A stretch of DNA of 64,000 nucleotides, from the NCBI GenBank assembly GCA_001563335.1, contig LRSL01000058.1, positions 1-64,000 of the forward strand, read 5' to 3'. Source of the DNA: Candidatus Thorarchaeota archaeon SMTZ1-45. GTDB taxonomy: Archaea > Asgardarchaeota > Thorarchaeia > Thorarchaeales > Thorarchaeaceae. The notes beneath the pieces are model-generated. The model did not search any database. It was not told the DNA's origin and was given only the letters and a program-made list of their open reading frames with translations. Positions 1 to 64,000 of the stretch are shown piece by piece (positions within the stretch are counted from its first letter, which is position 1; each line of letters begins with the position of its first letter). The position numbers were made by a program, and so were the translations under genes.

Positions 1-52
1 AAAGCGTGAAATAGAAAACACTACTGTCCCTACTAAAGGTAGTACCTCAATA

Positions 53-289
53 ATGAACTCCCTTTGGTTAACACATTATGGCTATAAAATCCTTGAAGCT
101 TTAGGAGTAGGATTACAACATTTTGGTACAGATATCGAAAAAGTGAAGATTAGCTTCGAGGATCTAGGATTCTCGTTAACGATTCGAGAAGTAGATTCAC
201 TGCAAAATTTGGATATTTCAGAAGCAGTCGAGGTTTCTTACAGCATGAGAAATTATGTTTACAATGAGATTGATAAAGCATACCTATAG
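53..289 (+). CDS. hypothetical protein (78 aa)
   Basis: ORF track only; no recognised family. Confidence 0.35.
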   Translation: MNSLWLTHYGYKILEALGVGLQHFGTDIEKVKISFEDLGFSLTIREVDSLQNLDISEAVEVSYSMRNYVYNEIDKAYL

Positions 290-365
290 AAAAATAGCTT
301 TGTTACCTTCTTCGATACACTAAATTAGCCAATACCAAGATGTAACAAAGCCGGTGATGTGACAT

Positions 366-962
366 TTGGCCTCAATAAAACGTCGGCTTTATTTCAATGA
401 ACCAATAGTTCGTACAAAGGTCAATAGAGTTCGGTTTCCAAAAATATGTCCTGTATGTGGTAGCCCCGCCAATAAGACTACACGAATCTCTACTAACCCA
501 GGACGAAAAGTGTGGCTTCGTCCAAACTTTGACCCTTACTTTAATCACTGGGGAAAAAACCAACTCGCAAATGCAGAGAGTAAGAGCTTCATTGTGGATG
601 TGTGCGAAGATCATCTGGTGTCTGACAATGCTGAATTGAGAATGAGAGGACTCTCCTCCATCATCGCTTCTCTAGTCGCTGGTATTTCGATATTTGCCCT
701 AATCTATGCAGGTGCTGATTATTGGGCTAGAAGACCAGTAAGTCCATGGGTTTATTCCTATGTTTTAATACTTGCACTCTCGTTGTCTTTTGCATACATT
801 TCGTTCCGACCATCTGCATTAGAGGCATCATTCAGAATCATAGGTTTCGATTTCGAGTTGCAATATGTATGGTTTGCTTTGAGTAATCCTTCATACCGGG
901 ACCTGTTTCTGAAAGAGAATTCACATCATGCCGAACTTGTGACATGGATAGTCAAATTCTAA
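366..962 (+). CDS. hypothetical membrane protein with N-terminal CxxC zinc-ribbon-like motif
   Basis: Translation has CPVCGSPA followed by two hydrophobic segments (ASLVAGISIFALIYAGADYW; YVLILALSLSFAYISF); TTG start. Confidence 0.65.
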   Translation: MASIKRRLYFNEPIVRTKVNRVRFPKICPVCGSPANKTTRISTNPGRKVWLRPNFDPYFNHWGKNQLANAESKSFIVDVCEDHLVSDNAELRMRGLSSIIASLVAGISIFALIYAGADYWARRPVSPWVYSYVLILALSLSFAYISFRPSALEASFRIIGFDFELQYVWFALSNPSYRDLFLKENSHHAELVTWIVKF

Positions 963-964
963 TG

Positions 965-2401
965 TTAGGAGCTTCTCCTATCTCTATTTTCATAATAGTC
1001 ACATACTCGAGAAAGGGCACTCGCAGCTTCATTGATGTTTCTAAAAACTGGAAGTCCATGCTCGACAAAGATCTTCCAAGCATCAGCCCTTTGGACAGGG
1101 TATGCCACCTCAGGAATAACAATTAGAACTGGTTTGTTTTCTGTTTCAACAACCTTCCTTCCTGCTTTTGCCATAACCTTCCAATATTCTATTAACACAT
1201 CAGCTGCACCCATGATTGATGCTGCTTGATACATATTATGAACATCCGCTTCAATTATCAGTGAATCGAACATGGACTCTTCGCCAACAATACGGATTAC
1301 TTCAGAAGTGGTTTGATCTTGGTAGTAATCAGCCGCAAGATCTACGGGATTCCCTAGACCCGTTCCTACATCAAGAATCAATGGATCAAGTCTTTTGATT
1401 GTTTCTTCAGATGTCCTTGGAACATTCAGTCCTTTTTCTATACAAAGGTCAGTAAGAATTACACTTGTTCCTCCACTGATTGCTACTAGTCCTATATTTC
1501 TCGTCCTGGGTTTTGGACTTAAGGAGAAAATGCTCAGAGTTGCAATCAAATCTTCAACAGTGTCAACAGTCAAAACATTTGCCTGGCGAAATACAGCTTT
1601 CCATATTTCTTTGCTACCTGCGAGTGCACCAGTATGCGACGCGGCAGCTCGAGAACCTTCAGTGGATCTCCCACCCTTAAGTACTACAAGTGGTTTTCTT
1701 TCAGCCAAATTGATCATCGAGTCTAAAATCTTCTTGCCGTTCTTCACGCCTTCTAAATATGCTCCAACAGCTTTTGTGTCAATATCAGTATGAAAGTAGT
1801 CAAGAAGTTCTTGAGGTGTAATGTCCACTTGGTTTCCAAAACTGAAAACCTTACTAAAACCTACACCAGATTCTACACCTGCAGTGTATGTGGTTATTGC
1901 AACTCCCCCGGATTGAGATAGGAATCCTACATTACCTGAGAGTCTCTTGATTGTTGGCATAAATGCAAACCCTATCTTTGGGTACATTAGACCCATACAG
2001 TTCGGTCCAAATGCTCTCATTCCTGTTTCATCAAGTATGCCACGGAGCTCTTCTTCCCGCTGTTTTCCTTCCTCAGTTCCTAGTTCAGAGAATCCACTGG
2101 TGAATATCGTGACTCCTTTTGCTCCTTGCCTATGACATTCCCTCAAAGCCTCTGGGACTGCCTTATACGGGACTCGAATTATTGCATAGTCGATTTTCTC
2201 TGGGATGTCTTCGACACTTGTTAATATCTTATGACCCAGGACTTCGCCTCCACTTCTTGAAACAAACCATACTCTGAGGTCATGTTCCCATTGCAGCATT
2301 GAGTGTGCCCAATAATATCCCATGCTTGGAGATACACCAACTATAGCTACCGATCTGATATTGAGGATGTCAGATATCGAAGGTTTCATTGTCTGGGTCA
2401 T
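965..2401 (-). CDS. acyl-CoA/acetyl-CoA synthetase (NDP-forming), CoA-binding alpha-type subunit
   Basis: N-terminal Rossmann CoA-binding region (RSVAIVGVSPSMGYYWAHSML), FGPNCMGLMYP, SQSGGVA and GGRSTEGSRAAASHTGALAG motifs typical of ADP-forming acyl-CoA synthetases. Confidence 0.85.
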   Translation of the reverse strand: MTQTMKPSISDILNIRSVAIVGVSPSMGYYWAHSMLQWEHDLRVWFVSRSGGEVLGHKILTSVEDIPEKIDYAIIRVPYKAVPEALRECHRQGAKGVTIFTSGFSELGTEEGKQREEELRGILDETGMRAFGPNCMGLMYPKIGFAFMPTIKRLSGNVGFLSQSGGVAITTYTAGVESGVGFSKVFSFGNQVDITPQELLDYFHTDIDTKAVGAYLEGVKNGKKILDSMINLAERKPLVVLKGGRSTEGSRAAASHTGALAGSKEIWKAVFRQANVLTVDTVEDLIATLSIFSLSPKPRTRNIGLVAISGGTSVILTDLCIEKGLNVPRTSEETIKRLDPLILDVGTGLGNPVDLAADYYQDQTTSEVIRIVGEESMFDSLIIEADVHNMYQAASIMGAADVLIEYWKVMAKAGRKVVETENKPVLIVIPEVAYPVQRADAWKIFVEHGLPVFRNINEAASALSRVCDYYENRDRRSS

Positions 2402-2502
2402 TTAGATATCTCCAGTGAGGGTCGAGGGAATCCGCCTCCGATTTAAGAATACCTGAAAGGCACCATATCACGAAAGATGTGAAAAATGATTGGTGAGGAG
2501 AA

Positions 2503-2616
2503 TGCGTCGGTCGTTGTTGGGGATCGATGCATCATTACGCCAGCCTGCGGATACCAGCGCGACAACCAGAGACGGTTTCTCGAGGATAACCGACAATATT
2601 TCTCATGACCGACGCA
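2503..2616. ncRNA. candidate structured RNA or leader in a divergent intergenic region
   Basis: Perfect 10-bp closing inverted repeat TGCGTCGGTC (2503-2512) / GACCGACGCA (2607-2616) enclosing an internal CGGTT..AACCG hairpin; GC-richer than its surroundings. Confidence 0.35.
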
Positions 2617-2698
2617 CATGTATATCAAACTCATAGTAGTTAATATAATATGTGCGTATATATTCATATAGCACTAAATTAGAAAACTGCGCGGTTAC

Positions 2699-4882
2699 AT
2701 GAACCAGCTTGTTAATATGATAAAACATCGGAGGGAGGATATGCGTCGCGCTCTTGTCTTATGCATTGCCTTTCTTCTTATAATGTACGCAAAGTTTGAT
2801 GGCAACCAGCTTGTGACGCAGAGCACTGAAACTCATCTTCCCAGTCAAGATTATCTACCAGTTGAGAGGAATTGGTCAGCTAACATTATAGTTGTTGGAT
2901 ATAATCCCACCCTAATTGATGAGCTAATTCTTCTTCAAGGATTACCCACAGCTAGGTACTACACAACAGAAGATGTTGAAATCACTTACAATATCGACTA
3001 TGAGATTTACTTCGCAGACAAAAGCTATGTTGATGACCTTCGTCAAGTGATGCTTGATAATTCAAACAATGGAACTGGAACAGGAACTAGGCTTGATGAA
3101 AGCGCACTCATCTATCAAAAAGCTCACTTAGATGAACCTCAAAGGATATTCTACCCAAGAGATGGTCGTGTTATTGATGGGTATGCTGTTGAAGATTGGC
3201 TGGAAGAGAATCCTTTTGTAGCTCCTCCCAGCCTAGGTTATACTCTCTACCTTGTGAACTTCTCTGAGTTTGATCGTGCGGATCACAGTCTCGAACACTG
3301 GTATGATTACCATCCAGAGGACCCAGACACCGGAGAAGAACAGGATTGGTTTCGCTTAGAATGGGATAATCCTCTCAATCCAGATGTTACAATGGACTAT
3401 CCATTCTTTGGTGGACGGTATAACACCTATCTTGTCGACCCCAGCGCACACCATTGGTATCTGAAGTGGTGCAGGATTTGGTGGAGTGAAGAAATTGGTA
3501 CAGATCGTGACTTTTGGACTCAAGACCTAGAGGACAAAGTAGGAACTCTGAACCTCTCAGCTCCAGCAGGTGTTGCTTCTCTCAATGTGTATTTGAGAGA
3601 TTGTATTTGGGATCCAATAACACAACTCTTCTTCCCTTATCAACATCAGCCCGCAAGTTATGTCAACTCTGGAACTCTGAAAGCGCTCATTTTTTGTATG
3701 GATGTCGCAAATGGAACATCTGTTGAAAGTCTTGAATGGGTCACTGATGCGGACATGCAGAAAGCCCATCTTGAGGAGCTCTATCCATTCATTCAGTGGG
3801 ATGTCGATGTTGAGTACCTCGATATCGACGAAGAAACTGTATGGAATAATTTGTTTTGGACCTATGCCACTGTGGAACCTGATGGGACTACAGTCGTAGA
3901 TGGTGGTGCCATGTTTAGTGCGATCTATAATATCATGAAACCTCTGTTTGTTGCTGATGATGAGAACATCAATGTATTCGGAGTAGTATTCATCAAGAAA
4001 CAAATGGAGATGCATGTGTATGGCCGTACCTATACAGGACTTGGCGGTAGTGGGCAAACAGTCATTTGGAAATCGTGGGAACGATACTATCGCCCTGATG
4101 GTGTGACACCAAAAGATGGGATATCCGCAGTGCAACTCCATGAAACTATGCATGCAATTGGATTTCATCACACTTGGCAGCATGAGTATTACTCAAGCGA
4201 TTTCTCATGGGGTCCAATGGGTTACTTTGCGTACCATAATGGCACTTCCACATTTGATAAGAATTGGGTCCAAGGAACATACTTGGACCAAATGGAAGCT
4301 ACTCTCTGGAATGAATTGCTTACTAGACCACAAACCGAGTATGATAGACCTGAAACTGAACTTGCTGAACAACTTGCAAATGGCGCTTTTAGTAGAGCAC
4401 GAGATTTCTATAATGAGATGGAGTGGATGGCTGCATATGAAGCACTTATAGATGCAAGAGATTGGATAAAACGTGTGTATTCTTCGATAGAGGATGCAAC
4501 ACCTCCAGTAATCCATGCTTGGGGAACAATTCCTCACGAGATTGGTTCTGACGAGTTCCTCGTCTGGGCTCATGTGACTGATGAAAATTCTGGTCTGGAA
4601 AATGTGACACTCCATGTTCAGATTGATGAAGGAATCATCCAATCATTTCCAATGTCACTAGAAGGCGCGAATTGGACAGTTCAAGTGCCTGCATCTGGAC
4701 CATACACAAATCTTTCAATATGGATCATAGCGTGGGATTGGGGCATGAACATGGCGAGAGGGAATACTATCTCTCAAGTACAAGCTCCTCTCGATTGGTT
4801 GTTTCCATTAACCGTCACAGTAAGCACAGCGGCCTTAGTTATTGTGATTGGAGTTTATGTGCTGCGGCAAAAGAGTAGATAA
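2699..4882 (+). CDS. secreted, membrane-anchored metzincin-like zinc metalloprotease
   Basis: N-terminal hydrophobic segment; HETMHAIGFHH matches HExxHxxGxxH; downstream WGPMGYF is a possible Met-turn; C-terminal TM (LFPLTVTVSTAALVIVIGVYVLRQKSR). Confidence 0.75.
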   Translation: MNQLVNMIKHRREDMRRALVLCIAFLLIMYAKFDGNQLVTQSTETHLPSQDYLPVERNWSANIIVVGYNPTLIDELILLQGLPTARYYTTEDVEITYNIDYEIYFADKSYVDDLRQVMLDNSNNGTGTGTRLDESALIYQKAHLDEPQRIFYPRDGRVIDGYAVEDWLEENPFVAPPSLGYTLYLVNFSEFDRADHSLEHWYDYHPEDPDTGEEQDWFRLEWDNPLNPDVTMDYPFFGGRYNTYLVDPSAHHWYLKWCRIWWSEEIGTDRDFWTQDLEDKVGTLNLSAPAGVASLNVYLRDCIWDPITQLFFPYQHQPASYVNSGTLKALIFCMDVANGTSVESLEWVTDADMQKAHLEELYPFIQWDVDVEYLDIDEETVWNNLFWTYATVEPDGTTVVDGGAMFSAIYNIMKPLFVADDENINVFGVVFIKKQMEMHVYGRTYTGLGGSGQTVIWKSWERYYRPDGVTPKDGISAVQLHETMHAIGFHHTWQHEYYSSDFSWGPMGYFAYHNGTSTFDKNWVQGTYLDQMEATLWNELLTRPQTEYDRPETELAEQLANGAFSRARDFYNEMEWMAAYEALIDARDWIKRVYSSIEDATPPVIHAWGTIPHEIGSDEFLVWAHVTDENSGLENVTLHVQIDEGIIQSFPMSLEGANWTVQVPASGPYTNLSIWIIAWDWGMNMARGNTISQVQAPLDWLFPLTVTVSTAALVIVIGVYVLRQKSR

Positions 4883-4888
4883 TCGATC

Positions 4889-4907
4889 TCTCTCAATTGG
4901 TGAGAGA
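4889..4907 (+). terminator. hairpin downstream of the metalloprotease gene
   Basis: TCTCTCA-ATTGG-TGAGAGA, perfect 7-bp stem just after the stop codon. Confidence 0.4.
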
Positions 4908-5037
4908 AATCATTCGCTGTCGAAATTTCGAAAGACTTGACGATTTCTATGTGCTACATCTATTCATATAGACCTAATCTACTAATCAACTAACCAGTCG
5001 ACTTGGTCGAGTTCATACTCATCTAGGAGATTTTAGT

Positions 5038-8000
5038 ATGAAATTAAAGAAGAACTTGAGTCTATTTTTGGTATTGACATCACTCATCTTGAGTTTTGGT
5101 GCGATTGGAGTAAATAACAACATACACCAATCAATTACTCCGAGTTCAGAACTGATTGATATTGGTGATGGTCAATATATTGAAGTGGGCCCAGATGAAG
5201 TTCTTGAAACTATTTCTCTCTCTGAAGTACCAACAAATCTCCAAGGTGAAGGTTCTCCATTAGTTATATCAGAGTATGGACAACGTACCAATCATTTCGA
5301 TAACCTTGAGCTAGCATATTATCCCACAAATACGACAACAACGCAGATGGTTTCGGTACCGTTAGGTCCTCTATGGGAAGGTACTGACATGTTTGTCAAT
5401 GTGAGTGACCTTCAAGAGAATCGGACATACCTGACGAATCCTGGTTTCGATTCAACAGCGGATTGGACGCTAGGTACTGATGATGTTGGCACCTATACAA
5501 ATCCGATGTCTTCAACAATAACTGGCGGTTATGTCAGCTTCCAAATGGAAGGGGTTTTGTCAGGCGGTTACTATCGTCATGATCTTGGTGATAGACAATA
5601 TGCTGAACAGACCATCAATACTAATCGTGGAGAAGTCACATGGGTCGGTGTATCACTCGACTACTGGGTCGATGATGCTTGGGGTGGTTTGCCCATAGGA
5701 TTTTGGGAGCTTTATGCTCAAGTTGGCCATGATGATGATGTGGATAATCATCTATGGCACATGCAGTTCAGCGATGTCCTCGCACAAGTGACTTGGTACT
5801 CCACTGGATTAATCGAAGCTGATCCATCATTAATCACTTCTTCAAGTTTCATCCTCCAAATTGGTATGAGAACAACTCGATCATTCGGAAGCAATCCCCA
5901 ACTCTACCCTGAGGTCAGAATGGATAATGTTAGGATTTTCATAAAATCACGTGTCCAACCAAGTCAAGTCAATTTGGAAATGAATGGACTGCCTGTTTCA
6001 AACATCACAGATGGGTTCAGTTGGCTATGGAGTTTAGGATCAGTTCAAGAATCAGCAGTCATTCCGTGGAGTGGAAGTGCAGTCAACGCTACTTTCAGTT
6101 GGACTCCTACTCCAGTTAATCCCAATCCTAACTTCGATATTCGTGTTACATTTTCTGTTGACATGACAGTCTATGCCCGAAAGGTAGGGCAATCCTCTCT
6201 ATATGAGGCGGATGTACAAAGTTTTGGGACTCACTATTCTGTATCCAATTCTAGTCAGGTACAATGGCTAACCTACTACTATGTAGCAGTTCCAAATGGA
6301 TATTCCAATTTCTTCTATTTCAATGCAAGCAAATCAGACACGCTTGTTATTGATATGGTTTCTCAACCTCGTTTTCCGAGTGTCAACTTTCCATATTGGT
6401 CAACTACTGCAACAACACTGAACATATCTGTTTACGAGGGTGTTGTTGGGACATACCAGAACGGATTTTGGAAGATTACTGGACATTCAGGAAATATTAT
6501 CCAAGACCTGCGAATGTCAAGTGGAGCTGCTTGGGTTACAACTAATACTTATCAAGCAAATGACAATGTTCGTTTTAGAGCATATCTTGATTCAGTTTAT
6601 GATGGAGCTACTGTATCATTCAAAGTATATGATACAATGGGTACACTCTGGGCTACGTTGAGCGCAGGAGTTTCGTCTGGAATCGCTGAAACAACTGATT
6701 TGACTCTTGATCCTTACTTGGCGGAGGTTGGAGGGTGGCAAGTTCAAGCATTTGTCAATGATTCTATCTCCGGATCTCCTGTTGAAAATATTGGATATTA
6801 TTCACGATCTTTCTCGATTGAACATGGATCTGACATGTATATTGCATATCCAAGGCAATCCATTTTCACATGGGAAAGAAACCTTACATACGGCCAAGAT
6901 ATGCTACTTCAAATTGGCGTGAACGATTCTGATAACGGTTTCCTATTGCCAGGAGGTTCTGCGACTTATAACTGGACCACAGGAACACATCCTCTGAACG
7001 ATATGGGTACAGGTGAATATAGTGTAGTCCTTAATACTGCAGATCTTGGACTTCCAGGTCGGTATGTGATAAGCCTAACTTGGAGTAAATCCTACTATGA
7101 CTCACTTCAACGCTACTTTGTTATCAACGTCGTTGAGGAAACTACACTACAATCTGCAAGTGCTCCAGGAGTTCAGGTGCCCCGTGGTGACGATGCCTTA
7201 CTAGAACTATTCTTTGCAGATTCAGAAGGCTCTGGGATTGATAACGCAGTTCTGTTTTGTAATTGGACTGATTCATCTTATTCTATAGATCCAGTAATTG
7301 GAGAACCTGGCAATTATTCTCTTTCGATAACCACGAATAATTCGAATCTTGGTACATATGCGATTGTTGTGACCGCCCAGAAAGACTACTATACTACATC
7401 ACAAGTTCTTCTTTTCGTGGAGGTCCGCCAGATTTTCACATCTGTTTCTGTTTCACAGAGTATCCTCGCCTTACCCGTTGGATATGAAGAAACTATTACT
7501 CTGACGTATTGGGATACCGATCATGACCTCCCAATATCTGGTGCTGAGAGTTCAATATCGTGCAACTGGTCAGATTACACTGTCGTGGAGAGCTCCCCAG
7601 GCGAGTATGATATTACCTTTAGCTCTCTTGATTCAGACCCTATTCAAGATTACACAGTTGTTTTTGATGTAAGTCGTTTTGCGTACCAGAATCACACTTT
7701 TGACATTGGTATTAACATCATAACCCATCTGACATCATTCTCATTAGATAACCCTATAGAACCTACTCCATATACAGGTCAGATCACAATCTATGTTCTC
7801 TATTATGATATCACAACCTCTTCTGGGATTGTGGGAAGTGATGTCCTAATCTACGCAGAAGCTGCTGGTGTACCATCTCTCCAATTCACTGTAGTCAATG
7901 GAACAACACAAGGTCAATACATCATAAGAATTAGAGCAGATCAATGGGGTTCAATTGGCTGGAAGGATATCACCATCTTCGCAAATTGGACTGGATCACA

Positions 8001-11000
8001 ACCAAAACACGACAATAAGGTACTCCAAGTACGAGCTAGGGTCGCAGGAAGTCCAACAGATTTGTATATTGGTACAAATCCAATTGCAACACCCTATGGA
8101 GAGAATATAACATTCTCTGTTGTATACTGGGATGTTAGTAATAGCACTGGAGTTTCAAATAGTACAGGTGCTTACCCATTCAATGTTTTCTTGTTTGTAG
8201 AAGTTAAAACACCCGGTCAAACCTTAACACAAGACCTAATGGTAATTACTGAACTAGGAAATGGTGAATACCAGATTACCTTTGATACAGACTATCTAAG
8301 TGGTTTAATTGGATGCCAGCTTCGGATTTATGCAAATTGGACTAGCGGCCAGCTTCCTTTGTATGAAAACAGAACACTAGCAATCATAGTGTATACTCGG
8401 TATCGACAGACAAGTGTTCTATGGAATCCCTTGCCAACTACGCCATATGGTGATAGTGTAAATCTGACATTTTCTTACATGGATGTACTATCAGGTATGC
8501 GAATCCCTGATGATGCAAAATTGAACTATCAAGTCCAAGAGGCAGGACTTGTCTTGAGTGCGATTTACTTGAGTGGTAGTCAACAGTTTGTACTCACACT
8601 TGATACAACATGGTGGAATAATGTTGGCACATTCACATTTCATCTAGATGTTACATGGTCAGGATCTCCATTCTATCAAAACAGAACTAACATCCCGATT
8701 TCAATTACAATTCGCAATAGATACACTACTCTTGAACACGGTCCCTATACTTCAATTCAATATGGTAACAATTTAACACTCATCTTCACATATAGAGACC
8801 TCGATGGACAATCATTGTTGAACACTGGATCACTTACGCTTGATCCATCACTACTGGGTTATTATAGTGTAGTGAATAATTTTGATGGAACATATAAGGT
8901 AACACTCAATACGACTGCATTTCCATCTCTCGGTATTTTTACAGTAAATGTCACTATTACATATACAGGTTTCAATTACTGCTATGATGCAAACGATTTC
9001 TTCTATCTGACGCTAATTCAAAGAAGAACACAATTGACTAGCGAAACTCCAGACCTAGCTATATTTCTAGAAGAAGCGGTGATAATAGTATCATATATTG
9101 ATGATAATACATATGCAGCAATTCTTGGTGCGACAGTAACCGCGACCTGCATGAATGCAACACTTCAGCTTGGAGTCAACTATTGGGTCGATGCTCTTCC
9201 AAGTGGGGACTATCGAATCAGAATCTCAACACTTGCTCTTGGTAACTTTGGTCAATATACTATCACTATTTCTGCTAGTAAGGCTGGATCACCATTTTAT
9301 AGAAGCAGAGTGCTAGATGTTTCAATTGATGTCGTTAGAAGGTATGCGACTATTTCAGTTACTCGTTCCCCATTGACTACACCGTTCCTTGAGAATGTTG
9401 AATTCCAAGTGACCGCAATCGATGATGTCAACGGTACCAGAATACCTCTTTCTAAGTCAGTACTCATTATAACACATGGAGGAGGCACACTCATACTAGA
9501 TTCTGAGTACACACTCACAGGTCAGAATGGCTTCTATCTGATATCCTTCAACTCGACACTACTGACTTCTCAATTAGAAGATGCCTATCCAATCAACATC
9601 CTCTTCTATTGGGGTGACTCAGCGCCTTATTATGAAAATTCAACCGCTTCTACTGAAGTCACAATTTCAACAAGATTCACTCAAGCATCGGTCCTATCAA
9701 CTCCTCCTGCATATTACTTCTTCAATATCAGTACTCTAATCTATTATAGCGATTATCTGACTGGAAATGGGATTCCTGGAGCCGATATCTCGGTTGATTG
9801 TGCTAACTCTACAAGTTTCACAAATTGGATAGTTGATCAAGGAGATGGAACATATCAGATTCTTGTTGATACAACGACACTCACTGGACTAGGGAAGTAT
9901 TTCTTTACTGTGAATTTGACTTGGTATGGAACTCCATTCTACACAAATGTGACTAACTTGAATTTTGCAGTGGTAGTCAATTCTGTATCTACTACACTTA
10001 GCTTTACACTTCCACAGGGAGTAACCTATTACTTGGGTGATGATATTCATGCGAATATCACCTTTACCGCAATTGAGTTTGGTGTTGGGATTTCAGGTGC
10101 AAATGTCACAAGTAATTGGAATATCACCTATCCAACAATCGCCACAATCACCGAGATAGATATTGGCGTTTATGAAATGATTATCCAGACTTCAGGAATG
10201 GATGCTGGCCTATATTCGTTTTCAATTTCTGCTTCAAAATATCTACATCAAAATCAATCCATACTGGCTGATATCCTATTGGCTGCGATACCTGTTCAGA
10301 TAGAACTCTTTTTCAATCCAACAAATCCACTTTGGGGTAATGCTATTGATTTTCAAGCAAATGTCACTGATGCAAGAAATGGGAATCCAATTTCTGGAGC
10401 ATTCGTCAATCTTACAATATCCTCAATAACCGTGAATATGACACCAGGTGCACCAGGAATATACACTTGCACTATACAGAGTTGGCAGATAGGCGCAGGA
10501 GAGCACACGATTCGAGTGGTTTCGGTTCTTCTTAATTATGAGAGTAGACAAAGAGATTTCCAAATACGTATTGATAAGATCTCATCAAAGATTTCAGGCT
10601 CCCTTGATCCGCTTACTACTGTTAATGGATTAGCAGTCACAATAGAAGTGGATTATCTTGACTACGCAAACAGTTCTGTAATCGAAGATGGTCTTGTTAC
10701 CTATAGCTGGATTGGTGGTTCAGGCCAGATTGTTTGGTCTGTCATTGATGACAAATATGTAGTGCAGTTTGTTGTTTCAGGAGTTCCAGTAGGGACTCAC
10801 CAAATCCTCATTCAAGCATCATCTGATAACTACAAGAGTATAAGCATGCAACTAACAATTGAGATTACTGAACTTTCCACAAGTCTGATTGCTATCTCCG
10901 AATTCATTGTTACAGTAAACTATCGGGACATAGCAAACATTACAGTATATCTTAACAACACTGATCTGAATACACCAGTGACTGGAGCATTACTATCATA

Positions 11001-12747
11001 CGGAGTAGGACCATTAGTAGGTAATCTCTCCGAACTAGGAGTTGCTGGTTATTACAGTGCTCTAGTAGACACCTCTGGTTTGAGCGTTCAAGAATGGACT
11101 GTTATAATTTCAAGCGACAAAGCAGGATATACTCCTTCATCAATCCAATTCACTTTGACAGTGGAAGTGGTTGACACTGAAATTATAATTGTAACTCCAG
11201 CCACAGTAAGTGGTTACTACGGTGAAGAGGTCACATTTGTCTTTGTTTTCAGTGACACTCATGCTGATGAAGGAATACCTGGAGCAATTACAAACTATAC
11301 TCTGGAACAATTCAGAGGGTCTCTCATTGATTATGGTAATGGTACATATTCTCTTACATTGAATACATCACTTGTACGGGCGGGAAGTGTACCTCATGAC
11401 ATAACTATCTCATTTAGAAAAGATAACTACAGATTTGCATCTGGTCTTGTGAAGCTTCTCGTGAATCCAATTCGAACCCAGATTATTGGAAACTCAGAAG
11501 CAGAGTTTCCTGTTTATGATGACTATACTATGTTATTCAATTTCTGGGATGATTTGAATGAAAGGTGGATAGTAGATGGGTCAGCAACAGCATACTGGGA
11601 ATTTGGAACTGTTCAATTAACTAATCTTCTTAACGGTTCCTATGCTTTCGGTCCTACTGAAACGAACTTAACTACACCATTACAAGATAGAACAACGCCC
11701 TATGAAATCAGAGTTTCAATATCTAGAGGTAACTATTCTCTTGGGCAAATCCAGGTCTTTTTGTCAATACGTGAGATTGCTACTGAATTAGTTGCATCTG
11801 TACTTCCTACTCCAATCTATGTAGGTAGCCTTTTCCTGATTAATGTCACATTCTTTGACTTAGATCATTCTGAAGCGATCTCTGGTGCAGAAATTTCGAT
11901 CGTATCAAGAAGCAATCTCGCAACTTCAAGTATAATTCGAGAAACAGATTTTGATATCGATCATGGGAATGGAACTTACACTCTTGCATTCCGAGCTCCA
12001 GATTTAGCATATTACAGTTTGCAAATAATCCTTAGCAAGGTTGATTATCAAACTGCAATAGCTGAATTCGATATCTATCCCGAATTAACTCCAGAGCAAG
12101 AAGCACTTGTAATGGGATTCCAATGGAGTACAATACTCATCCTCCTTCTAGCAGCTCTGGGTGCTTTGTATTTCAGAGTATTATCAATTCCAAAGCTACT
12201 GCGAATCATAAGACGGATGATTAGAACTCTAGAAAGAGGTAATATTCCAAAACCAGCAGATGTGCCTCAAAGAAGACAAATGATACTCTCTATGATGAAC
12301 GAGGATTTGAAACCGGTTGGGCTCCAGAAATATGTTGATGATGTAAGTCTCTCAACAGTTGATGTAACAGTGATGGATGTTGAGAAACTGTTAGATGATT
12401 TAGCAGTAGTAGTTGGTCTTACACCAGAAGACATCGATACGTTACGTCAAGACCTTGATAAGATGAGACCAAGTGAAAGAGCAGGTTTCATCAATGAAGT
12501 GCTACGACAAGAACGTTCACGTCGCGCACGAGAACTCACTGAAGCTGAGAGAATCTCAGAAATTGGTGTTCCTGAACCAGAGGCTGAGGAACGCTTGTCT
12601 GAGGAAGAATTGGCTCATTTGAAAGTACGGTTACTGAATATGGGCATTGAAGAAACCGAAGCTGACCTCATGATAGAACAAGCCCGAAACTTGTCGAAGG
12701 CGGAAATAGAAGCACTTCTTAAAGAGATTGGAGGGATGGAAGAATGA
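5038..12747 (+). CDS. giant cell-surface protein (2569 aa) with tandem Ig-like beta-sandwich repeats, C-terminal TM and cytoplasmic tail
   Basis: Signal-like N-terminus; many ~90-110-aa repeats (e.g. TTPYGENITFSVVYWD...GNGEYQITFDT...LTWSGSPFYQNRT); TM (WSTILILLLAALGALYFRVL); charged helical tail. Confidence 0.85.
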   Translation: MKLKKNLSLFLVLTSLILSFGAIGVNNNIHQSITPSSELIDIGDGQYIEVGPDEVLETISLSEVPTNLQGEGSPLVISEYGQRTNHFDNLELAYYPTNTTTTQMVSVPLGPLWEGTDMFVNVSDLQENRTYLTNPGFDSTADWTLGTDDVGTYTNPMSSTITGGYVSFQMEGVLSGGYYRHDLGDRQYAEQTINTNRGEVTWVGVSLDYWVDDAWGGLPIGFWELYAQVGHDDDVDNHLWHMQFSDVLAQVTWYSTGLIEADPSLITSSSFILQIGMRTTRSFGSNPQLYPEVRMDNVRIFIKSRVQPSQVNLEMNGLPVSNITDGFSWLWSLGSVQESAVIPWSGSAVNATFSWTPTPVNPNPNFDIRVTFSVDMTVYARKVGQSSLYEADVQSFGTHYSVSNSSQVQWLTYYYVAVPNGYSNFFYFNASKSDTLVIDMVSQPRFPSVNFPYWSTTATTLNISVYEGVVGTYQNGFWKITGHSGNIIQDLRMSSGAAWVTTNTYQANDNVRFRAYLDSVYDGATVSFKVYDTMGTLWATLSAGVSSGIAETTDLTLDPYLAEVGGWQVQAFVNDSISGSPVENIGYYSRSFSIEHGSDMYIAYPRQSIFTWERNLTYGQDMLLQIGVNDSDNGFLLPGGSATYNWTTGTHPLNDMGTGEYSVVLNTADLGLPGRYVISLTWSKSYYDSLQRYFVINVVEETTLQSASAPGVQVPRGDDALLELFFADSEGSGIDNAVLFCNWTDSSYSIDPVIGEPGNYSLSITTNNSNLGTYAIVVTAQKDYYTTSQVLLFVEVRQIFTSVSVSQSILALPVGYEETITLTYWDTDHDLPISGAESSISCNWSDYTVVESSPGEYDITFSSLDSDPIQDYTVVFDVSRFAYQNHTFDIGINIITHLTSFSLDNPIEPTPYTGQITIYVLYYDITTSSGIVGSDVLIYAEAAGVPSLQFTVVNGTTQGQYIIRIRADQWGSIGWKDITIFANWTGSQPKHDNKVLQVRARVAGSPTDLYIGTNPIATPYGENITFSVVYWDVSNSTGVSNSTGAYPFNVFLFVEVKTPGQTLTQDLMVITELGNGEYQITFDTDYLSGLIGCQLRIYANWTSGQLPLYENRTLAIIVYTRYRQTSVLWNPLPTTPYGDSVNLTFSYMDVLSGMRIPDDAKLNYQVQEAGLVLSAIYLSGSQQFVLTLDTTWWNNVGTFTFHLDVTWSGSPFYQNRTNIPISITIRNRYTTLEHGPYTSIQYGNNLTLIFTYRDLDGQSLLNTGSLTLDPSLLGYYSVVNNFDGTYKVTLNTTAFPSLGIFTVNVTITYTGFNYCYDANDFFYLTLIQRRTQLTSETPDLAIFLEEAVIIVSYIDDNTYAAILGATVTATCMNATLQLGVNYWVDALPSGDYRIRISTLALGNFGQYTITISASKAGSPFYRSRVLDVSIDVVRRYATISVTRSPLTTPFLENVEFQVTAIDDVNGTRIPLSKSVLIITHGGGTLILDSEYTLTGQNGFYLISFNSTLLTSQLEDAYPINILFYWGDSAPYYENSTASTEVTISTRFTQASVLSTPPAYYFFNISTLIYYSDYLTGNGIPGADISVDCANSTSFTNWIVDQGDGTYQILVDTTTLTGLGKYFFTVNLTWYGTPFYTNVTNLNFAVVVNSVSTTLSFTLPQGVTYYLGDDIHANITFTAIEFGVGISGANVTSNWNITYPTIATITEIDIGVYEMIIQTSGMDAGLYSFSISASKYLHQNQSILADILLAAIPVQIELFFNPTNPLWGNAIDFQANVTDARNGNPISGAFVNLTISSITVNMTPGAPGIYTCTIQSWQIGAGEHTIRVVSVLLNYESRQRDFQIRIDKISSKISGSLDPLTTVNGLAVTIEVDYLDYANSSVIEDGLVTYSWIGGSGQIVWSVIDDKYVVQFVVSGVPVGTHQILIQASSDNYKSISMQLTIEITELSTSLIAISEFIVTVNYRDIANITVYLNNTDLNTPVTGALLSYGVGPLVGNLSELGVAGYYSALVDTSGLSVQEWTVIISSDKAGYTPSSIQFTLTVEVVDTEIIIVTPATVSGYYGEEVTFVFVFSDTHADEGIPGAITNYTLEQFRGSLIDYGNGTYSLTLNTSLVRAGSVPHDITISFRKDNYRFASGLVKLLVNPIRTQIIGNSEAEFPVYDDYTMLFNFWDDLNERWIVDGSATAYWEFGTVQLTNLLNGSYAFGPTETNLTTPLQDRTTPYEIRVSISRGNYSLGQIQVFLSIREIATELVASVLPTPIYVGSLFLINVTFFDLDHSEAISGAEISIVSRSNLATSSIIRETDFDIDHGNGTYTLAFRAPDLAYYSLQIILSKVDYQTAIAEFDIYPELTPEQEALVMGFQWSTILILLLAALGALYFRVLSIPKLLRIIRRMIRTLERGNIPKPADVPQRRQMILSMMNEDLKPVGLQKYVDDVSLSTVDVTVMDVEKLLDDLAVVVGLTPEDIDTLRQDLDKMRPSERAGFINEVLRQERSRRARELTEAERISEIGVPEPEAEERLSEEELAHLKVRLLNMGIEETEADLMIEQARNLSKAEIEALLKEIGGMEE

Positions 12748-15700
12748 AATTCAGACAGAAGCTACCAATATTGATGTTTGTCACATTCCTAATGGTCTTT
12801 AATACAATAGTAATGATTTCAAATCCACAAACATCATTGAACCCGCTGACGTCAGAATTGCCTTCAAAAACTCAAGATGTAAGATCGACGAATCCCTTGT
12901 TTGAACCTCACTCAAGCTATCTAAATTCTGAACAAGGTTGGACCATGTGGTCTGGGGTTTCCTCTGGGCTACCTGCGCAAGAGTTTGGTAATAGAAGCGA
13001 TGTATTTGTTGATAATCAAATGCGGTATTTCGAAACCAATAGCAGCACAAGTAACACCTCTATTTCTATACCAATGGAAACAGGCTGGGAAGGTCACGAA
13101 TTATTTGTAGAAATCACAGATTTGACTGAAAACAGAACATGGGTTCAAGATCCTGACATGGAGAACAGTCCCTCGAGTTGGACATTAAATCAAGTGAGCC
13201 TTGGAGGTGGTGCTGCTCCTTCCGCTTCTTGGGTTAATAATGGCCATGGAGCTGGTGATGATTGTGTTGAATTCGAAATCGCAGAAGGTGGTGACCCCTA
13301 TTTTGAGGAACGCGCGTGGGCTGAACAGACATTCTCGGTGAATCGTGGTGATGTAGTGTGGGCTGGGTTCAGGCTCGATTATTGGATTGAATCCGACTGG
13401 GGCGCTGATGGTTTTGTTGCGATCTTTGTTTCAATAGAAACAAACGATTATACCCAACGAGTATGGCAGAAGTCCTTTTCTGATGTGGATCAGGAGCAGA
13501 TCTGGTATGATAGTGGATTGATTGTTCTATCTGACTTATCCATCTTCGATTTGTCTGATGGTGTAACAATCACAGTAGGTCTCTATAGCCAACAAACAGT
13601 CAACTACAGTCCTGACCTAAATCCATATGCTCGGGTTGACAATGTAGAGCTATATCTTCAGACAAAGGCAAATCCAAGTGACCTCAACCTGAAGATGAAT
13701 GGACTTGATGTAGATGATTATGATATTGGGGGAACTTCTGTGCCAGGGTTAGGTAACATCACTCAAATCCCGATACCGACTTGGACAACGAGTCCTGTTG
13801 ACGTGTCCTTTTCTTGGACTCCAATCCCCTCTACACCTAATCCAGACCGCGATATTTGGGTTGATTTCAACGTTGAAACCAATCTCTATGCAAGAGGTCC
13901 ATCGACCACACTTACAACACAAGATCCAAACTCATATGGAGAGATTTTCGAAGCTGTCAATGCTTCAGTGATTGAGTACTTAACATGGTTCTTCGCTGAT
14001 ATTCCTGATGGCTATGATAATAGATACTACTTCAATATCTCACTGCCTGAAAATCGCGATGTATCCTATGTTGCATCACCATTACTTACCAATGTGAATA
14101 TTTCATCATGGGATGAAGGACATGGACCTGAATGGTACGCAAATATTACAGCATATCCGTATCCTGATAAATGGGGGTATTGGCTCATCAAAAGTAAAGG
14201 CGCAAACATGATCACTGATCTTTTAATGACCAGTCCCACAATTGGTACTTCTGCAAGAAGTATTGATCTTAGAGCATCCGATTCAGCATATTTCTCTGTG
14301 GATGTCGGTGCTCAATTTGCAGGCGTTGCGGTGAATATCACACTGTTTTCACCATCCGGAGCCAATTGGTATTCAGAAATAGTTACAGTCAATAGCACAG
14401 GTTATGCTAACTCAGTAGAACTAACCTTTGGCACTAATGCCACCGCAGGAGAATGGCTTGTTCAAGCATTCTGTAATAATAGCATTAGCGGATCAAATTG
14501 GAACAAGACCGGATTCTTCCATCGAACATTCAATATTATACATGCTTCAACATCCACGTTATTGAACCCCGCAGATGCAATTTCAACTTGGATAACTAAT
14601 GTAACATACCCTGATCTCTTCTTGGTGAGAATACGTATCAATGATTCCGATATTTCAGGAGTGACTGTTTCTGGTGGACAGATGAGTTATAACTGGACTA
14701 CTGGAACACAGTATTTTGGAGAGGCTGGGAACGGAGAATATCTAATTACACTTGATTCAGGTGATTTACCTCAGAAGGGTCAATATATGCTGAATATAGA
14801 ATGGACACATCCCCATTTCGACACAATCCAAGAAGAACTTACTATCAATCTCAATTTTGATGGGGCTCTTGTTCTTGAAGCTCCAGATTCTCCTGGTTTG
14901 TCAATCCCTTCAGGATATAATGGATCTTTCAGAATAGGATTTGAGGATTATCTCGGGACACCCATTGACACTGGAAGTGTCGATTGCAACTGGTCCAGCT
15001 ACTATAGTGTTACACCTGTAACTGGATCGCCTGGTAGTTACCTATTCTGGCTAAATACAACATTTATGGATATGGGCGAATATGTTGTTGAAGTTACAGG
15101 AACTGCGCCATTCATATTGCCTCAGAGATATCTCCTCTATGTTGAGGTTCGGGAACTATACACAAAGGTAACGTATTTGCAAAATGTTGTGAATATACCC
15201 GTTGGAGAATCTCGTTCACTAACATTCACATGGACTGATGCAGACCATAACACTCCTCTAACTGGCTTTAATGACTCAATTCTCTGTGATTGGACCGGAT
15301 CATATAGCATTATTGAAACAACACCAGGAACGTATAGCCTGACCATTTTCACAACAGATCTAACTCCTCTCGGGACCACTTCTGTAACTATAACTTTCTC
15401 AGGTTCAATGATGCAAAATCATACTATTTCCATCCAAGTTATAGTCAGGTCTCATACCACATTGTTCACCCTTGACGAACCAGTTCCTCAGACATCCTAT
15501 GGAGTTGATGCCTTCATACTCGTCTACTATCTCGATACTGATCTAGGTACTGGTATTGACAATAGTTCAGGCTATGTTCACATCTTGGTAACGACTCCTG
15601 AAATTCCTATCCTGAGTTACACGGTCACAGATTTGGGATCAGGGCATTATAATATAACTGTACCAACTGGACAATGGTCCACAATTGGATGGAAAAGCTT

Positions 15701-18700
15701 TGCAATCCAGATTAGCTGGACTGGTTCAGTCCAAAAACTACAATCTAAATCGTTGAATACATCCTTTAGATTAATTGGTACTCAAACTGATTTGTATCTT
15801 GAAACTGCACCGGTTGCCACTTATTATTTGGATAACTTCACTTTCTCCGCAGTATTTTATGATGTAGTTAATTCTACTTACATATCAAATGCTTCTGGTG
15901 CTGTATCAATATCCTACACACCAATTGGAATCAATCCAGTCACAGGTGATGATTTCTTCCTAGAAATCATCATAGATGGTCCAACTGTGTACTATATGTT
16001 CCACCTGAACAGTACCCGTCTTGAAGGGATTGGCATGTTTGAGGTCGAACTAGGATTTCTATGGAAGAGTGGAGTTCTCCCGCTATATGAGAATCAAACT
16101 ATCAATGTATTCCTAATGGTACTCGAACGTCCAACTTATGTTGACTATACTCAAGTACCTCCAACAGCCTATGGCGAAGATGCAAACCTAGTCTTTTCCT
16201 ATTTAGATTCTATTCGAACAGAAAGAATTCCTGATTCTCCATCATTAAGCATTGACATTAATGAAGGTGGCATATCTTGGTCATACTCCTATGATTCAGT
16301 TTCTAAAGAATTCACAATTACAATTGACACTTCCTCTCTTGGTGGAATAGGTCAGATAACACTTCACCTCAACCTGACCTGGATCGGCACACCCTTCTAT
16401 GCGGATGTGCCAAATCAACAGTTTATTGTAATTGTGTTATTGAGAAGCTCTCAATTAACTCATCTGCCATTTACTCCTGGTCAGTGGGGGAACAATGTCA
16501 CAATCGAGTTTGTCTATACGGATCTCATATCTGGAAGTACGACTGGAATGGTTGGCACCCTAACCTTGGATATTGACGAGTCTTACTATTCAGTGACTCC
16601 TGGCATTGATGGGCATTATACTGTCATTCTCAATTCTTCAATACTTGGAGTGCCAGGACTCTATTATATCAATGCAAGTATAGTCTATGGAGGAGCCAAT
16701 TATGTGAGTGATGCATTCGAGTATTTTGCATTCACTGTCCTCGAAAGGTCAACACAAATGGGATATGAGAGTCCGGATAATGCACCTTATCTAACGAATC
16801 TAACATTTATCGTCACATATAGTGACGATTCTACTGGATCTGGAATTACTGGTGCCACAGTACAAGTCACGAGTGATCCACTCACATTAGTACTCGGAGT
16901 CGACTATTGGGTTACTGATAATGGTCTTGGTGAATATCTCATTGAAGTTGACACATCCGCGTTGGGTCCACCAGCAACCTATCAATTGAATGTAACAGTG
17001 TCTTATTCTGGAGCACCATATTACCTTACTTCTCAGAGAACATTATCAGCAATGGTTGTTGAGCGTCCAACTCAAATTCGAATCATTAAAACTCCAGGCA
17101 ACACACCGTTTCTTGAGAATGTTACATTCAGTTTTGTCTTTGAAGATTTCCTAGACAAGTCTTTCATTACCATAGACAAGAGTCACATTACTTTGAGTCA
17201 CGGAGTTTTACATACTCTGATAACCTCAAGCGAATATAGTCTGGTGAATCTTGGATCACACTATAGAATTAGCTTCAACTCAACAGTATTAGACCCACTT
17301 GGTCTCGTATCGAGTCATAGCATACAGCTCTCAATCGATTGGACTTCTGGATCACCATATTACGCAGATAGGAATACATCAACTCAAGCGACAACGACAT
17401 ATCGTCCAACAGTCATTTTGTTCCCACTGGTTGAGGAAACTCCTTACTTCGATAACATTACGATAAATCTGGAATTCAAGGACTATCTTACAGGGATTGG
17501 TATAGATGGTGCTTCAGTGGTATTATCAACTTACAATTGGTCTGGTCCAGCATATCATCTCATTAGATTTGGTAATGGCGTCTATCAACTCGTTGTGAAT
17601 ACCACTGTATTTGGTTCAACCGGAACAGTCTATTTCAACGTTTCATTCACATGGAGTGGAGTTCCATTCTACTCAAATCGAGAGGCCATAAATGTCAGAG
17701 CACAGATAAGATCAGTTCAGACATCGTTAATAGCTGAAGCACCCCCAGCTGGTTCTACAGCTATCGGTGTTCCAATCGTGGTCACTTTGACACTTCTTGA
17801 TTTTGATCATGATACTTATCTTGAAGGAGCAACAATAGATTGCGACTGGACAGATATAACCGGGAATTCATTTGGATGGGTTGAGGAAAGTGGTGGGACT
17901 TACTCAATCACTCTGGAAACTCTTGGTCTCGTTGCTCAACAATATGTCTTCATAGTTACTGCATCAAAAGCATTCTATCAGACTGCTCAAGCTCAAGTCA
18001 CTGTCCAACCAGGAGCACAGTTGGTTGAGATTGTACTCACACGAACAACCTATTATGCTGATTGGGGTGAAATTCTAAATATCAGCTTCTGGATCCAAGA
18101 ACCATTTTACATGACATATGTCGAAGGTTTCAATGCAAGTCTTCTGTGGGATGGTGAACTCTATTACTTCATTGATGTAGGTACAGGCTTTTATTATCTG
18201 ATGCTTGATACAGCAGATTCAGATTTTGGTATTTACAGTCCACAAATCACAGTATCAAGAGAATTCTATCAAACTAGACAGAAATCCTTCACGTTAGTTG
18301 TATCGAAAGCTCCTGGTCAGATAATACCCTTTCAATCCACATACAGTGCTGTCATTGACACCATTATCAGCTTCCAAGTCTATCTGAATAATACAATCAC
18401 TAATGCTCCAGTTGTAGGTGCCAGTGTCTCTCTTGAATGGAATGGAACAGTTTCTCCAATGACTCCAACCGGGGTTCCAGGATGGTACACAGGATCGGCA
18501 AATGTCACTGGATTTGCTATTGGGCATTATCCAGTCACTATTAGAGCTGTTACAACTAATCTGCAATTCATAGAAACTGATATTGACATTAACGTGATTC
18601 CAATCCCTACAACTCTTGCGCTAGCTGATGGTACAACAATCCGGTATGTATTCTTTGGTGATACATTATCACTTTTAGCTGTCTATAACGACACATACCA

Positions 18701-20426
18701 TGATGCTCTAGTTGTTGGGGCAACAGTATCGTACACACTTGGAAGTCTAAGTGGATTCTTTACTGATGAATTAAATGGAACATATAGTATCACAATTGAT
18801 GTTAGCTCACTTGGTTCACAATCCATCTACCTGCGAATGGTGGCTAACAAGGCGGGATACGCAACTGCTATCAAATCTATAGTCGTGACTATCCTGCCAA
18901 TTCCAACACAGGCATATGCAACACCACTTCTACAAAGTGGGTACTTGGGAGATACACTTTCCTACCTATTCTATTATAATGATACTCAACACAACTCGCT
19001 AATCGTTGGAGCAAATGTACTAGCTAGCTGGGAAGGTGGTGATGCATTAGTCACTTCTCATCCCAATGGATCATATGAGGTAGTCGTACAAATCAATGTA
19101 GAGAATCCTGGACTATATGATCTAGTTGTCCGATTTGACCTCACGAATTACACCTCCCGAACTGTCATTGCTAAAATTGAAATATATGCAACTCCTGCTG
19201 AGATTAGAGGACCAATATTCTATTCAGCACCAATTAATGAGCCGACTAGCATTATTTACAATGTCATAAGTCTGATTGACAATTCATCAATTACTGATAT
19301 CATTGGAATCGCATACTCCACTCAGCTGGCGGATATTGAGCTTGAACTCTTAGCAAATGGATCGTATTCATTGAATTTGGCTGGAGACCTTCCATATGGA
19401 ACATATAGCTTTGATATAGCATTTGAAACTATAAAATACTCCATCGCTCCAATATATCTTGAAGTAACAATAAGACAAATACGGACCTCTTTGATTTCCG
19501 ATTCCGATGAAATTTTCACATCTCCAGGTAGAACTTTCAATATTACATTGACATACTATGATCTTGACCACTTGGTTGGAATATCCGGGGCTGACATCTT
19601 TGTGGATTATAGCCATACCAATATCACATATCTCAACAGTTCAACGATAGAAACAGATGGCACCTACAGGCTGTTCTTTAGAGTAGAAGGAAGCAGAACT
19701 TTCACTATCACAATCATGTTCCAGAAAGAGGACTATGAATCACGACAATTGGTTGTAACAATAAAGTCCGACATATCTCCTCAACAACAATTCGAGCAAC
19801 TATTGACAGTAGGTGGTGGATCAGCTCTAATTCTAGTTGCACTACTCATTGTTCTATATGTCCGAGTGTGGAGCGTTCCCAAGCAAGTCAGAGAATTGAA
19901 TAGGATGATTCGAGCTTTGGCAAAAGGTCGAGTTCCAAGACCTGCTCGTGCTCCTGGCAGACAAGACATGGCTATGGAAATTGTGAATGAAGAAATAGAC
20001 TCATTAAGGCTCTACAAAGATTCTGATGAGGTTGCGGAATATCCAATTATAACAACAGTACCTGAAGTCAATGAACTCCTTGAAGAATTGGCTGCCATTA
20101 CAGGGCTCGGTGCTGCTGAGATTGATGCTTTCAGAGCAGATCTTGCCAGAATGAGAGCCAGTGAGCGTCCAGGCTTTCTCAAAGAGGTCATTGACCAAGA
20201 AAAAGCTCGTCGTGCTGATGTGTTAGCCAAACCTCCAGAAGAAGAGCCTGCTCCAGAAGAGGTTCCTCTTGAACAGAGACCTGAAGAGTTAGATGATTTG
20301 CGCCAGAAACTCCTAAAGAAAGGTATGGCTGCTGAAGAAATCGATGTCATAGTTGAAGAGGCGAAGAGTCTTTCAAAGGCGGATCTTGACGCCCTTCTAA
20401 GTAGTCTGGGTATAGACTTAGATTAG
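12744..20426 (+). CDS. giant cell-surface protein (2560 aa), tandem paralogue of the upstream gene
   Basis: Same architecture; overlaps the upstream ORF by 4 nt (ATGA); cytoplasmic tail similar to the upstream paralogue. Confidence 0.85.
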   Translation: MKFRQKLPILMFVTFLMVFNTIVMISNPQTSLNPLTSELPSKTQDVRSTNPLFEPHSSYLNSEQGWTMWSGVSSGLPAQEFGNRSDVFVDNQMRYFETNSSTSNTSISIPMETGWEGHELFVEITDLTENRTWVQDPDMENSPSSWTLNQVSLGGGAAPSASWVNNGHGAGDDCVEFEIAEGGDPYFEERAWAEQTFSVNRGDVVWAGFRLDYWIESDWGADGFVAIFVSIETNDYTQRVWQKSFSDVDQEQIWYDSGLIVLSDLSIFDLSDGVTITVGLYSQQTVNYSPDLNPYARVDNVELYLQTKANPSDLNLKMNGLDVDDYDIGGTSVPGLGNITQIPIPTWTTSPVDVSFSWTPIPSTPNPDRDIWVDFNVETNLYARGPSTTLTTQDPNSYGEIFEAVNASVIEYLTWFFADIPDGYDNRYYFNISLPENRDVSYVASPLLTNVNISSWDEGHGPEWYANITAYPYPDKWGYWLIKSKGANMITDLLMTSPTIGTSARSIDLRASDSAYFSVDVGAQFAGVAVNITLFSPSGANWYSEIVTVNSTGYANSVELTFGTNATAGEWLVQAFCNNSISGSNWNKTGFFHRTFNIIHASTSTLLNPADAISTWITNVTYPDLFLVRIRINDSDISGVTVSGGQMSYNWTTGTQYFGEAGNGEYLITLDSGDLPQKGQYMLNIEWTHPHFDTIQEELTINLNFDGALVLEAPDSPGLSIPSGYNGSFRIGFEDYLGTPIDTGSVDCNWSSYYSVTPVTGSPGSYLFWLNTTFMDMGEYVVEVTGTAPFILPQRYLLYVEVRELYTKVTYLQNVVNIPVGESRSLTFTWTDADHNTPLTGFNDSILCDWTGSYSIIETTPGTYSLTIFTTDLTPLGTTSVTITFSGSMMQNHTISIQVIVRSHTTLFTLDEPVPQTSYGVDAFILVYYLDTDLGTGIDNSSGYVHILVTTPEIPILSYTVTDLGSGHYNITVPTGQWSTIGWKSFAIQISWTGSVQKLQSKSLNTSFRLIGTQTDLYLETAPVATYYLDNFTFSAVFYDVVNSTYISNASGAVSISYTPIGINPVTGDDFFLEIIIDGPTVYYMFHLNSTRLEGIGMFEVELGFLWKSGVLPLYENQTINVFLMVLERPTYVDYTQVPPTAYGEDANLVFSYLDSIRTERIPDSPSLSIDINEGGISWSYSYDSVSKEFTITIDTSSLGGIGQITLHLNLTWIGTPFYADVPNQQFIVIVLLRSSQLTHLPFTPGQWGNNVTIEFVYTDLISGSTTGMVGTLTLDIDESYYSVTPGIDGHYTVILNSSILGVPGLYYINASIVYGGANYVSDAFEYFAFTVLERSTQMGYESPDNAPYLTNLTFIVTYSDDSTGSGITGATVQVTSDPLTLVLGVDYWVTDNGLGEYLIEVDTSALGPPATYQLNVTVSYSGAPYYLTSQRTLSAMVVERPTQIRIIKTPGNTPFLENVTFSFVFEDFLDKSFITIDKSHITLSHGVLHTLITSSEYSLVNLGSHYRISFNSTVLDPLGLVSSHSIQLSIDWTSGSPYYADRNTSTQATTTYRPTVILFPLVEETPYFDNITINLEFKDYLTGIGIDGASVVLSTYNWSGPAYHLIRFGNGVYQLVVNTTVFGSTGTVYFNVSFTWSGVPFYSNREAINVRAQIRSVQTSLIAEAPPAGSTAIGVPIVVTLTLLDFDHDTYLEGATIDCDWTDITGNSFGWVEESGGTYSITLETLGLVAQQYVFIVTASKAFYQTAQAQVTVQPGAQLVEIVLTRTTYYADWGEILNISFWIQEPFYMTYVEGFNASLLWDGELYYFIDVGTGFYYLMLDTADSDFGIYSPQITVSREFYQTRQKSFTLVVSKAPGQIIPFQSTYSAVIDTIISFQVYLNNTITNAPVVGASVSLEWNGTVSPMTPTGVPGWYTGSANVTGFAIGHYPVTIRAVTTNLQFIETDIDINVIPIPTTLALADGTTIRYVFFGDTLSLLAVYNDTYHDALVVGATVSYTLGSLSGFFTDELNGTYSITIDVSSLGSQSIYLRMVANKAGYATAIKSIVVTILPIPTQAYATPLLQSGYLGDTLSYLFYYNDTQHNSLIVGANVLASWEGGDALVTSHPNGSYEVVVQINVENPGLYDLVVRFDLTNYTSRTVIAKIEIYATPAEIRGPIFYSAPINEPTSIIYNVISLIDNSSITDIIGIAYSTQLADIELELLANGSYSLNLAGDLPYGTYSFDIAFETIKYSIAPIYLEVTIRQIRTSLISDSDEIFTSPGRTFNITLTYYDLDHLVGISGADIFVDYSHTNITYLNSSTIETDGTYRLFFRVEGSRTFTITIMFQKEDYESRQLVVTIKSDISPQQQFEQLLTVGGGSALILVALLIVLYVRVWSVPKQVRELNRMIRALAKGRVPRPARAPGRQDMAMEIVNEEIDSLRLYKDSDEVAEYPIITTVPEVNELLEELAAITGLGAAEIDAFRADLARMRASERPGFLKEVIDQEKARRADVLAKPPEEEPAPEEVPLEQRPEELDDLRQKLLKKGMAAEEIDVIVEEAKSLSKADLDALLSSLGIDLD

Positions 20427-20440
20427 CATTAACACGAAGA

Positions 20441-20464
20441 ACCAGCTGGACGATACCAGCTGGT
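20441..20464 (+). terminator. hairpin downstream of the giant-protein operon
   Basis: ACCAGCTGG-ACGATA-CCAGCTGGT, perfect 9-bp stem, followed by a T-containing tract. Confidence 0.5.
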
Positions 20465-20526
20465 TTCATATCATTTTAAGTCATCTTAGAGAACAGTTAA
20501 GTGATAATGATGTCTTTCGCGATTCT

Positions 20527-21615
20527 ATGGACATCGATGAAAGAATCAGATTAATCACTGGTGTTGGAGAAGAGATAGTCACAAAACCAGAGTTAAAAAC
20601 ACTCTTAGAAGAAAAACCCAATCCCATAGCATATGATGGTTTTGAGCCTTCAGGATTAGCTCACCTGCCTTTCGGAGTGTTTCGGCCACTACTTTTGAAG
20701 GATTTACTAAAGGCTGGAGTCAGATTCAAGATTTGGCTTGCAGATTGGTTTGCGTGGATCAACAATAAGATGGGGGGCGACCTTGAAAAGATTAAGGCAA
20801 CAGGGAAGTACTTCATTGAAGTGTGGAAAGCAGCCGGAGTTCCAAGTGATAAGGTAGAGTATCTCTTCGCATCTGATGCTATGGACTCCATTGAATACTG
20901 GTCACGAGTTGTAAGGATTGCTAAGGTCACAACTGTTGCTAGAGCCACACGTGCGTTGACAATCATGGGAAGAAAAGAGGGCGAGATGTCAGAGGTTGCT
21001 CAATACTTCTACCCAGTAATGCAAGTGTCTGATATTTTTCATCTAGAGGCTGACATAACACAACTTGGGATGGATCAAAGAAGAGCAAATATGCTCGCGC
21101 GAGAGGTCGGACCTAAGCTAGGTCTATGGAAACCAGTTGTTGTTAGTCACCATATGTTGATCAATCTTGAGGGATCAATTGAGCCTGAGGGTCTCGATGA
21201 TATAGGACGAGACTTGCATATGATTGAAACCAAGATGAGTAAAAGTAAGCCATCTTCGAGCATTTTCATTCATGACTCTGAAGATGAGATTCGAACTAAG
21301 ATTATGCGAGCATATTGTCCTCCGAAAGAGGTCAAAGGTAATCCACTGATTGATTATGCTAAACACTTGATCTTTAGGTCTTTTGACACTATGAAAGTGG
21401 AAAGAAAACCTAAGTTTGGAGGAGATTTAGAGTTTCGAAATTATAAGGAGCTTGAGAAGAGCTATATATCCGGAGACCTTCATCCATTAGACCTAAAGAA
21501 CGCTATGATATTATATATTGACAAGATGGTGAAACCGCTTAGAGACCACTTTGAGAAAAAGAAGAGCGCAAGGGAAATGCTTGAGCTTGTTAGGAGTTAC
21601 CAAGTAACTCGGTAG
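20527..21615 (+). CDS. tyrS: tyrosyl-tRNA synthetase, archaeal/eukaryotic type
   Basis: YDGFEPSGLAHLPFGVFR (HIGH region), KIWLADWFAWINNKMGG, and MSKSKPSSSIFIHD (KMSKS-like). Confidence 0.93.
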   Translation: MDIDERIRLITGVGEEIVTKPELKTLLEEKPNPIAYDGFEPSGLAHLPFGVFRPLLLKDLLKAGVRFKIWLADWFAWINNKMGGDLEKIKATGKYFIEVWKAAGVPSDKVEYLFASDAMDSIEYWSRVVRIAKVTTVARATRALTIMGRKEGEMSEVAQYFYPVMQVSDIFHLEADITQLGMDQRRANMLAREVGPKLGLWKPVVVSHHMLINLEGSIEPEGLDDIGRDLHMIETKMSKSKPSSSIFIHDSEDEIRTKIMRAYCPPKEVKGNPLIDYAKHLIFRSFDTMKVERKPKFGGDLEFRNYKELEKSYISGDLHPLDLKNAMILYIDKMVKPLRDHFEKKKSAREMLELVRSYQVTR

Positions 21616-22645
21616 CCACTCGACGCTTTCGTGTGCTTCGAGTAACGAATCCCAAAGCAACAAAACCAACAATCACACTAAACCATAGCGTGACTACACG
21701 AATCAGAATTGTAGCTGCACTAGCACGTGCAACTGGGATACCAAGTAGAAATGTTATCAGTGCCACTGATGTGATTTCGTAGGTTCCGATACCTCCAGGG
21801 AGGAAGGAAACAGCTCCAATGATTGAAGCTGTTGCATGAACGAATGTTGCTTGAAGTAGAAGAACAAGCGAGGTTGGCAGAAGAGATGGCAAAATCGCAC
21901 CTGAGAGTAGACTAAGAAGTAACCAGAGCTCTAAACATTCCATGAACCAACCTGGCACACTAATTGCTGTACTTAAGACCAGAGGTTTTGGACCAAGTGT
22001 CTGAGTCATTGTATTTTCAATATCATCAAAGCTTTCTTGAAATCGCTTTAGTGGTCCTATAGATGTGAATCTTCTGAGTATCTTCTGATAGAAAGTTTTC
22101 TGACTCAATACAATTGCTGCAACAAGAACAACTCCACCTAGCATTACTACAGTTAAAAGTTGGTCTCCAGTGTTTACTCCGATTCCAAATCCAATCATAG
22201 CTAGAAGAACTAAAGCTAAAAGATCAGTGACACGTTCTGAAACTACAACTGGTACAGTCTTCGCAATTGGAGTTCCATTAATATCTCGGATGAAGTATCC
22301 TTTGATTGCTTCCCCAATCTTTCCAGGGGTTGTGGTAAGAGTGAATCCTGCAAGAAAGACACTGAAACTATCTTTATTCGTGAGGTGGACATCAATCCGT
22401 TTTAGATAGTACTGCCACTTTAGATATCTAATGATATAGTTTAGGAATGACAAAAACATCATTGCGGGTAAGACCCACCACCACTCGATGGACGCTAGTG
22501 CCAAAGTGACATCATCCAATTGACCATAGAGTCCCACTGCTGCAAAAACGACAACACTGAAGATTACAAATGCTATAACCTTCTGAGTACTTATCATGGA
22601 TTGCTCCATAGAGTTAGATTGTACATCACCAGCTGTCATATGCAA
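21590..22645 (-). CDS. lysylphosphatidylglycerol synthase TM region / UPF0104 flippase-like integral membrane protein
   Basis: Multiple TM segments; FTLTTTPGKIGEAIKGYFI, FLPGGIGTYEITSVALITFLLGIP motifs of this family. Confidence 0.8.
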   Translation of the reverse strand: MHMTAGDVQSNSMEQSMISTQKVIAFVIFSVVVFAAVGLYGQLDDVTLALASIEWWWVLPAMMFLSFLNYIIRYLKWQYYLKRIDVHLTNKDSFSVFLAGFTLTTTPGKIGEAIKGYFIRDINGTPIAKTVPVVVSERVTDLLALVLLAMIGFGIGVNTGDQLLTVVMLGGVVLVAAIVLSQKTFYQKILRRFTSIGPLKRFQESFDDIENTMTQTLGPKPLVLSTAISVPGWFMECLELWLLLSLLSGAILPSLLPTSLVLLLQATFVHATASIIGAVSFLPGGIGTYEITSVALITFLLGIPVARASAATILIRVVTLWFSVIVGFVALGFVTRSTRKRRVATELLGNS

Positions 22646-23315
22646 CCTTCCTTATTCTTTGCCATAGCATTGTTGGAACATGTAACAAGAAAATGGATGG
22701 GTGCCCGGTAATCTGGGTTCGCCCTCGTTTCAGTTCTTCATAGATGTCATCCGCAGTTTCAATATCCTGTAACCATGTTTTTGCATTACCGATTTCCCAA
22801 TAGGTATGCCCGTCACTTCCAGCTGTCATAGGTTTATTCAGTCGTTTAGCAAGTTTTTGTGCTCTCTTATTGAACAAATTAATTATGCATCTTGAGTTGA
22901 TCCCCTCTATCAGATCGACATGTTTCTGAATTATAGCATCTGGGAGACCTTGTCTCTCAGCTGTGTATCTTCGAAGAGGGTCTCGTGGATGTGGCAGTAC
23001 GACTAGTCCATTGCAATCGTGGATATCTTCAGAGGTTTCTTCGAAAGACCTGTTCTCAATATGCTCTGAAACAAAGAGTCCTATCACTTCGCCAAAATCT
23101 GTGGTCTTGTATTCACATGCTGGTATAATAAATCTACCATCTCGTTCAATAACCTTAAGCGTCGCTGCTCTCCAGTGTTCAGTCGGTGCAACTCCTCTTA
23201 GTCCCTTTTTCTTCATGAGTCTAAACAGTGTGTACGGACTTTGCATTCCATCCTTCGAGTGGATCGTATGCATATGTAAGTCGAAGGCGGAAAGTCTGTC
23301 ACTCAATGGATTCAC
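22626..23315 (-). CDS. PHP-domain metal-dependent phosphoesterase-like protein
   Basis: DLHMHTIHSKDGM, VLPHPRDP, TAGSDGHTYWEIG motifs. Confidence 0.85.
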   Translation of the reverse strand: MNPLSDRLSAFDLHMHTIHSKDGMQSPYTLFRLMKKKGLRGVAPTEHWRAATLKVIERDGRFIIPACEYKTTDFGEVIGLFVSEHIENRSFEETSEDIHDCNGLVVLPHPRDPLRRYTAERQGLPDAIIQKHVDLIEGINSRCIINLFNKRAQKLAKRLNKPMTAGSDGHTYWEIGNAKTWLQDIETADDIYEELKRGRTQITGHPSIFLLHVPTMLWQRIRKVAYDSW

Positions 23316-23319
23316 CCTA

Positions 23320-24276
23320 TTATGGGATTATTGGAGGGAATAGAGGTGGAAAGAGGTCGAAAAGGAAGTTGTAGATGTCAACATAGAAGAACAACGTTAT
23401 AATCAGAGTGACAAAGAACAAGATACCACCAATGAGGATTCCTTTATCCTTGAAAGCTAGGTGCGGTTTCCTACCTACATCACTTTCAGTATAAACAAGG
23501 TAGACGTATCTTAGCACAATGCCTGCGACTATTGGAACAGTAATAATGACTGGTTGAGTTTCCAATACCAATTGATAATTGGCATAGCAGTATAAAGCAT
23601 AGAATAGAACCACCCAGGTTGCTGACATTGAAATTCCATGATTTAACATAGATTCAGTATATTGTTTGAAGACAGGTTTGTGAAGAGGTGCATCGTCCCC
23701 TAGTAATTGTAATTCATTCATCCGCTTTCCAAAGCCAAGAACTAGAGCAACAAAGAAGACACCAATTACAAGCCAAGACGTGAATGGTTGTTCAATGAGG
23801 AATGTGCCTGCAATTGCTCTTATGATGAATCCAACAGCTATTATACATACATCAACAATTGCATAGTTACGTAATTTCCAATTATACAACTGGCTGTTTA
23901 TGATATAAAGCACTACCATCAAAAAGAATGCTGCGTCTTGAGCCCAAGATAATATAAGGCCACTGACTAGCAGCACTGTAGCCAATCCTCGAGCATTTGT
24001 TCGTGATGCTTGACCTGATGGTAAGGGGCGTTTTCGTTTTTCAGGGTGAGCCGCATCTTTCTCAAGGTCTACTATGTCATTGAAAATGTATCCGGCACTT
24101 GATACCGCACAGAGTACTCCAAATCCAAACAATAAAACAGGCATACTGATTATAACAGAGTTAAACCAGTTTCCAAAGTTATCCAAATGACCAAAGACAA
24201 CAGGTAGGAAAATAAGCACATTCTTGTACCATTGGTGTGGCCGCATTAGTTTCAGATAATCATAGAATCCCATCAT
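23320..24276 (-). CDS. UbiA-family prenyltransferase, decaprenyl-phosphate phosphoribosyltransferase-like
   Basis: RPHQWYKNVLIFLP and NDIVDLEKDAAHPEKRKRPLPSG (DPPR synthase-type Asp-rich motif); multiple TM segments. Confidence 0.85.
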   Translation of the reverse strand: MMGFYDYLKLMRPHQWYKNVLIFLPVVFGHLDNFGNWFNSVIISMPVLLFGFGVLCAVSSAGYIFNDIVDLEKDAAHPEKRKRPLPSGQASRTNARGLATVLLVSGLILSWAQDAAFFLMVVLYIINSQLYNWKLRNYAIVDVCIIAVGFIIRAIAGTFLIEQPFTSWLVIGVFFVALVLGFGKRMNELQLLGDDAPLHKPVFKQYTESMLNHGISMSATWVVLFYALYCYANYQLVLETQPVIITVPIVAGIVLRYVYLVYTESDVGRKPHLAFKDKGILIGGILFFVTLIITLFFYVDIYNFLFDLFPPLFPPIIP

Positions 24277-24296
24277 TGTTCTCTCCTAGCAATCCT

Positions 24297-25376
24297 TCAT
24301 TCTGAATACGTGCTCCAAAGATTACCCCATTCAGTTTCCTCAAGGAACCATTTGACCCATTTCCTCCCCTTCAGAGGAAGCCAAATCCCGTCATGATATA
24401 GTCCGGATAGCTGTGTGGGGAGCCACATCAGCGGAGACCTGAACAAGAATGTTTCCATTCCTGGAAACCGAAGAAATCCACGATTAAAAGCAATGACTGG
24501 ACTCTTTCCTGGACTCATATTGAAATTTGGGAGATCCTTCCATGTTTCAAAGTCCCCTACAATCTCAATCTTATCAGGGTTGGATTCACCAAGCCCCAAA
24601 TCGCTGGCGATCTTAAGCTTGTGTACGCAGTCTTGATCAATTCCCATAAGTCGGGTCTGAACGGTATCTGCAGCGACCATATCTGATGTCGCAATCAAGA
24701 TGTTCCCAATCTTTGGAATCATAGTCCTAGGACCAGCTCCATCTCCCATTACAGTGCCATCTGTAAGGACAAACTCAGAGTGGGAGATTGTTTGTTGCAT
24801 GAGTAGCAAGTCCACAAGTATCTCGTGAATCTTGAGATGTGCAAGATGCCTATTCTTGGTGAGATAAAGACCAAAGGAGTCCTTGAGCGCTCCTGTCATT
24901 TGGGTATGACCATGGGTTTTGATGGTTGGCAGATGAATAATGTTGGTACCAAAGATTTCCTTTGGAGCGATTGTTTCGCCAAATATGTCCTCCATAACCA
25001 AAGTCTTCTGAGGAAGTTTAACATCCACATATGTTGCTTTTATCAGCGGCAGAAACTTAATTCGGTGTTTCTTCATGACAGGATACCAGTTATTATTCTT
25101 GACACCTGCATAGATGTTGGTTACGACAGTTTCGTTTTCTACAGCTTGTATCCTTCTGTGGTCAAAGCCATCAGAGATTAGTTTCTTGAGAAGACCATCG
25201 AATATGTATGGATTTGTTGAACACGCAGGATACAGTTTGCTCCAAGAGAGATTCAGCTTGATTGTGGTGTCTACATCCTTAGACACGAACTTATCATAAT
25301 CTGCGAGTTCCATTACTCTCGCAATATCTTCATTGATTGTCTTAGGGGTGGTTCTGACAACAGCTACCTTTGGCAT
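24297..25376 (-). CDS. DUF362 domain-containing protein
   Basis: LSWSKLYPACSTNPYIFDGLLKKL, NIIHLPTIKTHGHTQMTGALKDSFG typical of DUF362. Confidence 0.8.
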   Translation of the reverse strand: MPKVAVVRTTPKTINEDIARVMELADYDKFVSKDVDTTIKLNLSWSKLYPACSTNPYIFDGLLKKLISDGFDHRRIQAVENETVVTNIYAGVKNNNWYPVMKKHRIKFLPLIKATYVDVKLPQKTLVMEDIFGETIAPKEIFGTNIIHLPTIKTHGHTQMTGALKDSFGLYLTKNRHLAHLKIHEILVDLLLMQQTISHSEFVLTDGTVMGDGAGPRTMIPKIGNILIATSDMVAADTVQTRLMGIDQDCVHKLKIASDLGLGESNPDKIEIVGDFETWKDLPNFNMSPGKSPVIAFNRGFLRFPGMETFLFRSPLMWLPTQLSGLYHDGIWLPLKGRKWVKWFLEETEWGNLWSTYSE

Positions 25377-25464
25377 TATGAATCAACTCTGGAAATTGTC
25401 CCCATGTTCGTTCGTTGTTGGCAAATGTTCTTCTTAATAACTTGCCTCAATGGTGGGAGTTGCA

Positions 25465-26304
25465 CTAGAGATTATGTGCTTCCACTTTCAAATTGTTTCC
25501 TAATCGCACGACCTTAGGCATAGCAGCTCCATGATATGATGCGCTGAAAATGCTGATTAGTTTTCCATCAAAGAACTTCCTGATTCCTTCAGGAAATACT
25601 TCATGCGCTCTGAACATCATCGATATGCTAAAATTCTCTGCAAACTCATTGAAAGCTCTCCGTCCAAATGCCTTTACCCGGGCACCTCGTGAATTTGCTG
25701 CAAACCAGAAATCTGCTTCTTTAGGATCATTCCATGCCATCTGAAACAAGATGTCATCTGGAAAGTTCCGATCGAATCTGTCACATTCCTGAATATCATT
25801 GAGAGATTTTACTCCCTCCGGTATTCCGCCATGACAAGCAAAGATAGAATTGTGGTTGATTGCAGCCATGGGAAGTACTTGAAACACTTCCAAATACTTA
25901 CTATAAATTTCATAGGAGAACTTTCTCATGACTTCTGTATAGAATCCATAACGTTGTGCAACCTCGTCTGACTCATGATTCCCTCGGAGCATGATTGCAC
26001 GTTCTGGATCACTTAATGTTAGAGCCATTACCATATTGAAGGTTTCAACCTGTGCGGGTCCTCTGTCTGCATAATCTCCTAAAAAAACAAAATTATAGTT
26101 CTTGTATTTTTCAAACAAATCCTGAACACTAAGGACTGAATTAAACTCTCCATGAAGGTCTCCGACAAAGAATAGGTTACGAGATGGGATTTCCATTACA
26201 TTCGATTCATTTCGATACAGGTCTCTAATCATTCCGGTTAAAACGTCAATATCCTCTGATGTCATGTTCAGATTCCCTTTTAGTATGGACTGAACGATAT
26301 CCAC
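25465..26304 (-). CDS. PPP-family (PP1/PP2A-like) metallophosphatase
   Basis: GDLHGEF, GDYADRGP, LRGNHES, HGGIPEG motifs. Confidence 0.92.
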   Translation of the reverse strand: MDIVQSILKGNLNMTSEDIDVLTGMIRDLYRNESNVMEIPSRNLFFVGDLHGEFNSVLSVQDLFEKYKNYNFVFLGDYADRGPAQVETFNMVMALTLSDPERAIMLRGNHESDEVAQRYGFYTEVMRKFSYEIYSKYLEVFQVLPMAAINHNSIFACHGGIPEGVKSLNDIQECDRFDRNFPDDILFQMAWNDPKEADFWFAANSRGARVKAFGRRAFNEFAENFSISMMFRAHEVFPEGIRKFFDGKLISIFSASYHGAAMPKVVRLGNNLKVEAHNL

Positions 26305-26320
26305 TTTTCATACTCACAAC

Positions 26321-26824
26321 CTATTTCCAGTTCAGTGCCTGAAAGACCATTTCTACAGCCTCTTCTGGAGTATTCGCAGCATACACGATGTCTGTGCGTC
26401 TTTCATCAATTTTCCCTCCAGCTAGCTTAGCTGCCCATCCTCCAGTTGGCACTAGCGATACTACTGGTTTGTCGGAAAACCAAGCAATAGCTATCTCGCT
26501 TAATGTGCCAGCAAATCCGTCAATGGCTATCACAGCATCTCCAGTTTTTGCAACAAGAAAATTCCTTGCATATCCAAGGCCAGTCGGGATAGCAATGTCA
26601 ATATACTCATTGGCATGCTCCTTAGCATCTGTTGGCAAGATGCCAAGTGTTTGTCCACCTCTCTCTTTGGCTCCTTTGCATGCAGCTTCCATTACTCCTC
26701 CAAGACCACCACAGCATAGGACTGCCCCTCTCCTGGCAATCTCAGCACCAACTCTTTCAGCTAATTCCAGATTATCTGGGCTGCTATCCGAACCTCCAAT
26801 TACAGAAATTACCCGTGCTGGCAA
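26321..26824 (-). CDS. LOG family / TIGR00725-like Rossmann protein
   Basis: ISVIGGSDSSP, LCCGGLGGVMEAACKGAKERGG, GFAGTLSEIAIAW. Confidence 0.85.
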   Translation of the reverse strand: MPARVISVIGGSDSSPDNLELAERVGAEIARRGAVLCCGGLGGVMEAACKGAKERGGQTLGILPTDAKEHANEYIDIAIPTGLGYARNFLVAKTGDAVIAIDGFAGTLSEIAIAWFSDKPVVSLVPTGGWAAKLAGGKIDERRTDIVYAANTPEEAVEMVFQALNWK

Positions 26825-26840
26825 GACTCATCTCCACACT

Positions 26841-27962
26841 TCAATAGCTATGTGATGTTTCAAAGTTATGCAATTTCTTTTTTAGCATACTGAAAACGTC
26901 TTTTGATAGCCTTCCCTCTTTCACTCTCTCTTTAGCTGCTTCAAGAAGGGACGTTCCTGAATCAGTTTCTTTGAATCCCAATAGAATCTCCTCTGGAACC
27001 TCCTCAATTGGGATGGCCGGGTTTGGATCAAAACGTGTGCAAATTGTTGTTCGTTGGATTTGTTTCTTCACGTGAGAAGGCAACATTCCAGCTGAGAGAG
27101 CATAGATTTTAGCTATCGTGAGTATAGCTCGTGATCCCATCTCAGTTGAGGACCAACCTGAATCAGTCCCTACAATACAGATGTTTGATTGTCTCTTGCA
27201 ACTATGTGAACAATATCTGCAGATTCCTGGTTCCATTTGAATTATACCAGTTTTCATGCAAACCCATGCAACTCCCTCATTAAGTTCTATTCCGCAAGAG
27301 TCACCAACGATTCTTAGTCCGAGTTCTACTGCTATATTACGTATTTCATCAACTTCCTCCTCTGAGTTAGGTGGTTTCATTGTATCGTGTTCAATTGGTT
27401 CATAGATTGGACATTCATTTTCATTTAGAGCAACAATCATAGGAAGAGGGTTTTTTTGAGAACTTCTCGAGATTAATCCTTCTGCTACAAACCTCATAAC
27501 TTCATCAATATGCTGGGCCGCATGTACTGGAAGTTGTGACTCGAAAAATGCATCTAGCTGATAGGATCCAGCTTCTGCTTCTCTAACAGATCCTACAATT
27601 ACAATAACCAAAGGTGTCTGTCGATTGAGTGAAAGTCTATTGAATATCGTAGGTATGTCATCTATCTCATCTGGTCGAAGAATCAGTATAATTGCACGAT
27701 GACCCTTTGTAAAACTCTGCGATAGCCTCTCCATTCTTTGAGAATAGGGTATGGACCACAGTTGAAGCACTACACTAGCATTCTCTTGAAAATCAAATCT
27801 CACTACTCCAAGACTCAAACCAATTGAATTATACATCTGACAAGAAACACGATCTCCTGACGCCCTACTAAGGAAACCAGTTTGAAGCGGCAAATTATTT
27901 CCTACAATAAGGACCTTGAATATCATGCGCTCTTTAACAATGTTCGGAGTAGTCATTCTCAT
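26841..27962 (-). CDS. Ras-like GTPase-fold protein with degenerate P-loop, fused to a Cys-rich region
   Basis: N-terminus (FKVLIVGNNLPLQTGFLSR...GVVRFDFQENASVVLQLWSIPYSQRMERLSQSFTKGHRAIILILRPDE) follows the Rab/Ras beta1-G3 pattern without GKS/T or DTAGQ; C-terminal part has CRYCSHSCKRQSNIC. Confidence 0.65.
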   Translation of the reverse strand: MRMTTPNIVKERMIFKVLIVGNNLPLQTGFLSRASGDRVSCQMYNSIGLSLGVVRFDFQENASVVLQLWSIPYSQRMERLSQSFTKGHRAIILILRPDEIDDIPTIFNRLSLNRQTPLVIVIVGSVREAEAGSYQLDAFFESQLPVHAAQHIDEVMRFVAEGLISRSSQKNPLPMIVALNENECPIYEPIEHDTMKPPNSEEEVDEIRNIAVELGLRIVGDSCGIELNEGVAWVCMKTGIIQMEPGICRYCSHSCKRQSNICIVGTDSGWSSTEMGSRAILTIAKIYALSAGMLPSHVKKQIQRTTICTRFDPNPAIPIEEVPEEILLGFKETDSGTSLLEAAKERVKEGRLSKDVFSMLKKKLHNFETSHSY

Positions 27963-28024
27963 TGATTACATAGGCATTTCTGATATAATAACTATGGGTT
28001 GGAGTATAATTCTACTTCTTATCA

Positions 28025-28444
28025 GTGGGAAGGTATTTCTTATGCTTGTCAAACAAGAGATTGAGAAAAATGGTTCGCATCTACAAAGCTAAAGACTCAG
28101 AAAGAGTTAGCCGCGCTGGTTACGTGGCAAATTATGTTGCTGACCTTAAATTTATGCGCTCCCTAGAAAGTTGCGGAGTAATTCTTGTTGAAATTAGTGA
28201 CATAGGAAAGAGCTCACCACATGCCCATGAGCATTTGGAAGAGGTGTTCATAATTCTATCCAAGATGATGATTTACATAAATGACACACCTTATGAACTG
28301 GATGAAGGTGATGTTGTAATCGTTCAACCTGGTGAAGAACATTCCTTTGAAACTAAGAATAATCAGAGTGGAAAGATTATTGCATTGAAGTTTCCAAATA
28401 TCAAGGATGATAAAGTTGTAAAGGGAAAACAGAATACTTCCTAG
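28025..28444 (+). CDS. cupin-domain protein (probable start ATG 28070)
   Basis: SSPHAHEHLEEVFIILSKMMIYINDTPYELDEGDVVIVQPGEEHSF cupin motifs. Confidence 0.85.
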   Translation: MGRYFLCLSNKRLRKMVRIYKAKDSERVSRAGYVANYVADLKFMRSLESCGVILVEISDIGKSSPHAHEHLEEVFIILSKMMIYINDTPYELDEGDVVIVQPGEEHSFETKNNQSGKIIALKFPNIKDDKVVKGKQNTS

Positions 28445-28887
28445 TATTCATAGTCATCGAAGTCGAAATCATCATCTTCATCGTCAAAGATAATGTCTAT
28501 TGGAGGTCTTTGAGAGCCTAGGAGAGTTGAAGCAGGAACTGAGCGCTCTATTGCTTTACGGAGCTCCCTCCATTCACGATGCCTACGACGTCTTCCCAAA
28601 TAACCTGCAGCAGTGATTATACCAAACGATACTATTCCTGCCAAATAGAGTTCGATTCGTGAATTGAATAACCCCGAAGCAGCACTTAGCGCTAGAACTA
28701 CGATTCCTCCAATAATCAAAACATTAAGTGAACAATCACATGTAATGCCAAGTTGCTTTGGTCCTACTTGGAAGTCCTCTGGATCTGATCCTGGTGCTAG
28801 ATTAAGGTAGTAGTTGAATGCTGTAGCAAGCAGAACAACAACAATTAGGATTGTCCAAGTTAGCAATTCCAATTCTCTTCCATCCAT
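28441..28887 (-). CDS. hypothetical membrane protein with acidic C-terminus
   Basis: TM segments plus DDEDDDFDFDDYEY tail; shares CTAG stop overlap with the convergent cupin gene. Confidence 0.65.
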   Translation of the reverse strand: MDGRELELLTWTILIVVVLLATAFNYYLNLAPGSDPEDFQVGPKQLGITCDCSLNVLIIGGIVVLALSAASGLFNSRIELYLAGIVSFGIITAAGYLGRRRRHREWRELRKAIERSVPASTLLGSQRPPIDIIFDDEDDDFDFDDYEY

Positions 28888-28889
28888 TA

Positions 28890-30710
28890 TTATGATTTTA
28901 CTTCAGCTTCTGGTTCAGCAACTTTCAAACAGCTGAATCCATATTCACCTTCAAAGGATATCTCCGCGCTTTCGCTTGGAGTTATTGTCAAAACTACTAA
29001 ATACTTTTTAACTACTTCAGGATTTGCATCAGACACTTCATAGCTGCCATTTGTTAGTGCTATCTTATGTCCAGTTTTCAGTGTTCCGAGTTCAGGATGA
29101 TTCCCAATAGCAATAGCAATCCGCGTTTGCAATTTATCATTCCTAACAACAAGCATCTCAACATCATCAATTGTTTCAAGTGAGAGGACATCCATCCAAC
29201 CTGTAAGTTCTTTCTTCAACTTTTTCTGATCAACAGGTCCACTAGTAGTCATACCTTCAACGGATGGGAGCTGCCCTTGAATTTCGTTCAGAATAGGTGT
29301 TATTTGTGAAGTATTCCAGCCTTTCTTGACGAAAGCCTTCAATGCATGTTCTGCAATCTTCTCTAGAGCTGGTTTGAATCTATCATGTGAGGATGATGAA
29401 ACCTTGTAAAGCATAAGGAATGAACCTAGTGCTCCTTCCTCTTTGTTGTAAGCAACACCAATTTTGTACGCTGTTACAGCCAATTGCCATGCATTGTCAT
29501 GGTCATCAAACTGGATAGAGTACTTTGCTATATCGTTCAGCATTGACATAGTTACCTCTGGATATTGCAGTTTATTCTTTGTTAGACTGAAACCTCCCAT
29601 GAACTTCCTAAGGATTTGCATGGTGATATACAGTCCTTCTGAAGTTTCTAACATACTTGTTAGACCAATTCTATTGATCATACTATCGTAAAGACTATAG
29701 TAATAATCAATTTCTTCATAGTCCTCCCTAATAAGAGCAAGAACAATCCTCACAAAAAAGACGGTGGCTTTTAGTTCGTCGTTACTCACTTCCGCAAACA
29801 TAAGCAATCTGAATGCTTCATCACTAATTATTAGTGCGTCTTCGATTCCTTGTCTAGTTCCTCGGTAAAGGTGACAAATTGTTTCAAGATAGTAGAGAAA
29901 GAGTGTAAGGTCGGATGCATGCCTGACAAGCTGCCCATGTGTTTCACTGTCTTCAGTCAGAGTTGATACTATCAAAAGTCGTTCAATCTCATTCTGAACT
30001 GCTTCAATTTCATGAGCAAGACTGTCATACTTGCCTTCTCTGAAGTCATCGAACATGTTTGGGATATCTGCTTTGATATCCTCGAGGAAATCAAGCACGA
30101 AAAGTGGCTGACCTTTGGACAACTTTCTATCAAGCCCTTCTGCTGGCCTCTTGACTGACCTTAAAACACGAAGAGCATGATCCTCGATGATACGGATCCT
30201 TGTGACAGGGTCGTATGACTCCTGTCGTGCGATGCTATACCGGACCTCTTCAGAATAGATGCGGTCTCTGATTATTGACAGGTCCTTCTTCAGTTTTTCA
30301 TCCTCTACGGATTCCATCAATTCTAGCACAAATGCTGAACCAACTATACCCTCAACATCGACCTTTAAGTCTTGGATAGTGTTAAGCAGTCTCAAATCGC
30401 TTGTGACAATCTTTGACTTCCTGTTTCGCATTGCGCCTAAAATCAGAGACATATCATTTGGCTGAGGCAGTGAGGATTCAGGGAGAGTAATACTATTAAT
30501 GAATGATTTGATATCCTTTGAGAGCGTTTCATCGATTTGGACAATATTCTCTGCTTCACGACGCAAATACCACCGTAGTTCCTGAAAGACCTGTCTTGTT
30601 ATCCATAGTTCCATTCCTGCATTATCTGCGGCCTTTTTCACAATAGTGACATCTTTCGGCCGCTCTGAAAAGCCTGATATGAAGAAGTTCGCGTCCAAAT
30701 ACACACGCAT
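28890..30710 (-). CDS. PIN-domain protein with long helical C-terminal region
   Basis: N-terminal MRVYLDANFFISGF...QVFQELRW...PQPNDMSLILGAM...KIVTSDLRLL matches the PIN acidic-residue pattern; helical repeat-like C-terminus. Confidence 0.7.
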   Translation of the reverse strand: MRVYLDANFFISGFSERPKDVTIVKKAADNAGMELWITRQVFQELRWYLRREAENIVQIDETLSKDIKSFINSITLPESSLPQPNDMSLILGAMRNRKSKIVTSDLRLLNTIQDLKVDVEGIVGSAFVLELMESVEDEKLKKDLSIIRDRIYSEEVRYSIARQESYDPVTRIRIIEDHALRVLRSVKRPAEGLDRKLSKGQPLFVLDFLEDIKADIPNMFDDFREGKYDSLAHEIEAVQNEIERLLIVSTLTEDSETHGQLVRHASDLTLFLYYLETICHLYRGTRQGIEDALIISDEAFRLLMFAEVSNDELKATVFFVRIVLALIREDYEEIDYYYSLYDSMINRIGLTSMLETSEGLYITMQILRKFMGGFSLTKNKLQYPEVTMSMLNDIAKYSIQFDDHDNAWQLAVTAYKIGVAYNKEEGALGSFLMLYKVSSSSHDRFKPALEKIAEHALKAFVKKGWNTSQITPILNEIQGQLPSVEGMTTSGPVDQKKLKKELTGWMDVLSLETIDDVEMLVVRNDKLQTRIAIAIGNHPELGTLKTGHKIALTNGSYEVSDANPEVVKKYLVVLTITPSESAEISFEGEYGFSCLKVAEPEAEVKS

Positions 30711-30771
30711 ATGGTCTTGTCTCCAATAATCTTGATAGTCTGGCCAAGTCTTGAAACATAAACCCGGTTCA

Positions 30772-30832
30772 GAGAGGACTGTCGCACATAGTCCTGCATT
30801 AAGGTCTTTCTCTCTCTACGTTGGCCTTAATG
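30772..30832. promoter_or_regulatory. two consecutive hairpins upstream of the PIN gene
   Basis: AGGACT-GTCGCACAT-AGTCCT followed by CATTAAGG (30797-30804) / CCTTAATG (30825-30832). Confidence 0.35.
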
Positions 30833-31199
30833 ATAAGCATGCGAAATGACGATTAAAGGTTGCGATTTGGCATGAACTGGGATTTCAGGATCATTTTTCA
30901 TTCCTGTTTCCTATTTTGACCTAAAATGAGGATATACCCCAACATACCAATTCCTATCCATGCAATTGATTCGAAGAATTTTGAATAATAATTGATAGTG
31001 ATTGTCAAGTTGTTTACTATCTCAAAATTGAAAGAATCACCATAATTCTCCCCACATATCCAGGTATCTTACGTCGGAATGATTTGATCTCATTCTCTTT
31101 GAAGAATATAGACAATGAATTATGCCTCTAATCTAATCGCTCAAGAAATTAAGCAAACTTCCAAAAAAACACATGCCCACAGTCTTTTTATACGAGTAT

Positions 31200-31224
31200 G
31201 TGATATCATAATATGATATATCAC
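31200..31224. promoter_or_regulatory. dyad operator-like element near a TATA-like box
   Basis: GTGATATCATAATATGATATATCAC, imperfect palindrome just downstream of TTTTTATAC. Confidence 0.5.
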
Positions 31225-31475
31225 CTATAGCACGGTCAAGAGGCACGCTGGAGTTTCGCCAACCACAAGGGTTAACTGCGATTGTTCCCATCTCTTTACC
31301 AAACAAGGGCGTAGCATATTCAATGTGCGAGCCGATTAAGCTCTTTGGCGTGCGGAGCTTATCTTGCGATTAACTTCAAAATGGGTTCTTCGGAACGCGG
31401 CGCACAAAACATTAGGTGGTGGCGCGGCAATGCACCGCGTTGCTCGCACAGAGCTACGCCCACCCTCTCTTTCTT
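31225..31475 (+). ncRNA. candidate structured RNA (free ncRNA or long 5' leader), family unknown
   Basis: Long-range helices GGGCGTAGC (31307-31315)/GCTACGCCC (31453-31461) and TGTGCGAGC (31324-31332)/GCTCGCACA (31442-31450) enclosing three hairpins (TAAGCTC/GAGCTTA; GTTC-TTCG-GAAC; CGCGG/CCGCG); non-coding, GC-rich in an AT-rich intergenic region. Confidence 0.6.
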
Positions 31476-31514
31476 AGGATTGCAATCTGAATGAATGGCG
31501 ATTAATGTGCGTAA

Positions 31515-32099
31515 ATGAACGAGCTAATTAGGGGAAATGTGCCCGATTGTCTGATTACCATGGCCAAACTTAGCTTTTTTACAATCCTTGGAATCGTCAT
31601 AGTGACCCTGCTCTTTATTTCAGCAATACCGCAAGTGACTGCTGGACTAGAGGGTTTCATGATAAGCCAAGATAGCAATGAACCAGACATCTGGGAGTGG
31701 GGAATAGAAGGCGAGCCTGAGCTAGGTCAAGGATTTGATGTTTGGGCGAATGTTTCCGATCAAGATGATGATCTGAAGAATGTCACTGTTCAAGTTATTG
31801 GGCCAAACATGACTATCAATAATCTCATGACTTTTAATGGTACATTCTATACTGGATTCGTTCCAGCTTTTCCAAATGATGGGACATTCAGCGTAAGAAT
31901 TCGCGCTTATGATTTGGAAAACAATACAAGGACTAGTACCTTGGTTTACATCGATTTCGAGTCAAATCCGACACCAACAATAGATCCTTCAGTTACTATG
32001 CCCATCGTTGTAGGCTCAAGTGTCGGTTTCATGGTATTCGTTGTCGGTCTGGCTTTGCTGTATGACCGAAGAACTGTTCCTGACTTAGAAGGACTCTGA
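31515..32099 (+). CDS. secreted/membrane-anchored protein with extracellular Ig-like domain (possible start ATG 31560)
   Basis: Signal-like FFTILGIVIVTLLFISAIPQ; single beta-rich domain; C-terminal TM (TMPIVVGSSVGFMVFVVGLALLYDRR). Confidence 0.7.
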   Translation: MNELIRGNVPDCLITMAKLSFFTILGIVIVTLLFISAIPQVTAGLEGFMISQDSNEPDIWEWGIEGEPELGQGFDVWANVSDQDDDLKNVTVQVIGPNMTINNLMTFNGTFYTGFVPAFPNDGTFSVRIRAYDLENNTRTSTLVYIDFESNPTPTIDPSVTMPIVVGSSVGFMVFVVGLALLYDRRTVPDLEGL

Positions 32100-32102
32100 T
32101 AA

Positions 32103-32122
32103 TTATATCATATGTGATATAA
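32103..32122. promoter_or_regulatory. palindromic operator upstream of the ABC permease gene
   Basis: TTATATCA-TATG-TGATATAA, 8-bp arms immediately upstream of TTTTATAAG. Confidence 0.55.
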
Positions 32123-32140
32123 TCGCGAGTTTTATAAGTC

Positions 32141-34960
32141 TTGGAGCTTCGTGAACAAGAGGTCGCTGCTACTATGTTTAGGTACGCCTTCAAGCGAGTC
32201 GCTCGCAGTTATCGTCTTTTCATTGCATTAACTATTGGTGTTCTTTTAGCTACAACTTTTTTCGCGAGCACGAATGTCGCTGCTGACGTTCTGTCCAAAG
32301 ATGCTCTTGATGCCAGTATTGAAGGATACCTATACGATTTCTCAGTCGAGAGTGAGTTATCAAATTGGACTGTTTCGGATATGGAAACTCTAGAAACAGA
32401 CCTTGTCAACCTTACTGGGATTATAGCATCAACTCATTCCTCTCAGTTCACGTTCGAGTTCAATAATTCAGGCTTGAATATGACTCTTGCAGGTCTTGAA
32501 ATGTCATCAGATCTGACAACAGGGTTGCAGTTGATATCAGGCAAGTCGACTCTTGGACCCAATGAAACGTATATTGTAAGTGGTTCAGCAAATGAATCCC
32601 TCTTTGCTTTGGATCAGATTGTCGAAATGGAAATTGTTGTGCTCAGGGGATTTAATCCTCCAACTATAATTCAACGAAATCTTACAGTGGTTGGGTATGT
32701 ATACCTTCCTGATGATACTAGAGATTCAATATTACAATCCACATCTGGTAGTTTCTTCGACCTTTTGTCAGGAGGTGACTTAAGTGCATTAGGTCTTATT
32801 GGTCAGCGTTCTTACAATCTAATGATTTCTGATTGGGAATTGACTGTGCAATCGATACTTGAAGAGGCCTCTGAGGTTTCTTTGCACAATAAGATTGCTG
32901 TTCGTAATTTAATTCATCTTCAGATTGACCGTCCGCGATATCTAGACCCCTATGATATTGGGGCTTCACTGACAAGACTCGACCAAATTAAAACCTCCAT
33001 AAGTTCACGCTCGAGTCAATATGATGCAACAGTCATTTCTAACCTTGAGTTTACGCTAACATTATATCAATTCATGCAACTTGGAATGAATCTTCAATTT
33101 GTTTCATTATCTCTCCCTATCTTTCTCCTCGCTTATTTCACGGGAACAATGGTCAGCGATGTGGGATACAATTTCCGAAGACGAGAGATTGGACTTCTTC
33201 TCACGAAAGGGTATCAAAATCATACGATTAAGCGCATGTTTCTTGTTGAAGGCGCCTTAGTTGGCGGAATTGCTGGTGCTGCTTCAATCTTTCTTGGTAC
33301 TGCGGCAGCATATTACGTGCTTGGAATCACTGAAGTGAATTTCCTTACTGCTGTTATTAGTAATATTGTTGCTATTATCCTATCAATCATCGTTGGGATG
33401 TTCCTTGGATTATTCTCAGTGTGGCGGCCAGCAGGTCGGGCATCGAAACTTGAGGTTTTAGATGCTCTGAAACAATATATCTACGTGGAGGATGTATCAG
33501 AATACAAGCGACTTCTCCCAACTGTTTCTCTGATATTAGGATCTTACAAAATAATAGTATGGCTTCTTGGTATTGATATAGGTGGTCTATTCGGATCAAT
33601 CAATTTCGGGAATTTTGCAATTGCGTTATTGATTGTAGCATGGCTCATGGTTGATGGTATCCTCAACACACTTGGTCCACTTCTTTTCCTCTATGGTGCA
33701 ACAAGGGTGTTTATGAAGGGGTCACTTAGATTCCAAGAAGCTGTTGTGAGTGCAGGTCGAAGGTTCTTTGGAGCATTCGGAAATCTAGCTACAAGAAATG
33801 TGAAGCGGAATCCTGCTCGAACTGCGGCACTTGTATTCATAATCTCATTAATTGTATCCTATGGGATATTCGCAACTGGAAGTCTTTATTCTCAGGCTGA
33901 TTATATTGAGCGAAACGCTAGATATGATGTAGGAGCAGATGTTAGACTTCAACTCAATGCAGGAGCGAACATGACAGAGATGCTAGAGTCTGTACTAGAT
34001 TATAATGGAGTAGAAGATGCAACACCTGTGTATTATCTTGACCTTCGAGTTGGTAACACGCAAATAGAAACGCGAGGTATACGACCCAGTGAATGGACTG
34101 ATATTGGGTATTGGGAGCCTGAATGGTTCATAGGTGATATTACAGAGATGCTAGATAATCTAGGAGATGATGGTATCATCATATCCAGAGATGTCGCAAA
34201 GAGGTTGGAGCTGGATGTTGGGGATACGATTTATGTGGATGGTCCATTTGGTTCAGGAACCTATGGATTGACCATTGTTGGTCTTATTGGCTATCTTACA
34301 GTGATTGAGGTAGCTTTTGCAGGCGTTACATTTTCAACAGGTGGAGATTACATTTCTATTGTATCTGAAGACTTCCTGAATGATAGTATGCTTATTCATA
34401 CATCAACAGCTAATGTGCTGATTGACACTGCTTCGAATGTAAATGGCACAATCCTTCAGGAACAGTTGCTTCAGGATTTCGACGAAGTGTATAGGACCTT
34501 CTCTGTCACTTCTGAAATAGCAGATTATCAATCAAGTCCTCTCAGAAGCGGCTCGACTAAGATTCAATGGTTAGCAATAAGCTTCGCAATCATACTTGCC
34601 ATGGTTGGAACGGGTTTAGTGGTATATCTCACTCTAAGAGAAAAGGATGTAGAGATTGCTTTGTTGTCTGTTCGAGGTTTCAGCAAATGGCAGATGTTCA
34701 AAACACTTCTTGCTGAAGTGATGGTGACTATCCTATTCGCCCTTATATTGGGAGTGTTTGTTGGATATGTTGAGAATCTTGGACAGGTTTCACAATTGAA
34801 TACAAATGCAACTGGTCTAATACGTTATGAGGTGACCCTTGGAGGCGCAGCATTCTACACAAATCTCATACTCGTAGGTGTGATCTTACTAGCTGCAATA
34901 ATTCCTGTCTGGTTGTCCTCCAGACGCCCAGAATCAAAGGTCGACATACTAAGAGCATAG
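32141..34960 (+). CDS. ABC transporter permease, FtsX/MacB-like (probable start ATG 32174)
   Basis: Two FtsX-like TM blocks with MacB-like periplasmic-type domain; REIGLLLTKGYQNHTIKRMFLVEG and REKDVEIALLSVRGFSKWQM motifs. Confidence 0.88.
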   Translation: MELREQEVAATMFRYAFKRVARSYRLFIALTIGVLLATTFFASTNVAADVLSKDALDASIEGYLYDFSVESELSNWTVSDMETLETDLVNLTGIIASTHSSQFTFEFNNSGLNMTLAGLEMSSDLTTGLQLISGKSTLGPNETYIVSGSANESLFALDQIVEMEIVVLRGFNPPTIIQRNLTVVGYVYLPDDTRDSILQSTSGSFFDLLSGGDLSALGLIGQRSYNLMISDWELTVQSILEEASEVSLHNKIAVRNLIHLQIDRPRYLDPYDIGASLTRLDQIKTSISSRSSQYDATVISNLEFTLTLYQFMQLGMNLQFVSLSLPIFLLAYFTGTMVSDVGYNFRRREIGLLLTKGYQNHTIKRMFLVEGALVGGIAGAASIFLGTAAAYYVLGITEVNFLTAVISNIVAIILSIIVGMFLGLFSVWRPAGRASKLEVLDALKQYIYVEDVSEYKRLLPTVSLILGSYKIIVWLLGIDIGGLFGSINFGNFAIALLIVAWLMVDGILNTLGPLLFLYGATRVFMKGSLRFQEAVVSAGRRFFGAFGNLATRNVKRNPARTAALVFIISLIVSYGIFATGSLYSQADYIERNARYDVGADVRLQLNAGANMTEMLESVLDYNGVEDATPVYYLDLRVGNTQIETRGIRPSEWTDIGYWEPEWFIGDITEMLDNLGDDGIIISRDVAKRLELDVGDTIYVDGPFGSGTYGLTIVGLIGYLTVIEVAFAGVTFSTGGDYISIVSEDFLNDSMLIHTSTANVLIDTASNVNGTILQEQLLQDFDEVYRTFSVTSEIADYQSSPLRSGSTKIQWLAISFAIILAMVGTGLVVYLTLREKDVEIALLSVRGFSKWQMFKTLLAEVMVTILFALILGVFVGYVENLGQVSQLNTNATGLIRYEVTLGGAAFYTNLILVGVILLAAIIPVWLSSRRPESKVDILRA

Positions 34961-35860
34961 GTGATAATAATGAGTACGAAAGCGTATATTCAAGCAGATG
35001 ACCTCGTGAAGGTCTATCGTCTAGGAAATGTGGAGGTTCAAGCCCTCCGGGGCCTCTCAATGCAGGTAGCCCAAGGTGAGATGGTCGCAATAGTCGGAGC
35101 GAGTGGGTCAGGAAAGACTACCCTGCTCAACATACTAGGTGGAATCACCAGAGCAACTGCAGGAAACACAGTTGTTGCTGGCTATGATGTAACCAACGCA
35201 AATTCGGTACAACTTGTCGCTCTCCGCCGTGAGATTGTCGGACATATCTTTCAAGAACTCAATCTTATTCCTACCCTCACAGCCTATGAGAATGTAGAGT
35301 TGCCTATGCTCGCAGCGAAAGTTGATGGAAGTAGAAGGAAAGCACGAGTTGAGGAATTGCTTTCTGTTGTGGGTCTCGAAGATAGAATGAAACACAAACC
35401 TGATGAGTTGTCTGGTGGAGAACGACAGCGAGTCGCTATCGCTGCAGCTATTGCTAATGACCCGAAAGTCCTACTTTGTGATGAGCCTACTGGGGATCTC
35501 GATACAGAAACAGGGGGCATCATTGTCGAGTATTTGCATAAAGTAAACAAGGAATATGGGAAGACTGTTTTGATGGTTACACACGACCCTTCAGTTGCTC
35601 GGCAATGTGATCGAATCTATAGGATTCGTGATGGTCAAATCATATCTGTTCAGTCACCTACAGCTGATGATCAATCAGAAGCAACCTCAAGGGTGGATGT
35701 CATTCGCGAAAGGCTTACAGAGATTAAAGCTGAGATTGCGCGTCTTGATGAACAAGCCAGGGCTGGTACTGTTGACCTTGGCGTGTTTGCAGGACGAAGG
35801 ACGGCTCTAGCAGATCGACAAAAGATGTTCGAAGAAGAGTTACACAGATTGGGTTTGTAA
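34961..35860 (+). CDS. ABC transporter ATP-binding protein, LolD/MacB-type (probable start ATG 34970)
   Basis: Walker A GASGSGKTTLL, signature LSGGERQRVAIAAA, Walker B VLLCDEPTGDLD. Confidence 0.95.
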   Translation: MIIMSTKAYIQADDLVKVYRLGNVEVQALRGLSMQVAQGEMVAIVGASGSGKTTLLNILGGITRATAGNTVVAGYDVTNANSVQLVALRREIVGHIFQELNLIPTLTAYENVELPMLAAKVDGSRRKARVEELLSVVGLEDRMKHKPDELSGGERQRVAIAAAIANDPKVLLCDEPTGDLDTETGGIIVEYLHKVNKEYGKTVLMVTHDPSVARQCDRIYRIRDGQIISVQSPTADDQSEATSRVDVIRERLTEIKAEIARLDEQARAGTVDLGVFAGRRTALADRQKMFEEELHRLGL

Positions 35861-35896
35861 GTAAATCGCCTACCTCGATATCTTTTTGTCCCGCAC

Positions 35897-36799
35897 ATGA
35901 GATGCCTAGAATTGGTGGTCTTACTGCAACTCCCTATCGTCGCTGTCCATGGCGGAGCTACAGTCTTTGAGAAGAAGAATCATGAGGCTATTCTAAAAGC
36001 AGTCAGAGCTGCTGCTAAACTTGGTATGCAAGCTCTTGAGAAAGGTGGTTCAGCTCTTGATGCAGTAGAAGCAACTATATGGGTACTTGAAGAAACAGAT
36101 CTCTTCACTGCAGGACTGGGTGCTAGTAAGAACCGTGATGGTGAGATTGAGCTGGATGCGATGATAATGGATGGGAACCGCCTTCAAAGTGGAGCTGTGA
36201 TGGCAGTGCAAAACATAGTCCATCCCATCTCTCTCGCAAGATATGTTTTAGAAAGGACAGCAAACTCTCAGATTGTCGGTTCTGGAGCAAACAAGCTATA
36301 CGAACAGATGTTGGCTGAGGGGTATCGAAAGGAAACCTCTGTCCGAAAGACTGAGGCGCCAATCATGGTAAAGAACTACGACACAGTTGGTGCAGTAGCT
36401 GTTGATAGAAGTGGTAGAATAGTGTCAGGTTCTTCAACGAGTGGTTGGCCAGGAAAAATGCCAGGTCGTGTGGGTGATTCACCAATCATTGGGGCTGGTG
36501 TATATGCAAATGATGTTGCTGGTGCAAGCTGCACTGGAAAGGGGGAGCAGATACTTAGGATTACAATGGGAAGGATGGCTGTTTATCATGTTGAACAAGG
36601 TCTGTCTGTTCAACAAGCTGCAGAAAATGTGATGACTGAGCTGCGTCAGAAGACCACAGGTGAAGCTGGTCTTATCCTGGTGAATAAATTCGGTGATTTG
36701 GCAATAGACTTCGATACGACTCATATGCCTGTTGCAGTGATTTCGAAAGACATGAGTGAAGTGTTCTACTCGATGACCCCCGAATGGCCTATTGACTAG
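35897..36799 (+). CDS. isoaspartyl peptidase / type-2 L-asparaginase (Ntn hydrolase)
   Basis: VAVHGGA..., GGSALDAVEATIWVLE, nucleophile region YDTVGAVAVDRSGRIVSGSSTSGWPGKMPGRVGDSPIIGAGVYAND. Confidence 0.93.
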   Translation: MRCLELVVLLQLPIVAVHGGATVFEKKNHEAILKAVRAAAKLGMQALEKGGSALDAVEATIWVLEETDLFTAGLGASKNRDGEIELDAMIMDGNRLQSGAVMAVQNIVHPISLARYVLERTANSQIVGSGANKLYEQMLAEGYRKETSVRKTEAPIMVKNYDTVGAVAVDRSGRIVSGSSTSGWPGKMPGRVGDSPIIGAGVYANDVAGASCTGKGEQILRITMGRMAVYHVEQGLSVQQAAENVMTELRQKTTGEAGLILVNKFGDLAIDFDTTHMPVAVISKDMSEVFYSMTPEWPID

Positions 36800-36802
36800 A
36801 CG

Positions 36803-37999
36803 CTAGTCAAGGAGTCGTTTCTCTCCGGATATTTTTAAGATCTCAGTGATGTCCTGACTGACCTCCAAACATCCAAGATATTTCTTCTCACTATCTCTTA
36901 CAGCAAAGTAACGAATATGAATGGTCTTTCCTCCGAGATTGATCCAAAACTCTGCTGAATCTCTCGTTGCTTTTCTGAAGTCATTCAAAATCTGCTCAAC
37001 TACGTGCACACTCTTTTTTGGATGACATAACTGCACACTTCTCCCAATTACTGCTCTTGAACGGACAAAGATTCTATCAGGTGACTCACTGAAGAATTGA
37101 ACTCTGTCTTGCGCGTCTACAAAGGTCATATCGATTGGCAAGTGCTTAAAAATCGCCTCAAGTGTGTCAACAGAGAGTTTTCCACTACCAAAAACAACCT
37201 CACTTCCTTCTGAAACAATTGGTTTCTCAACTTGAACTGGGGCTCTTATTCCAACAGGTTTGATTGAATAACTGCAATATCCAATGTCATCAAAATCCTG
37301 GATGACAATCTCCCATTCCTGTTCGCCAAACAGTCTCAAGGATGCTGGGAATAGGATATTGTTCTCCTTATTGAAGTGGCTTGCAAGCATATTAGCCAAA
37401 GTTGTTGACGCATTGCTTAGCTTGCCCAGATTCTCGATCAGTTCTTTATTTGAGTCTGAATTCAGGTCAAATAGTCCTTTCTCAATTTCATGAATTTCCT
37501 GATGCTCACTCCACATTGCTGCTGGTGGTCCTGTGAGACCATGTTTTTCCAGAACTGGAAAGAGGGCATTTTCTTCACGTAAATAGTGGGTTGTGGATTC
37601 ACCAAAGAATTCAAGTAATTGCCTTATCCGATCGAGATACGCAGGGTTTGGTTCACTTTCTTCCTCTGAAATCGTTTTGGTGAGGGAATGCAGTTCGTTA
37701 GCATATTCCATGAGGAGGGCATGCTCAGACATCAGAGTGTGGATAGGATGTCCCTTTGGTACAATTGGTTTTTGAGCTTGAACGGTATCTCTAAAGACTT
37801 CGAGACTCATATTATAAAGGGTTTGAAAGACTTCATTAGATAATCCCTCTCTGATTAACTCATCTTTTACCAGCATCATCTCTGCTGGATTAACAACACC
37901 CAGTGTCTTCACGAAGTCTTTCTTGAGTTCCCTAGTATCCTCTCCTACATCAATCCTCTTAGCAATCTCTTTGAGGATATTCTTCCTTTCACTCGCCAT
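36803..37999 (-). CDS. DUF438/hemerythrin HHE/PAS-domain protein
   Basis: N-terminal DUF438-like region, HTLMSEHALLMEYANEL...THYLREENALFPVLEKHG hemerythrin His/Glu pattern, C-terminal PAS. Confidence 0.85.
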   Translation of the reverse strand: MASERKNILKEIAKRIDVGEDTRELKKDFVKTLGVVNPAEMMLVKDELIREGLSNEVFQTLYNMSLEVFRDTVQAQKPIVPKGHPIHTLMSEHALLMEYANELHSLTKTISEEESEPNPAYLDRIRQLLEFFGESTTHYLREENALFPVLEKHGLTGPPAAMWSEHQEIHEIEKGLFDLNSDSNKELIENLGKLSNASTTLANMLASHFNKENNILFPASLRLFGEQEWEIVIQDFDDIGYCSYSIKPVGIRAPVQVEKPIVSEGSEVVFGSGKLSVDTLEAIFKHLPIDMTFVDAQDRVQFFSESPDRIFVRSRAVIGRSVQLCHPKKSVHVVEQILNDFRKATRDSAEFWINLGGKTIHIRYFAVRDSEKKYLGCLEVSQDITEILKISGEKRLLD

Positions 38000-38017
38000 A
38001 AAATCGCCAATGATATG

Positions 38018-38785
38018 TTATGAAACTGTCTTGATATTTCCTTTGACTCCGATTTCAAAAACCCTCAATGGAATATTCCGACCAGTGTTCACAATAGCTT
38101 GGGCTACAACCCTGACTAGCCCATGGCAACAAGGAACCTCCATATGAACAACAGACACATCCTTTACGTTATTGACTTTAAACATCTGAGTAAGCTTTTC
38201 GAGGTTTTGCTGATAATCTTCGAACTTAGGACAGACTAGAACTGCGGCTTTATCCTTCAGAAAGTCTTCATGCATTGATGTATATGCTAATGCTGCACAA
38301 TCTGCAATAATGAGGACACTAGCATTCCTAAGAACTGGGTGTTGTGGCATTAGCAATCTAAGTTTAATTGGCCAATGCGTGAGTCTAGACTCTTTTGGCT
38401 TCAAGATGGTTTCAGGCAATAGATGATCAGGACCTTCATGGACACTAACATCTCCCTCAAAATAGGTGAATTTCTCACTTCCTACACATCCCACTTCTTG
38501 ACTTGCTAGTCTTTGCTTTCTGATATTCTGTTTTGCTGCAATTTCATCAAAAGGAACAGTTTCGACCTCTCTGAGTGTCAATGCTCCTTCAGGACATTCA
38601 CCTAGGCAAGCACCCAGACCATCACAGAATGATTCAGACACTACCTTAGCTTTTCCGTCGACTATCTGAAGTGCACCCTCAGCACATCCTGGTACACAAT
38701 TACCACATCCCGTGCAGAGGTCTTCGTCTATGTGTATCATGAGTCTTTTTACAATGGTCGTAGAGCTTTCCATCATCTTCACCAT
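38018..38785 (-). CDS. 4Fe-4S ferredoxin-domain protein
   Basis: CTGCGNCVPGCAEGAL and CDGLGACLGECPEGAL clusters. Confidence 0.88.
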   Translation of the reverse strand: MVKMMESSTTIVKRLMIHIDEDLCTGCGNCVPGCAEGALQIVDGKAKVVSESFCDGLGACLGECPEGALTLREVETVPFDEIAAKQNIRKQRLASQEVGCVGSEKFTYFEGDVSVHEGPDHLLPETILKPKESRLTHWPIKLRLLMPQHPVLRNASVLIIADCAALAYTSMHEDFLKDKAAVLVCPKFEDYQQNLEKLTQMFKVNNVKDVSVVHMEVPCCHGLVRVVAQAIVNTGRNIPLRVFEIGVKGNIKTVS

Positions 38786-38798
38786 AGTTAATTATTTA

Positions 38799-38831
38799 TT
38801 GGTCTACTATTATAAATATAGTAGTTACCAA
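38799..38831. promoter_or_regulatory. dyad in divergent promoter between ferredoxin and HxlR genes
   Basis: TTGGT-CTACTAT-tataaat-ATAGTAG-tt-ACCAA. Confidence 0.55.
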
Positions 38832-38847
38832 TTGGGAAGTTAATATC

Positions 38848-39243
38848 ATGACAGGGCGAACAAAAGAAGATGTGGAAAGGTGTCCGGTGTTCGCTGCATC
38901 TCGGATTCTAGGGAAGCGTTGGTCGATTCTCATCATTCAAGTTCTACTGAGGCCTGAGGCTATCATTGGAATGAGATTCAATGATCTGCATAAAGAGCTA
39001 AGCTGGATTAGCCCAAAAGTTCTGACGCAACGACTCAGAGAACTTCAAGAAAGTGGAATCATATCTAGAGATGTTGATGCTAGCTCAATTCCACCAAAGG
39101 TATGGTACACACTAACTGAGAAAGGCAGAGACCTTGGACCCACCTTGGAAACTATGCAAGCTTGGGGCATGAAACATGGTGGTCGAGTTGTTGCTGTCTG
39201 TTTGAGTAAGGGCTTCGAACATTGCCATGAGTGTCAACATTAA
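38848..39243 (+). CDS. HxlR-family winged-helix transcriptional regulator
   Basis: CPVFAASRILGKRWSILIIQVLL...FNDLHKELSWISPKVLTQRLRELQESGII. Confidence 0.92.
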   Translation: MTGRTKEDVERCPVFAASRILGKRWSILIIQVLLRPEAIIGMRFNDLHKELSWISPKVLTQRLRELQESGIISRDVDASSIPPKVWYTLTEKGRDLGPTLETMQAWGMKHGGRVVAVCLSKGFEHCHECQH

Positions 39244-39303
39244 CAAAATGAGATATTAGAAGCTACTGCATTTTCTCCTCCTGGAATTCAGGAGTGGTCC
39301 TAT

Positions 39304-40287
39304 ATGAAACGCAAAATCAAATATGGCGCCAGATTGAGTCGTGTAATTTCAACAGTTGCACCTGATAGCGAGAACCCAAATATTACTCCATATGAGCGAA
39401 TTCAATGGTCACGTGTCCGACAGGTCGCTCAAGAATGTGAAAGGTTGGGATTTGATTCAGTAATTGTACCAGATCATCCTATGGATGATGTGTCTCGATA
39501 TGCTTGTATGTCTACATTAGCAGCCCTAGCTGCAAGCACTGAAAGAGTTACTATAGGAACACTCACTACTAACACAATGAGATACCTCCCTAATCCATCA
39601 CTATTCATCAAGGAAGTTGCCACTTTGGATGACATTTCTAATGGCCGATTATATCCGTTTGGTCTTGGTCTTGGCTGGACTCCCCATGAATATGAGGCAT
39701 TCGGATTTCCTTTTCCACCTCACAAGATTCGACTTGCTCAGATGAAAGAAACGATTGAAATGATGAAACTGATGTTTACAGAGGATTTGGTCACTTATGA
39801 GGGTGAATATTTCCAAATCAAGAATGCTATCTGTGAGCCTAAACCGGTTCAAAAACCATTTCCGATCGTTATAGGAGCGCGTGGGAACAGGACTCTTAGT
39901 CTTGCCACTGAATATGCTGATCACATCGACATATATGGAGGGATGGACTTGGATGATCTTCAAGAACGGCTTAGTTTTGTTGAGGACACTTGCTCAGAAA
40001 TCGGACGAGACTTCAAAGAGATTTTATTCTCATGGGGTTGTTGGTTCTGGATATATGAAAATGAAAAAGAGAGAGACAAATATGCCTCAGAAATTAAGCG
40101 TCTATCCGAGTATCCAGAAGACAGATTCCAAGCAAAAATAATAATGGGGACTCCTGAAGAAATCGTTGAGAAGTTCGAATCACTCATCGACCTAGGAATC
40201 ACCTATTTCACATTGAGGTTTGAAGATTTGCCTAGCACGCATGGGCTAGAGCTATTTGCCGAGCATGTAATGCCCGAACTAAATTGA
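39304..40287 (+). CDS. LLM-class (F420-dependent type) flavin oxidoreductase
   Basis: Luciferase-like TIM barrel motifs: LGFDSVIVPDHPMDD, GRLYPFGLGLGWTPHEYEAFGFPFP, PIVIGARGNRTLSLATEYADHID. Confidence 0.9.
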   Translation: MKRKIKYGARLSRVISTVAPDSENPNITPYERIQWSRVRQVAQECERLGFDSVIVPDHPMDDVSRYACMSTLAALAASTERVTIGTLTTNTMRYLPNPSLFIKEVATLDDISNGRLYPFGLGLGWTPHEYEAFGFPFPPHKIRLAQMKETIEMMKLMFTEDLVTYEGEYFQIKNAICEPKPVQKPFPIVIGARGNRTLSLATEYADHIDIYGGMDLDDLQERLSFVEDTCSEIGRDFKEILFSWGCWFWIYENEKERDKYASEIKRLSEYPEDRFQAKIIMGTPEEIVEKFESLIDLGITYFTLRFEDLPSTHGLELFAEHVMPELN

Positions 40288-40314
40288 AGAATATTCTTGA
40301 GGTTCTCGTACATC

Positions 40315-40788
40315 CTATTTACGAGAATCCTCAATTATTTTGACGATTTCCTCTTCAATACTTCCAGTCATTCTTGCACGTGTCTTTATTCTTCCAACTT
40401 CTTTTCCATCTTTTTCAAATATGATGATAGTTGGGCTGCTAGTAACTCCGAAAGTATCAACCTCTACAGGAGAGGGAGGTACAGCCCATAATCTTTCAGA
40501 TCCATAGGGGGGTTTGGTCATTCCTCCCAATGCTATGAATGGTTTATCAAGCTCTTTCTCAAGAAGTGCTAGAATTGGAAGTGCCCTCCGAGAGTCACCA
40601 CACCAATCTGCAAAAAGAACAACAATTTCGTAATCTTGCATTAGCTCTAGGAGTTTCTCTACAGCTTTCATGTTTAGCTTATATTCATCTCTTTGACGGA
40701 CAAATCCTCCACGATATGCTGGTTTAATGTCATCTATCGCGTCATTGCATGATGATGCATTTGCTTGAACATCACTCAATTTTGGCAC
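40315..40788 (-). CDS. thioredoxin-fold protein
   Basis: FADWCGDSRRALPILALLEKE...TSSPTIIIFEKDGKEVGRIK; single active-site Cys (WCGDS). Confidence 0.8.
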   Translation of the reverse strand: MPKLSDVQANASSCNDAIDDIKPAYRGGFVRQRDEYKLNMKAVEKLLELMQDYEIVVLFADWCGDSRRALPILALLEKELDKPFIALGGMTKPPYGSERLWAVPPSPVEVDTFGVTSSPTIIIFEKDGKEVGRIKTRARMTGSIEEEIVKIIEDSRK

Positions 40789-40818
40789 TATATCTCATCT
40801 CCTTGTTAGTTGAATTTT

Positions 40819-41301
40819 CTATTCTGCTTCACAGACTATATCTGTTCCCTTTGTACCTTTTTTCGGTTGTAATGGAGTTTGTTGAATAAGTCTGACCCAT
40901 TTTGAAAGATAGTCCAAGTGACTCTCTTCTTCATCTTTTAGATGTTCGATTAAAAGTTGAACAACTGGATCACTGATTTTTTCTAGAGCCCTATCTAGTA
41001 GATTCTTCATTTCTCCTTCATCAAGCATGAGGGAATCGATTTCTCGCTCAAGTCTCACTCTACCTGAATAACGAGCAACCTTGGCTGACCACTGGTCGCA
41101 GGGTGTGGAAGTCATATGTTCAATCATTCCCTCAAGAAATTTGATATGTTTCCACGTGTCAAGACGTAATTCCATGAATGCAAGACGAACTGCAGGTTCT
41201 TTCGCTTGTTCTTCTAGGTTGACCAAACGATTCAATGTATCCTGTTCAACTTGAATCTGGTCTTTCATTATTGAAATAATCTCAGCTTCAGTTCCACTCA
41301 C
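40819..41301 (-). CDS. ferritin-like/rubrerythrin-like four-helix protein
   Basis: Helical with ExxH-type pattern (EEESHLDYLSKWV); similar layout to 45167-45643. Confidence 0.6.
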   Translation of the reverse strand: MSGTEAEIISIMKDQIQVEQDTLNRLVNLEEQAKEPAVRLAFMELRLDTWKHIKFLEGMIEHMTSTPCDQWSAKVARYSGRVRLEREIDSLMLDEGEMKNLLDRALEKISDPVVQLLIEHLKDEEESHLDYLSKWVRLIQQTPLQPKKGTKGTDIVCEAE

Positions 41302-41388
41302 TATTTGTTTCTCCTAATTGGCTGTAAATTTATTAACAATAGTTATTTATTTTCTTATAAGAGTATTCGTCGAGCCACTTTACTAGGT

Positions 41389-42408
41389 TTATTCAATGTG
41401 GAGAGCTCTTCTGTAATCCGGATGATCAAACTGCTCTCCTTGTTCCCGTTCATTGCCCAAAAACTGGTTCATCATAAGACCTGCATAATTACCCGTCCCC
41501 ACTGCCATGGCAACCTGTTGAGTTATTGCTCTGACATCTCCTGCAGCCCATACTCCCTCAATGTTTGTTTTACCTCGATGATCTGTGATTATATTACCCT
41601 TCAAATCAACCTCCACACCTATCTGTTGAGCTAGCTCAGATCTAGCAATATCAACAAAAGCTACGAAAAACACATTGGTCTTTATCTTTCTACCATCCGT
41701 TAGAGTGACTGACTGCACAACTCCAGGTCTCGGAAAGTCAATTGCTTTTATTTTTCCAGTTGTCCATTTGAATGGCGACTGTTCCAATTTTGTAAGATCC
41801 TGGTCTTCAAACGGCACATAAGCATCTTCAGTCATAAGAATCTGAATTTTGTCAGTGAAACGAGTCAGAGCATTTGCCACATGAAGTGCACTACCAACTG
41901 TTCCAGCATTTACGATTAAGACTTCTTTATTCTTGCAAAGGGGTGCTTCACAATCTGGGCAGTAAAAGGCTCCATTACCTACATTGGCAACAGGGAGCCA
42001 TCCTCTCCACATGCCATCTACCTTCGGATGTTTTCTTGAGGTCCCAGTAGCTATTAATAGTGTTTTTGCATGGTATTCGCTCTTATCATCGGTTCTATAG
42101 CTTGGCTCTGTCTTGATAGTGAACTTCGGATAACGACCTCCAATCTGCACTACATCAGCTGCGATGTACTCTGCTCCTGCTGCTCTTGCCTCTCCTTGGA
42201 TATTCCTAAGTAGACTTCGACCTTCATGGTAGACAGATCCTGAGAAGTTGAGGATTGAGTTAGTATGAAAATGCATTGGACTTGTTCCCCTATCCAAGAC
42301 TAAAACTCTGCGTTCATGGTATGCTAAATGAAGAGCCGCTGAAGACCCAGCAGGACCCCCACCAATGATGATTGCATCATAAGTCTTAACCATTGTAAAA
42401 GACCTCAA
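41389..42408 (-). CDS. thioredoxin reductase-like FAD/NAD(P) oxidoreductase
   Basis: IIIGGGPAGSSAALHLA, ATGTSRKHPKVDG, FYCPDCEAPLC redox-like motif, GVWAAGDVRAIT. Confidence 0.88.
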   Translation of the reverse strand: MRSFTMVKTYDAIIIGGGPAGSSAALHLAYHERRVLVLDRGTSPMHFHTNSILNFSGSVYHEGRSLLRNIQGEARAAGAEYIAADVVQIGGRYPKFTIKTEPSYRTDDKSEYHAKTLLIATGTSRKHPKVDGMWRGWLPVANVGNGAFYCPDCEAPLCKNKEVLIVNAGTVGSALHVANALTRFTDKIQILMTEDAYVPFEDQDLTKLEQSPFKWTTGKIKAIDFPRPGVVQSVTLTDGRKIKTNVFFVAFVDIARSELAQQIGVEVDLKGNIITDHRGKTNIEGVWAAGDVRAITQQVAMAVGTGNYAGLMMNQFLGNEREQGEQFDHPDYRRALHIE

Positions 42409-42481
42409 TCAATCTGACATTCAATATAGTTAATAACTCTATGGAGAGCGGCACCATTCATGAATCTGAGCTCTCGCGGAA

Positions 42482-43117
42482 TCAACTTTCTAAACATGTA
42501 GTCCCAGCATCTTTTCCAAGGTCAAAAGCTTTTGAGTTGGCGTTGATTGTTTTTGGTGGGACCAGTGCAAGGAGAGCCTTCCTTACCTCTTCAGCTGGGA
42601 TTGGGAAGTCTTCACATGCAACAGTTGCCCCAATTAGCACTGAATTTTCAGTCCTTGCATTTCCAGCTTGAATCGCCAAGTCTAACGAATCTAGCAATAC
42701 TATTCGAGATGTCACTTGCTCTAGTTTTTTGACTATTTCATCGACTGTTAGATAATTTGTTTTCTTTTCTTTGTCAAGAGCTACATTCTTGGTTTCGGTG
42801 ACTGATGGCATTATCCGGTTACTCATGATCACAACACCATCTTCTTTGAGATACTCAACATATCTCAAAGCCTCACTGGCTTCCATGGCAATCATCATGT
42901 CAGCTTTACCATAGGGAATGAGAGGAGATATTGGGTCTCCGATTCTGAAATGCACATAGATTGAGCCTTGTCTTTGTGAGAGACCGTGCTGTTCCCCAGT
43001 CATTACTTTAAGACCTGAGTCCACTGCTGCCTTTCCGAGAATGGCTGAAAGAAGCATGAGCCCCTGACCACCTACACCTGCAAACATGATATTGAAGGTC
43101 TTGCCTGCTTCGCTCAT
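42482..43117 (-). CDS. iorB: indolepyruvate:ferredoxin oxidoreductase, beta subunit
   Basis: FNIMFAGVGGQGLMLLSAILGKAA...GEQHGLSQRQGSIYVHFRIG; overlaps iorA by 4 nt. Confidence 0.9.
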   Translation of the reverse strand: MSEAGKTFNIMFAGVGGQGLMLLSAILGKAAVDSGLKVMTGEQHGLSQRQGSIYVHFRIGDPISPLIPYGKADMMIAMEASEALRYVEYLKEDGVVIMSNRIMPSVTETKNVALDKEKKTNYLTVDEIVKKLEQVTSRIVLLDSLDLAIQAGNARTENSVLIGATVACEDFPIPAEEVRKALLALVPPKTINANSKAFDLGKDAGTTCLES

Positions 43118-45033
43118 TTCGCCACCTCCATATGCTGGGGAGCATCAACAGGACACACTTGTCTACATTCAAGACATCCATCACACAGGTCCTGTTGGAT
43201 AATCATCTTTGCATCAGTTTCATCAATTGTGATTGCAGGACAATAAAACTCCTTCACGCAAGCATAGATACCTCTGCATGTTTCTTTCACATTTTCACTA
43301 GGTATTATTTTCTCTCCATGTTTTTTCTTCTCACGGTCGCCATATAGTGCACACTCACGGCGGGAGATGATTACAGAGAACCCTTCAAACTCTAATGCTT
43401 CTTGGATTGTATTGATACAATCACGAGTTTCGTAGGGGTCAATTATCACAATCTTATCCGCCCCTAATGCCTCGAACATTTTTTCCATGTTGATCTTTCG
43501 TGCTGGAGTGCCGCCTGCATTAAAGGGTGAGTTGGGATTGAATTGTTGACCAGTCATAGCTGTGACTGAGTTGTCTAGCACAAACAGTGTGACATTGGAG
43601 TTGTGATGAATGAGATTAACGATTCCAGGTAGTGCAGCATGATACAATGTGCTGTCACCTACCATGGCAATCACCTTGTCTTCAAGAGCCATCTCCATTC
43701 CCGCTGATAGACCAAGAGAAGCTCCCATAGCCAACATTGAATCGGAGAACTGATTTGGAGGTAGAAATGCCATCGAATAACAACCAATGTCATTATTGAA
43801 AACGATTTTATCTCGAATCCTTAACCGTTGCAAAGCTTGTCTTAATGCCCAGAGCGTTCCTCTATGAGGACAACCTGGACAGAAGATAGGTGGTCTCTCA
43901 GGCAGTATCTCTTTGAGTTTTTCTGCTTTCTTTAGTATAGCATCATAGTCTAAACTGATTTTTTTATCGGTAACTTCTGCTAGCACCTTCTCTACAATAG
44001 GTACATTATACTCTAGCATTTCAGAAAAATGTCTACTCTTTTTGCCTACAATATTTAGATTTAGATTCATTCTTTGTGCGAGAGCAGCAATTCTAGTTTC
44101 TAGGTATGGTGTTAATTCTTCAACAACAATCAGAGTTGACAGTGCATTGATAAATTCAGAGAGTTTCTTCTCTGGAAGTGGAAAAATTGTTCCTAGTTTA
44201 AATACAGGTAGATTGATACCAAGATTCCGCATTGCTTCTTTGACATGAAGAAAACAAACACCTGCAGTGAGTATCCCCACACTGCCGCTGCCTGGCACAA
44301 CTGAATTGAAGTCAGTCTTTTCAAAGTCTTCTTTGATTGCTTCAGCTTTTTCTAAGAGCCTAGCCTTCAGAGCTCGTGCAACTGATCCAACTGTAAAATA
44401 TTGACCCTTGACATCAGCCCATTTGTTCTTCTTGAATGGTGACCTATCCAGTTTTCCAAGATTGACTATTCCTCTTTGATGATTTACTCGAGTAGTAGTT
44501 CTCATGATGACAAGTGTCTTATGTTTCTCTGAAACCTCGAATGCCCATTTAGTCATATCAAGCGCTTCTTGAGCTGTAGATGGCTCAATCATTGGAACAT
44601 ATGCAGCTTCGCCAAAATATCTTCCATCTTGTTCAGACTGTGATGAATGAGCATAGGGATCATCAGCAATCAAACAGACGCATCCTGCATTGAGACCTGT
44701 GTATCCAATCGAAAACATTGAATCACTAGCTACGTTCATTCCAACACTCTTCATAGAGGTAAAGGAACGCATTCCTGACATAGATGCACCAGCTACCGTT
44801 TCTAGCGCAACTTTCTCATTAGCAGCTATGTGCATTTTGTAATCTCCAAAATGCTCCAAGACTTCTCCAAATGTGTCTAATATTTCTGAAGTAGGTGAAC
44901 CTGGATAAAAAGCTACAATCTTTGCATCTGATTCTAATGCTCCTCTAACTACAGCCTCATTGGCAAGCATTAGCGCAGGACCACTGTCAGTCCGCTTGAC
45001 ATCTTCTATCGTCATATAGAGTTCTCTCTCCAA
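43114..45033 (-). CDS. iorA: indolepyruvate:ferredoxin oxidoreductase, alpha subunit
   Basis: AFYPGSPTSEILDTF, CPGCPHRGTLWALRQAL, TPP motif GDSTLYHAALPGIVN, C-terminal CDGCLECRQVCP. Confidence 0.95.
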   Translation of the reverse strand: MERELYMTIEDVKRTDSGPALMLANEAVVRGALESDAKIVAFYPGSPTSEILDTFGEVLEHFGDYKMHIAANEKVALETVAGASMSGMRSFTSMKSVGMNVASDSMFSIGYTGLNAGCVCLIADDPYAHSSQSEQDGRYFGEAAYVPMIEPSTAQEALDMTKWAFEVSEKHKTLVIMRTTTRVNHQRGIVNLGKLDRSPFKKNKWADVKGQYFTVGSVARALKARLLEKAEAIKEDFEKTDFNSVVPGSGSVGILTAGVCFLHVKEAMRNLGINLPVFKLGTIFPLPEKKLSEFINALSTLIVVEELTPYLETRIAALAQRMNLNLNIVGKKSRHFSEMLEYNVPIVEKVLAEVTDKKISLDYDAILKKAEKLKEILPERPPIFCPGCPHRGTLWALRQALQRLRIRDKIVFNNDIGCYSMAFLPPNQFSDSMLAMGASLGLSAGMEMALEDKVIAMVGDSTLYHAALPGIVNLIHHNSNVTLFVLDNSVTAMTGQQFNPNSPFNAGGTPARKINMEKMFEALGADKIVIIDPYETRDCINTIQEALEFEGFSVIISRRECALYGDREKKKHGEKIIPSENVKETCRGIYACVKEFYCPAITIDETDAKMIIQQDLCDGCLECRQVCPVDAPQHMEVAK

Positions 45034-45166
45034 ATTCCTATAGTAGTATAAGCAACGATTTCAATCCAACATAAGGATTGGCTTGCAGCAGTGGTGTAAA
45101 ATGATGATTGGACTAAGATACTACACTATCGAATGAATCATTGAATTTCTAATACCCCATCCTGAA

Positions 45167-45643
45167 TTAGCCACCAGGGCTGCCTTTCCAAGGTGAGTCC
45201 TTCCACATTACATCCCAGATTAAATCCTCAGTGAGAGTTTCAGGTTCAACAACCGTTTTGTGAAGTTCCTTCAATAATGCATGATGTCTAATTTCATCCT
45301 CACGTATCATCATGGCAATTGTTTTTACTTGATCACTATCGCTCTGTTCAGCCAGCTGTCCATAGGTTTCAACAGCCTTTTCTTCCATCTTGATATGAGC
45401 TTCAATGCCTCGAGCAATCTTGTCACGCTCCTTTTCACTGATGAAAGGTGTAGGTCCTTCAACTGCTTTCCGAAGCGATTTGAGTAATTCTGAATGTTTT
45501 TTGGAATCTGTTGATACTGCTAGGAGGAGATCCTTTACGAATACATTTCCTAGTTGCGCAACATTCTCTTTGACAATCTCTATAATCTTTAATTCAAGCT
45601 GGATTTGTTTATCGATGAAAGCGAGAGTTTCTTCCTTGTTCAT
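45167..45643 (-). CDS. ferritin-like four-helix protein
   Basis: Helical with EDEIRHHALLKELH motif. Confidence 0.7.
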   Translation of the reverse strand: MNKEETLAFIDKQIQLELKIIEIVKENVAQLGNVFVKDLLLAVSTDSKKHSELLKSLRKAVEGPTPFISEKERDKIARGIEAHIKMEEKAVETYGQLAEQSDSDQVKTIAMMIREDEIRHHALLKELHKTVVEPETLTEDLIWDVMWKDSPWKGSPGG

Positions 45644-45715
45644 GTCTGGTTCACTCCAGATTTCTCTGAAACATTTGGTTCATCTTCCACTTAAGGCTAT
45701 TCTCAAAGGGATATC

Positions 45716-46045
45716 TTGATGTTCTGTCTGTTTCATAATTTATATCAGTATGGACACAAACCAGTTCACTACACGTATTTGGATAATGGATGGAACTATG
45801 CTATGGTCAAAGCAGTTTTGTATACAGCACCAAAATGTCCATACTCGAAATTAGTAAAGGAGTTCCTCAGAGATCTCAATGTTGAGGTTGAAGAGAAGAA
45901 TGTTCTAACGAATCCTGATGCTTTTCATGAACTCAAGGAGTTAAGTGGTCAAATGGCAGTCCCAGTGACAAAAATTGATGGAGATTTCTTTGTCGGGTTT
46001 GATCGAAGAGCTGAACGAAGACTAAAACGAAAACTAGGGGTGTGA
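45716..46045 (+). CDS. glutaredoxin-like protein (probable start ATG 45803-45810 region, MVKAVLYTAP)
   Basis: VLYTAPKCPYSKLVKEFLRDLNVEVEEKNV...MAVPVTKIDGDFFVGFDRRA. Confidence 0.85.
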   Translation: MMFCLFHNLYQYGHKPVHYTYLDNGWNYAMVKAVLYTAPKCPYSKLVKEFLRDLNVEVEEKNVLTNPDAFHELKELSGQMAVPVTKIDGDFFVGFDRRAERRLKRKLGV

Positions 46046-46048
46046 AAG

Positions 46049-46884
46049 ATGTACGACTTTGTGATAATTGGCTCTGGAGTGACAGGATACGCTGCTGCAA
46101 TGTATGCTGCCCGGTTGGACCTTAGTGTTGCTGTGATTGGAGATGTCGAGGGCGGGACTATTACTCTTACTGATGATGTTGCTAATTATCCAGGATATAT
46201 TCAGCTCACCGGTCAAGAACTTGCTGAAAAACTAAAGGAACATGCCTTGGATTATCCAGTCCTCATTGAAACTGGTATGGTGATTGATGTTTTCAGAACT
46301 GAGGAGAACATCTTCTATGTTGTAACAGAAAACAAGACTTTCTTGGCTAAATCAATTCTCTTTGCAACAGGTATGAAGGAACGTGAGCTTGAAGTTCCAG
46401 GTCATGATGAATTGAAGAATAAGGGTGTAAGTTACTGTGCATTGTGCGATGCACCTTTGTATAAGGAGAAAGTTGTTGGTGTTGTTGGAGGAAGTGATAG
46501 CGCTGTCAAAGAAGCCTTGCTATAATCATAAATGAAACTAATGTGACTGAGATTCTTGGGGAACAGAAAGTCATAGGAGTAAAACTCGATAGACCCTACA
46601 ATGGCAAAGACACATTGTCACTTGATGGGATTTTCATTGCAATTGGTGGAATTCCTCATTCAGAGCTTGCGAGGAAGCTTGGTGTAGAACTTAACGAAAA
46701 GGGCGAGATCAAGATAGACCGCTCAAGTCGTACCAATATTGAGGGTGTATATGCTGCAGGTGATGTAGCTGATACAGAATTCAAGCAAGCAATCACTGGT
46801 GTCGCTGAGGGTGTCCACGCTGCCTACCAAGCGTACAAGTATGTAAATGAGAATGAATTCATCTACACCCGCCAGACAATTTGA
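46049..46884 (+). pseudogene. trxB: thioredoxin-disulfide reductase with internal deletion/frameshift (ORFs 46049-46525 and 46543-46884)
   Basis: ORF1 ends in [18 protein letters not shown]2 resumes TEILGEQKVIGVKL...TNIEGVYAAGDV in another frame; the segment normally between them (NAD(P)H-binding region) is missing. Confidence 0.8.
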
Positions 46885-46890
46885 GATTTT

Positions 46891-47175
46891 CTAATCAGCT
46901 TTCAAAGCAATTCGCCAAGGATAGAGTTCTGCATGGAAGATTCCTGCTTTAACTGCAGGATCGTTCTTCATAATTTCAATAGCCTCTTCTCTTGATTTTG
47001 CTTCAATCATCGAGAGTCCAATCAAGACTTCAGAAAACCTTCCTGCCATGGTGAGAATTCCATCACTAAGAAGGCGTTGGAGATACTTGAAATGCTCAGC
47101 AACAATCTCATTTGTGCCTTCAATCCCATAATCATTGGCAGGTCTCAACATTATAACATAAGATTGCGTTTCCAC
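46891..47175 (-). CDS. YCII-related protein
   Basis: ~94 aa, YVIMLRPAND...HFKYLQRLLSDGILTMAGRF...EIMKNDPAVKAGIFHAELYPW. Confidence 0.8.
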   Translation of the reverse strand: METQSYVIMLRPANDYGIEGTNEIVAEHFKYLQRLLSDGILTMAGRFSEVLIGLSMIEAKSREEAIEIMKNDPAVKAGIFHAELYPWRIALKAD

Positions 47176-47216
47176 TGTGAATTACACCTACTCTTCCAAT
47201 AATCAATCCCGAAATG

Positions 47217-47864
47217 TCAAGTGTCAATGGCTTCAAACAGCTTCTCAACAAACATATCGATAGGTGATAGGCCATCAATTGTGATGGTTTCATTGATAAT
47301 AGTCTTAGGAACACCATAGACCTCATACTTCATTGTCAATTCCTGAAACTCAAGTGACTCGATCATCTCGGATGAAATGAGTGGATTGATAATCGATGCT
47401 TGATGTGCTAGCCGAGTCATATCAGGACAGTATGGACATTGTGGTGTGACAAAGACCTTGATGTTGACTGGTTTGTCAATTGAAGCAATGTCTTCAATGA
47501 TATCAGGTGGTAATGGTGCTGTTCCAGTTGATACATCAATAATAGAACCAACTAAAGCTCCAAACTCATGACCCGCAGGAATACCATAGAACTTCACATT
47601 ATACTTGTCTTTTCCATGAAGCACAAGCGCTGGATGATGTTCCACACCCATCTTTTTTGCATCATCAGTATCAAGAGCACCTTTATGCTCTACTATTGTA
47701 ATCTTGTCAGTCAATTCTGCGAGTTGTTGAACCATATCTTTCACATCATTACAATATAGGCAGCTCCTTTCTTCTATGAAGAGATGAATTGTTACATTAT
47801 TGATGATATTTGTAAAGAGTTCTCGAACTTGTTCTCTAGTAGCATCATCCATTTCCACTACCAT
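47217..47864 (-). CDS. protein disulfide oxidoreductase, double-thioredoxin fold
   Basis: Two CxxC sites (CLYC, CPYC) in tandem thioredoxin-like domains. Confidence 0.9.
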   Translation of the reverse strand: MVVEMDDATREQVRELFTNIINNVTIHLFIEERSCLYCNDVKDMVQQLAELTDKITIVEHKGALDTDDAKKMGVEHHPALVLHGKDKYNVKFYGIPAGHEFGALVGSIIDVSTGTAPLPPDIIEDIASIDKPVNIKVFVTPQCPYCPDMTRLAHQASIINPLISSEMIESLEFQELTMKYEVYGVPKTIINETITIDGLSPIDMFVEKLFEAIDT

Positions 47865-47926
47865 CTAAATCACATCCTGATTTTTCATCAGTAAGTAGTA
47901 GTTATATTCGCTTTGATTTGTAAACT

Positions 47927-48190
47927 TTAAAACTCCTGAAAGTTTGACAAACTTTCAGTTTCATTTGCTGTGTTCGTTGCAGATTCCTCAACTACCTTAA
48001 CTACAGCTTTTCCATTGAGTTTCATGATTTTTAGCATCTCGAATTGAGATTTGATCGTAAAACTCTCCCCTTCTTTGAGATGGTCCATCACACCACGACC
48101 AAGAGGTCCATTAAGGTACCTCGAATACATATTCGCTATTTTAGCGATTTCTTGCTCCCTCGATGACATTGCAAGTCCTCTATCTCGCAA
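47927..48190 (-). CDS. hypothetical protein (87 aa)
   Basis: ORF only. Confidence 0.5.
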   Translation of the reverse strand: MRDRGLAMSSREQEIAKIANMYSRYLNGPLGRGVMDHLKEGESFTIKSQFEMLKIMKLNGKAVVKVVEESATNTANETESLSNFQEF

Positions 48191-48251
48191 ATCAACTCTT
48201 CTGAGATATTCCTTTATTTAAATCTAATAGAGGTGCGCGCGAAACAGTGTT

Positions 48252-49367
48252 TTATACCCACTTTATTCTATTCTCTTCTAAAAGCTCCTCGATTGCTAAT
48301 GGCACATCGTCTTCATCCTTCAAACGCTTGTTAGCATGAAGCTCAGTATCATCACTAACCCCAAAGTCTTCAAGTTCACTACAGCTGAATAATGGTGAAA
48401 TGTCTAATTCTGAGAATTCATTTTCCTCAGGATGGTCGCTGAAGAGATAGAGCTCTGTGAGTTCCTCGCAGTTCTCAAGTGGTGCGAGGTCAATCTTAGT
48501 TAATCGATTTCCCGCAAGATCAAGACTTGAGAGTTGCTCTGCTTCAGCTAATGGACTAATATCTAGAGTAATGAGTCGATTCATCGCAAGTCCCAAGCGC
48601 CGTAACTCAGTACATATTGATAGTGGCGAAAGATCAATCTCTTCAATCTGGTTTCCGCCCAGTCGAAGTATTCGTAGATCGGGGCAGTTTTTGAATGGTG
48701 AAATGTCTATAGTTTTGAGTTGGTTGTGATGAAGATACACAAACCTCAGTTTAGTACAATTGGATAGAGGTACGAGGTCCACGCTCGAGAGCTTATTGTA
48801 CATTAAATTCAATTGCATAAAATTGGAGCAGTTCGAAAGTGGAGTCAAATCTATAGTTTTAATTTCATTGTTTTCAATATCAAGAGTTTCTAGATTCTCG
48901 CATCCAGCTAATGGTGAGATATCGATATCACTCAATCCGTTATTGAATAGCCTTAACCTTCTGAGAGTCTTTGAAGAACCAATTGGTTTCAGATCTACAG
49001 CTTTGATTCGGTTCGATCCCAAATTTATTTCCTCTAAGCCCTCACATTTTTCAAGTGGCTTTAGATTAATTGACTTGAACTGATTCTTGAAAAGGCTCAG
49101 CTTCAGTAGACTAGGACATCTGCTCAGTGGTGCGAGGTTGATTTCTTCAAGTAAATTCCCACCCAATTCAAGCTCCTTTAGTTCAGGAATCGCAATGACC
49201 GTTTCAAGGTCAATCATTGTGACTCCTTTTCTTGATAGGTCGAGGATGGTTTCTTCTTCATCAACCTCAAGTTCACGTGTTTTTCCTTCCTTATCGACAT
49301 AGATGATTATGGGATCTTCCACCATGAAACTCTCTCCAATATCTTCAGAATTTATTTCATTCTCCAC
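48252..49367 (-). CDS. leucine-rich-repeat protein
   Basis: About 11 repeats of ~23 aa, consensus LxxLxLxxNxIxxIDLxPLxxC. Confidence 0.92.
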   Translation of the reverse strand: MENEINSEDIGESFMVEDPIIIYVDKEGKTRELEVDEEETILDLSRKGVTMIDLETVIAIPELKELELGGNLLEEINLAPLSRCPSLLKLSLFKNQFKSINLKPLEKCEGLEEINLGSNRIKAVDLKPIGSSKTLRRLRLFNNGLSDIDISPLAGCENLETLDIENNEIKTIDLTPLSNCSNFMQLNLMYNKLSSVDLVPLSNCTKLRFVYLHHNQLKTIDISPFKNCPDLRILRLGGNQIEEIDLSPLSICTELRRLGLAMNRLITLDISPLAEAEQLSSLDLAGNRLTKIDLAPLENCEELTELYLFSDHPEENEFSELDISPLFSCSELEDFGVSDDTELHANKRLKDEDDVPLAIEELLEENRIKWV

Positions 49368-49402
49368 ATTAAAGTATTCAATGTTCCGAATACCGAAACT
49401 CT

Positions 49403-49987
49403 ATGGTTAGGAGTATTCGAAAAATGTTAATGTTGGATGATGTGTCATTTTTCCTGAGTCTCGTAATGCAAACTGAAGAAGAACGAAAATCTACTCTCAA
49501 AGACGAAGTAGCTTCAATTGAAGCTGGAGTATTTTTCATCATTCAACTGTACATTTTCATGTATTATTATGACTTCCAAGGAGTTGAACTACTAAGATGG
49601 ATAGGCTGGTTATTGTTTATTCCTGGTTTTCTATTCATCACTCTAGCAACAACAGCTTTGAGGAAACATGGCTTGCCTGAGGAAGGAAAGGGTTGGGTAT
49701 TCACTACTGTTTTGGTACAACAGGGTGTTTATGGAATAATTCGGCATCCCTTTGCCCTTGGATGGTCGATTCTAACTGTCGCTTTAGCTTTAGTTTCACA
49801 ATTTTGGTTGAGCATCTTCTGTATGATTATCCAAATTCCTTTGATTATTTTTGATATCATACACGAAGAAGAAACAAACATGCAAAGGTTTGGACCAGAC
49901 TATTTTTCCTATCAGACACACGTTCCGATGATGAATTTCCTTGCTGGTCTAAGATTGTATTTGAAAAAATGGAGAGCGAAAATTTAG
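49403..49987 (+). CDS. isoprenylcysteine carboxyl methyltransferase/PEMT-like membrane methyltransferase
   Basis: GVYGIIRHPFALGWSI...EEETNMQRFGPDYFSYQTHVP. Confidence 0.8.
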   Translation: MVRSIRKMLMLDDVSFFLSLVMQTEEERKSTLKDEVASIEAGVFFIIQLYIFMYYYDFQGVELLRWIGWLLFIPGFLFITLATTALRKHGLPEEGKGWVFTTVLVQQGVYGIIRHPFALGWSILTVALALVSQFWLSIFCMIIQIPLIIFDIIHEEETNMQRFGPDYFSYQTHVPMMNFLAGLRLYLKKWRAKI

Positions 49988-50079
49988 AACATTCAGCAAT
50001 TCCAAGTCATAGCCACTGAGTTATCTTTTTTAATGACAACTATCCGAACCCGACTATCTTATCTTTGGGATGATGATAT

Positions 50080-50445
50080 ATGGAGAAGAAGACTCTTGGC
50101 ATTTTGTTAACAACTTCACCTTACACCTTCCAAAATAGCCACACGTTCTATGATCTATGCAAAGCTGCATTAGAGAAGGGGTACGGGGTTAAGGTGTTCC
50201 TGTTTGTTGATGGTGTTAATAATGCAAAACTGAACCAAGACCCTGACCCTGATAGACCAATGAATGACAAGCTTCAGGAACTTGCTGATGAAGGCGTTGA
50301 ATTTCAAGCTTGTGGACTTTGTACTTCAGCTAGGGGTTTTGATCAAGCTGGTTCTGATTTTATTTCTGGGGTTGAAGTTTCAGGATTAACAGAGTTTGCT
50401 GAGATAATTGGAGAAGTGGATAGATTCGTATCACTATCTATGTAG
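50080..50445 (+). CDS. DsrE/TusD-like sulfur-relay protein
   Basis: DsrE-fold with conserved Cys region VEFQACGLCTSARGF; first gene of a DsrEFH-like set. Confidence 0.85.
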   Translation: MEKKTLGILLTTSPYTFQNSHTFYDLCKAALEKGYGVKVFLFVDGVNNAKLNQDPDPDRPMNDKLQELADEGVEFQACGLCTSARGFDQAGSDFISGVEVSGLTEFAEIIGEVDRFVSLSM

Positions 50446-50447
50446 GA

Positions 50448-50807
50448 GTGATAATGATGGAGTTTATAGAAAAACCTATACTAGTCCTTGTAACGAGTAG
50501 ACCCTTTGGAAAAATCATAGCTGCTGAGGGTTGGCGTGCAGCGGTAGGAATGTTCGGAATGGACCACACACCTCAGTTACTTTTTCTTGGGAATGGCGTT
50601 TATGGCTTAATGAAGGACCAAGATATCATGCATATCCGAATGTTCAAATCAACATTCGAGAGCTTTGATGGTCGTATTTGTGCAAGTAAGAAGTCTCTTG
50701 AGGAGAGGAACATCTCTGCTGATGAAATCTTCGAGAACGTGGAAGTTCTAGAAGAAGAAGAAGTTGCGAAAGCATTTGTCGAGAATGAAATTGTACTGAC
50801 ATTTTGA
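50448..50807 (+). CDS. DsrF/TusC-like sulfur-relay protein
   Basis: RPFGKIIAAEGWRAAVGMFGMDHTPQLLFLGNGVYGLM; 2 nt after the previous gene. Confidence 0.8.
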   Translation: MIMMEFIEKPILVLVTSRPFGKIIAAEGWRAAVGMFGMDHTPQLLFLGNGVYGLMKDQDIMHIRMFKSTFESFDGRICASKKSLEERNISADEIFENVEVLEEEEVAKAFVENEIVLTF

Positions 50808-50814
50808 GGAGGAA

Positions 50815-51120
50815 ATGAAAGTGAGGTATCTAATTTGGCTCTCTAATCAATGTACCAGCGTAAGAGAAATAATTGAGGTTATGAAGACACAGGGTATCGA
50901 AACTGATTTACTATTAGTTCAAGACGGAGTATATCTCGTAGACAAAGGTTGTCCACATACAGCTGAGATCCAAGACCTTAAGGTCAAAGTTCACGCCTTA
51001 AAACAACACATAGAAGAACGAGGTATTAGTGCAAGACTAGTTGTTGATGTGGACCAAATTGAGTATCCTGAGTTGGTTGACCTGCTCATGGAGAAATATG
51101 ATAAAGTCATCTCTTTATAG
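50815..51120 (+). CDS. DsrH/TusB-like sulfur-relay protein
   Basis: LLLVQDGVYLVDKG... and MEKYDKVISL C-terminus; position after DsrEF. Confidence 0.75.
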   Translation: MKVRYLIWLSNQCTSVREIIEVMKTQGIETDLLLVQDGVYLVDKGCPHTAEIQDLKVKVHALKQHIEERGISARLVVDVDQIEYPELVDLLMEKYDKVISL

Positions 51121-51138
51121 ATAAAGTAGTAAAAGAAC

Positions 51139-51576
51139 ATGAATAAAAACGAGGGTGAGAATCAAGTGTCTGAGAAGATCTATGTTATCAGTTGTAGTCA
51201 AGATTTATTGAGTCTTGGAATGGACAGGTTGAGAACTGCTGTTGATGGTATGGAGGAGCGAACTCTTTCATTAGACTGGTCGAAGGTAAGATTAGTTCCC
51301 GTAATTGCAAATGAGAAGGTTGCTTTCACTGTGGGAGAACAACAATTTGTACCGATAAAGCCAATCTCAATTCCAGCAAATGCAGTAGTAGTCCAATCAT
51401 ATTATGGTGTCAACGGAATGGGTCATTTATCATGCATAGGCTCGCAAGAGTTCAAAAGACCTGATGAAGACAGGACTGCGGATATGTCTATATTTCAATC
51501 GAGAATCAAAGCCTCTGTCCTTAAAGGAGACCTGCTTGGTCAGGTTTTGATAGTTCCAGGCAAGCAACATGCTTAG
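51139..51576 (+). CDS. conserved-looking protein of unknown function in the DsrEFH operon
   Basis: 18 nt downstream of DsrH on the same strand; no recognised family. Confidence 0.65.
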   Translation: MNKNEGENQVSEKIYVISCSQDLLSLGMDRLRTAVDGMEERTLSLDWSKVRLVPVIANEKVAFTVGEQQFVPIKPISIPANAVVVQSYYGVNGMGHLSCIGSQEFKRPDEDRTADMSIFQSRIKASVLKGDLLGQVLIVPGKQHA

Positions 51577-51624
51577 TAAAATCAAATTCTATTAATGAGG
51601 ACAAGTTCTTTGGTTTCTATACAA

Positions 51625-52506
51625 TCAGAGACCCCGTAAATAACTTGGCCTCAATCTACTTTCATCATCACTTCTAATTATATCTGATAGAACCTGCACC
51701 ATTGCTTCTTTATCCCTGCCAAGTGTACCTCTAATTGGCAAGTAGTTTGAGGCGTGATTTGTCCTGAATATGCAATTCGTTAGCTCAAGTCCTTCAACTA
51801 GGATTTTGAGTTCCTTTAGAATATCCATTGGGTCCATTGGCTCAAACTCTCGGTCTTTAATCATCTCGCTTATCCGTGTGCCTGGAGGTGTCATCAGCGT
51901 TAAAGCTCCAATGTATTCTGGATCAATTTCGTTGAGTGCTTTCGCTGTTGCCTGTGCATGTCGTTCAGAGTGTTCCAGACCACCGAGTCCGAGAATGATT
52001 GTGAGCGAAAGTGGTATACTCGCATTCCGAATCTTCTTGCATGCATCAATGTTCTCCCTGGAACCCACACCCTTTCTAGCCCAGCGTAGTAATTCATCAT
52101 CACCTGTTTCAAGTCCTAGATACACAATGCCAAGACCTGCATCTTTGATTGATATCAGGTTATCAACTGTCTTGTCCCGTACGTCTCTTGCATAGCCATA
52201 AATCCCTACACGCTCTAGCATTGGCAGCTCTGGTTTCAGTACATTCAATGTTTTGATTAATTCGTCAGTTGACATAGCAAGAGCATTACCATCAGCTAAA
52301 AAGACTCGTTTTACATGTTGCTTATACTCATGAGGAAGTGTGTTCAAATCTGATTGTACACCTTTTGCACCTCGAACCTTGTAGCTCTTCTGTTTATATG
52401 AAACACAAAAAATGCAGGCATTATGAGAACATCCTACTGTGGCTTGAAGTATTAAACTTCTAGCCTCACTCGGAGGTCTCCAAATACTTCCTTCATAGGG
52501 GAGCAT
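51625..52506 (-). CDS. radical SAM protein
   Basis: LQATVGCSHNACIFCVSYKQ cluster region, GIVYLGLETGDDELLRWARKGV, ILGLGG. Confidence 0.85.
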   Translation of the reverse strand: MLPYEGSIWRPPSEARSLILQATVGCSHNACIFCVSYKQKSYKVRGAKGVQSDLNTLPHEYKQHVKRVFLADGNALAMSTDELIKTLNVLKPELPMLERVGIYGYARDVRDKTVDNLISIKDAGLGIVYLGLETGDDELLRWARKGVGSRENIDACKKIRNASIPLSLTIILGLGGLEHSERHAQATAKALNEIDPEYIGALTLMTPPGTRISEMIKDREFEPMDPMDILKELKILVEGLELTNCIFRTNHASNYLPIRGTLGRDKEAMVQVLSDIIRSDDESRLRPSYLRGL

Positions 52507-52665
52507 TGAACATCACTATAATTAGGATTCAGAGAATAACTCCTCATCATCTTTTGGGTCTAACGTATGAACTAGAAACTGGCTGAGAATAGCAATGGTT
52601 TTTCGAGAATTCCATAAGGTCAAAAGGACAAAATTGTCAGGGTGAAAATCCGAGGTTTGATTTAG

Positions 52666-53454
52666 ATGACAAACCATGAAGATGCATTTGAAAGGACTGA
52701 AAAAATCATTAATTACTTTCATCAACTTTTAGTAATGGCAAAAGAGGAGGGAGACATCGGTTTTGCTAGTTTTAACACCGTATTTGACAAACTGATGCCC
52801 ATCCAACAAAATAAGCTCAAAACAATAGTGGGTAATCAATTTGAAACTCTAATGAATAAAGGTTCCATTGTCTGTATAGGAGTGAGTTATAGAGGTCCAA
52901 TCATGGATTGCATTAATTATGTAACAGAGGATGGTGTTGATTATCAACTCTGGAATAATTACGCATCGGAATACAATAGGCTCAACCAAATGCTCAATCA
53001 AATGTCTAAAGACATAGCTACTCATTTTGGTGGTATACCATTAGATGCAACAATCGGAGGTATAATCGATAAGATCAATCACGTATCAGATTATTTTGGG
53101 ATGGTTCTTTCTCATAGGATCGTCGCGGAAAACTCCGGATTAGGATGGCGTGGAAAAAATCAATTAATCATTCATGACCGATTTAGTTGTGCTATCCGAT
53201 TTGCATCCATCATTGTACCTTACCCACTGAAATATGGTGAGAAAGGTGAATCACAGTGTGGCTCTTGCACTGCATGCGAAGATGTTTGCAGTTTCATTAG
53301 GAACAGAGAAAAATTGCCAGATTATCGTGAAAACTGCAGAAGATATATTCTACATCTCAAATTACAGGGAATCGAGAGAGACATCTGTGGGAAATGTATC
53401 AAAGCTTGTTACCTGAGTAGCATCTTCAAAGATGTATTCGAACTTCCGCTCTAG
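52666..53454 (+). CDS. QueG-like (epoxyqueuosine reductase family) 4Fe-4S protein
   Basis: RIVAENSGLGWRGKNQLIIHDRF...CGSCTACEDVCSF...CGKCIKAC. Confidence 0.75.
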   Translation: MTNHEDAFERTEKIINYFHQLLVMAKEEGDIGFASFNTVFDKLMPIQQNKLKTIVGNQFETLMNKGSIVCIGVSYRGPIMDCINYVTEDGVDYQLWNNYASEYNRLNQMLNQMSKDIATHFGGIPLDATIGGIIDKINHVSDYFGMVLSHRIVAENSGLGWRGKNQLIIHDRFSCAIRFASIIVPYPLKYGEKGESQCGSCTACEDVCSFIRNREKLPDYRENCRRYILHLKLQGIERDICGKCIKACYLSSIFKDVFELPL

Positions 53455-53524
53455 ATTTGTTGCAAGATTAATAACCATTCAGGAGTAACTGTAGGTAAGT
53501 AGATTGTTGTTCTTGTAGAGCAAT

Positions 53525-54280
53525 ATGGGAATCATGGTCGGAGGCATCAAAACGTTCACTAGTCTAGATTTGATTTCACTCTCAGTCGGAGTTTCACCTA
53601 TCAACAGATTTAGCATATTATTCTGGCAGGAACTAGAAGATTTACTAGGTCCCATCTTAGGACCCATTGTAAGAGGGTTCTTTGAACCAGTATATAGAAC
53701 ATTTGAAGACACTGTCTTTAGATCTCAGTTCATGTTTACAGTAATTTGGACTGCGATGATCATTTGTGGTCTGGTCTTTGTGATATATGAAGCTCCTAGT
53801 TTCTTGAGTTGGATCATGGGAACTCAACCTACAACACCCAAAAGACAAGCAACCTCTAGGCCAAGTAAAACACGAGCTCAACGAGTTTCAGAGGATTCCC
53901 ATAGAGTCACAAAATCCAAAGTACAGGAAGAGCGAGAGCGATTAAAAGCTGTAGTTGAAAGATCGGGAGTCAAGGTTCATTCCTCAGTCAGACGAATGAA
54001 AGAAGAGCTACTTCTAGATGTGTCTGTACATAACGGAAGTAATCATCAGATTGACATGGTGGTTGTAGATATTGACCTGCCTGTTGATATTAACACGGCA
54101 ATTGGGTCTTTCAGAATGCAAAGACTTGGTACAATTGGAGTCGATGAAACCCAAGTTGCTGAGTTCAGACTTCAGGAACGTGGGGGCGATATCACTAAAA
54201 TCGGTGGTCATGTTGAGTTTCTTAGTGCCTCTTATGAAGTATCAAAGATAATGCTGCCACAGCCAGAGATTGTGGAATAG
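53525..54280 (+). CDS. hypothetical membrane protein with C-terminal beta-rich domain
   Basis: TM segment (FMFTVIWTAMIICGLVFVIYEAPSFLSWI), then soluble C-terminal domain. Confidence 0.6.
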   Translation: MGIMVGGIKTFTSLDLISLSVGVSPINRFSILFWQELEDLLGPILGPIVRGFFEPVYRTFEDTVFRSQFMFTVIWTAMIICGLVFVIYEAPSFLSWIMGTQPTTPKRQATSRPSKTRAQRVSEDSHRVTKSKVQEERERLKAVVERSGVKVHSSVRRMKEELLLDVSVHNGSNHQIDMVVVDIDLPVDINTAIGSFRMQRLGTIGVDETQVAEFRLQERGGDITKIGGHVEFLSASYEVSKIMLPQPEIVE

Positions 54281-54287
54281 AGTCCGA

Positions 54288-54803
54288 TTAATACATATCA
54301 TATCCGGATGACGCCAGTCTTTGTTGTTCGTCAGAACCTCCACGGAGCATAGCTGTTGATTTCATGTATTCTCCATAATCTTCCCCAAATCTTGAGAGCA
54401 TCATCTGATCCTCATAACGTGCCAAGATGTACCAAACTGCTATGCAAATTGCCACAGCTGGAATCATCATAAAAGACCTATAGAAACAGGCATAGGCGAG
54501 ATTCATGTAGATCATGGCTGCAGATATTGGTTGTCTGATTTTAGCATATATTCCCTTGCTTAGAAAGTCTTCAAGATCAGCAGGTCTGATTCGAGATTCT
54601 TTGAAACTATGTGCTTTGGTTAGATATCGAATGAATTTCAAGCTAAAATAACATCCGCCCATAACGAAAATGAAATCCCAAAGATCTGCAGTGGGTTTCA
54701 TCAATCCCGCACCATACCATAACAAACCTGCAAAGTTGAAGATTGCTAGTAATGGCCGCCAGAAGTTATACATCCCAATTGGTCCTGATGTATCTGAACT
54801 CAT
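54288..54803 (-). CDS. membrane methyltransferase-like protein (ICMT/PEMT-like)
   Basis: GIYAKIRQPISAAMIYMNLAY...YEDQMMLSRFGEDYGEYMKST. Confidence 0.65.
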   Translation of the reverse strand: MSSDTSGPIGMYNFWRPLLAIFNFAGLLWYGAGLMKPTADLWDFIFVMGGCYFSLKFIRYLTKAHSFKESRIRPADLEDFLSKGIYAKIRQPISAAMIYMNLAYACFYRSFMMIPAVAICIAVWYILARYEDQMMLSRFGEDYGEYMKSTAMLRGGSDEQQRLASSGYDMY

Positions 54804-55034
54804 CTCTCGTTGTTACCCTCATATCTGATTTTATCTTGAAGAAAGATAACTCTTAGCCATAACCTTGATTTTAAATTGATAAAAAGGGGTGTTTGAATAG
54901 CGGCGTATACCAACGAATAATTGCCATCATGATTAAAGAACCAAATCAAACATTATTCAATTTAGATTAGGTGGTTTACAGGAGTATGTTATATTATATC
55001 TCAATCTGGGCTTAAATGGGCTTGTAATTTTTTT

Positions 55035-55111
55035 GTACACGTTGTCAATTTATCATTGTAAACGTTGATGAGATGATGTGACTTATCCGTAAGAATTCAG
55101 TGTAAACGTTA
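55035..55111. repeat. three GTA(A/C)ACGTT(G/A) direct repeats
   Basis: GTACACGTTG 55035-55044, GTAAACGTTG 55058-55067, GTAAACGTTA 55102-55111. Confidence 0.75.
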
Positions 55112-55289
55112 AGCTATTTCGCGCCATTCAAAAAGAGTGGAAGCTAGAACTCTAATGTATAAGCCTATTTGTATCGTATTTTCTTATTTCTATATTGATT
55201 TGTATTGATTATAGCCTAAAAAATCTCAATTTGTATTGTAATAGGCAACTTTCATAGAATGGAATATGGCGCGAAAAGCTTGCGTTTAC
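55102..55289. repeat. long imperfect inverted repeat flanking an AT-rich core
   Basis: GTAAACGTTAAGCTATTTCGCGCCATTC (from 55102) vs reverse complement of GAATATGGCGCGAAAAGCTTGCGTTTAC (to 55289); perfect core TTTCGCGCCAT/ATGGCGCGAAA. Confidence 0.75.
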
Positions 55290-55364
55290 TATAGAAACCC
55301 TATTTCTTTATATTTGGGATAGCGTGTACTCTCTTTTGTCTACCGCCGGGAGGGTACGACACAT

Positions 55365-55634
55365 ATGATGATGTTCAGCAGAATGCTCAGACGACAGGGT
55401 TTCTATCGAGTTAAAAACCAAGACGACCCAGTATACATGAAGCACGGGGTTGGACTTGGTGGTATTTATGTGAGGATTGAACACAAAAAAGCGTTGATAC
55501 AGGTTCGAGATCTTGGAATTGAAGAAGAGTTCACCAAGGTCAAGAAGCTTGAGAATTTTATCAATGAACTTGAAGATCAAGCGTATCGTGAGAAGTGTTT
55601 CATTGTCCATCGAATGCGAGGCACTGGGTCCTAA
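55365..55634 (+). CDS. hypothetical protein (89 aa)
   Basis: ORF with plausible promoter; no recognised family. Confidence 0.5.
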   Translation: MMMFSRMLRRQGFYRVKNQDDPVYMKHGVGLGGIYVRIEHKKALIQVRDLGIEEEFTKVKKLENFINELEDQAYREKCFIVHRMRGTGS

Positions 55635-55676
55635 TTCTCCTCTCTCTCTTTACTGGCCTGGCGAAAACTCGCTGGG

Positions 55677-55706
55677 CCACTCTCACTCTAACTATTTTGA
55701 GAGTGG
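55677..55706. terminator. hairpin between 55365 ORF and HEAT-like gene
   Basis: CCACTCTCA-CTCTAACTATTT-TGAGAGTGG, 9-bp perfect stem. Confidence 0.4.
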
Positions 55707-55733
55707 TTCTTATACTAAACCACAGAATCCAGT

Positions 55734-57140
55734 ATGGGGCAGAATGTGAGAGATACCGTTGTTTCATTTCTTCGTGCAATCAACAATGGTGATTATGTTG
55801 CAGCTTTTTCTATTCTTGACAAGATAGTTACTGTAGGTGAAGTGGAACTCTTCTCTATGATGTTAGAACAAATTATTCTGTGGGAAGGCAATCCTTCACG
55901 CTACAAATTGAAAGTTCGTGATTGTATTGCAGAATATCTTGGATTTGGAGCTGTGTATTTTGCTATTTTGAAGCCTTCATATGCTATATTCAAAATGGTG
56001 TCCGGAGTTTCAAGTAGAAAGGAAGCGCGAGATTTTCTAATTCAAACCGTCATAGAATTGGTCACGAAAAATTCTCCCCTTGTCGATTTATCGTTTGTAG
56101 AAATAGATACACTGAAAGAAACGCCCTATGTCGTCCTAATCCCATACACATTATCAAAAAGAGCCTATGAGCTAGAAGGCTGTAAAATTCCATATTCATA
56201 TCATCTCTCTACTTCTGGTGAGGAACTGAAACATAGATATTGTCTTGCAGATCTTCAACAGACTCACTATGGAAGGAAAATTCTGAATGCGTTCAATTTC
56301 GATGGTGATTATCCAATAATAGGACAATCTGACTTTTTAATACTCCAAGAGATTTTGCAGTCTTTCGGGTATGATGTGAGTTCAATGATGGTCGAAGTGT
56401 CTGAGGAAGATTGGTCCCAGCTCATCATGAAGAGAGTTCAATATCTTGGACTAAAGTGTAGGGAATCAGATGAAATGTGGCTCCTTCACACAACCTACAT
56501 GGCAATGATAAGATTTGGATCTGAGGACATCAATATACGGGAAGAAGCTCTTAGAACTATTGAGGAGGTCGAAACCAAACATTGTAATGACGCGTTAGTA
56601 CCATTACTTGGAAATGGTACAAAGTCTTTGAATTTGAGAGTAATTAGGATATTCGAATCTACACATGATTATTCAAAGATAGATTGTTTGTGTAGTCTGA
56701 TTCCTGAATCAACTGGTGCTGAAAGGGAATCACTCTTCAAAGCTATCTCGGTCATTGAGTCGGCTCAATATTTCACACCTGGTGGAATTCCTTCAGCTCA
56801 ACCAAGAATTGAAACGTCTACTGAAATACATAATCAAGAAGTGACTTCAAGATATCTAGAAGCTTTGAGCAAGCTCTCAAAAGCATCATCTCCCGATGCT
56901 AAAATTGACTCCGTTCAAGCATTATCTGCATTTCAAGAAAAAGGAATAGAGAATCATCTCCGACGACTCATGGATGATGAAAATCCAAGAGTTAGATTTG
57001 CTGTACTGGAAGCTAGTCATGATCTCCCAAAAAATCAAGCAGCAGATCTTGTCCGTTTGGGACTACAAGATGATGATGCTACAATTAAGAATAAAGCTCT
57101 AGACCTCCTTGAAGAAAGATGGTCAGATAGCTATTTGTAA
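55734..57140 (+). CDS. protein with C-terminal HEAT-like repeats
   Basis: LRRLMDDENPRVRFAVLEASHDLPKNQAADLVRLGLQDDDATIKNKALDLLEERW. Confidence 0.65.
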   Translation: MGQNVRDTVVSFLRAINNGDYVAAFSILDKIVTVGEVELFSMMLEQIILWEGNPSRYKLKVRDCIAEYLGFGAVYFAILKPSYAIFKMVSGVSSRKEARDFLIQTVIELVTKNSPLVDLSFVEIDTLKETPYVVLIPYTLSKRAYELEGCKIPYSYHLSTSGEELKHRYCLADLQQTHYGRKILNAFNFDGDYPIIGQSDFLILQEILQSFGYDVSSMMVEVSEEDWSQLIMKRVQYLGLKCRESDEMWLLHTTYMAMIRFGSEDINIREEALRTIEEVETKHCNDALVPLLGNGTKSLNLRVIRIFESTHDYSKIDCLCSLIPESTGAERESLFKAISVIESAQYFTPGGIPSAQPRIETSTEIHNQEVTSRYLEALSKLSKASSPDAKIDSVQALSAFQEKGIENHLRRLMDDENPRVRFAVLEASHDLPKNQAADLVRLGLQDDDATIKNKALDLLEERWSDSYL

Positions 57141-57198
57141 AGCCAAAGAAAAGAAATAAAATAGCTAGCTATTTGTTGCTTGTTGAAGCTCTGAAGTA

Positions 57199-58401
57199 TC
57201 AAGCCTTTCTTAATTTTGAAACCAAATATCTTGGGGCAGCTGCAAGAATTGCACTTCTGACTGGTCGTATTCCAGCAAGCATCTCTGCAATTATTCGAGT
57301 TGTTCTCTCTGAACTCAGAAATGTAGTGCCCAACGAACTTGATCCTGATTCAAGGAATCGTTTTTGCAACCAGAGCCCCCACTTAAGATCAGAACCAAAT
57401 GAGCTAGTCCATAATCGTTCATATCTAGATAGGCGATTGTCTGAAAAGTCTTTTTTTTGAATGCAATCTGCTGCAACATCGGCAGCACTATGGCCACCTA
57501 ACATGGAATAGTAAATACCCTCTCCTGTAATGGGTGAACAATGACACGCAGCATCTCCTGCAAGCATAATCCGGTTACCATATGAGGGTTTGACTATTCC
57601 TGCTAGAGGCATTAATGCAGCCTCTCTATTCACAAGCTCCGCTCTTGCATTCTGGAGTTCACTGGATGTAGGCTTCTTGTTTTCAACGAGTTCATCCAAA
57701 TATGATATTGTTCTCTTCTTGCTCGTTCTAACTATTTCCACTATACCTCCAGTACCCAAAACGGTTTCATATTTGCGAGGAAATGACCAAGCATACCCCC
57801 TCGGAGAAAATTCACTCCCATAATAGAAATCATTCACAATTTCTAGTGGGTACTTTGTTTTCATTTGGTATTGAACAGCATATCCTATTTGTGAATTCAT
57901 AGGTCGACTTCTTACTGGTGTAAATCGAATCGTAACTGGGTTTACACCACTTGCATCAATGATGAGATGTGATGATAGTAAACCAGTTTCATTTCCCTTC
58001 GTGTATCTTACTGTACATTTATCCTTGGTAGCTTCTGTTTCCCCACATTCGGTGTTAAGCCAAATCTCTTCAGAGCTTGTTTCTATTTGATTCAAAAGTG
58101 TTACACCTAGAACTTCTCGGCTGACGTTTACTCCAACTCGGTTTTCAAAATCAACTCTTTTCATTTCAAGTCCAGGGAACTTCATTCTGATTGATTTGAC
58201 ATCATGAGCGCTGGGGATTTGTTCCAGTCCAAATTCTTCTAACGCTCGAGCAGGAATATATCCTCCACATGCCTTGTAAGCTCCTGGTTTGTCCTCTCTT
58301 GAAATCAACGTGTACTCTATTCCATATTCTGAAAGCCTTTTCGCAGCTGAAAGTCCTGCAGGTCCTGCCCCAATTATTATTACATCTGTATCTACAGTCA
58401 T
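57199..58401 (-). CDS. geranylgeranyl reductase family FAD-dependent oxidoreductase
   Basis: IIIGAGPAGLSAAKRLSEYG...KACGGYIPARALEEFGL...LAGDAACHCSPITGEGIYYSMLGG. Confidence 0.92.
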   Translation of the reverse strand: MTVDTDVIIIGAGPAGLSAAKRLSEYGIEYTLISREDKPGAYKACGGYIPARALEEFGLEQIPSAHDVKSIRMKFPGLEMKRVDFENRVGVNVSREVLGVTLLNQIETSSEEIWLNTECGETEATKDKCTVRYTKGNETGLLSSHLIIDASGVNPVTIRFTPVRSRPMNSQIGYAVQYQMKTKYPLEIVNDFYYGSEFSPRGYAWSFPRKYETVLGTGGIVEIVRTSKKRTISYLDELVENKKPTSSELQNARAELVNREAALMPLAGIVKPSYGNRIMLAGDAACHCSPITGEGIYYSMLGGHSAADVAADCIQKKDFSDNRLSRYERLWTSSFGSDLKWGLWLQKRFLESGSSSLGTTFLSSERTTRIIAEMLAGIRPVRSAILAAAPRYLVSKLRKA

Positions 58402-58454
58402 TCTTCTAGATGTTTTCTTGTGAAATGGTCCTAATATTTTTGGTCTAAATGATA

Positions 58455-58764
58455 GTAAACGTTAGAATTGTCTGAAATCATTTTAGCAAGATTTGCGTGT
58501 ACTGACCTATGTTTTCTTCAAGGAGGGGTGTACCCCTGGCCAGCAAGGGGTGATTTTCTCGGTCAGTACACGCTTGCTCGCTATTTCCGTTTAAGTACAC
58601 GTTGGTTTTTTTTGAGGAGCACATCATGAAGGGAGGAGAGAAACTGAGTCGAGAAAGTATGAAACTGTACTCGGACGCGAGATCTTTACTCCGGCTGATG
58701 CTACGCGACTATTTCAGGAGTGTGAAACAGAGCGTTTACTACATGTTATTGATGTACACCTTGG
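58455..58764. repeat. second cluster of GTA(A/C)AC(G/C) motifs, both orientations
   Basis: 58455-58464, 58496-58502 (rc), 58566-58572, 58595-58604, 58733-58739 (rc), 58754-58760 (GTACACC variant). Confidence 0.75.
58495..58573. repeat. 13-bp perfect inverted repeat with nested GC-rich hairpin
   Basis: GCGTGTACTGACC 58495-58507 / GGTCAGTACACGC 58561-58573; inside, ACCCCT-GGCCAGCA-AGGGGT. Confidence 0.8.
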
Positions 58765-58781
58765 TATATTGGACCTTGTAA
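58626..58781 (+). CDS. possible small ORF (51 aa), below ORF-track cutoff
   Basis: ATG preceded by GAGGAGC; MKGGEKLSRESMKLYSDARSLLRLMLRDYFRSVKQSVYYMLLMYTLVYWTL*. Confidence 0.25.
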   Translation: MKGGEKLSRESMKLYSDARSLLRLMLRDYFRSVKQSVYYMLLMYTLVYWTL

Positions 58782-59997
58782 TATCTAGAACATTGTATCT
58801 AACAATAGATCGTGTATCTCATTAGTCAAGATGGGCTTGTTTTGTAGAGTGATAATGGCAAAGATCGATATTTACTACCCTTCAGGAAAGCATTTAGAAA
58901 TGAATTTCAGAGAGTTTTTTGGGTGTATTAACTTTTTTCGATAAGTTAACAATAGTTTAATCATTATAGTCTTATCGCTCAATTCTTGTCGATTTTTCGA
59001 AAGTTTTATTTAAACAATTAATTTTATTTTACAATAATTGTCTAAATAATAATTATTCCTATATTTGGTACAAATAATACCATTATAAGGAATTACGAGG
59101 CACTATCAAATTATTAAAGATCCATAGGTAAAATCTTTGGTATTGAATCTATGCCAAACTAAATACTATCAAGAGATCATAATCTAACCAACATTGTTGC
59201 TTGTTATTTTTCCACATACTCAATTTTCGTATTATATACATCATTATATAGAAACATCATTAAAGAAGCAGGGTTATTTACGCCAAAATGTAGTAGTACA
59301 CGCATATTGAGTATGAGTGTATGCTTATTATAGCAATTCATTCTATATCTATATTTGATAATCGAATATAAGTAAATTAGAGAAAATAATGTGTATATCT
59401 ATAAATCAGTAATTTTGAATAAGATGAATCGAATATTGTTTTTCATTTTATTGGCGCATTTATATCTGATTCAATTATGAGTTCCTCTATATAGTTAATA
59501 ATAGAATATATTAGGGGTATTAATTGAAATATATTAAATATATAACTAAAATATTTAATAATCAATTAATTATTAAAAATATAACCACTCAGTAAATAAT
59601 CGCTTTCGATTTTTCGAAAACTCAAGAAAAAATAGTAGATGTCATTTGAAATGGCAGATCGTCATTTCTAATAACAGGTCAATAATCCTTTAATTTAAAC
59701 GCAATCGAACCCATTAAAACGTGCTTGATACTACCTAAACGACTCATAACACTGCTAATTACAAATGATTTGCTTTCATGCAAAGTAGTATTCTTCTATA
59801 GACAATATTGTGTAATAGCTTGCGAGAATATTTTCGTCAATACTCAGTCGCATATTCATTTATTTGTAGAATCGACGTGTACAATTCTGCCATCGTAAGG
59901 GACAGAGAGCAATGTCGCACACCAGCAGTTAGATACAAACTCTATTAACATTGTAATCCTCCCGTGATAGACACAATTCCAAGGTTGGAATAGCCAT

Positions 59998-60360
59998 ATG
60001 GTCACAATCTTCATAGTTGATGATGAGGCGATTCTTCATAGACTCTACAAAGATGTCTTCAGCATCAAAGGACACGAAGTTGTGGCAGATGCATATGATG
60101 GGTCTGAAGCAATTGAGAAATTCAGTGCTTTAGATCCTAAACCTGAAGTCATCATTTTAGACCATCGCATGCCCAATAAAGATGGCCTCCAAGCGATGAA
60201 AGAAATCCTTGAGATTGATCCCAAAGCTAAGATTGTTTTCATCAGTGCTGATGCAAATGTAAGGGAACAGGCTATGAACAAAGGTGCAGCAAGTTTTGGT
60301 CTGAAACCTGTGACTATTCGTCACATGCTAGACCTCGTTGAGAGTGCTGTGTCTGATTGA
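59998..60360 (+). CDS. CheY-like response regulator receiver protein
   Basis: IFIVDDEAILHRL, phosphoacceptor VIILDHRMPNKDG, FISADA, LKPVT. Confidence 0.9.
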   Translation: MVTIFIVDDEAILHRLYKDVFSIKGHEVVADAYDGSEAIEKFSALDPKPEVIILDHRMPNKDGLQAMKEILEIDPKAKIVFISADANVREQAMNKGAASFGLKPVTIRHMLDLVESAVSD

Positions 60361-60438
60361 GAATCTATCTCGACAACATTGAGCTAAATCCTAGGGGGCA
60401 GGAATGATCTGACAGAAGTTCCGCATTCTGGTATCATC

Positions 60439-60786
60439 GTGGCAGGAGAGATTCCCCTATTGAGAGTTTTATTGAAAATGGCTCTTGAGGATGCAGGTTT
60501 TGATGTCGTGGGAGAAGCTGATGATGCCCAAAGTCTTATCGTAATTAGTCAATCCATGAATCCTTCAGTTGTTATTATTGATTTTAATATGGAACAGACA
60601 GACCTTGTCCGTCTCATTGAGGATTTGCTTGATATTGACCCAGTAATTGCGATAATAATCATATCTGATCCTATAGATAGCGTAGGTGAAACTGTTCTTT
60701 CAGCTGGTGCAAGAGCATTTCTTCAGAAACCATTTAGTATGTATGATATGACTGATACTGTTAGGAAAGTAAAACCCATCTATTGA
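60439..60786 (+). CDS. atypical receiver-domain protein lacking the acidic pair
   Basis: IVAGEIPLLRVLLKMALEDAGFDVVGEADDAQSL...VVIIDFNM...FLQKPFSM; AGE replaces the usual DDE; GTG start. Confidence 0.65.
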   Translation: MAGEIPLLRVLLKMALEDAGFDVVGEADDAQSLIVISQSMNPSVVIIDFNMEQTDLVRLIEDLLDIDPVIAIIIISDPIDSVGETVLSAGARAFLQKPFSMYDMTDTVRKVKPIY

Positions 60787-60970
60787 CCAACATATGGCAC
60801 ATTTTCCATTTAGAAGCAATAATACATGATTGATTTTCAGTGCCCAATACATCCTCGAAACCTATATCTCACGCTTTCACCCTTTTTTGCGAAGAAAACC
60901 ACTAGAAGTCTTTTGATAGCCATATAAAGCCAAATCAAAGAGGAGCAGGAACTAGTAGGCTCATCAAAAA

Positions 60971-62566
60971 ATGGTGATTGAGACGGTGCAAGACAACCCA
61001 ATAATCCCAGAGTTTATGATGTATACGACAGGATTAGAGGCTAGTGAAATTGAAGAATTGCGTAACCGAATCTCTCAATATTCCCGCTCTAACAGGGACC
61101 GGTTCAGGCTCTTCACAGATATTTTGCTTGAATACGTTGGAAGTGGAGAATGGAAGAATCGTAGTCCTGCTTTTCTTGCGATGTGCGCAAAGGGTAGCTT
61201 TCTAAGAGGTATGTATGGATACAATCAGATTCTTGCAAAAGAGCAATCCAATTTAACAGCAAAAGGATATGCCGCAGCAGCCTATTGTCGTCAAAGTCTT
61301 GATCCTCGTTGGTTGAATAATCTCCGGAATATCACCAACCAGGCTTGGCAATCGAAAGATTACATTGCATTTGCTGAATTATCTGGTCAGCTTGCATCTG
61401 TTCTTATTGACTTGGGATATACTGATCATGCCCGTGAAGTTGCTTCAGAGAGTATAGAGAAAGTAACCCAAGCAACTGCAAAGGATACATCCATTCGAAA
61501 TATGGTTCAAGCTGCTCTCCTTCGAGCAAGAATTATTCTCGCAACCATAGCTGAGACTGCTGAATCTCGTGAGGAGGCGCTGATTCGATTGGACTCAGCA
61601 CAGGATACTGCAAAGCATCTTGATCACCAGCTGGCTCTCACAGATATCAAGTTTTTCAGAAGTCGTGCTTTAGAGGAGTTTTACGAACATGACAGAGCAC
61701 TGAGTCTTGTTACAGCTGCACTTCGGCAATATGAACGGATGGGATATTTGCAGGGAGCTGCTGATGCTCGAAATCTACGAGGAGTTATCCATCTGAATAT
61801 GGGTCGATTACAGGAAGCCCGTGACCAATTCGAAGAATTGCTAATTATTCAACAACGGCTTAACAATCAGATAGGTCTTGCTGCAACACTCATCAATGTT
61901 GGAGAGATTGATCGAACCCTTGATCAGATTCAACAAATGGAAACTTACAACCGTAGAGCTCTCGAAATTAGTCAAGAAGCAGAGTATGTGCGTGGAATTG
62001 TTGTAGCCACTGTAAATCTTGGTGATGTTGCTTTACGCAAGGGTGAAACTGAGGAGGCAATACGGCTCTATAACGAAGGAATTGAACTCTCAGAAAAAGC
62101 CGGAATGAGAACCACTCTTGCACTAACATTATTCTTGGCTGGCGATGCAAATTATATTCTACAGAGATACGATGAAGCTATCACTTGCTACAGACGAGCG
62201 AAGGATGTTTCAGTTGAAATTGACCATCTACTTTATGTATTCAATGCAGATGTGAGTGAACTTGTAACTATTTTAGAAGCTGAGAAAAAACCTGACCATA
62301 AACTCCTATCAATGATACGTTCAACTCTCGGCTCGATAGGCGACTGGTCAGATTCTCCAGAGTTCAGTTTAATGATGGATGTCCGAAAGAAAGTATTAGA
62401 TGACCATACATGTGATAGTGATCTCTGCGTGTTTTTTGATGGTGAGAAGAGTTTTGAATGTAGAGTAGAGAGGATGGGTCTCCGAAAGGAATGCTTTGGA
62501 AATCTATATTGGATGGGTGGTTTGTGCCCTCATTTCAAAGATTTCTTGTCCAAACTTCGAGAATAG
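60971..62566 (+). CDS. TPR-repeat protein with Cys-rich C-terminus
   Basis: Multiple ~40-aa TPR units (e.g. AADARNLRGVIHLNMGRLQEARDQFEELLIIQQRLNNQIGLAATLINVGEIDRTLD); C-terminal CDSDLCVFFDGEKSFECRVERMGLRKECFGNLYWMGGLCPHF. Confidence 0.88.
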   Translation: MVIETVQDNPIIPEFMMYTTGLEASEIEELRNRISQYSRSNRDRFRLFTDILLEYVGSGEWKNRSPAFLAMCAKGSFLRGMYGYNQILAKEQSNLTAKGYAAAAYCRQSLDPRWLNNLRNITNQAWQSKDYIAFAELSGQLASVLIDLGYTDHAREVASESIEKVTQATAKDTSIRNMVQAALLRARIILATIAETAESREEALIRLDSAQDTAKHLDHQLALTDIKFFRSRALEEFYEHDRALSLVTAALRQYERMGYLQGAADARNLRGVIHLNMGRLQEARDQFEELLIIQQRLNNQIGLAATLINVGEIDRTLDQIQQMETYNRRALEISQEAEYVRGIVVATVNLGDVALRKGETEEAIRLYNEGIELSEKAGMRTTLALTLFLAGDANYILQRYDEAITCYRRAKDVSVEIDHLLYVFNADVSELVTILEAEKKPDHKLLSMIRSTLGSIGDWSDSPEFSLMMDVRKKVLDDHTCDSDLCVFFDGEKSFECRVERMGLRKECFGNLYWMGGLCPHFKDFLSKLRE

Positions 62567-62599
62567 ATTCAACAATCATAATCGCTACTGGTGCTGGAT

Positions 62600-62907
62600 A
62601 TGAACAATAACAAGAGGATATTGGTTGTTGATGATGATGATATCGCCACAAATTTGGCAAAAACATTTCTTGAGAAACATGGATTCGAGGTGATGTGATG
62701 CTTCCAATAATTGATGGTTTTAAAGTTTGCAAAGAATTGAAAGAACACATCAGTTTTAAAAAAACTCCAATTCTGATTTTGACTGCTAAAAATCGTATCA
62801 GTGATATTCAAAGAGGAAAATCTGTTGACGCTGATGAGTATATCATCAAACCTTTCTCATCGAAAAATCTTGTAGCAATAATTAGAAAACATTTCGGAAT
62901 ATTGTAA
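62600..62907 (+). pseudogene. response regulator receiver with internal deletion/frameshift
   Basis: N-terminal MNNNKRILVVDDDDIATNLAKTFLEKHGFEVM* in one frame, then (D)VMLPIIDGFKVCKELKEHISFKKTPILILTAKN...KPF in another; segment between is missing. Confidence 0.75.
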
Positions 62908-62924
62908 AATGGTGTTTTCCAAAT

Positions 62925-63644
62925 CTATTCTATATCGACTATAATTTTGGTATCATCATCAGAATCTCTATCCTCTGATTGCTGAGGTTTCTCTGATAAC
63001 ATACTCTCGAATAGCCTAAGTGCTTCCTTAACTGTACTTGCCCACGCTTCTTCTCGTTCTTGGATAGAATCGTCCACCTGTTGGCGAATCGGATCGATGA
63101 GCGACCTCACTTTCTGACAGCTTTCTTCATCCCATTCTGCATATTCCATGATGGTTTCTATCTGCCTTATTATCTGGCTTCGAATAGATGCAAACCGCAT
63201 TCTTTCCTCATCAAGATTCTCAAGTCTTTTATTGACTTTACCAAGCTCACGAAGGAGTTTTCTGACTGCTGTTACATCTGGTCTTGCTTCAGGGATAACA
63301 AATCCCTGTGGAACAATTAGACGCGTTCCTGTTCTTCCATGACTTGTGAGCCTGACTACAAAGGCATCAGGGAGGATTGTTGTTGAAAGACCAAAACGAA
63401 CATTGAGACGATAGTAGACTCTATCGGGTCCAACTTCACTCTCTCCATGTTCACGTTCAACCAATCCTGCGTCTTGAAGTGCTTCAAGATGTTTAAACAC
63501 ACCACGCGGAGTTAGACCTAGCACTTTGCTCAACTCGTAGGGATATCTCTCACCTTGTGCTAAAAGACGAAGAATTCTCCTGCGTGTTTCGTTTCCTAAA
63601 GCCTTGAAGACTTTGTCAAGATCACTTGGTCCTTCTTGTGTCAA
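62925..63644 (-). CDS. ArsR-like winged-helix transcriptional regulator
   Basis: DLDKVFKALGNETRRRILRLLAQGERYPYELSKVLGLTPRGVFKHLEALQDAGLVERE. Confidence 0.88.
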   Translation of the reverse strand: MTQEGPSDLDKVFKALGNETRRRILRLLAQGERYPYELSKVLGLTPRGVFKHLEALQDAGLVEREHGESEVGPDRVYYRLNVRFGLSTTILPDAFVVRLTSHGRTGTRLIVPQGFVIPEARPDVTAVRKLLRELGKVNKRLENLDEERMRFASIRSQIIRQIETIMEYAEWDEESCQKVRSLIDPIRQQVDDSIQEREEAWASTVKEALRLFESMLSEKPQQSEDRDSDDDTKIIVDIE

Positions 63645-63694
63645 CCGTTATCATCTTTCCATCGATATGATATTCACATGTCAGCTATACTGAA

Positions 63695-63946
63695 TTACAG
63701 ATAATCAACGCTTTCCCATATTCCATAGAGAAATATCAACCACTCAATATAGAGCTTGTCTGGTTCCCAAAAGTCAATCCCAGAAGTTGACATCCATTCT
63801 GGAAATACTTCGTCTTGTTTCAATTCCATTATATGCTCTCCAATTATTCGACTATTTACTAGGTTACTCGAGTAATTCTTGCTAGATTCTAGTTTATCTA
63901 AGATACCAATTGGTATCTTAGCATTTAAGGCTTGGCACATGACCAT
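63695..63946 (-). CDS. hypothetical protein (83 aa)
   Basis: ORF only, near window edge. Confidence 0.35.
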   Translation of the reverse strand: MVMCQALNAKIPIGILDKLESSKNYSSNLVNSRIIGEHIMELKQDEVFPEWMSTSGIDFWEPDKLYIEWLIFLYGIWESVDYL

Positions 63947-64000
63947 AATTTCAGTGGTCAGCTTTTCTACTATTTTCTAATCTTCGAACTGCTTTGGTCA

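What the first reader, a model, noticed from the sequence alone, without database searches (positions are those of the whole stretch)
31225..31475. Strongly structured non-coding RNA candidate of unknown family upstream of an ABC exporter
Two stacked long-range helices of 9 bp each, separated by an asymmetric internal loop, close a multibranch domain containing a 7-bp hairpin, a C(UUCG)G tetraloop hairpin and a CGCGG/CCGCG hairpin. Loop GTGCG (31350-31354) can also pair with CGCAC (31401-31405), a potential pseudoknot. It sits behind a TATA-like box and operator-like dyad and ~40 nt before the next ORF, so it could be a free ncRNA or a riboswitch-like leader. I did not find SRP (GNAR/AGCAG) or RNase P (GAGGAAAGUC, ACAGAA..CCGG) signatures.
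Basis: partly seen in the sequence, partly recalled or inferred. Interest (0 to 1): 0.75.

Follow-up and report, generated by a model that had tools for sequence, protein, structure and literature searches.

The report
New structured RNA in Asgard archaea
An Asgard archaeon (Candidatus Thorarchaeota) and most of its relatives carry one gene for a roughly 250-letter folded RNA that makes no protein, matches no catalogued RNA family and keeps its shape through many matched mutations, so it is almost certainly a working molecule whose job is still unknown.

Summary
The RNA is real. A sequence-only alignment of 24 homologues gives a consensus fold in which 32 of 46 pairs show compensatory changes. 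On 37 homologues, 34 of 43 pairs do, 95.8% of cells pair, and no shuffle of 500 reaches this. It has one copy per genome in 37 of 47 genomes of one family (Ca. Thorarchaeota) and was found in none of 185 other genomes of the phylum. RNase P and SRP RNA genes lie elsewhere in the same genome. Neither the window nor 15 homologues match any Rfam 15 family.

It is most likely a free RNA, not a leader of the ABC-exporter operon. A TATA-like box lies upstream in most relatives, and a pyrimidine tract follows an invariant CCACC. In several relatives an opposite-strand gene separates it from the operon, and the operon also occurs without it.

The UUCG hairpin and the proposed pseudoknot are not. 'CGCGG/CCGCG' is part of a longer helix (P5) closing a loop that holds UAGGUGGUGGCGCGGCAA, kept in nearly all relatives.

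Best guess at function (inferred): RNA subunit of an RNP, with three exposed conserved loops as binding surface. The gene's 3' end also looks like an integration site.

The parts
31185..31192 (+). TATA-box-like TTTTTATA, about 119 nt before the conserved core; similar boxes 107-154 nt before the core in most relatives
   Evidence: not found by the same regular expression in about a third of relatives
31200..31224 (.). Imperfect palindrome around the expected transcription start, with TAATAT (31209-31214) that recurs in relatives as TAATATRTCCTAWYA
   Evidence: 0-2 exact sites per genome, mostly at this locus, so no regulon seen
31212..31475 (+). Proposed transcript of the ncRNA gene (5' end estimated about 25 nt after the TATA-like box; 3' end in the pyrimidine tract)
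   Evidence: inference; ends not measured
31234..31300 (+). 5' hairpin; apex motif ACCacAAGggUUAACU (31262-31277) conserved in the genus and recognisable beyond
   Evidence: 72% of cells paired, covariation score above shuffles in all but 1 of 500, but count of pairs with double changes not above shuffles
31304..31467 (+). Conserved core (model R1), 43 base pairs in six helices
31307..31315 (+). P1 5' strand (pairs with 31453-31461)
   Evidence: 97.6% of cells paired, 6 of 9 pairs with double changes
31453..31461 (+). P1 3' strand
31326..31332 (+). P2 5' strand (pairs with 31442-31448)
   Evidence: 6 of 7 pairs with double changes
31442..31448 (+). P2 3' strand
31334..31363 (+). P3 hairpin; loop with GGCGUGC invariant in all 24 aligned homologues
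   Evidence: 7 of 9 pairs with double changes
31367..31392 (+).
   Evidence: 7 of 8 pairs with double changes
31394..31441 (+). P5 (31394-31403/31432-31441) closing a 28-nt loop with UAGGUGGUGGCGCGGCAA (31413-31430)
   Evidence: 8 of 10 pairs with double changes; loop split by an inserted hairpin in G024 and G224
31460..31475 (+). 3' end: invariant CCACC then pyrimidine tract, terminator-like; SRP RNA genes of six relatives also end stem-CACC-pyrimidines
   Evidence: 18 of 31 loci at least 80% pyrimidine in the next 15 nt, against 2.8% of 15-mers in the surrounding regions

Best explanation
A single-copy gene for a free-standing structured non-coding RNA of about 250 nt, specific to the Ca. 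Thorarchaeota family. It is transcribed from its own TATA promoter and ends in a pyrimidine tract after CCACC. It folds into a 5' hairpin domain and a core in which P1-P2 close a multibranch junction that displays three conserved loops: GGCGUGC on P3, CAAAAU on P4, UAGGUGGUGGCGCGGCAA on P5. Shown: homology, covarying structure, copy number, distribution. Supported by sequence and context: independent transcription. Inferred: the loops are a recognition surface and the RNA acts in trans as the RNA subunit of a ribonucleoprotein, not as a cis-regulatory leader. A loop-loop contact P3 CGUGC with P5 GCGCG, or P5 GGUGG with the 3' CCACC, is possible in 35 of 37 sequences but does not vary and so cannot be tested by covariation.
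For: Homologues in 37 of 47 family genomes, one each. Compensatory changes at 32 of 46 pairs in an alignment made without structure and at 34 of 43 pairs on 37 sequences; covariation score 0.645 against 0.262 shuffled and at most 0.13 when slid. RNase P and SRP RNA genes lie elsewhere in G000. No Rfam match for the window or 15 homologues. Pyrimidine tract after CCACC and a similar 3' end on SRP RNA. Opposite-strand genes between RNA and operon, and uncoupling of RNA from operon, in several relatives.
Against: No transcript data. Ten of 47 family genomes show no copy; for G003, G015 and G033 the operon contig ends near the operon, but G022 is 97% complete and G034 is one contig, so the RNA may be dispensable. 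In most genomes the RNA still sits upstream of the same operon, so a cis role in some species is not excluded. No partner protein or target was identified, and rRNA complementarity is no better than shuffled RNA.
Confidence: 0.62

Rival explanations
1. Riboswitch-like or other cis-acting 5' leader of the downstream operon (small secreted protein, FtsX/MacB-like permease, ABC ATPase).
For: In 15 of 25 genomes where the first operon gene was found, it starts within about 600 nt of the RNA core start, and in the window 50 nt after the RNA. Compact fold with conserved loops.
Against: Opposite-strand genes intervene in G014 (674-aa LRR protein), G013 (DUF2202), G016 and G225; RNA away from the operon in G020 and G024; operon without the RNA in G012 and G034. 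Terminator-like tract directly after the core.
Confidence: 0.1
2. A divergent copy of a known housekeeping RNA (RNase P, SRP, MRP-like, tRNA-like).
For: Single copy, size about 250 nt, 3' end CACC plus pyrimidines as in SRP RNA.
Confidence: 0.05
3. Antisense or guide RNA whose conserved loops base-pair with rRNA, tRNA or mRNAs.
For: Conserved single-stranded loops; a 13-nt match of AAUUAGGUGGUGG to 16S rRNA in G025.
Against: Longest rRNA duplexes are no longer than with shuffled RNA in three genomes; loops stay unchanged while the helices vary; no box C/D or ACA anatomy seen.
Confidence: 0.13
4. Mobile-element RNA (for example integration-associated or transposon-encoded guide RNA).
For: Partial direct copies of its 3' end flank inserts downstream in G002, G006 and G031, with a HicA-like toxin gene pair inside in G031; the RNA-operon gap exceeds 600 nt in 10 of 25 genomes.
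Against: Single copy at a conserved place in most genera; no TnpB, integrase or transposase recognised among the flanking proteins looked at; copies are partial, as expected if the RNA gene is the target and not the element.
Confidence: 0.1

Closest known systems
Orphan archaeal structured ncRNAs in Rfam such as HgcC and SscA (from own knowledge)
   Same: Single-locus, highly structured, lineage-restricted archaeal RNAs without assigned function
   Different: No sequence or model match; different lineage and architecture
Candidate trans-acting structured RNAs from comparative genomics (PMC2864571)
   Same: Detected by compensatory changes; many restricted to one lineage; function open
   Different: Not matched by any Rfam 15 family; that 2010 study predates Asgard genomes
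Archaeal SRP RNA (RF01857)
   Same: Free RNA of similar length with TATA-like promoter and 3' CACC plus pyrimidine tract in the same lineage
   Different: Separate SRP gene at G000:C24:47149-47457; no match between the two
Archaeal RNase P RNA (RF00373)
   Same: Single-copy free structured RNA
   Different: Separate gene at G000:C11:6966-7304 with 168.5 bits; no match at this locus

Membership tests
Archaeal SRP RNA (RF01857) | Match to the covariance model; only SRP gene of the genome | tested here: not met
   No match here; SRP RNA elsewhere in G000, E 1.6e-19
Archaeal RNase P RNA (RF00373) | Match to the covariance model; only RNase P gene of the genome | tested here: not met
   No match here; RNase P RNA elsewhere, 168.5 bits
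Any Rfam 15 family | Score at or above gathering | tested here: not met
   None in the window; best E 0.44, Gut-1, other strand, 18.6 against 50 bits; none at E up to 1 in 15 homologues
Riboswitch / cis-acting leader | Constant position in the 5' region of the same gene, same strand, no intervening gene | tested here: not met
   Opposite-strand genes between, or uncoupled, in several genomes
Riboswitch / cis-acting leader | Ligand-dependent change of expression | not testable with these tools
   Needs in-line probing or a reporter
Box C/D or H/ACA guide RNA | Boxes RUGAUGA and CUGA near the ends, or ACA box after a guide-pocket hairpin | tested here: inconclusive
   Not seen on reading the alignments; no dedicated search, but Rfam scans gave no match
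Structured, conserved ncRNA | Compensatory base changes in excess of column-shuffled and slid controls | tested here: met
Structured, conserved ncRNA | Discrete transcript | not testable with these tools
   No expression data held

The most novel reading that the evidence does not exclude
The core is the RNA of a ribonucleoprotein (or ribozyme) of a kind not yet described, present in one Asgard family next to its SRP and RNase P RNAs, with a fold whose exposed conserved loops form an active or binding site.
Probability: 0.3. Interest if true: 0.85.

Novelty: new member of a known kind. Interest (0 to 1): 0.6.

Why it matters
Nothing was found in the literature library on structured ncRNAs specific to Thorarchaeota. 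A single-copy RNA that keeps dozens of base pairs by compensatory change across 12 genera, and that no catalogue holds, points to an unknown RNA-based function in a lineage studied for the origin of eukaryotes. It gives a concrete model (helices, loops, ends) that can be tested by RNA-seq, probing and pull-down, and a covariance model that can be deposited as a family. The 3' end also looks like an integration site.

Tried and rejected
SRP and RNase P identity. Rfam at relaxed thresholds for window and homologues. Operon-leader reading. Homologues outside the family by BLASTN, two covariance models and a DNA pattern: none. Complementarity to 16S/23S rRNA: not above shuffled RNA. Promoter-region motif as regulon operator: 0-2 exact sites per genome, off-locus sites not coherent. 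Viral-contig scans failed twice. A first alignment with unoriented loci was discarded.

Full report
What was checked. The window lies in contig C58 of genome G000. The stretch 31225-31475 folds to -82.2 kcal/mol against a shuffled mean of -74.3 (z -1.79, 13 of 200 shuffles as good). That alone would not be convincing.

Homologues. BLASTN finds the sequence in 26 of 59 genomes searched, all in the same family, nearly always once; the one second hit is the partial copy in G002 discussed below. A MAFFT alignment of 24 cores, made without structure, gives an RNAalifold consensus in which 32 of 46 pairs have at least one change on both sides. A covariance model of 162 positions finds 37 of 232 genomes of the phylum, all in the same family, one each. 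On the 37 sequences, aligned to the model, 95.8% of cells pair, 34 of 43 pairs have double changes, and the covariation score is 0.645 against 0.262 in shuffles and at most 0.13 when partners are slid. This second alignment was fitted to the structure and leans towards it; the first was not.

Distribution. No match was found outside the family with model R1 in 185 genomes, with models R1 and R2 at E up to 1 in a few dozen representative genomes, or with the pattern GGTGGTGGCGCGG-N(10-40)-GCCCACC in 185 genomes. That pattern occurs exactly once in each of 33 family genomes and never in the reversed control. Ten family genomes show no copy. In G003, G015 and G033 the contig with the exporter operon ends near the operon. 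In G012 and G034 the operon is there and 8-10 kb upstream holds no copy.

Anatomy. In window coordinates: P1 31307-31315/31453-31461; P2 31326-31332/31442-31448; P3 31334-31344/31354-31363; P4 31367-31376/31383-31392; P5 31394-31403/31432-31441. GGCGUGC in the P3 loop does not vary in the 24 aligned homologues; the P4 loop (CAAAAU) and UAGGUGGUGGCGCGGCAA in the P5 loop vary little. In G024 and G224 an inserted hairpin splits the P5 loop between UAGG and UGGCGCGGC, which suggests two separate elements. The 5' domain, 31234-31300, is a hairpin with a conserved apex; its pairs are only weakly supported.

P1, P2 and P3 hold. UUCG is present in only four of the 24 aligned homologues, and P4 is the covarying helix there. 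GUGCG/CGCAC is complete in 17 of 37 and competes with P5. Two other contacts, P3 CGUGC with P5 GCGCG and P5 GGUGG with 3' CCACC, are possible in 35 of 37 but show no variation and so are untested.

Ends. TTTTTATA at 31185-31192 and similar boxes in most relatives suggest a start near 31212. After the invariant CCACC, 18 of 31 loci have at least 80% pyrimidine in the next 15 nt, against 2.8% of 15-mers in the surrounding regions. SRP RNA genes of six relatives end in the same way, stem then CACC then pyrimidines. tRNA genes encode CCA followed by mostly pyrimidine-rich sequence.

Context. In most genomes the order is RNA, small secreted protein, FtsX/MacB-like permease, ABC ATPase. In ten of 25 genomes the gap between RNA and the first of these exceeds about 600 nt, while the operon itself stays compact. 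G014, G013, G016 and G225 have opposite-strand genes in the gap. In G020 and G024 the RNA is away from the operon. This argues against a leader.

Integration-site side finding. In G002, G006 and G031 a partial direct copy of the RNA's 3' end (33-51 bp) lies downstream. In G031 the roughly 490 bp between RNA and copy encode a HicA-like toxin and a HicB-like partner. This is what insertion at the 3' end of a conserved RNA gene leaves behind, as known for tRNA and tmRNA genes (established knowledge); no integrase was seen.

Identity. RNase P RNA (C11) and SRP RNA (C24) are separate genes in G000. Nothing in Rfam 15 matches the window or 15 homologues. Searches of the paper library found no description.

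Mechanism. Shown: conserved structure, single copy, family restriction. Supported: free transcript. Inferred: an RNP role with the exposed loops as binding surface. Complementarity to rRNA is not above shuffled RNA in three genomes, so a guide role has no support here. No partner protein was found.

Novelty. As a sequence and structure family it is undescribed in the sources searched. As a kind of thing (lineage-restricted orphan structured ncRNA) it has precedents, hence 'new member of a known kind'; whether its function is of a new kind is open.

Limits. No expression data; metagenome collections were not searchable and viral-contig scans failed; genomes are mostly incomplete assemblies; E-values of the models are rough.

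Noticed in passing
L191 (G002) about +2422, L192 (G006) about +2333, L208 (G031) about +653 from the RNA core start: Partial direct copies (33-51 bp) of the RNA 3' end lie downstream; those of G006 and G031 include CCACC and the T-rich tract. In G031 the roughly 490-bp insert encodes a HicA-like toxin (PF07927) and a HicB-like partner; in G006 it includes a Ras-like GTPase gene. The RNA gene's 3' end looks like an integration site, as tRNA genes are.
   Followed up: partly
L241, L245, L246, L247, L249, L251: SRP RNA genes of six Thorarchaeota genomes end stem-CACC-pyrimidine tract, like this RNA.
   Followed up: partly
window 28890-30710 (-): Divergently transcribed 606-aa protein with an N-terminal PIN-domain match below the Pfam cut-off; its homologue lies next to the RNA in most same-genus genomes.
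   Followed up: no
window 31200-31224: 25-bp imperfect palindrome over the expected start site; TAATATRTCCTAWYA recurs at this locus in relatives and hardly elsewhere.
   Followed up: partly
G000:C24:47149-47648: A tRNA gene (109-nt match, probably with intron) follows the SRP RNA gene within about 80 nt.
   Followed up: no
G034:C1:98364-101138: Permease homologue with one in-frame TGA.
   Followed up: no

Follow-up and report, generated by a model that had tools for sequence, protein, structure and literature searches.

Does a dense cluster of one short motif, GTAMACG, in the genome of a Thorarchaeota archaeon mark a replication origin, a partition locus or a set of regulatory sites? The preliminary description of this 64-kb stretch of DNA (the window) left the choice between these functions open and treated the motif copies and a neighboring AT-rich desert as one locus. 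Comparison with relatives indicates that this one-locus view merged two different things, GTAMACG arrays and an AT-rich element at 58990-59620. From the sequence comparisons reported here, we conclude that the two arrays are probably operator arrays, and that the reading of the arrays as an origin is without support.

Motif census and definition of the box

The source genome is a Thorarchaeota MAG of 3,544,182 bp. An exact scan of the 64-kb window found GTAMACG 14 times, all within 55035-59882, whereas 100 shuffles of the window gave a mean of 4.8 copies and 0/100 reached 14. Since the motif occurs 263 times in the 3,544,182 bp of the genome, ~0.4 (0.36) copies are expected in the 4.85-kb span of the cluster, and by our own arithmetic the Poisson P for 14 copies is of the order of 1e-17. 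The clustering described earlier, with fewer than one copy expected, therefore holds. All twelve sites listed at that time are present, 58754 being GTACACC as noted, but the list missed 55323(rc), which is among the best conserved, and the coding copies 58125(rc) and 58309(rc).

Eleven boxes occupy orthologous positions in relatives (55035, 55058, 55102, 55283, 55323, 58455, 58496, 58566, 58595, 58733 and 58754) and form two arrays, array 1 (55035-55329) and array 2 (58455-58760). As a set of conserved boxes, the original list stands once 55323(rc) is added, except for 59296 and 59876, which are not conserved. By the same comparison, the copies at 58125, 58309, 59296 and 59876 are chance or coding occurrences; 58125(rc) and 58309(rc) fall within the coding sequence at 57199-58401. 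The boxes keep the same positions in relatives although their flanks diverge, and in the alignment of relatives the information is confined to the consensus GTAMACGY and is near zero in the flanks. Among 16 genus genomes, nearly all direct GTAMACG pairs were found at the array 1 and array 2 loci, and the spaced box pair occurs once per chromosome in two complete Thor chromosomes, at the gene for an 89-aa protein.

Array 1 and the gene for the 89-aa protein

Array 1 lies upstream of the gene for the 89-aa protein (F3), with the following features.

55035-55041, + strand: box s1, GTACACG; exact in 12/22 relatives, position -326 to -336 relative to the ATG
55058-55064, + strand: box s2, GTAAACG; exact in 19/22 relatives
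55102-55108, + strand: box s3, GTAAACG; exact in 20/22 relatives
55117-55124, + strand: E2F-box-like element TTTCGCGC, shortly after s3
55269-55276, - strand: inverted E2F-box-like element (GCGCGAAA on +), in 9/15 genus-level upstream regions, window included
55283-55289, - strand: box s4 (CGTTTAC on +); exact in 22/22, 17 bp before TATA
55307-55313, + strand: TATA-box-like TTTATAT of the 89-aa gene (predicted promoter), with fixed box spacing in 22/22
55323-55329, - strand: box s5 (CGTGTAC on +); exact in 21/22, between TATA and start codon
55365-55634, + strand: F3, proposed target gene, encoding the 89-aa protein; mean column identity within the family 84%

The promoter geometry s4-17/18 bp-TTTATAT-8/9 bp-s5 is present in 22/22 genomes with a spacing constant to ±1 bp. 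An operator array should have boxes at a constant distance from the promoter that are conserved with the gene, and this is what was found, in 22/22 cases within 1 bp. Boxes s1-s3 face s4-s5 across a spacer of ~173 bp with 31% GC. The 89-aa protein has no Pfam or NCBIfam match. Of five models of its fold, only the best was confident, and it resembles nothing in the PDB. Other Asgard families have homologues of the protein with 30-40% identity.

Because the last two boxes, s4 and s5, bracket the TATA box, a protein bound there would interfere with, or assist, TBP, TFB or RNA polymerase. The distal boxes s1-s3 oppose s4-s5 in inverted orientation across the AT-rich spacer of ~180 bp, so that proteins bound at both ends could meet by DNA looping. 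As s5 lies 9 bp downstream of TATA, our guess is that the outcome would be repression.

The E2F-box-like elements are putative sites. Under a relaxed consensus, a WTYSGCGC-type element occurs near s3 in 22/22 upstream regions, compared with 4/240 background windows, and the complete Thor chromosome G040 encodes an E2F/DP winged-helix protein (Pfam PF02319, E=1.3e-8). In the sampled chromosome, intergenic DNA was not clearly enriched in TTTSGCGC. The regions upstream of the orc1 genes contain no E2F-like box in the source genome and show only isolated partial matches in relatives.

Array 2 and the reductase gene

Array 2 lies upstream of a gene (F0) on the opposite strand.

57199-58401, - strand: F0, proposed target gene, encoding an FAD-dependent member of the geranylgeranyl-reductase family (TIGR02032, E=8.7e-52)
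58455-58461, + strand: box proximal to the F0 start, from comparison with relatives
58495-58573, no strand assigned: dyad GCGTGTACTGACC / GGTCAGTACACGC, surrounding boxes 58496(rc) and 58566
58595-58601, + strand: box GTACACG, from comparison with relatives
58733-58739, - strand: box (CGTTTAC on +); the right-edge element ends 51 bp further on
58754-58760, + strand: degenerate box GTACACC, which is GTACACG or GTAAACG in three relatives
58765-58783, + strand: right-edge element TATATTGGACCTTGTAATA, kept in most array 2 loci

The array is found upstream of F0 in ~20 relatives, including genomes in which F0 is rearranged: F0 is in inverted orientation or apart from F3 in L068, is the first gene of an operon with an AIRC-domain gene in L072 and L075, and lies on another contig in L197 and L202, with array 2 still upstream of it in each case. 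In the rearranged genomes each array stays with its own gene, F3 or F0, and the arrays separate with the genes. The conservation check proposed in the preliminary description thus finds the arrays conserved upstream of F3 and F0 orthologues, and its suggestion of a regulatory locus gains good support in both clusters, by the constant TATA geometry and by the way each array follows its own gene. GTAMACGY is probably the box of a putative sequence-specific regulator, arrayed in only two promoters of the family, those of F3 and F0, and array 2 would act upstream of the reductase gene in the same manner as array 1. Among the DNA-binding proteins of the lineage, an ArsR-like one is encoded in the window at 62925-63644.

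Some features of array 2 sit awkwardly with an operator model. It extends ~350 bp beyond the F0 promoter, and it has a conserved right edge of its own and a dyad with arms that co-vary beyond the box sequences (68 matches versus 40, sd 5, in shuffled sequences), neither of which a plain operator needs. L062, L064 and L083 have lost the F0-proximal box but retain the remainder of array 2, and in L208 F0 and array 2 are separated by a 172-aa ORF. An ORF at 58602-58781 was rejected as a coding source of the right-edge conservation, with in-frame stops seen by eye in several relatives. A tyrosine recombinase beside array 2 was likewise dismissed as a component of the system; it is limited to four close genomes and is therefore a lineage-specific insertion.

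The AT-rich conserved element

Judged from the relatives, the AT-rich desert is a conserved non-coding element in its own right, distinct from the GTAMACG arrays, and the GTAMACG copies within it are not conserved. The element at 58990-59620 is family-specific and single-copy, has exact internal spacings and is bounded by CGATTTTTCG boxes.

58989-59002, + strand: left flanking box TCGATTTTTCGAAA, outside the GTAMACG system
59215-59370, + strand: rigid conserved core, CATACTCA, 93 bp, TGAGTATG, 43 bp and a hairpin, from comparison with relatives
59606-59619, + strand: right flanking box TCGATTTTTCGAAA, a repeat of the left box

The TCGATTTTTCGAAA repeat reported earlier at 58989 and 59606 is indeed present, and the GC content between its copies is 0.23. 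No further copy of CGATTTTTCGAAA was found anywhere in the genome beyond these repeats, and a second CGATTTTTCG near orc1-2 on contig C69 falls inside a coding ORF. A 38-aa ORF at 59194-59310 does not explain the core as coding sequence, since all three codon positions are equally conserved (0.69, 0.70, 0.69) and 9/22 sequences have in-frame stops. An extended RNA stem between CATACTCA and TGAGTATG was also rejected, with 20 A-C and 35 other mismatches. The element may serve as an ncRNA, an origin or a centromere.

Discussion

Could the arrays and the AT-rich desert together be an origin of chromosome replication, with Orc1 or a different initiator bound at boxes that point inward across an unwinding element? 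Array 1 does resemble the arrangement described for archaea, in which inverted ORBs flank a DUE (PMC7776575), with s1-s3 facing s4-s5 around an AT-rich spacer; each complete chromosome has one array locus, and the AT-rich element combines 23% GC with conserved flanking boxes. GTAMACGY, however, has neither an ORB-type core nor a G-string, and the preliminary description was right to call it unlike the ORB: the ORB-like repeats of Thor genomes are the different TTCCAGTGGA sequences, which sit upstream of orc1-1 on another contig. An adjacent orc1/cdc6 gene is usual, not universal, at archaeal origins; here, the orc1 genes are on contig C69 of the source genome and, in two complete chromosomes, are separated from the arrays by 0.25-0.55 Mb. 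In the complete chromosome CP070658.1, the arrays and desert map to 1.284-1.287 Mb and orc1-1 to 0.78 Mb. The proposed check of GC skew, extended to gene direction, gave no signal (the second complete chromosome was sampled over half its length). G040, sampled over 46% of the chromosome, has no skew pole at array 1 (P=0.67), its TA skew has a weak pole at orc1-1 (P=0.03), and in the sampled half of G039 no pole is visible at the arrays. No relevant paper about either the motif or Asgard origins came up in our literature search. With arrays that move with their own genes on rearrangement and two boxes that bracket a TATA box, we consider an origin quite improbable.

The constant TATA geometry and the travel of the arrays with F3 and F0 also make a centromere-like partition locus of the parS/SegB type very improbable, as does the lack of any par or seg gene among the neighbors scanned, despite a single site-rich locus in each genome, a distance of only a few kilobases between the two arrays, several dyads and the ParA/ParB homologues reported in Asgard genomes (PMC7617429). 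It is unlikely that array 2, the desert or both encode structured ncRNAs, with the array 2 boxes as stem halves. The co-variation of the dyad arms would suit such an RNA, but G-U equals A-C in these arms (12/12), box position M switches between A and C without compensation, and array 1 has the same box without the array 2 hairpin. The terminal hairpin of the desert core retains pairing (37 G-U versus 12 A-C cells), while stem 1 lacks support; desert homologues in several genomes fold more favorably than shuffled sequences, with z-scores of -2.9 (window, +), -6.1 (L072, +) and -5.1 (L081, +) against a control average of -0.5, but the z-score is ~0 in L054 (+) and L056, and neither strand is consistently favored. 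Curated covariance models gave no Rfam match, only sub-threshold chance matches. A wider scheme, in which both arrays and the CGATTTTTCG-bounded element make up one chromosome-maintenance locus of Thorarchaeota (an Orc1-independent origin or a centromere, bound by some other protein), or in which the element is a new large ncRNA under the same control, strikes us as rather doubtful.

If the operator reading is right, a defined box, a promoter of constant geometry and two target genes offer a handle for isolating a transcription regulator from Asgard archaea; two targets would be a small regulon for such an elaborate array. An E2F-box-like element near the array 1 boxes, in a lineage that encodes E2F/DP, means that a single promoter would suffice to ask directly whether E2F-type control is older than eukaryotes. 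The AT-rich element, a non-coding locus present in one copy and with locked spacings, may act in RNA production, replication or segregation.

Comparison with known systems

The open-access literature that we searched contains nothing on a GTAMACGY box or on such cis-regulatory arrays in Thorarchaeota. Like the archaeal oriC of Sulfolobus, Haloferax and Pyrococcus, the locus has short directional intergenic boxes, partly inverted around an AT-rich tract; unlike an oriC with ORBs, its boxes have no ORB core or G-string and no adjoining orc1, and they keep fixed positions relative to a TATA box and a start codon. A single site-rich locus per chromosome recalls parS and SegB sites, but the boxes here are tied to promoters and no partition gene is nearby. 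The eukaryotic E2F box is TTTSSCGC; the WTYSGCGC elements of all 22 array 1 regions resemble it, in a lineage encoding an E2F/DP protein, although many copies deviate (TTCC, ATTC) and the sites are putative. Operators bracketing the TATA box are a general layout of archaeal repressors, and array 1 shares it, with boxes directly upstream of BRE/TATA and between TATA and the predicted transcript start. It differs from that layout in its asymmetric 7-8-bp box, which has only two targets here, and in arrays of five to six boxes with distal inverted boxes ~180 bp away.

Results

Clustering of the GTAMACG box

An exact scan of the 64 kb window returned 14 copies of GTAMACG, all within 55035-59882, against a whole-window expectation of 4.8 (sd 2.0). 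The genome (3.54 Mb, 119 contigs) holds 263 copies, which gives an expectation of 0.36 in the 4.85 kb of the cluster; by our own arithmetic, the Poisson probability of 14 is about 1e-17. Four of the seven genomic copies of the longer GTAMACGTTG also lie here. The twelve sites of the preliminary description are all present, and the cluster that it reported from the window is real, and stronger than could then be known.

Features of the window (rc, reverse complement) and retention of the array 1 boxes
5038-20426 (+): two adjacent giant ORFs, 2569 and 2560 aa
55035: box s1, kept in 12/22 genomes
55058: box s2, kept in 19/22 genomes
55102: box s3, kept in 20/22 genomes
55283 (rc): box s4, kept in 22/22 genomes
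55323 (rc): box s5, kept in 21/22 genomes
55365-55634: gene for an 89-aa protein
57199-58401 (-): geranylgeranyl-reductase-family gene
58455-58760: array 2
58990-59620: AT-rich desert (core 59215-59370)
59998: response-regulator gene

Promoter geometry of array 1

Array 1 was compared among 22 genomes of the same genus and family, our own included. The motif proved to be conserved before the orthologues of the 89-aa gene, with GTAMACG at unchanged offsets while the flanking letters vary. In the pooled boxes, where GTAMACG fixes positions 1-7 by definition, C or T follows at position 8 (0.8 bit) and there is a lean towards T at position 9 (0.3 bit), the remaining flanking positions being near background. 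The spacing s4-17/18-TTTATAT-8/9-s5-16..21-GGGAGG-14..18-ATG is locked in all 22 genomes, with one box on either side of the TATA box. Boxes s3 and s4 point towards each other over a distance of 155-184 bp, and in genome G000 and its closest relatives their facing ends lengthen into an inverted repeat (GTAAACG..AGCTATTTCGCGCC / GGCGCGAAAAGCTTGCGTTTAC). Each of two complete Thorarchaeal chromosomes has a single spaced s4-s5 pair, at the 89-aa gene. In 16 genus genomes, direct box pairs within 45 bp belong to array 1 or array 2, apart from three isolated ones and a further array-2-like pair on another contig of the MAG G001. This MAG carries two desert-core copies with array-2-like boxes on different contigs (G001:C150 and G001:C166; loci L230 and L240), likely because sequence from a second Thorarchaeon is mixed in (contamination given as 7%).

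The 89-aa protein is very highly conserved within the family, and homologues in other Asgard families are 29-41% identical; it showed no known domain, and a PDB fold comparison gave no match.

The only other notable box in array 1 is WTYSGCGC (TTTCGCGC, TTTGGCGC, TTCCGCGC, ATTCGCGC), which lies beside s3 in 22/22 upstream regions compared with 4/240 background windows, and has an inverted counterpart close to s4 in some members of the genus. It is similar to the eukaryotic E2F box. The complete chromosome G040 encodes a 204-aa protein (L106:4963-5577, minus strand) with an E2F/DP winged-helix domain (RRIYDV; Pfam PF02319 E2F_TDP, E=1.3e-8). E2F homologues in Asgard genomes have been reported in reviews (PMC7617429). 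Since intergenic sequence in the chromosome sampled shows no clear excess of TTTSGCGC (0.049 vs 0.036 per kb) and the element does not occur upstream of the orc1 genes of our genome, a link between E2F and array 1 is offered as a testable lead only.

Array 2 and the AT-rich desert

Array 2 lies upstream of the reductase gene in about 20 relatives. It stays with this gene where the gene is inverted or moved off from the 89-aa gene (L068), and is kept where an AIRC-domain protein gene heads the operon (L072, L075) or where cargo genes, such as those for a tyrosine recombinase (four genomes) or an M54 peptidase, occupy its far side. The recombinase is XerA-like and specific to four close genomes (L208, L202, L282, L283), and was apparently inserted near the desert. 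A dyad is made up of the two inner boxes, 58496 (rc) and 58566. The next five bases past each of these boxes match their partner in 68/115 cases; shuffling the arms between genomes gives 40 (sd 5), and 68 was reached in 0/5000 shuffles, so the dyad is maintained. A-C mismatches in its arms equal G-U in number, and a role as RNA does not follow from the data. TATATTGGACCTTGTAATA, the right edge of the array, is conserved. Three relatives carry a full box at the place of GTACACC (58754), which is therefore a degenerate box.

The desert is an element separate from the arrays. It has a GC content of 0.23 and no credible ORF, and a coding role was rejected. Its layout is rigid among relatives: CGATTTTTCG stands at both ends, at a distance of 615-619 bp in four genomes of the genus (direct, or inverted in other relatives), CATACTCA and TGAGTATG are 93 bp apart in nearly all homologues, and a hairpin follows 43 bp after TGAGTATG. 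Several relatives show a GGTACA..TGTACC dyad. The core occurs in 24/228 genomes of the phylum, all of one family and usually once per genome, and remains upstream of the response-regulator gene where an inversion has parted this block from array 2. Rfam gave no match to the desert, and its folding beats shuffles in some homologues and not in others. In place of the GTAMACG at 59296, many relatives have GTACACAC or ATACACA, and the copy at 59876 is likewise not conserved; neither is a box of the array system.

Regions upstream of the orc1 genes

Upstream of orc1-1 (L025, L089, L156-L167), ORB-like repeats TTCCAGTGGA are preceded by a conserved GGTAATACCTACTCTTA. Upstream of orc1-2 (L026, L091, L092, L172, L179-L181), a strongly conserved stretch of ~100 nt (GGCGAGTGATGA..GATGAGTC..ATGATATGGATCTTGAGTTAGGAGCTCGCC) sits between a tRNA-like 3' end and the gene, and resembles a C/D-box sRNA or another ncRNA.

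Discussion

The meaning of the motif shifts from an origin to promoter arrays. The arrays are most simply explained as operators for a putative regulator recognising GTAMACGY, which would bind their boxes. Lying between TATA and the point where the transcript is expected to start, s5 suggests repression, and the distal inverted boxes might allow DNA looping; both are guesses. The desert, which merits study of its own, may give rise to a non-coding RNA, control the response regulator over a long range, or serve in chromosome maintenance.

The preliminary description proposed an origin, partition or regulatory locus; the fixed TATA geometry favours its regulatory reading, as promoter-type arrays, and replication initiation at the arrays is not supported. 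In described archaeal origins, Orc binds ORBs that include a G-string and often stand as inverted copies on the two sides of an AT-rich unwinding element (PMC7776575); such origins usually adjoin an orc1 gene (PMC7617429). The inverted box layout is found here, but the GTAMACG boxes have neither the ORB core nor the G-string, no orc1 gene neighbours the arrays, and two array 1 boxes lie on either side of a TATA box. Nor does G040, sampled over 46% of the chromosome, show a skew pole at array 1 (P=0.67); in its TA skew at fourfold sites, a weak pole lies at orc1-1 (P=0.03; scan P=0.08). ORB-like repeats, e.g. GTTCCATAGGTTCCAGTGGAAATCCACAGGAA, occur instead upstream of Thorarchaeal orc1-1, so that Orc1's own boxes appear to lie there, and this region is a candidate for the true Thorarchaeal origin.
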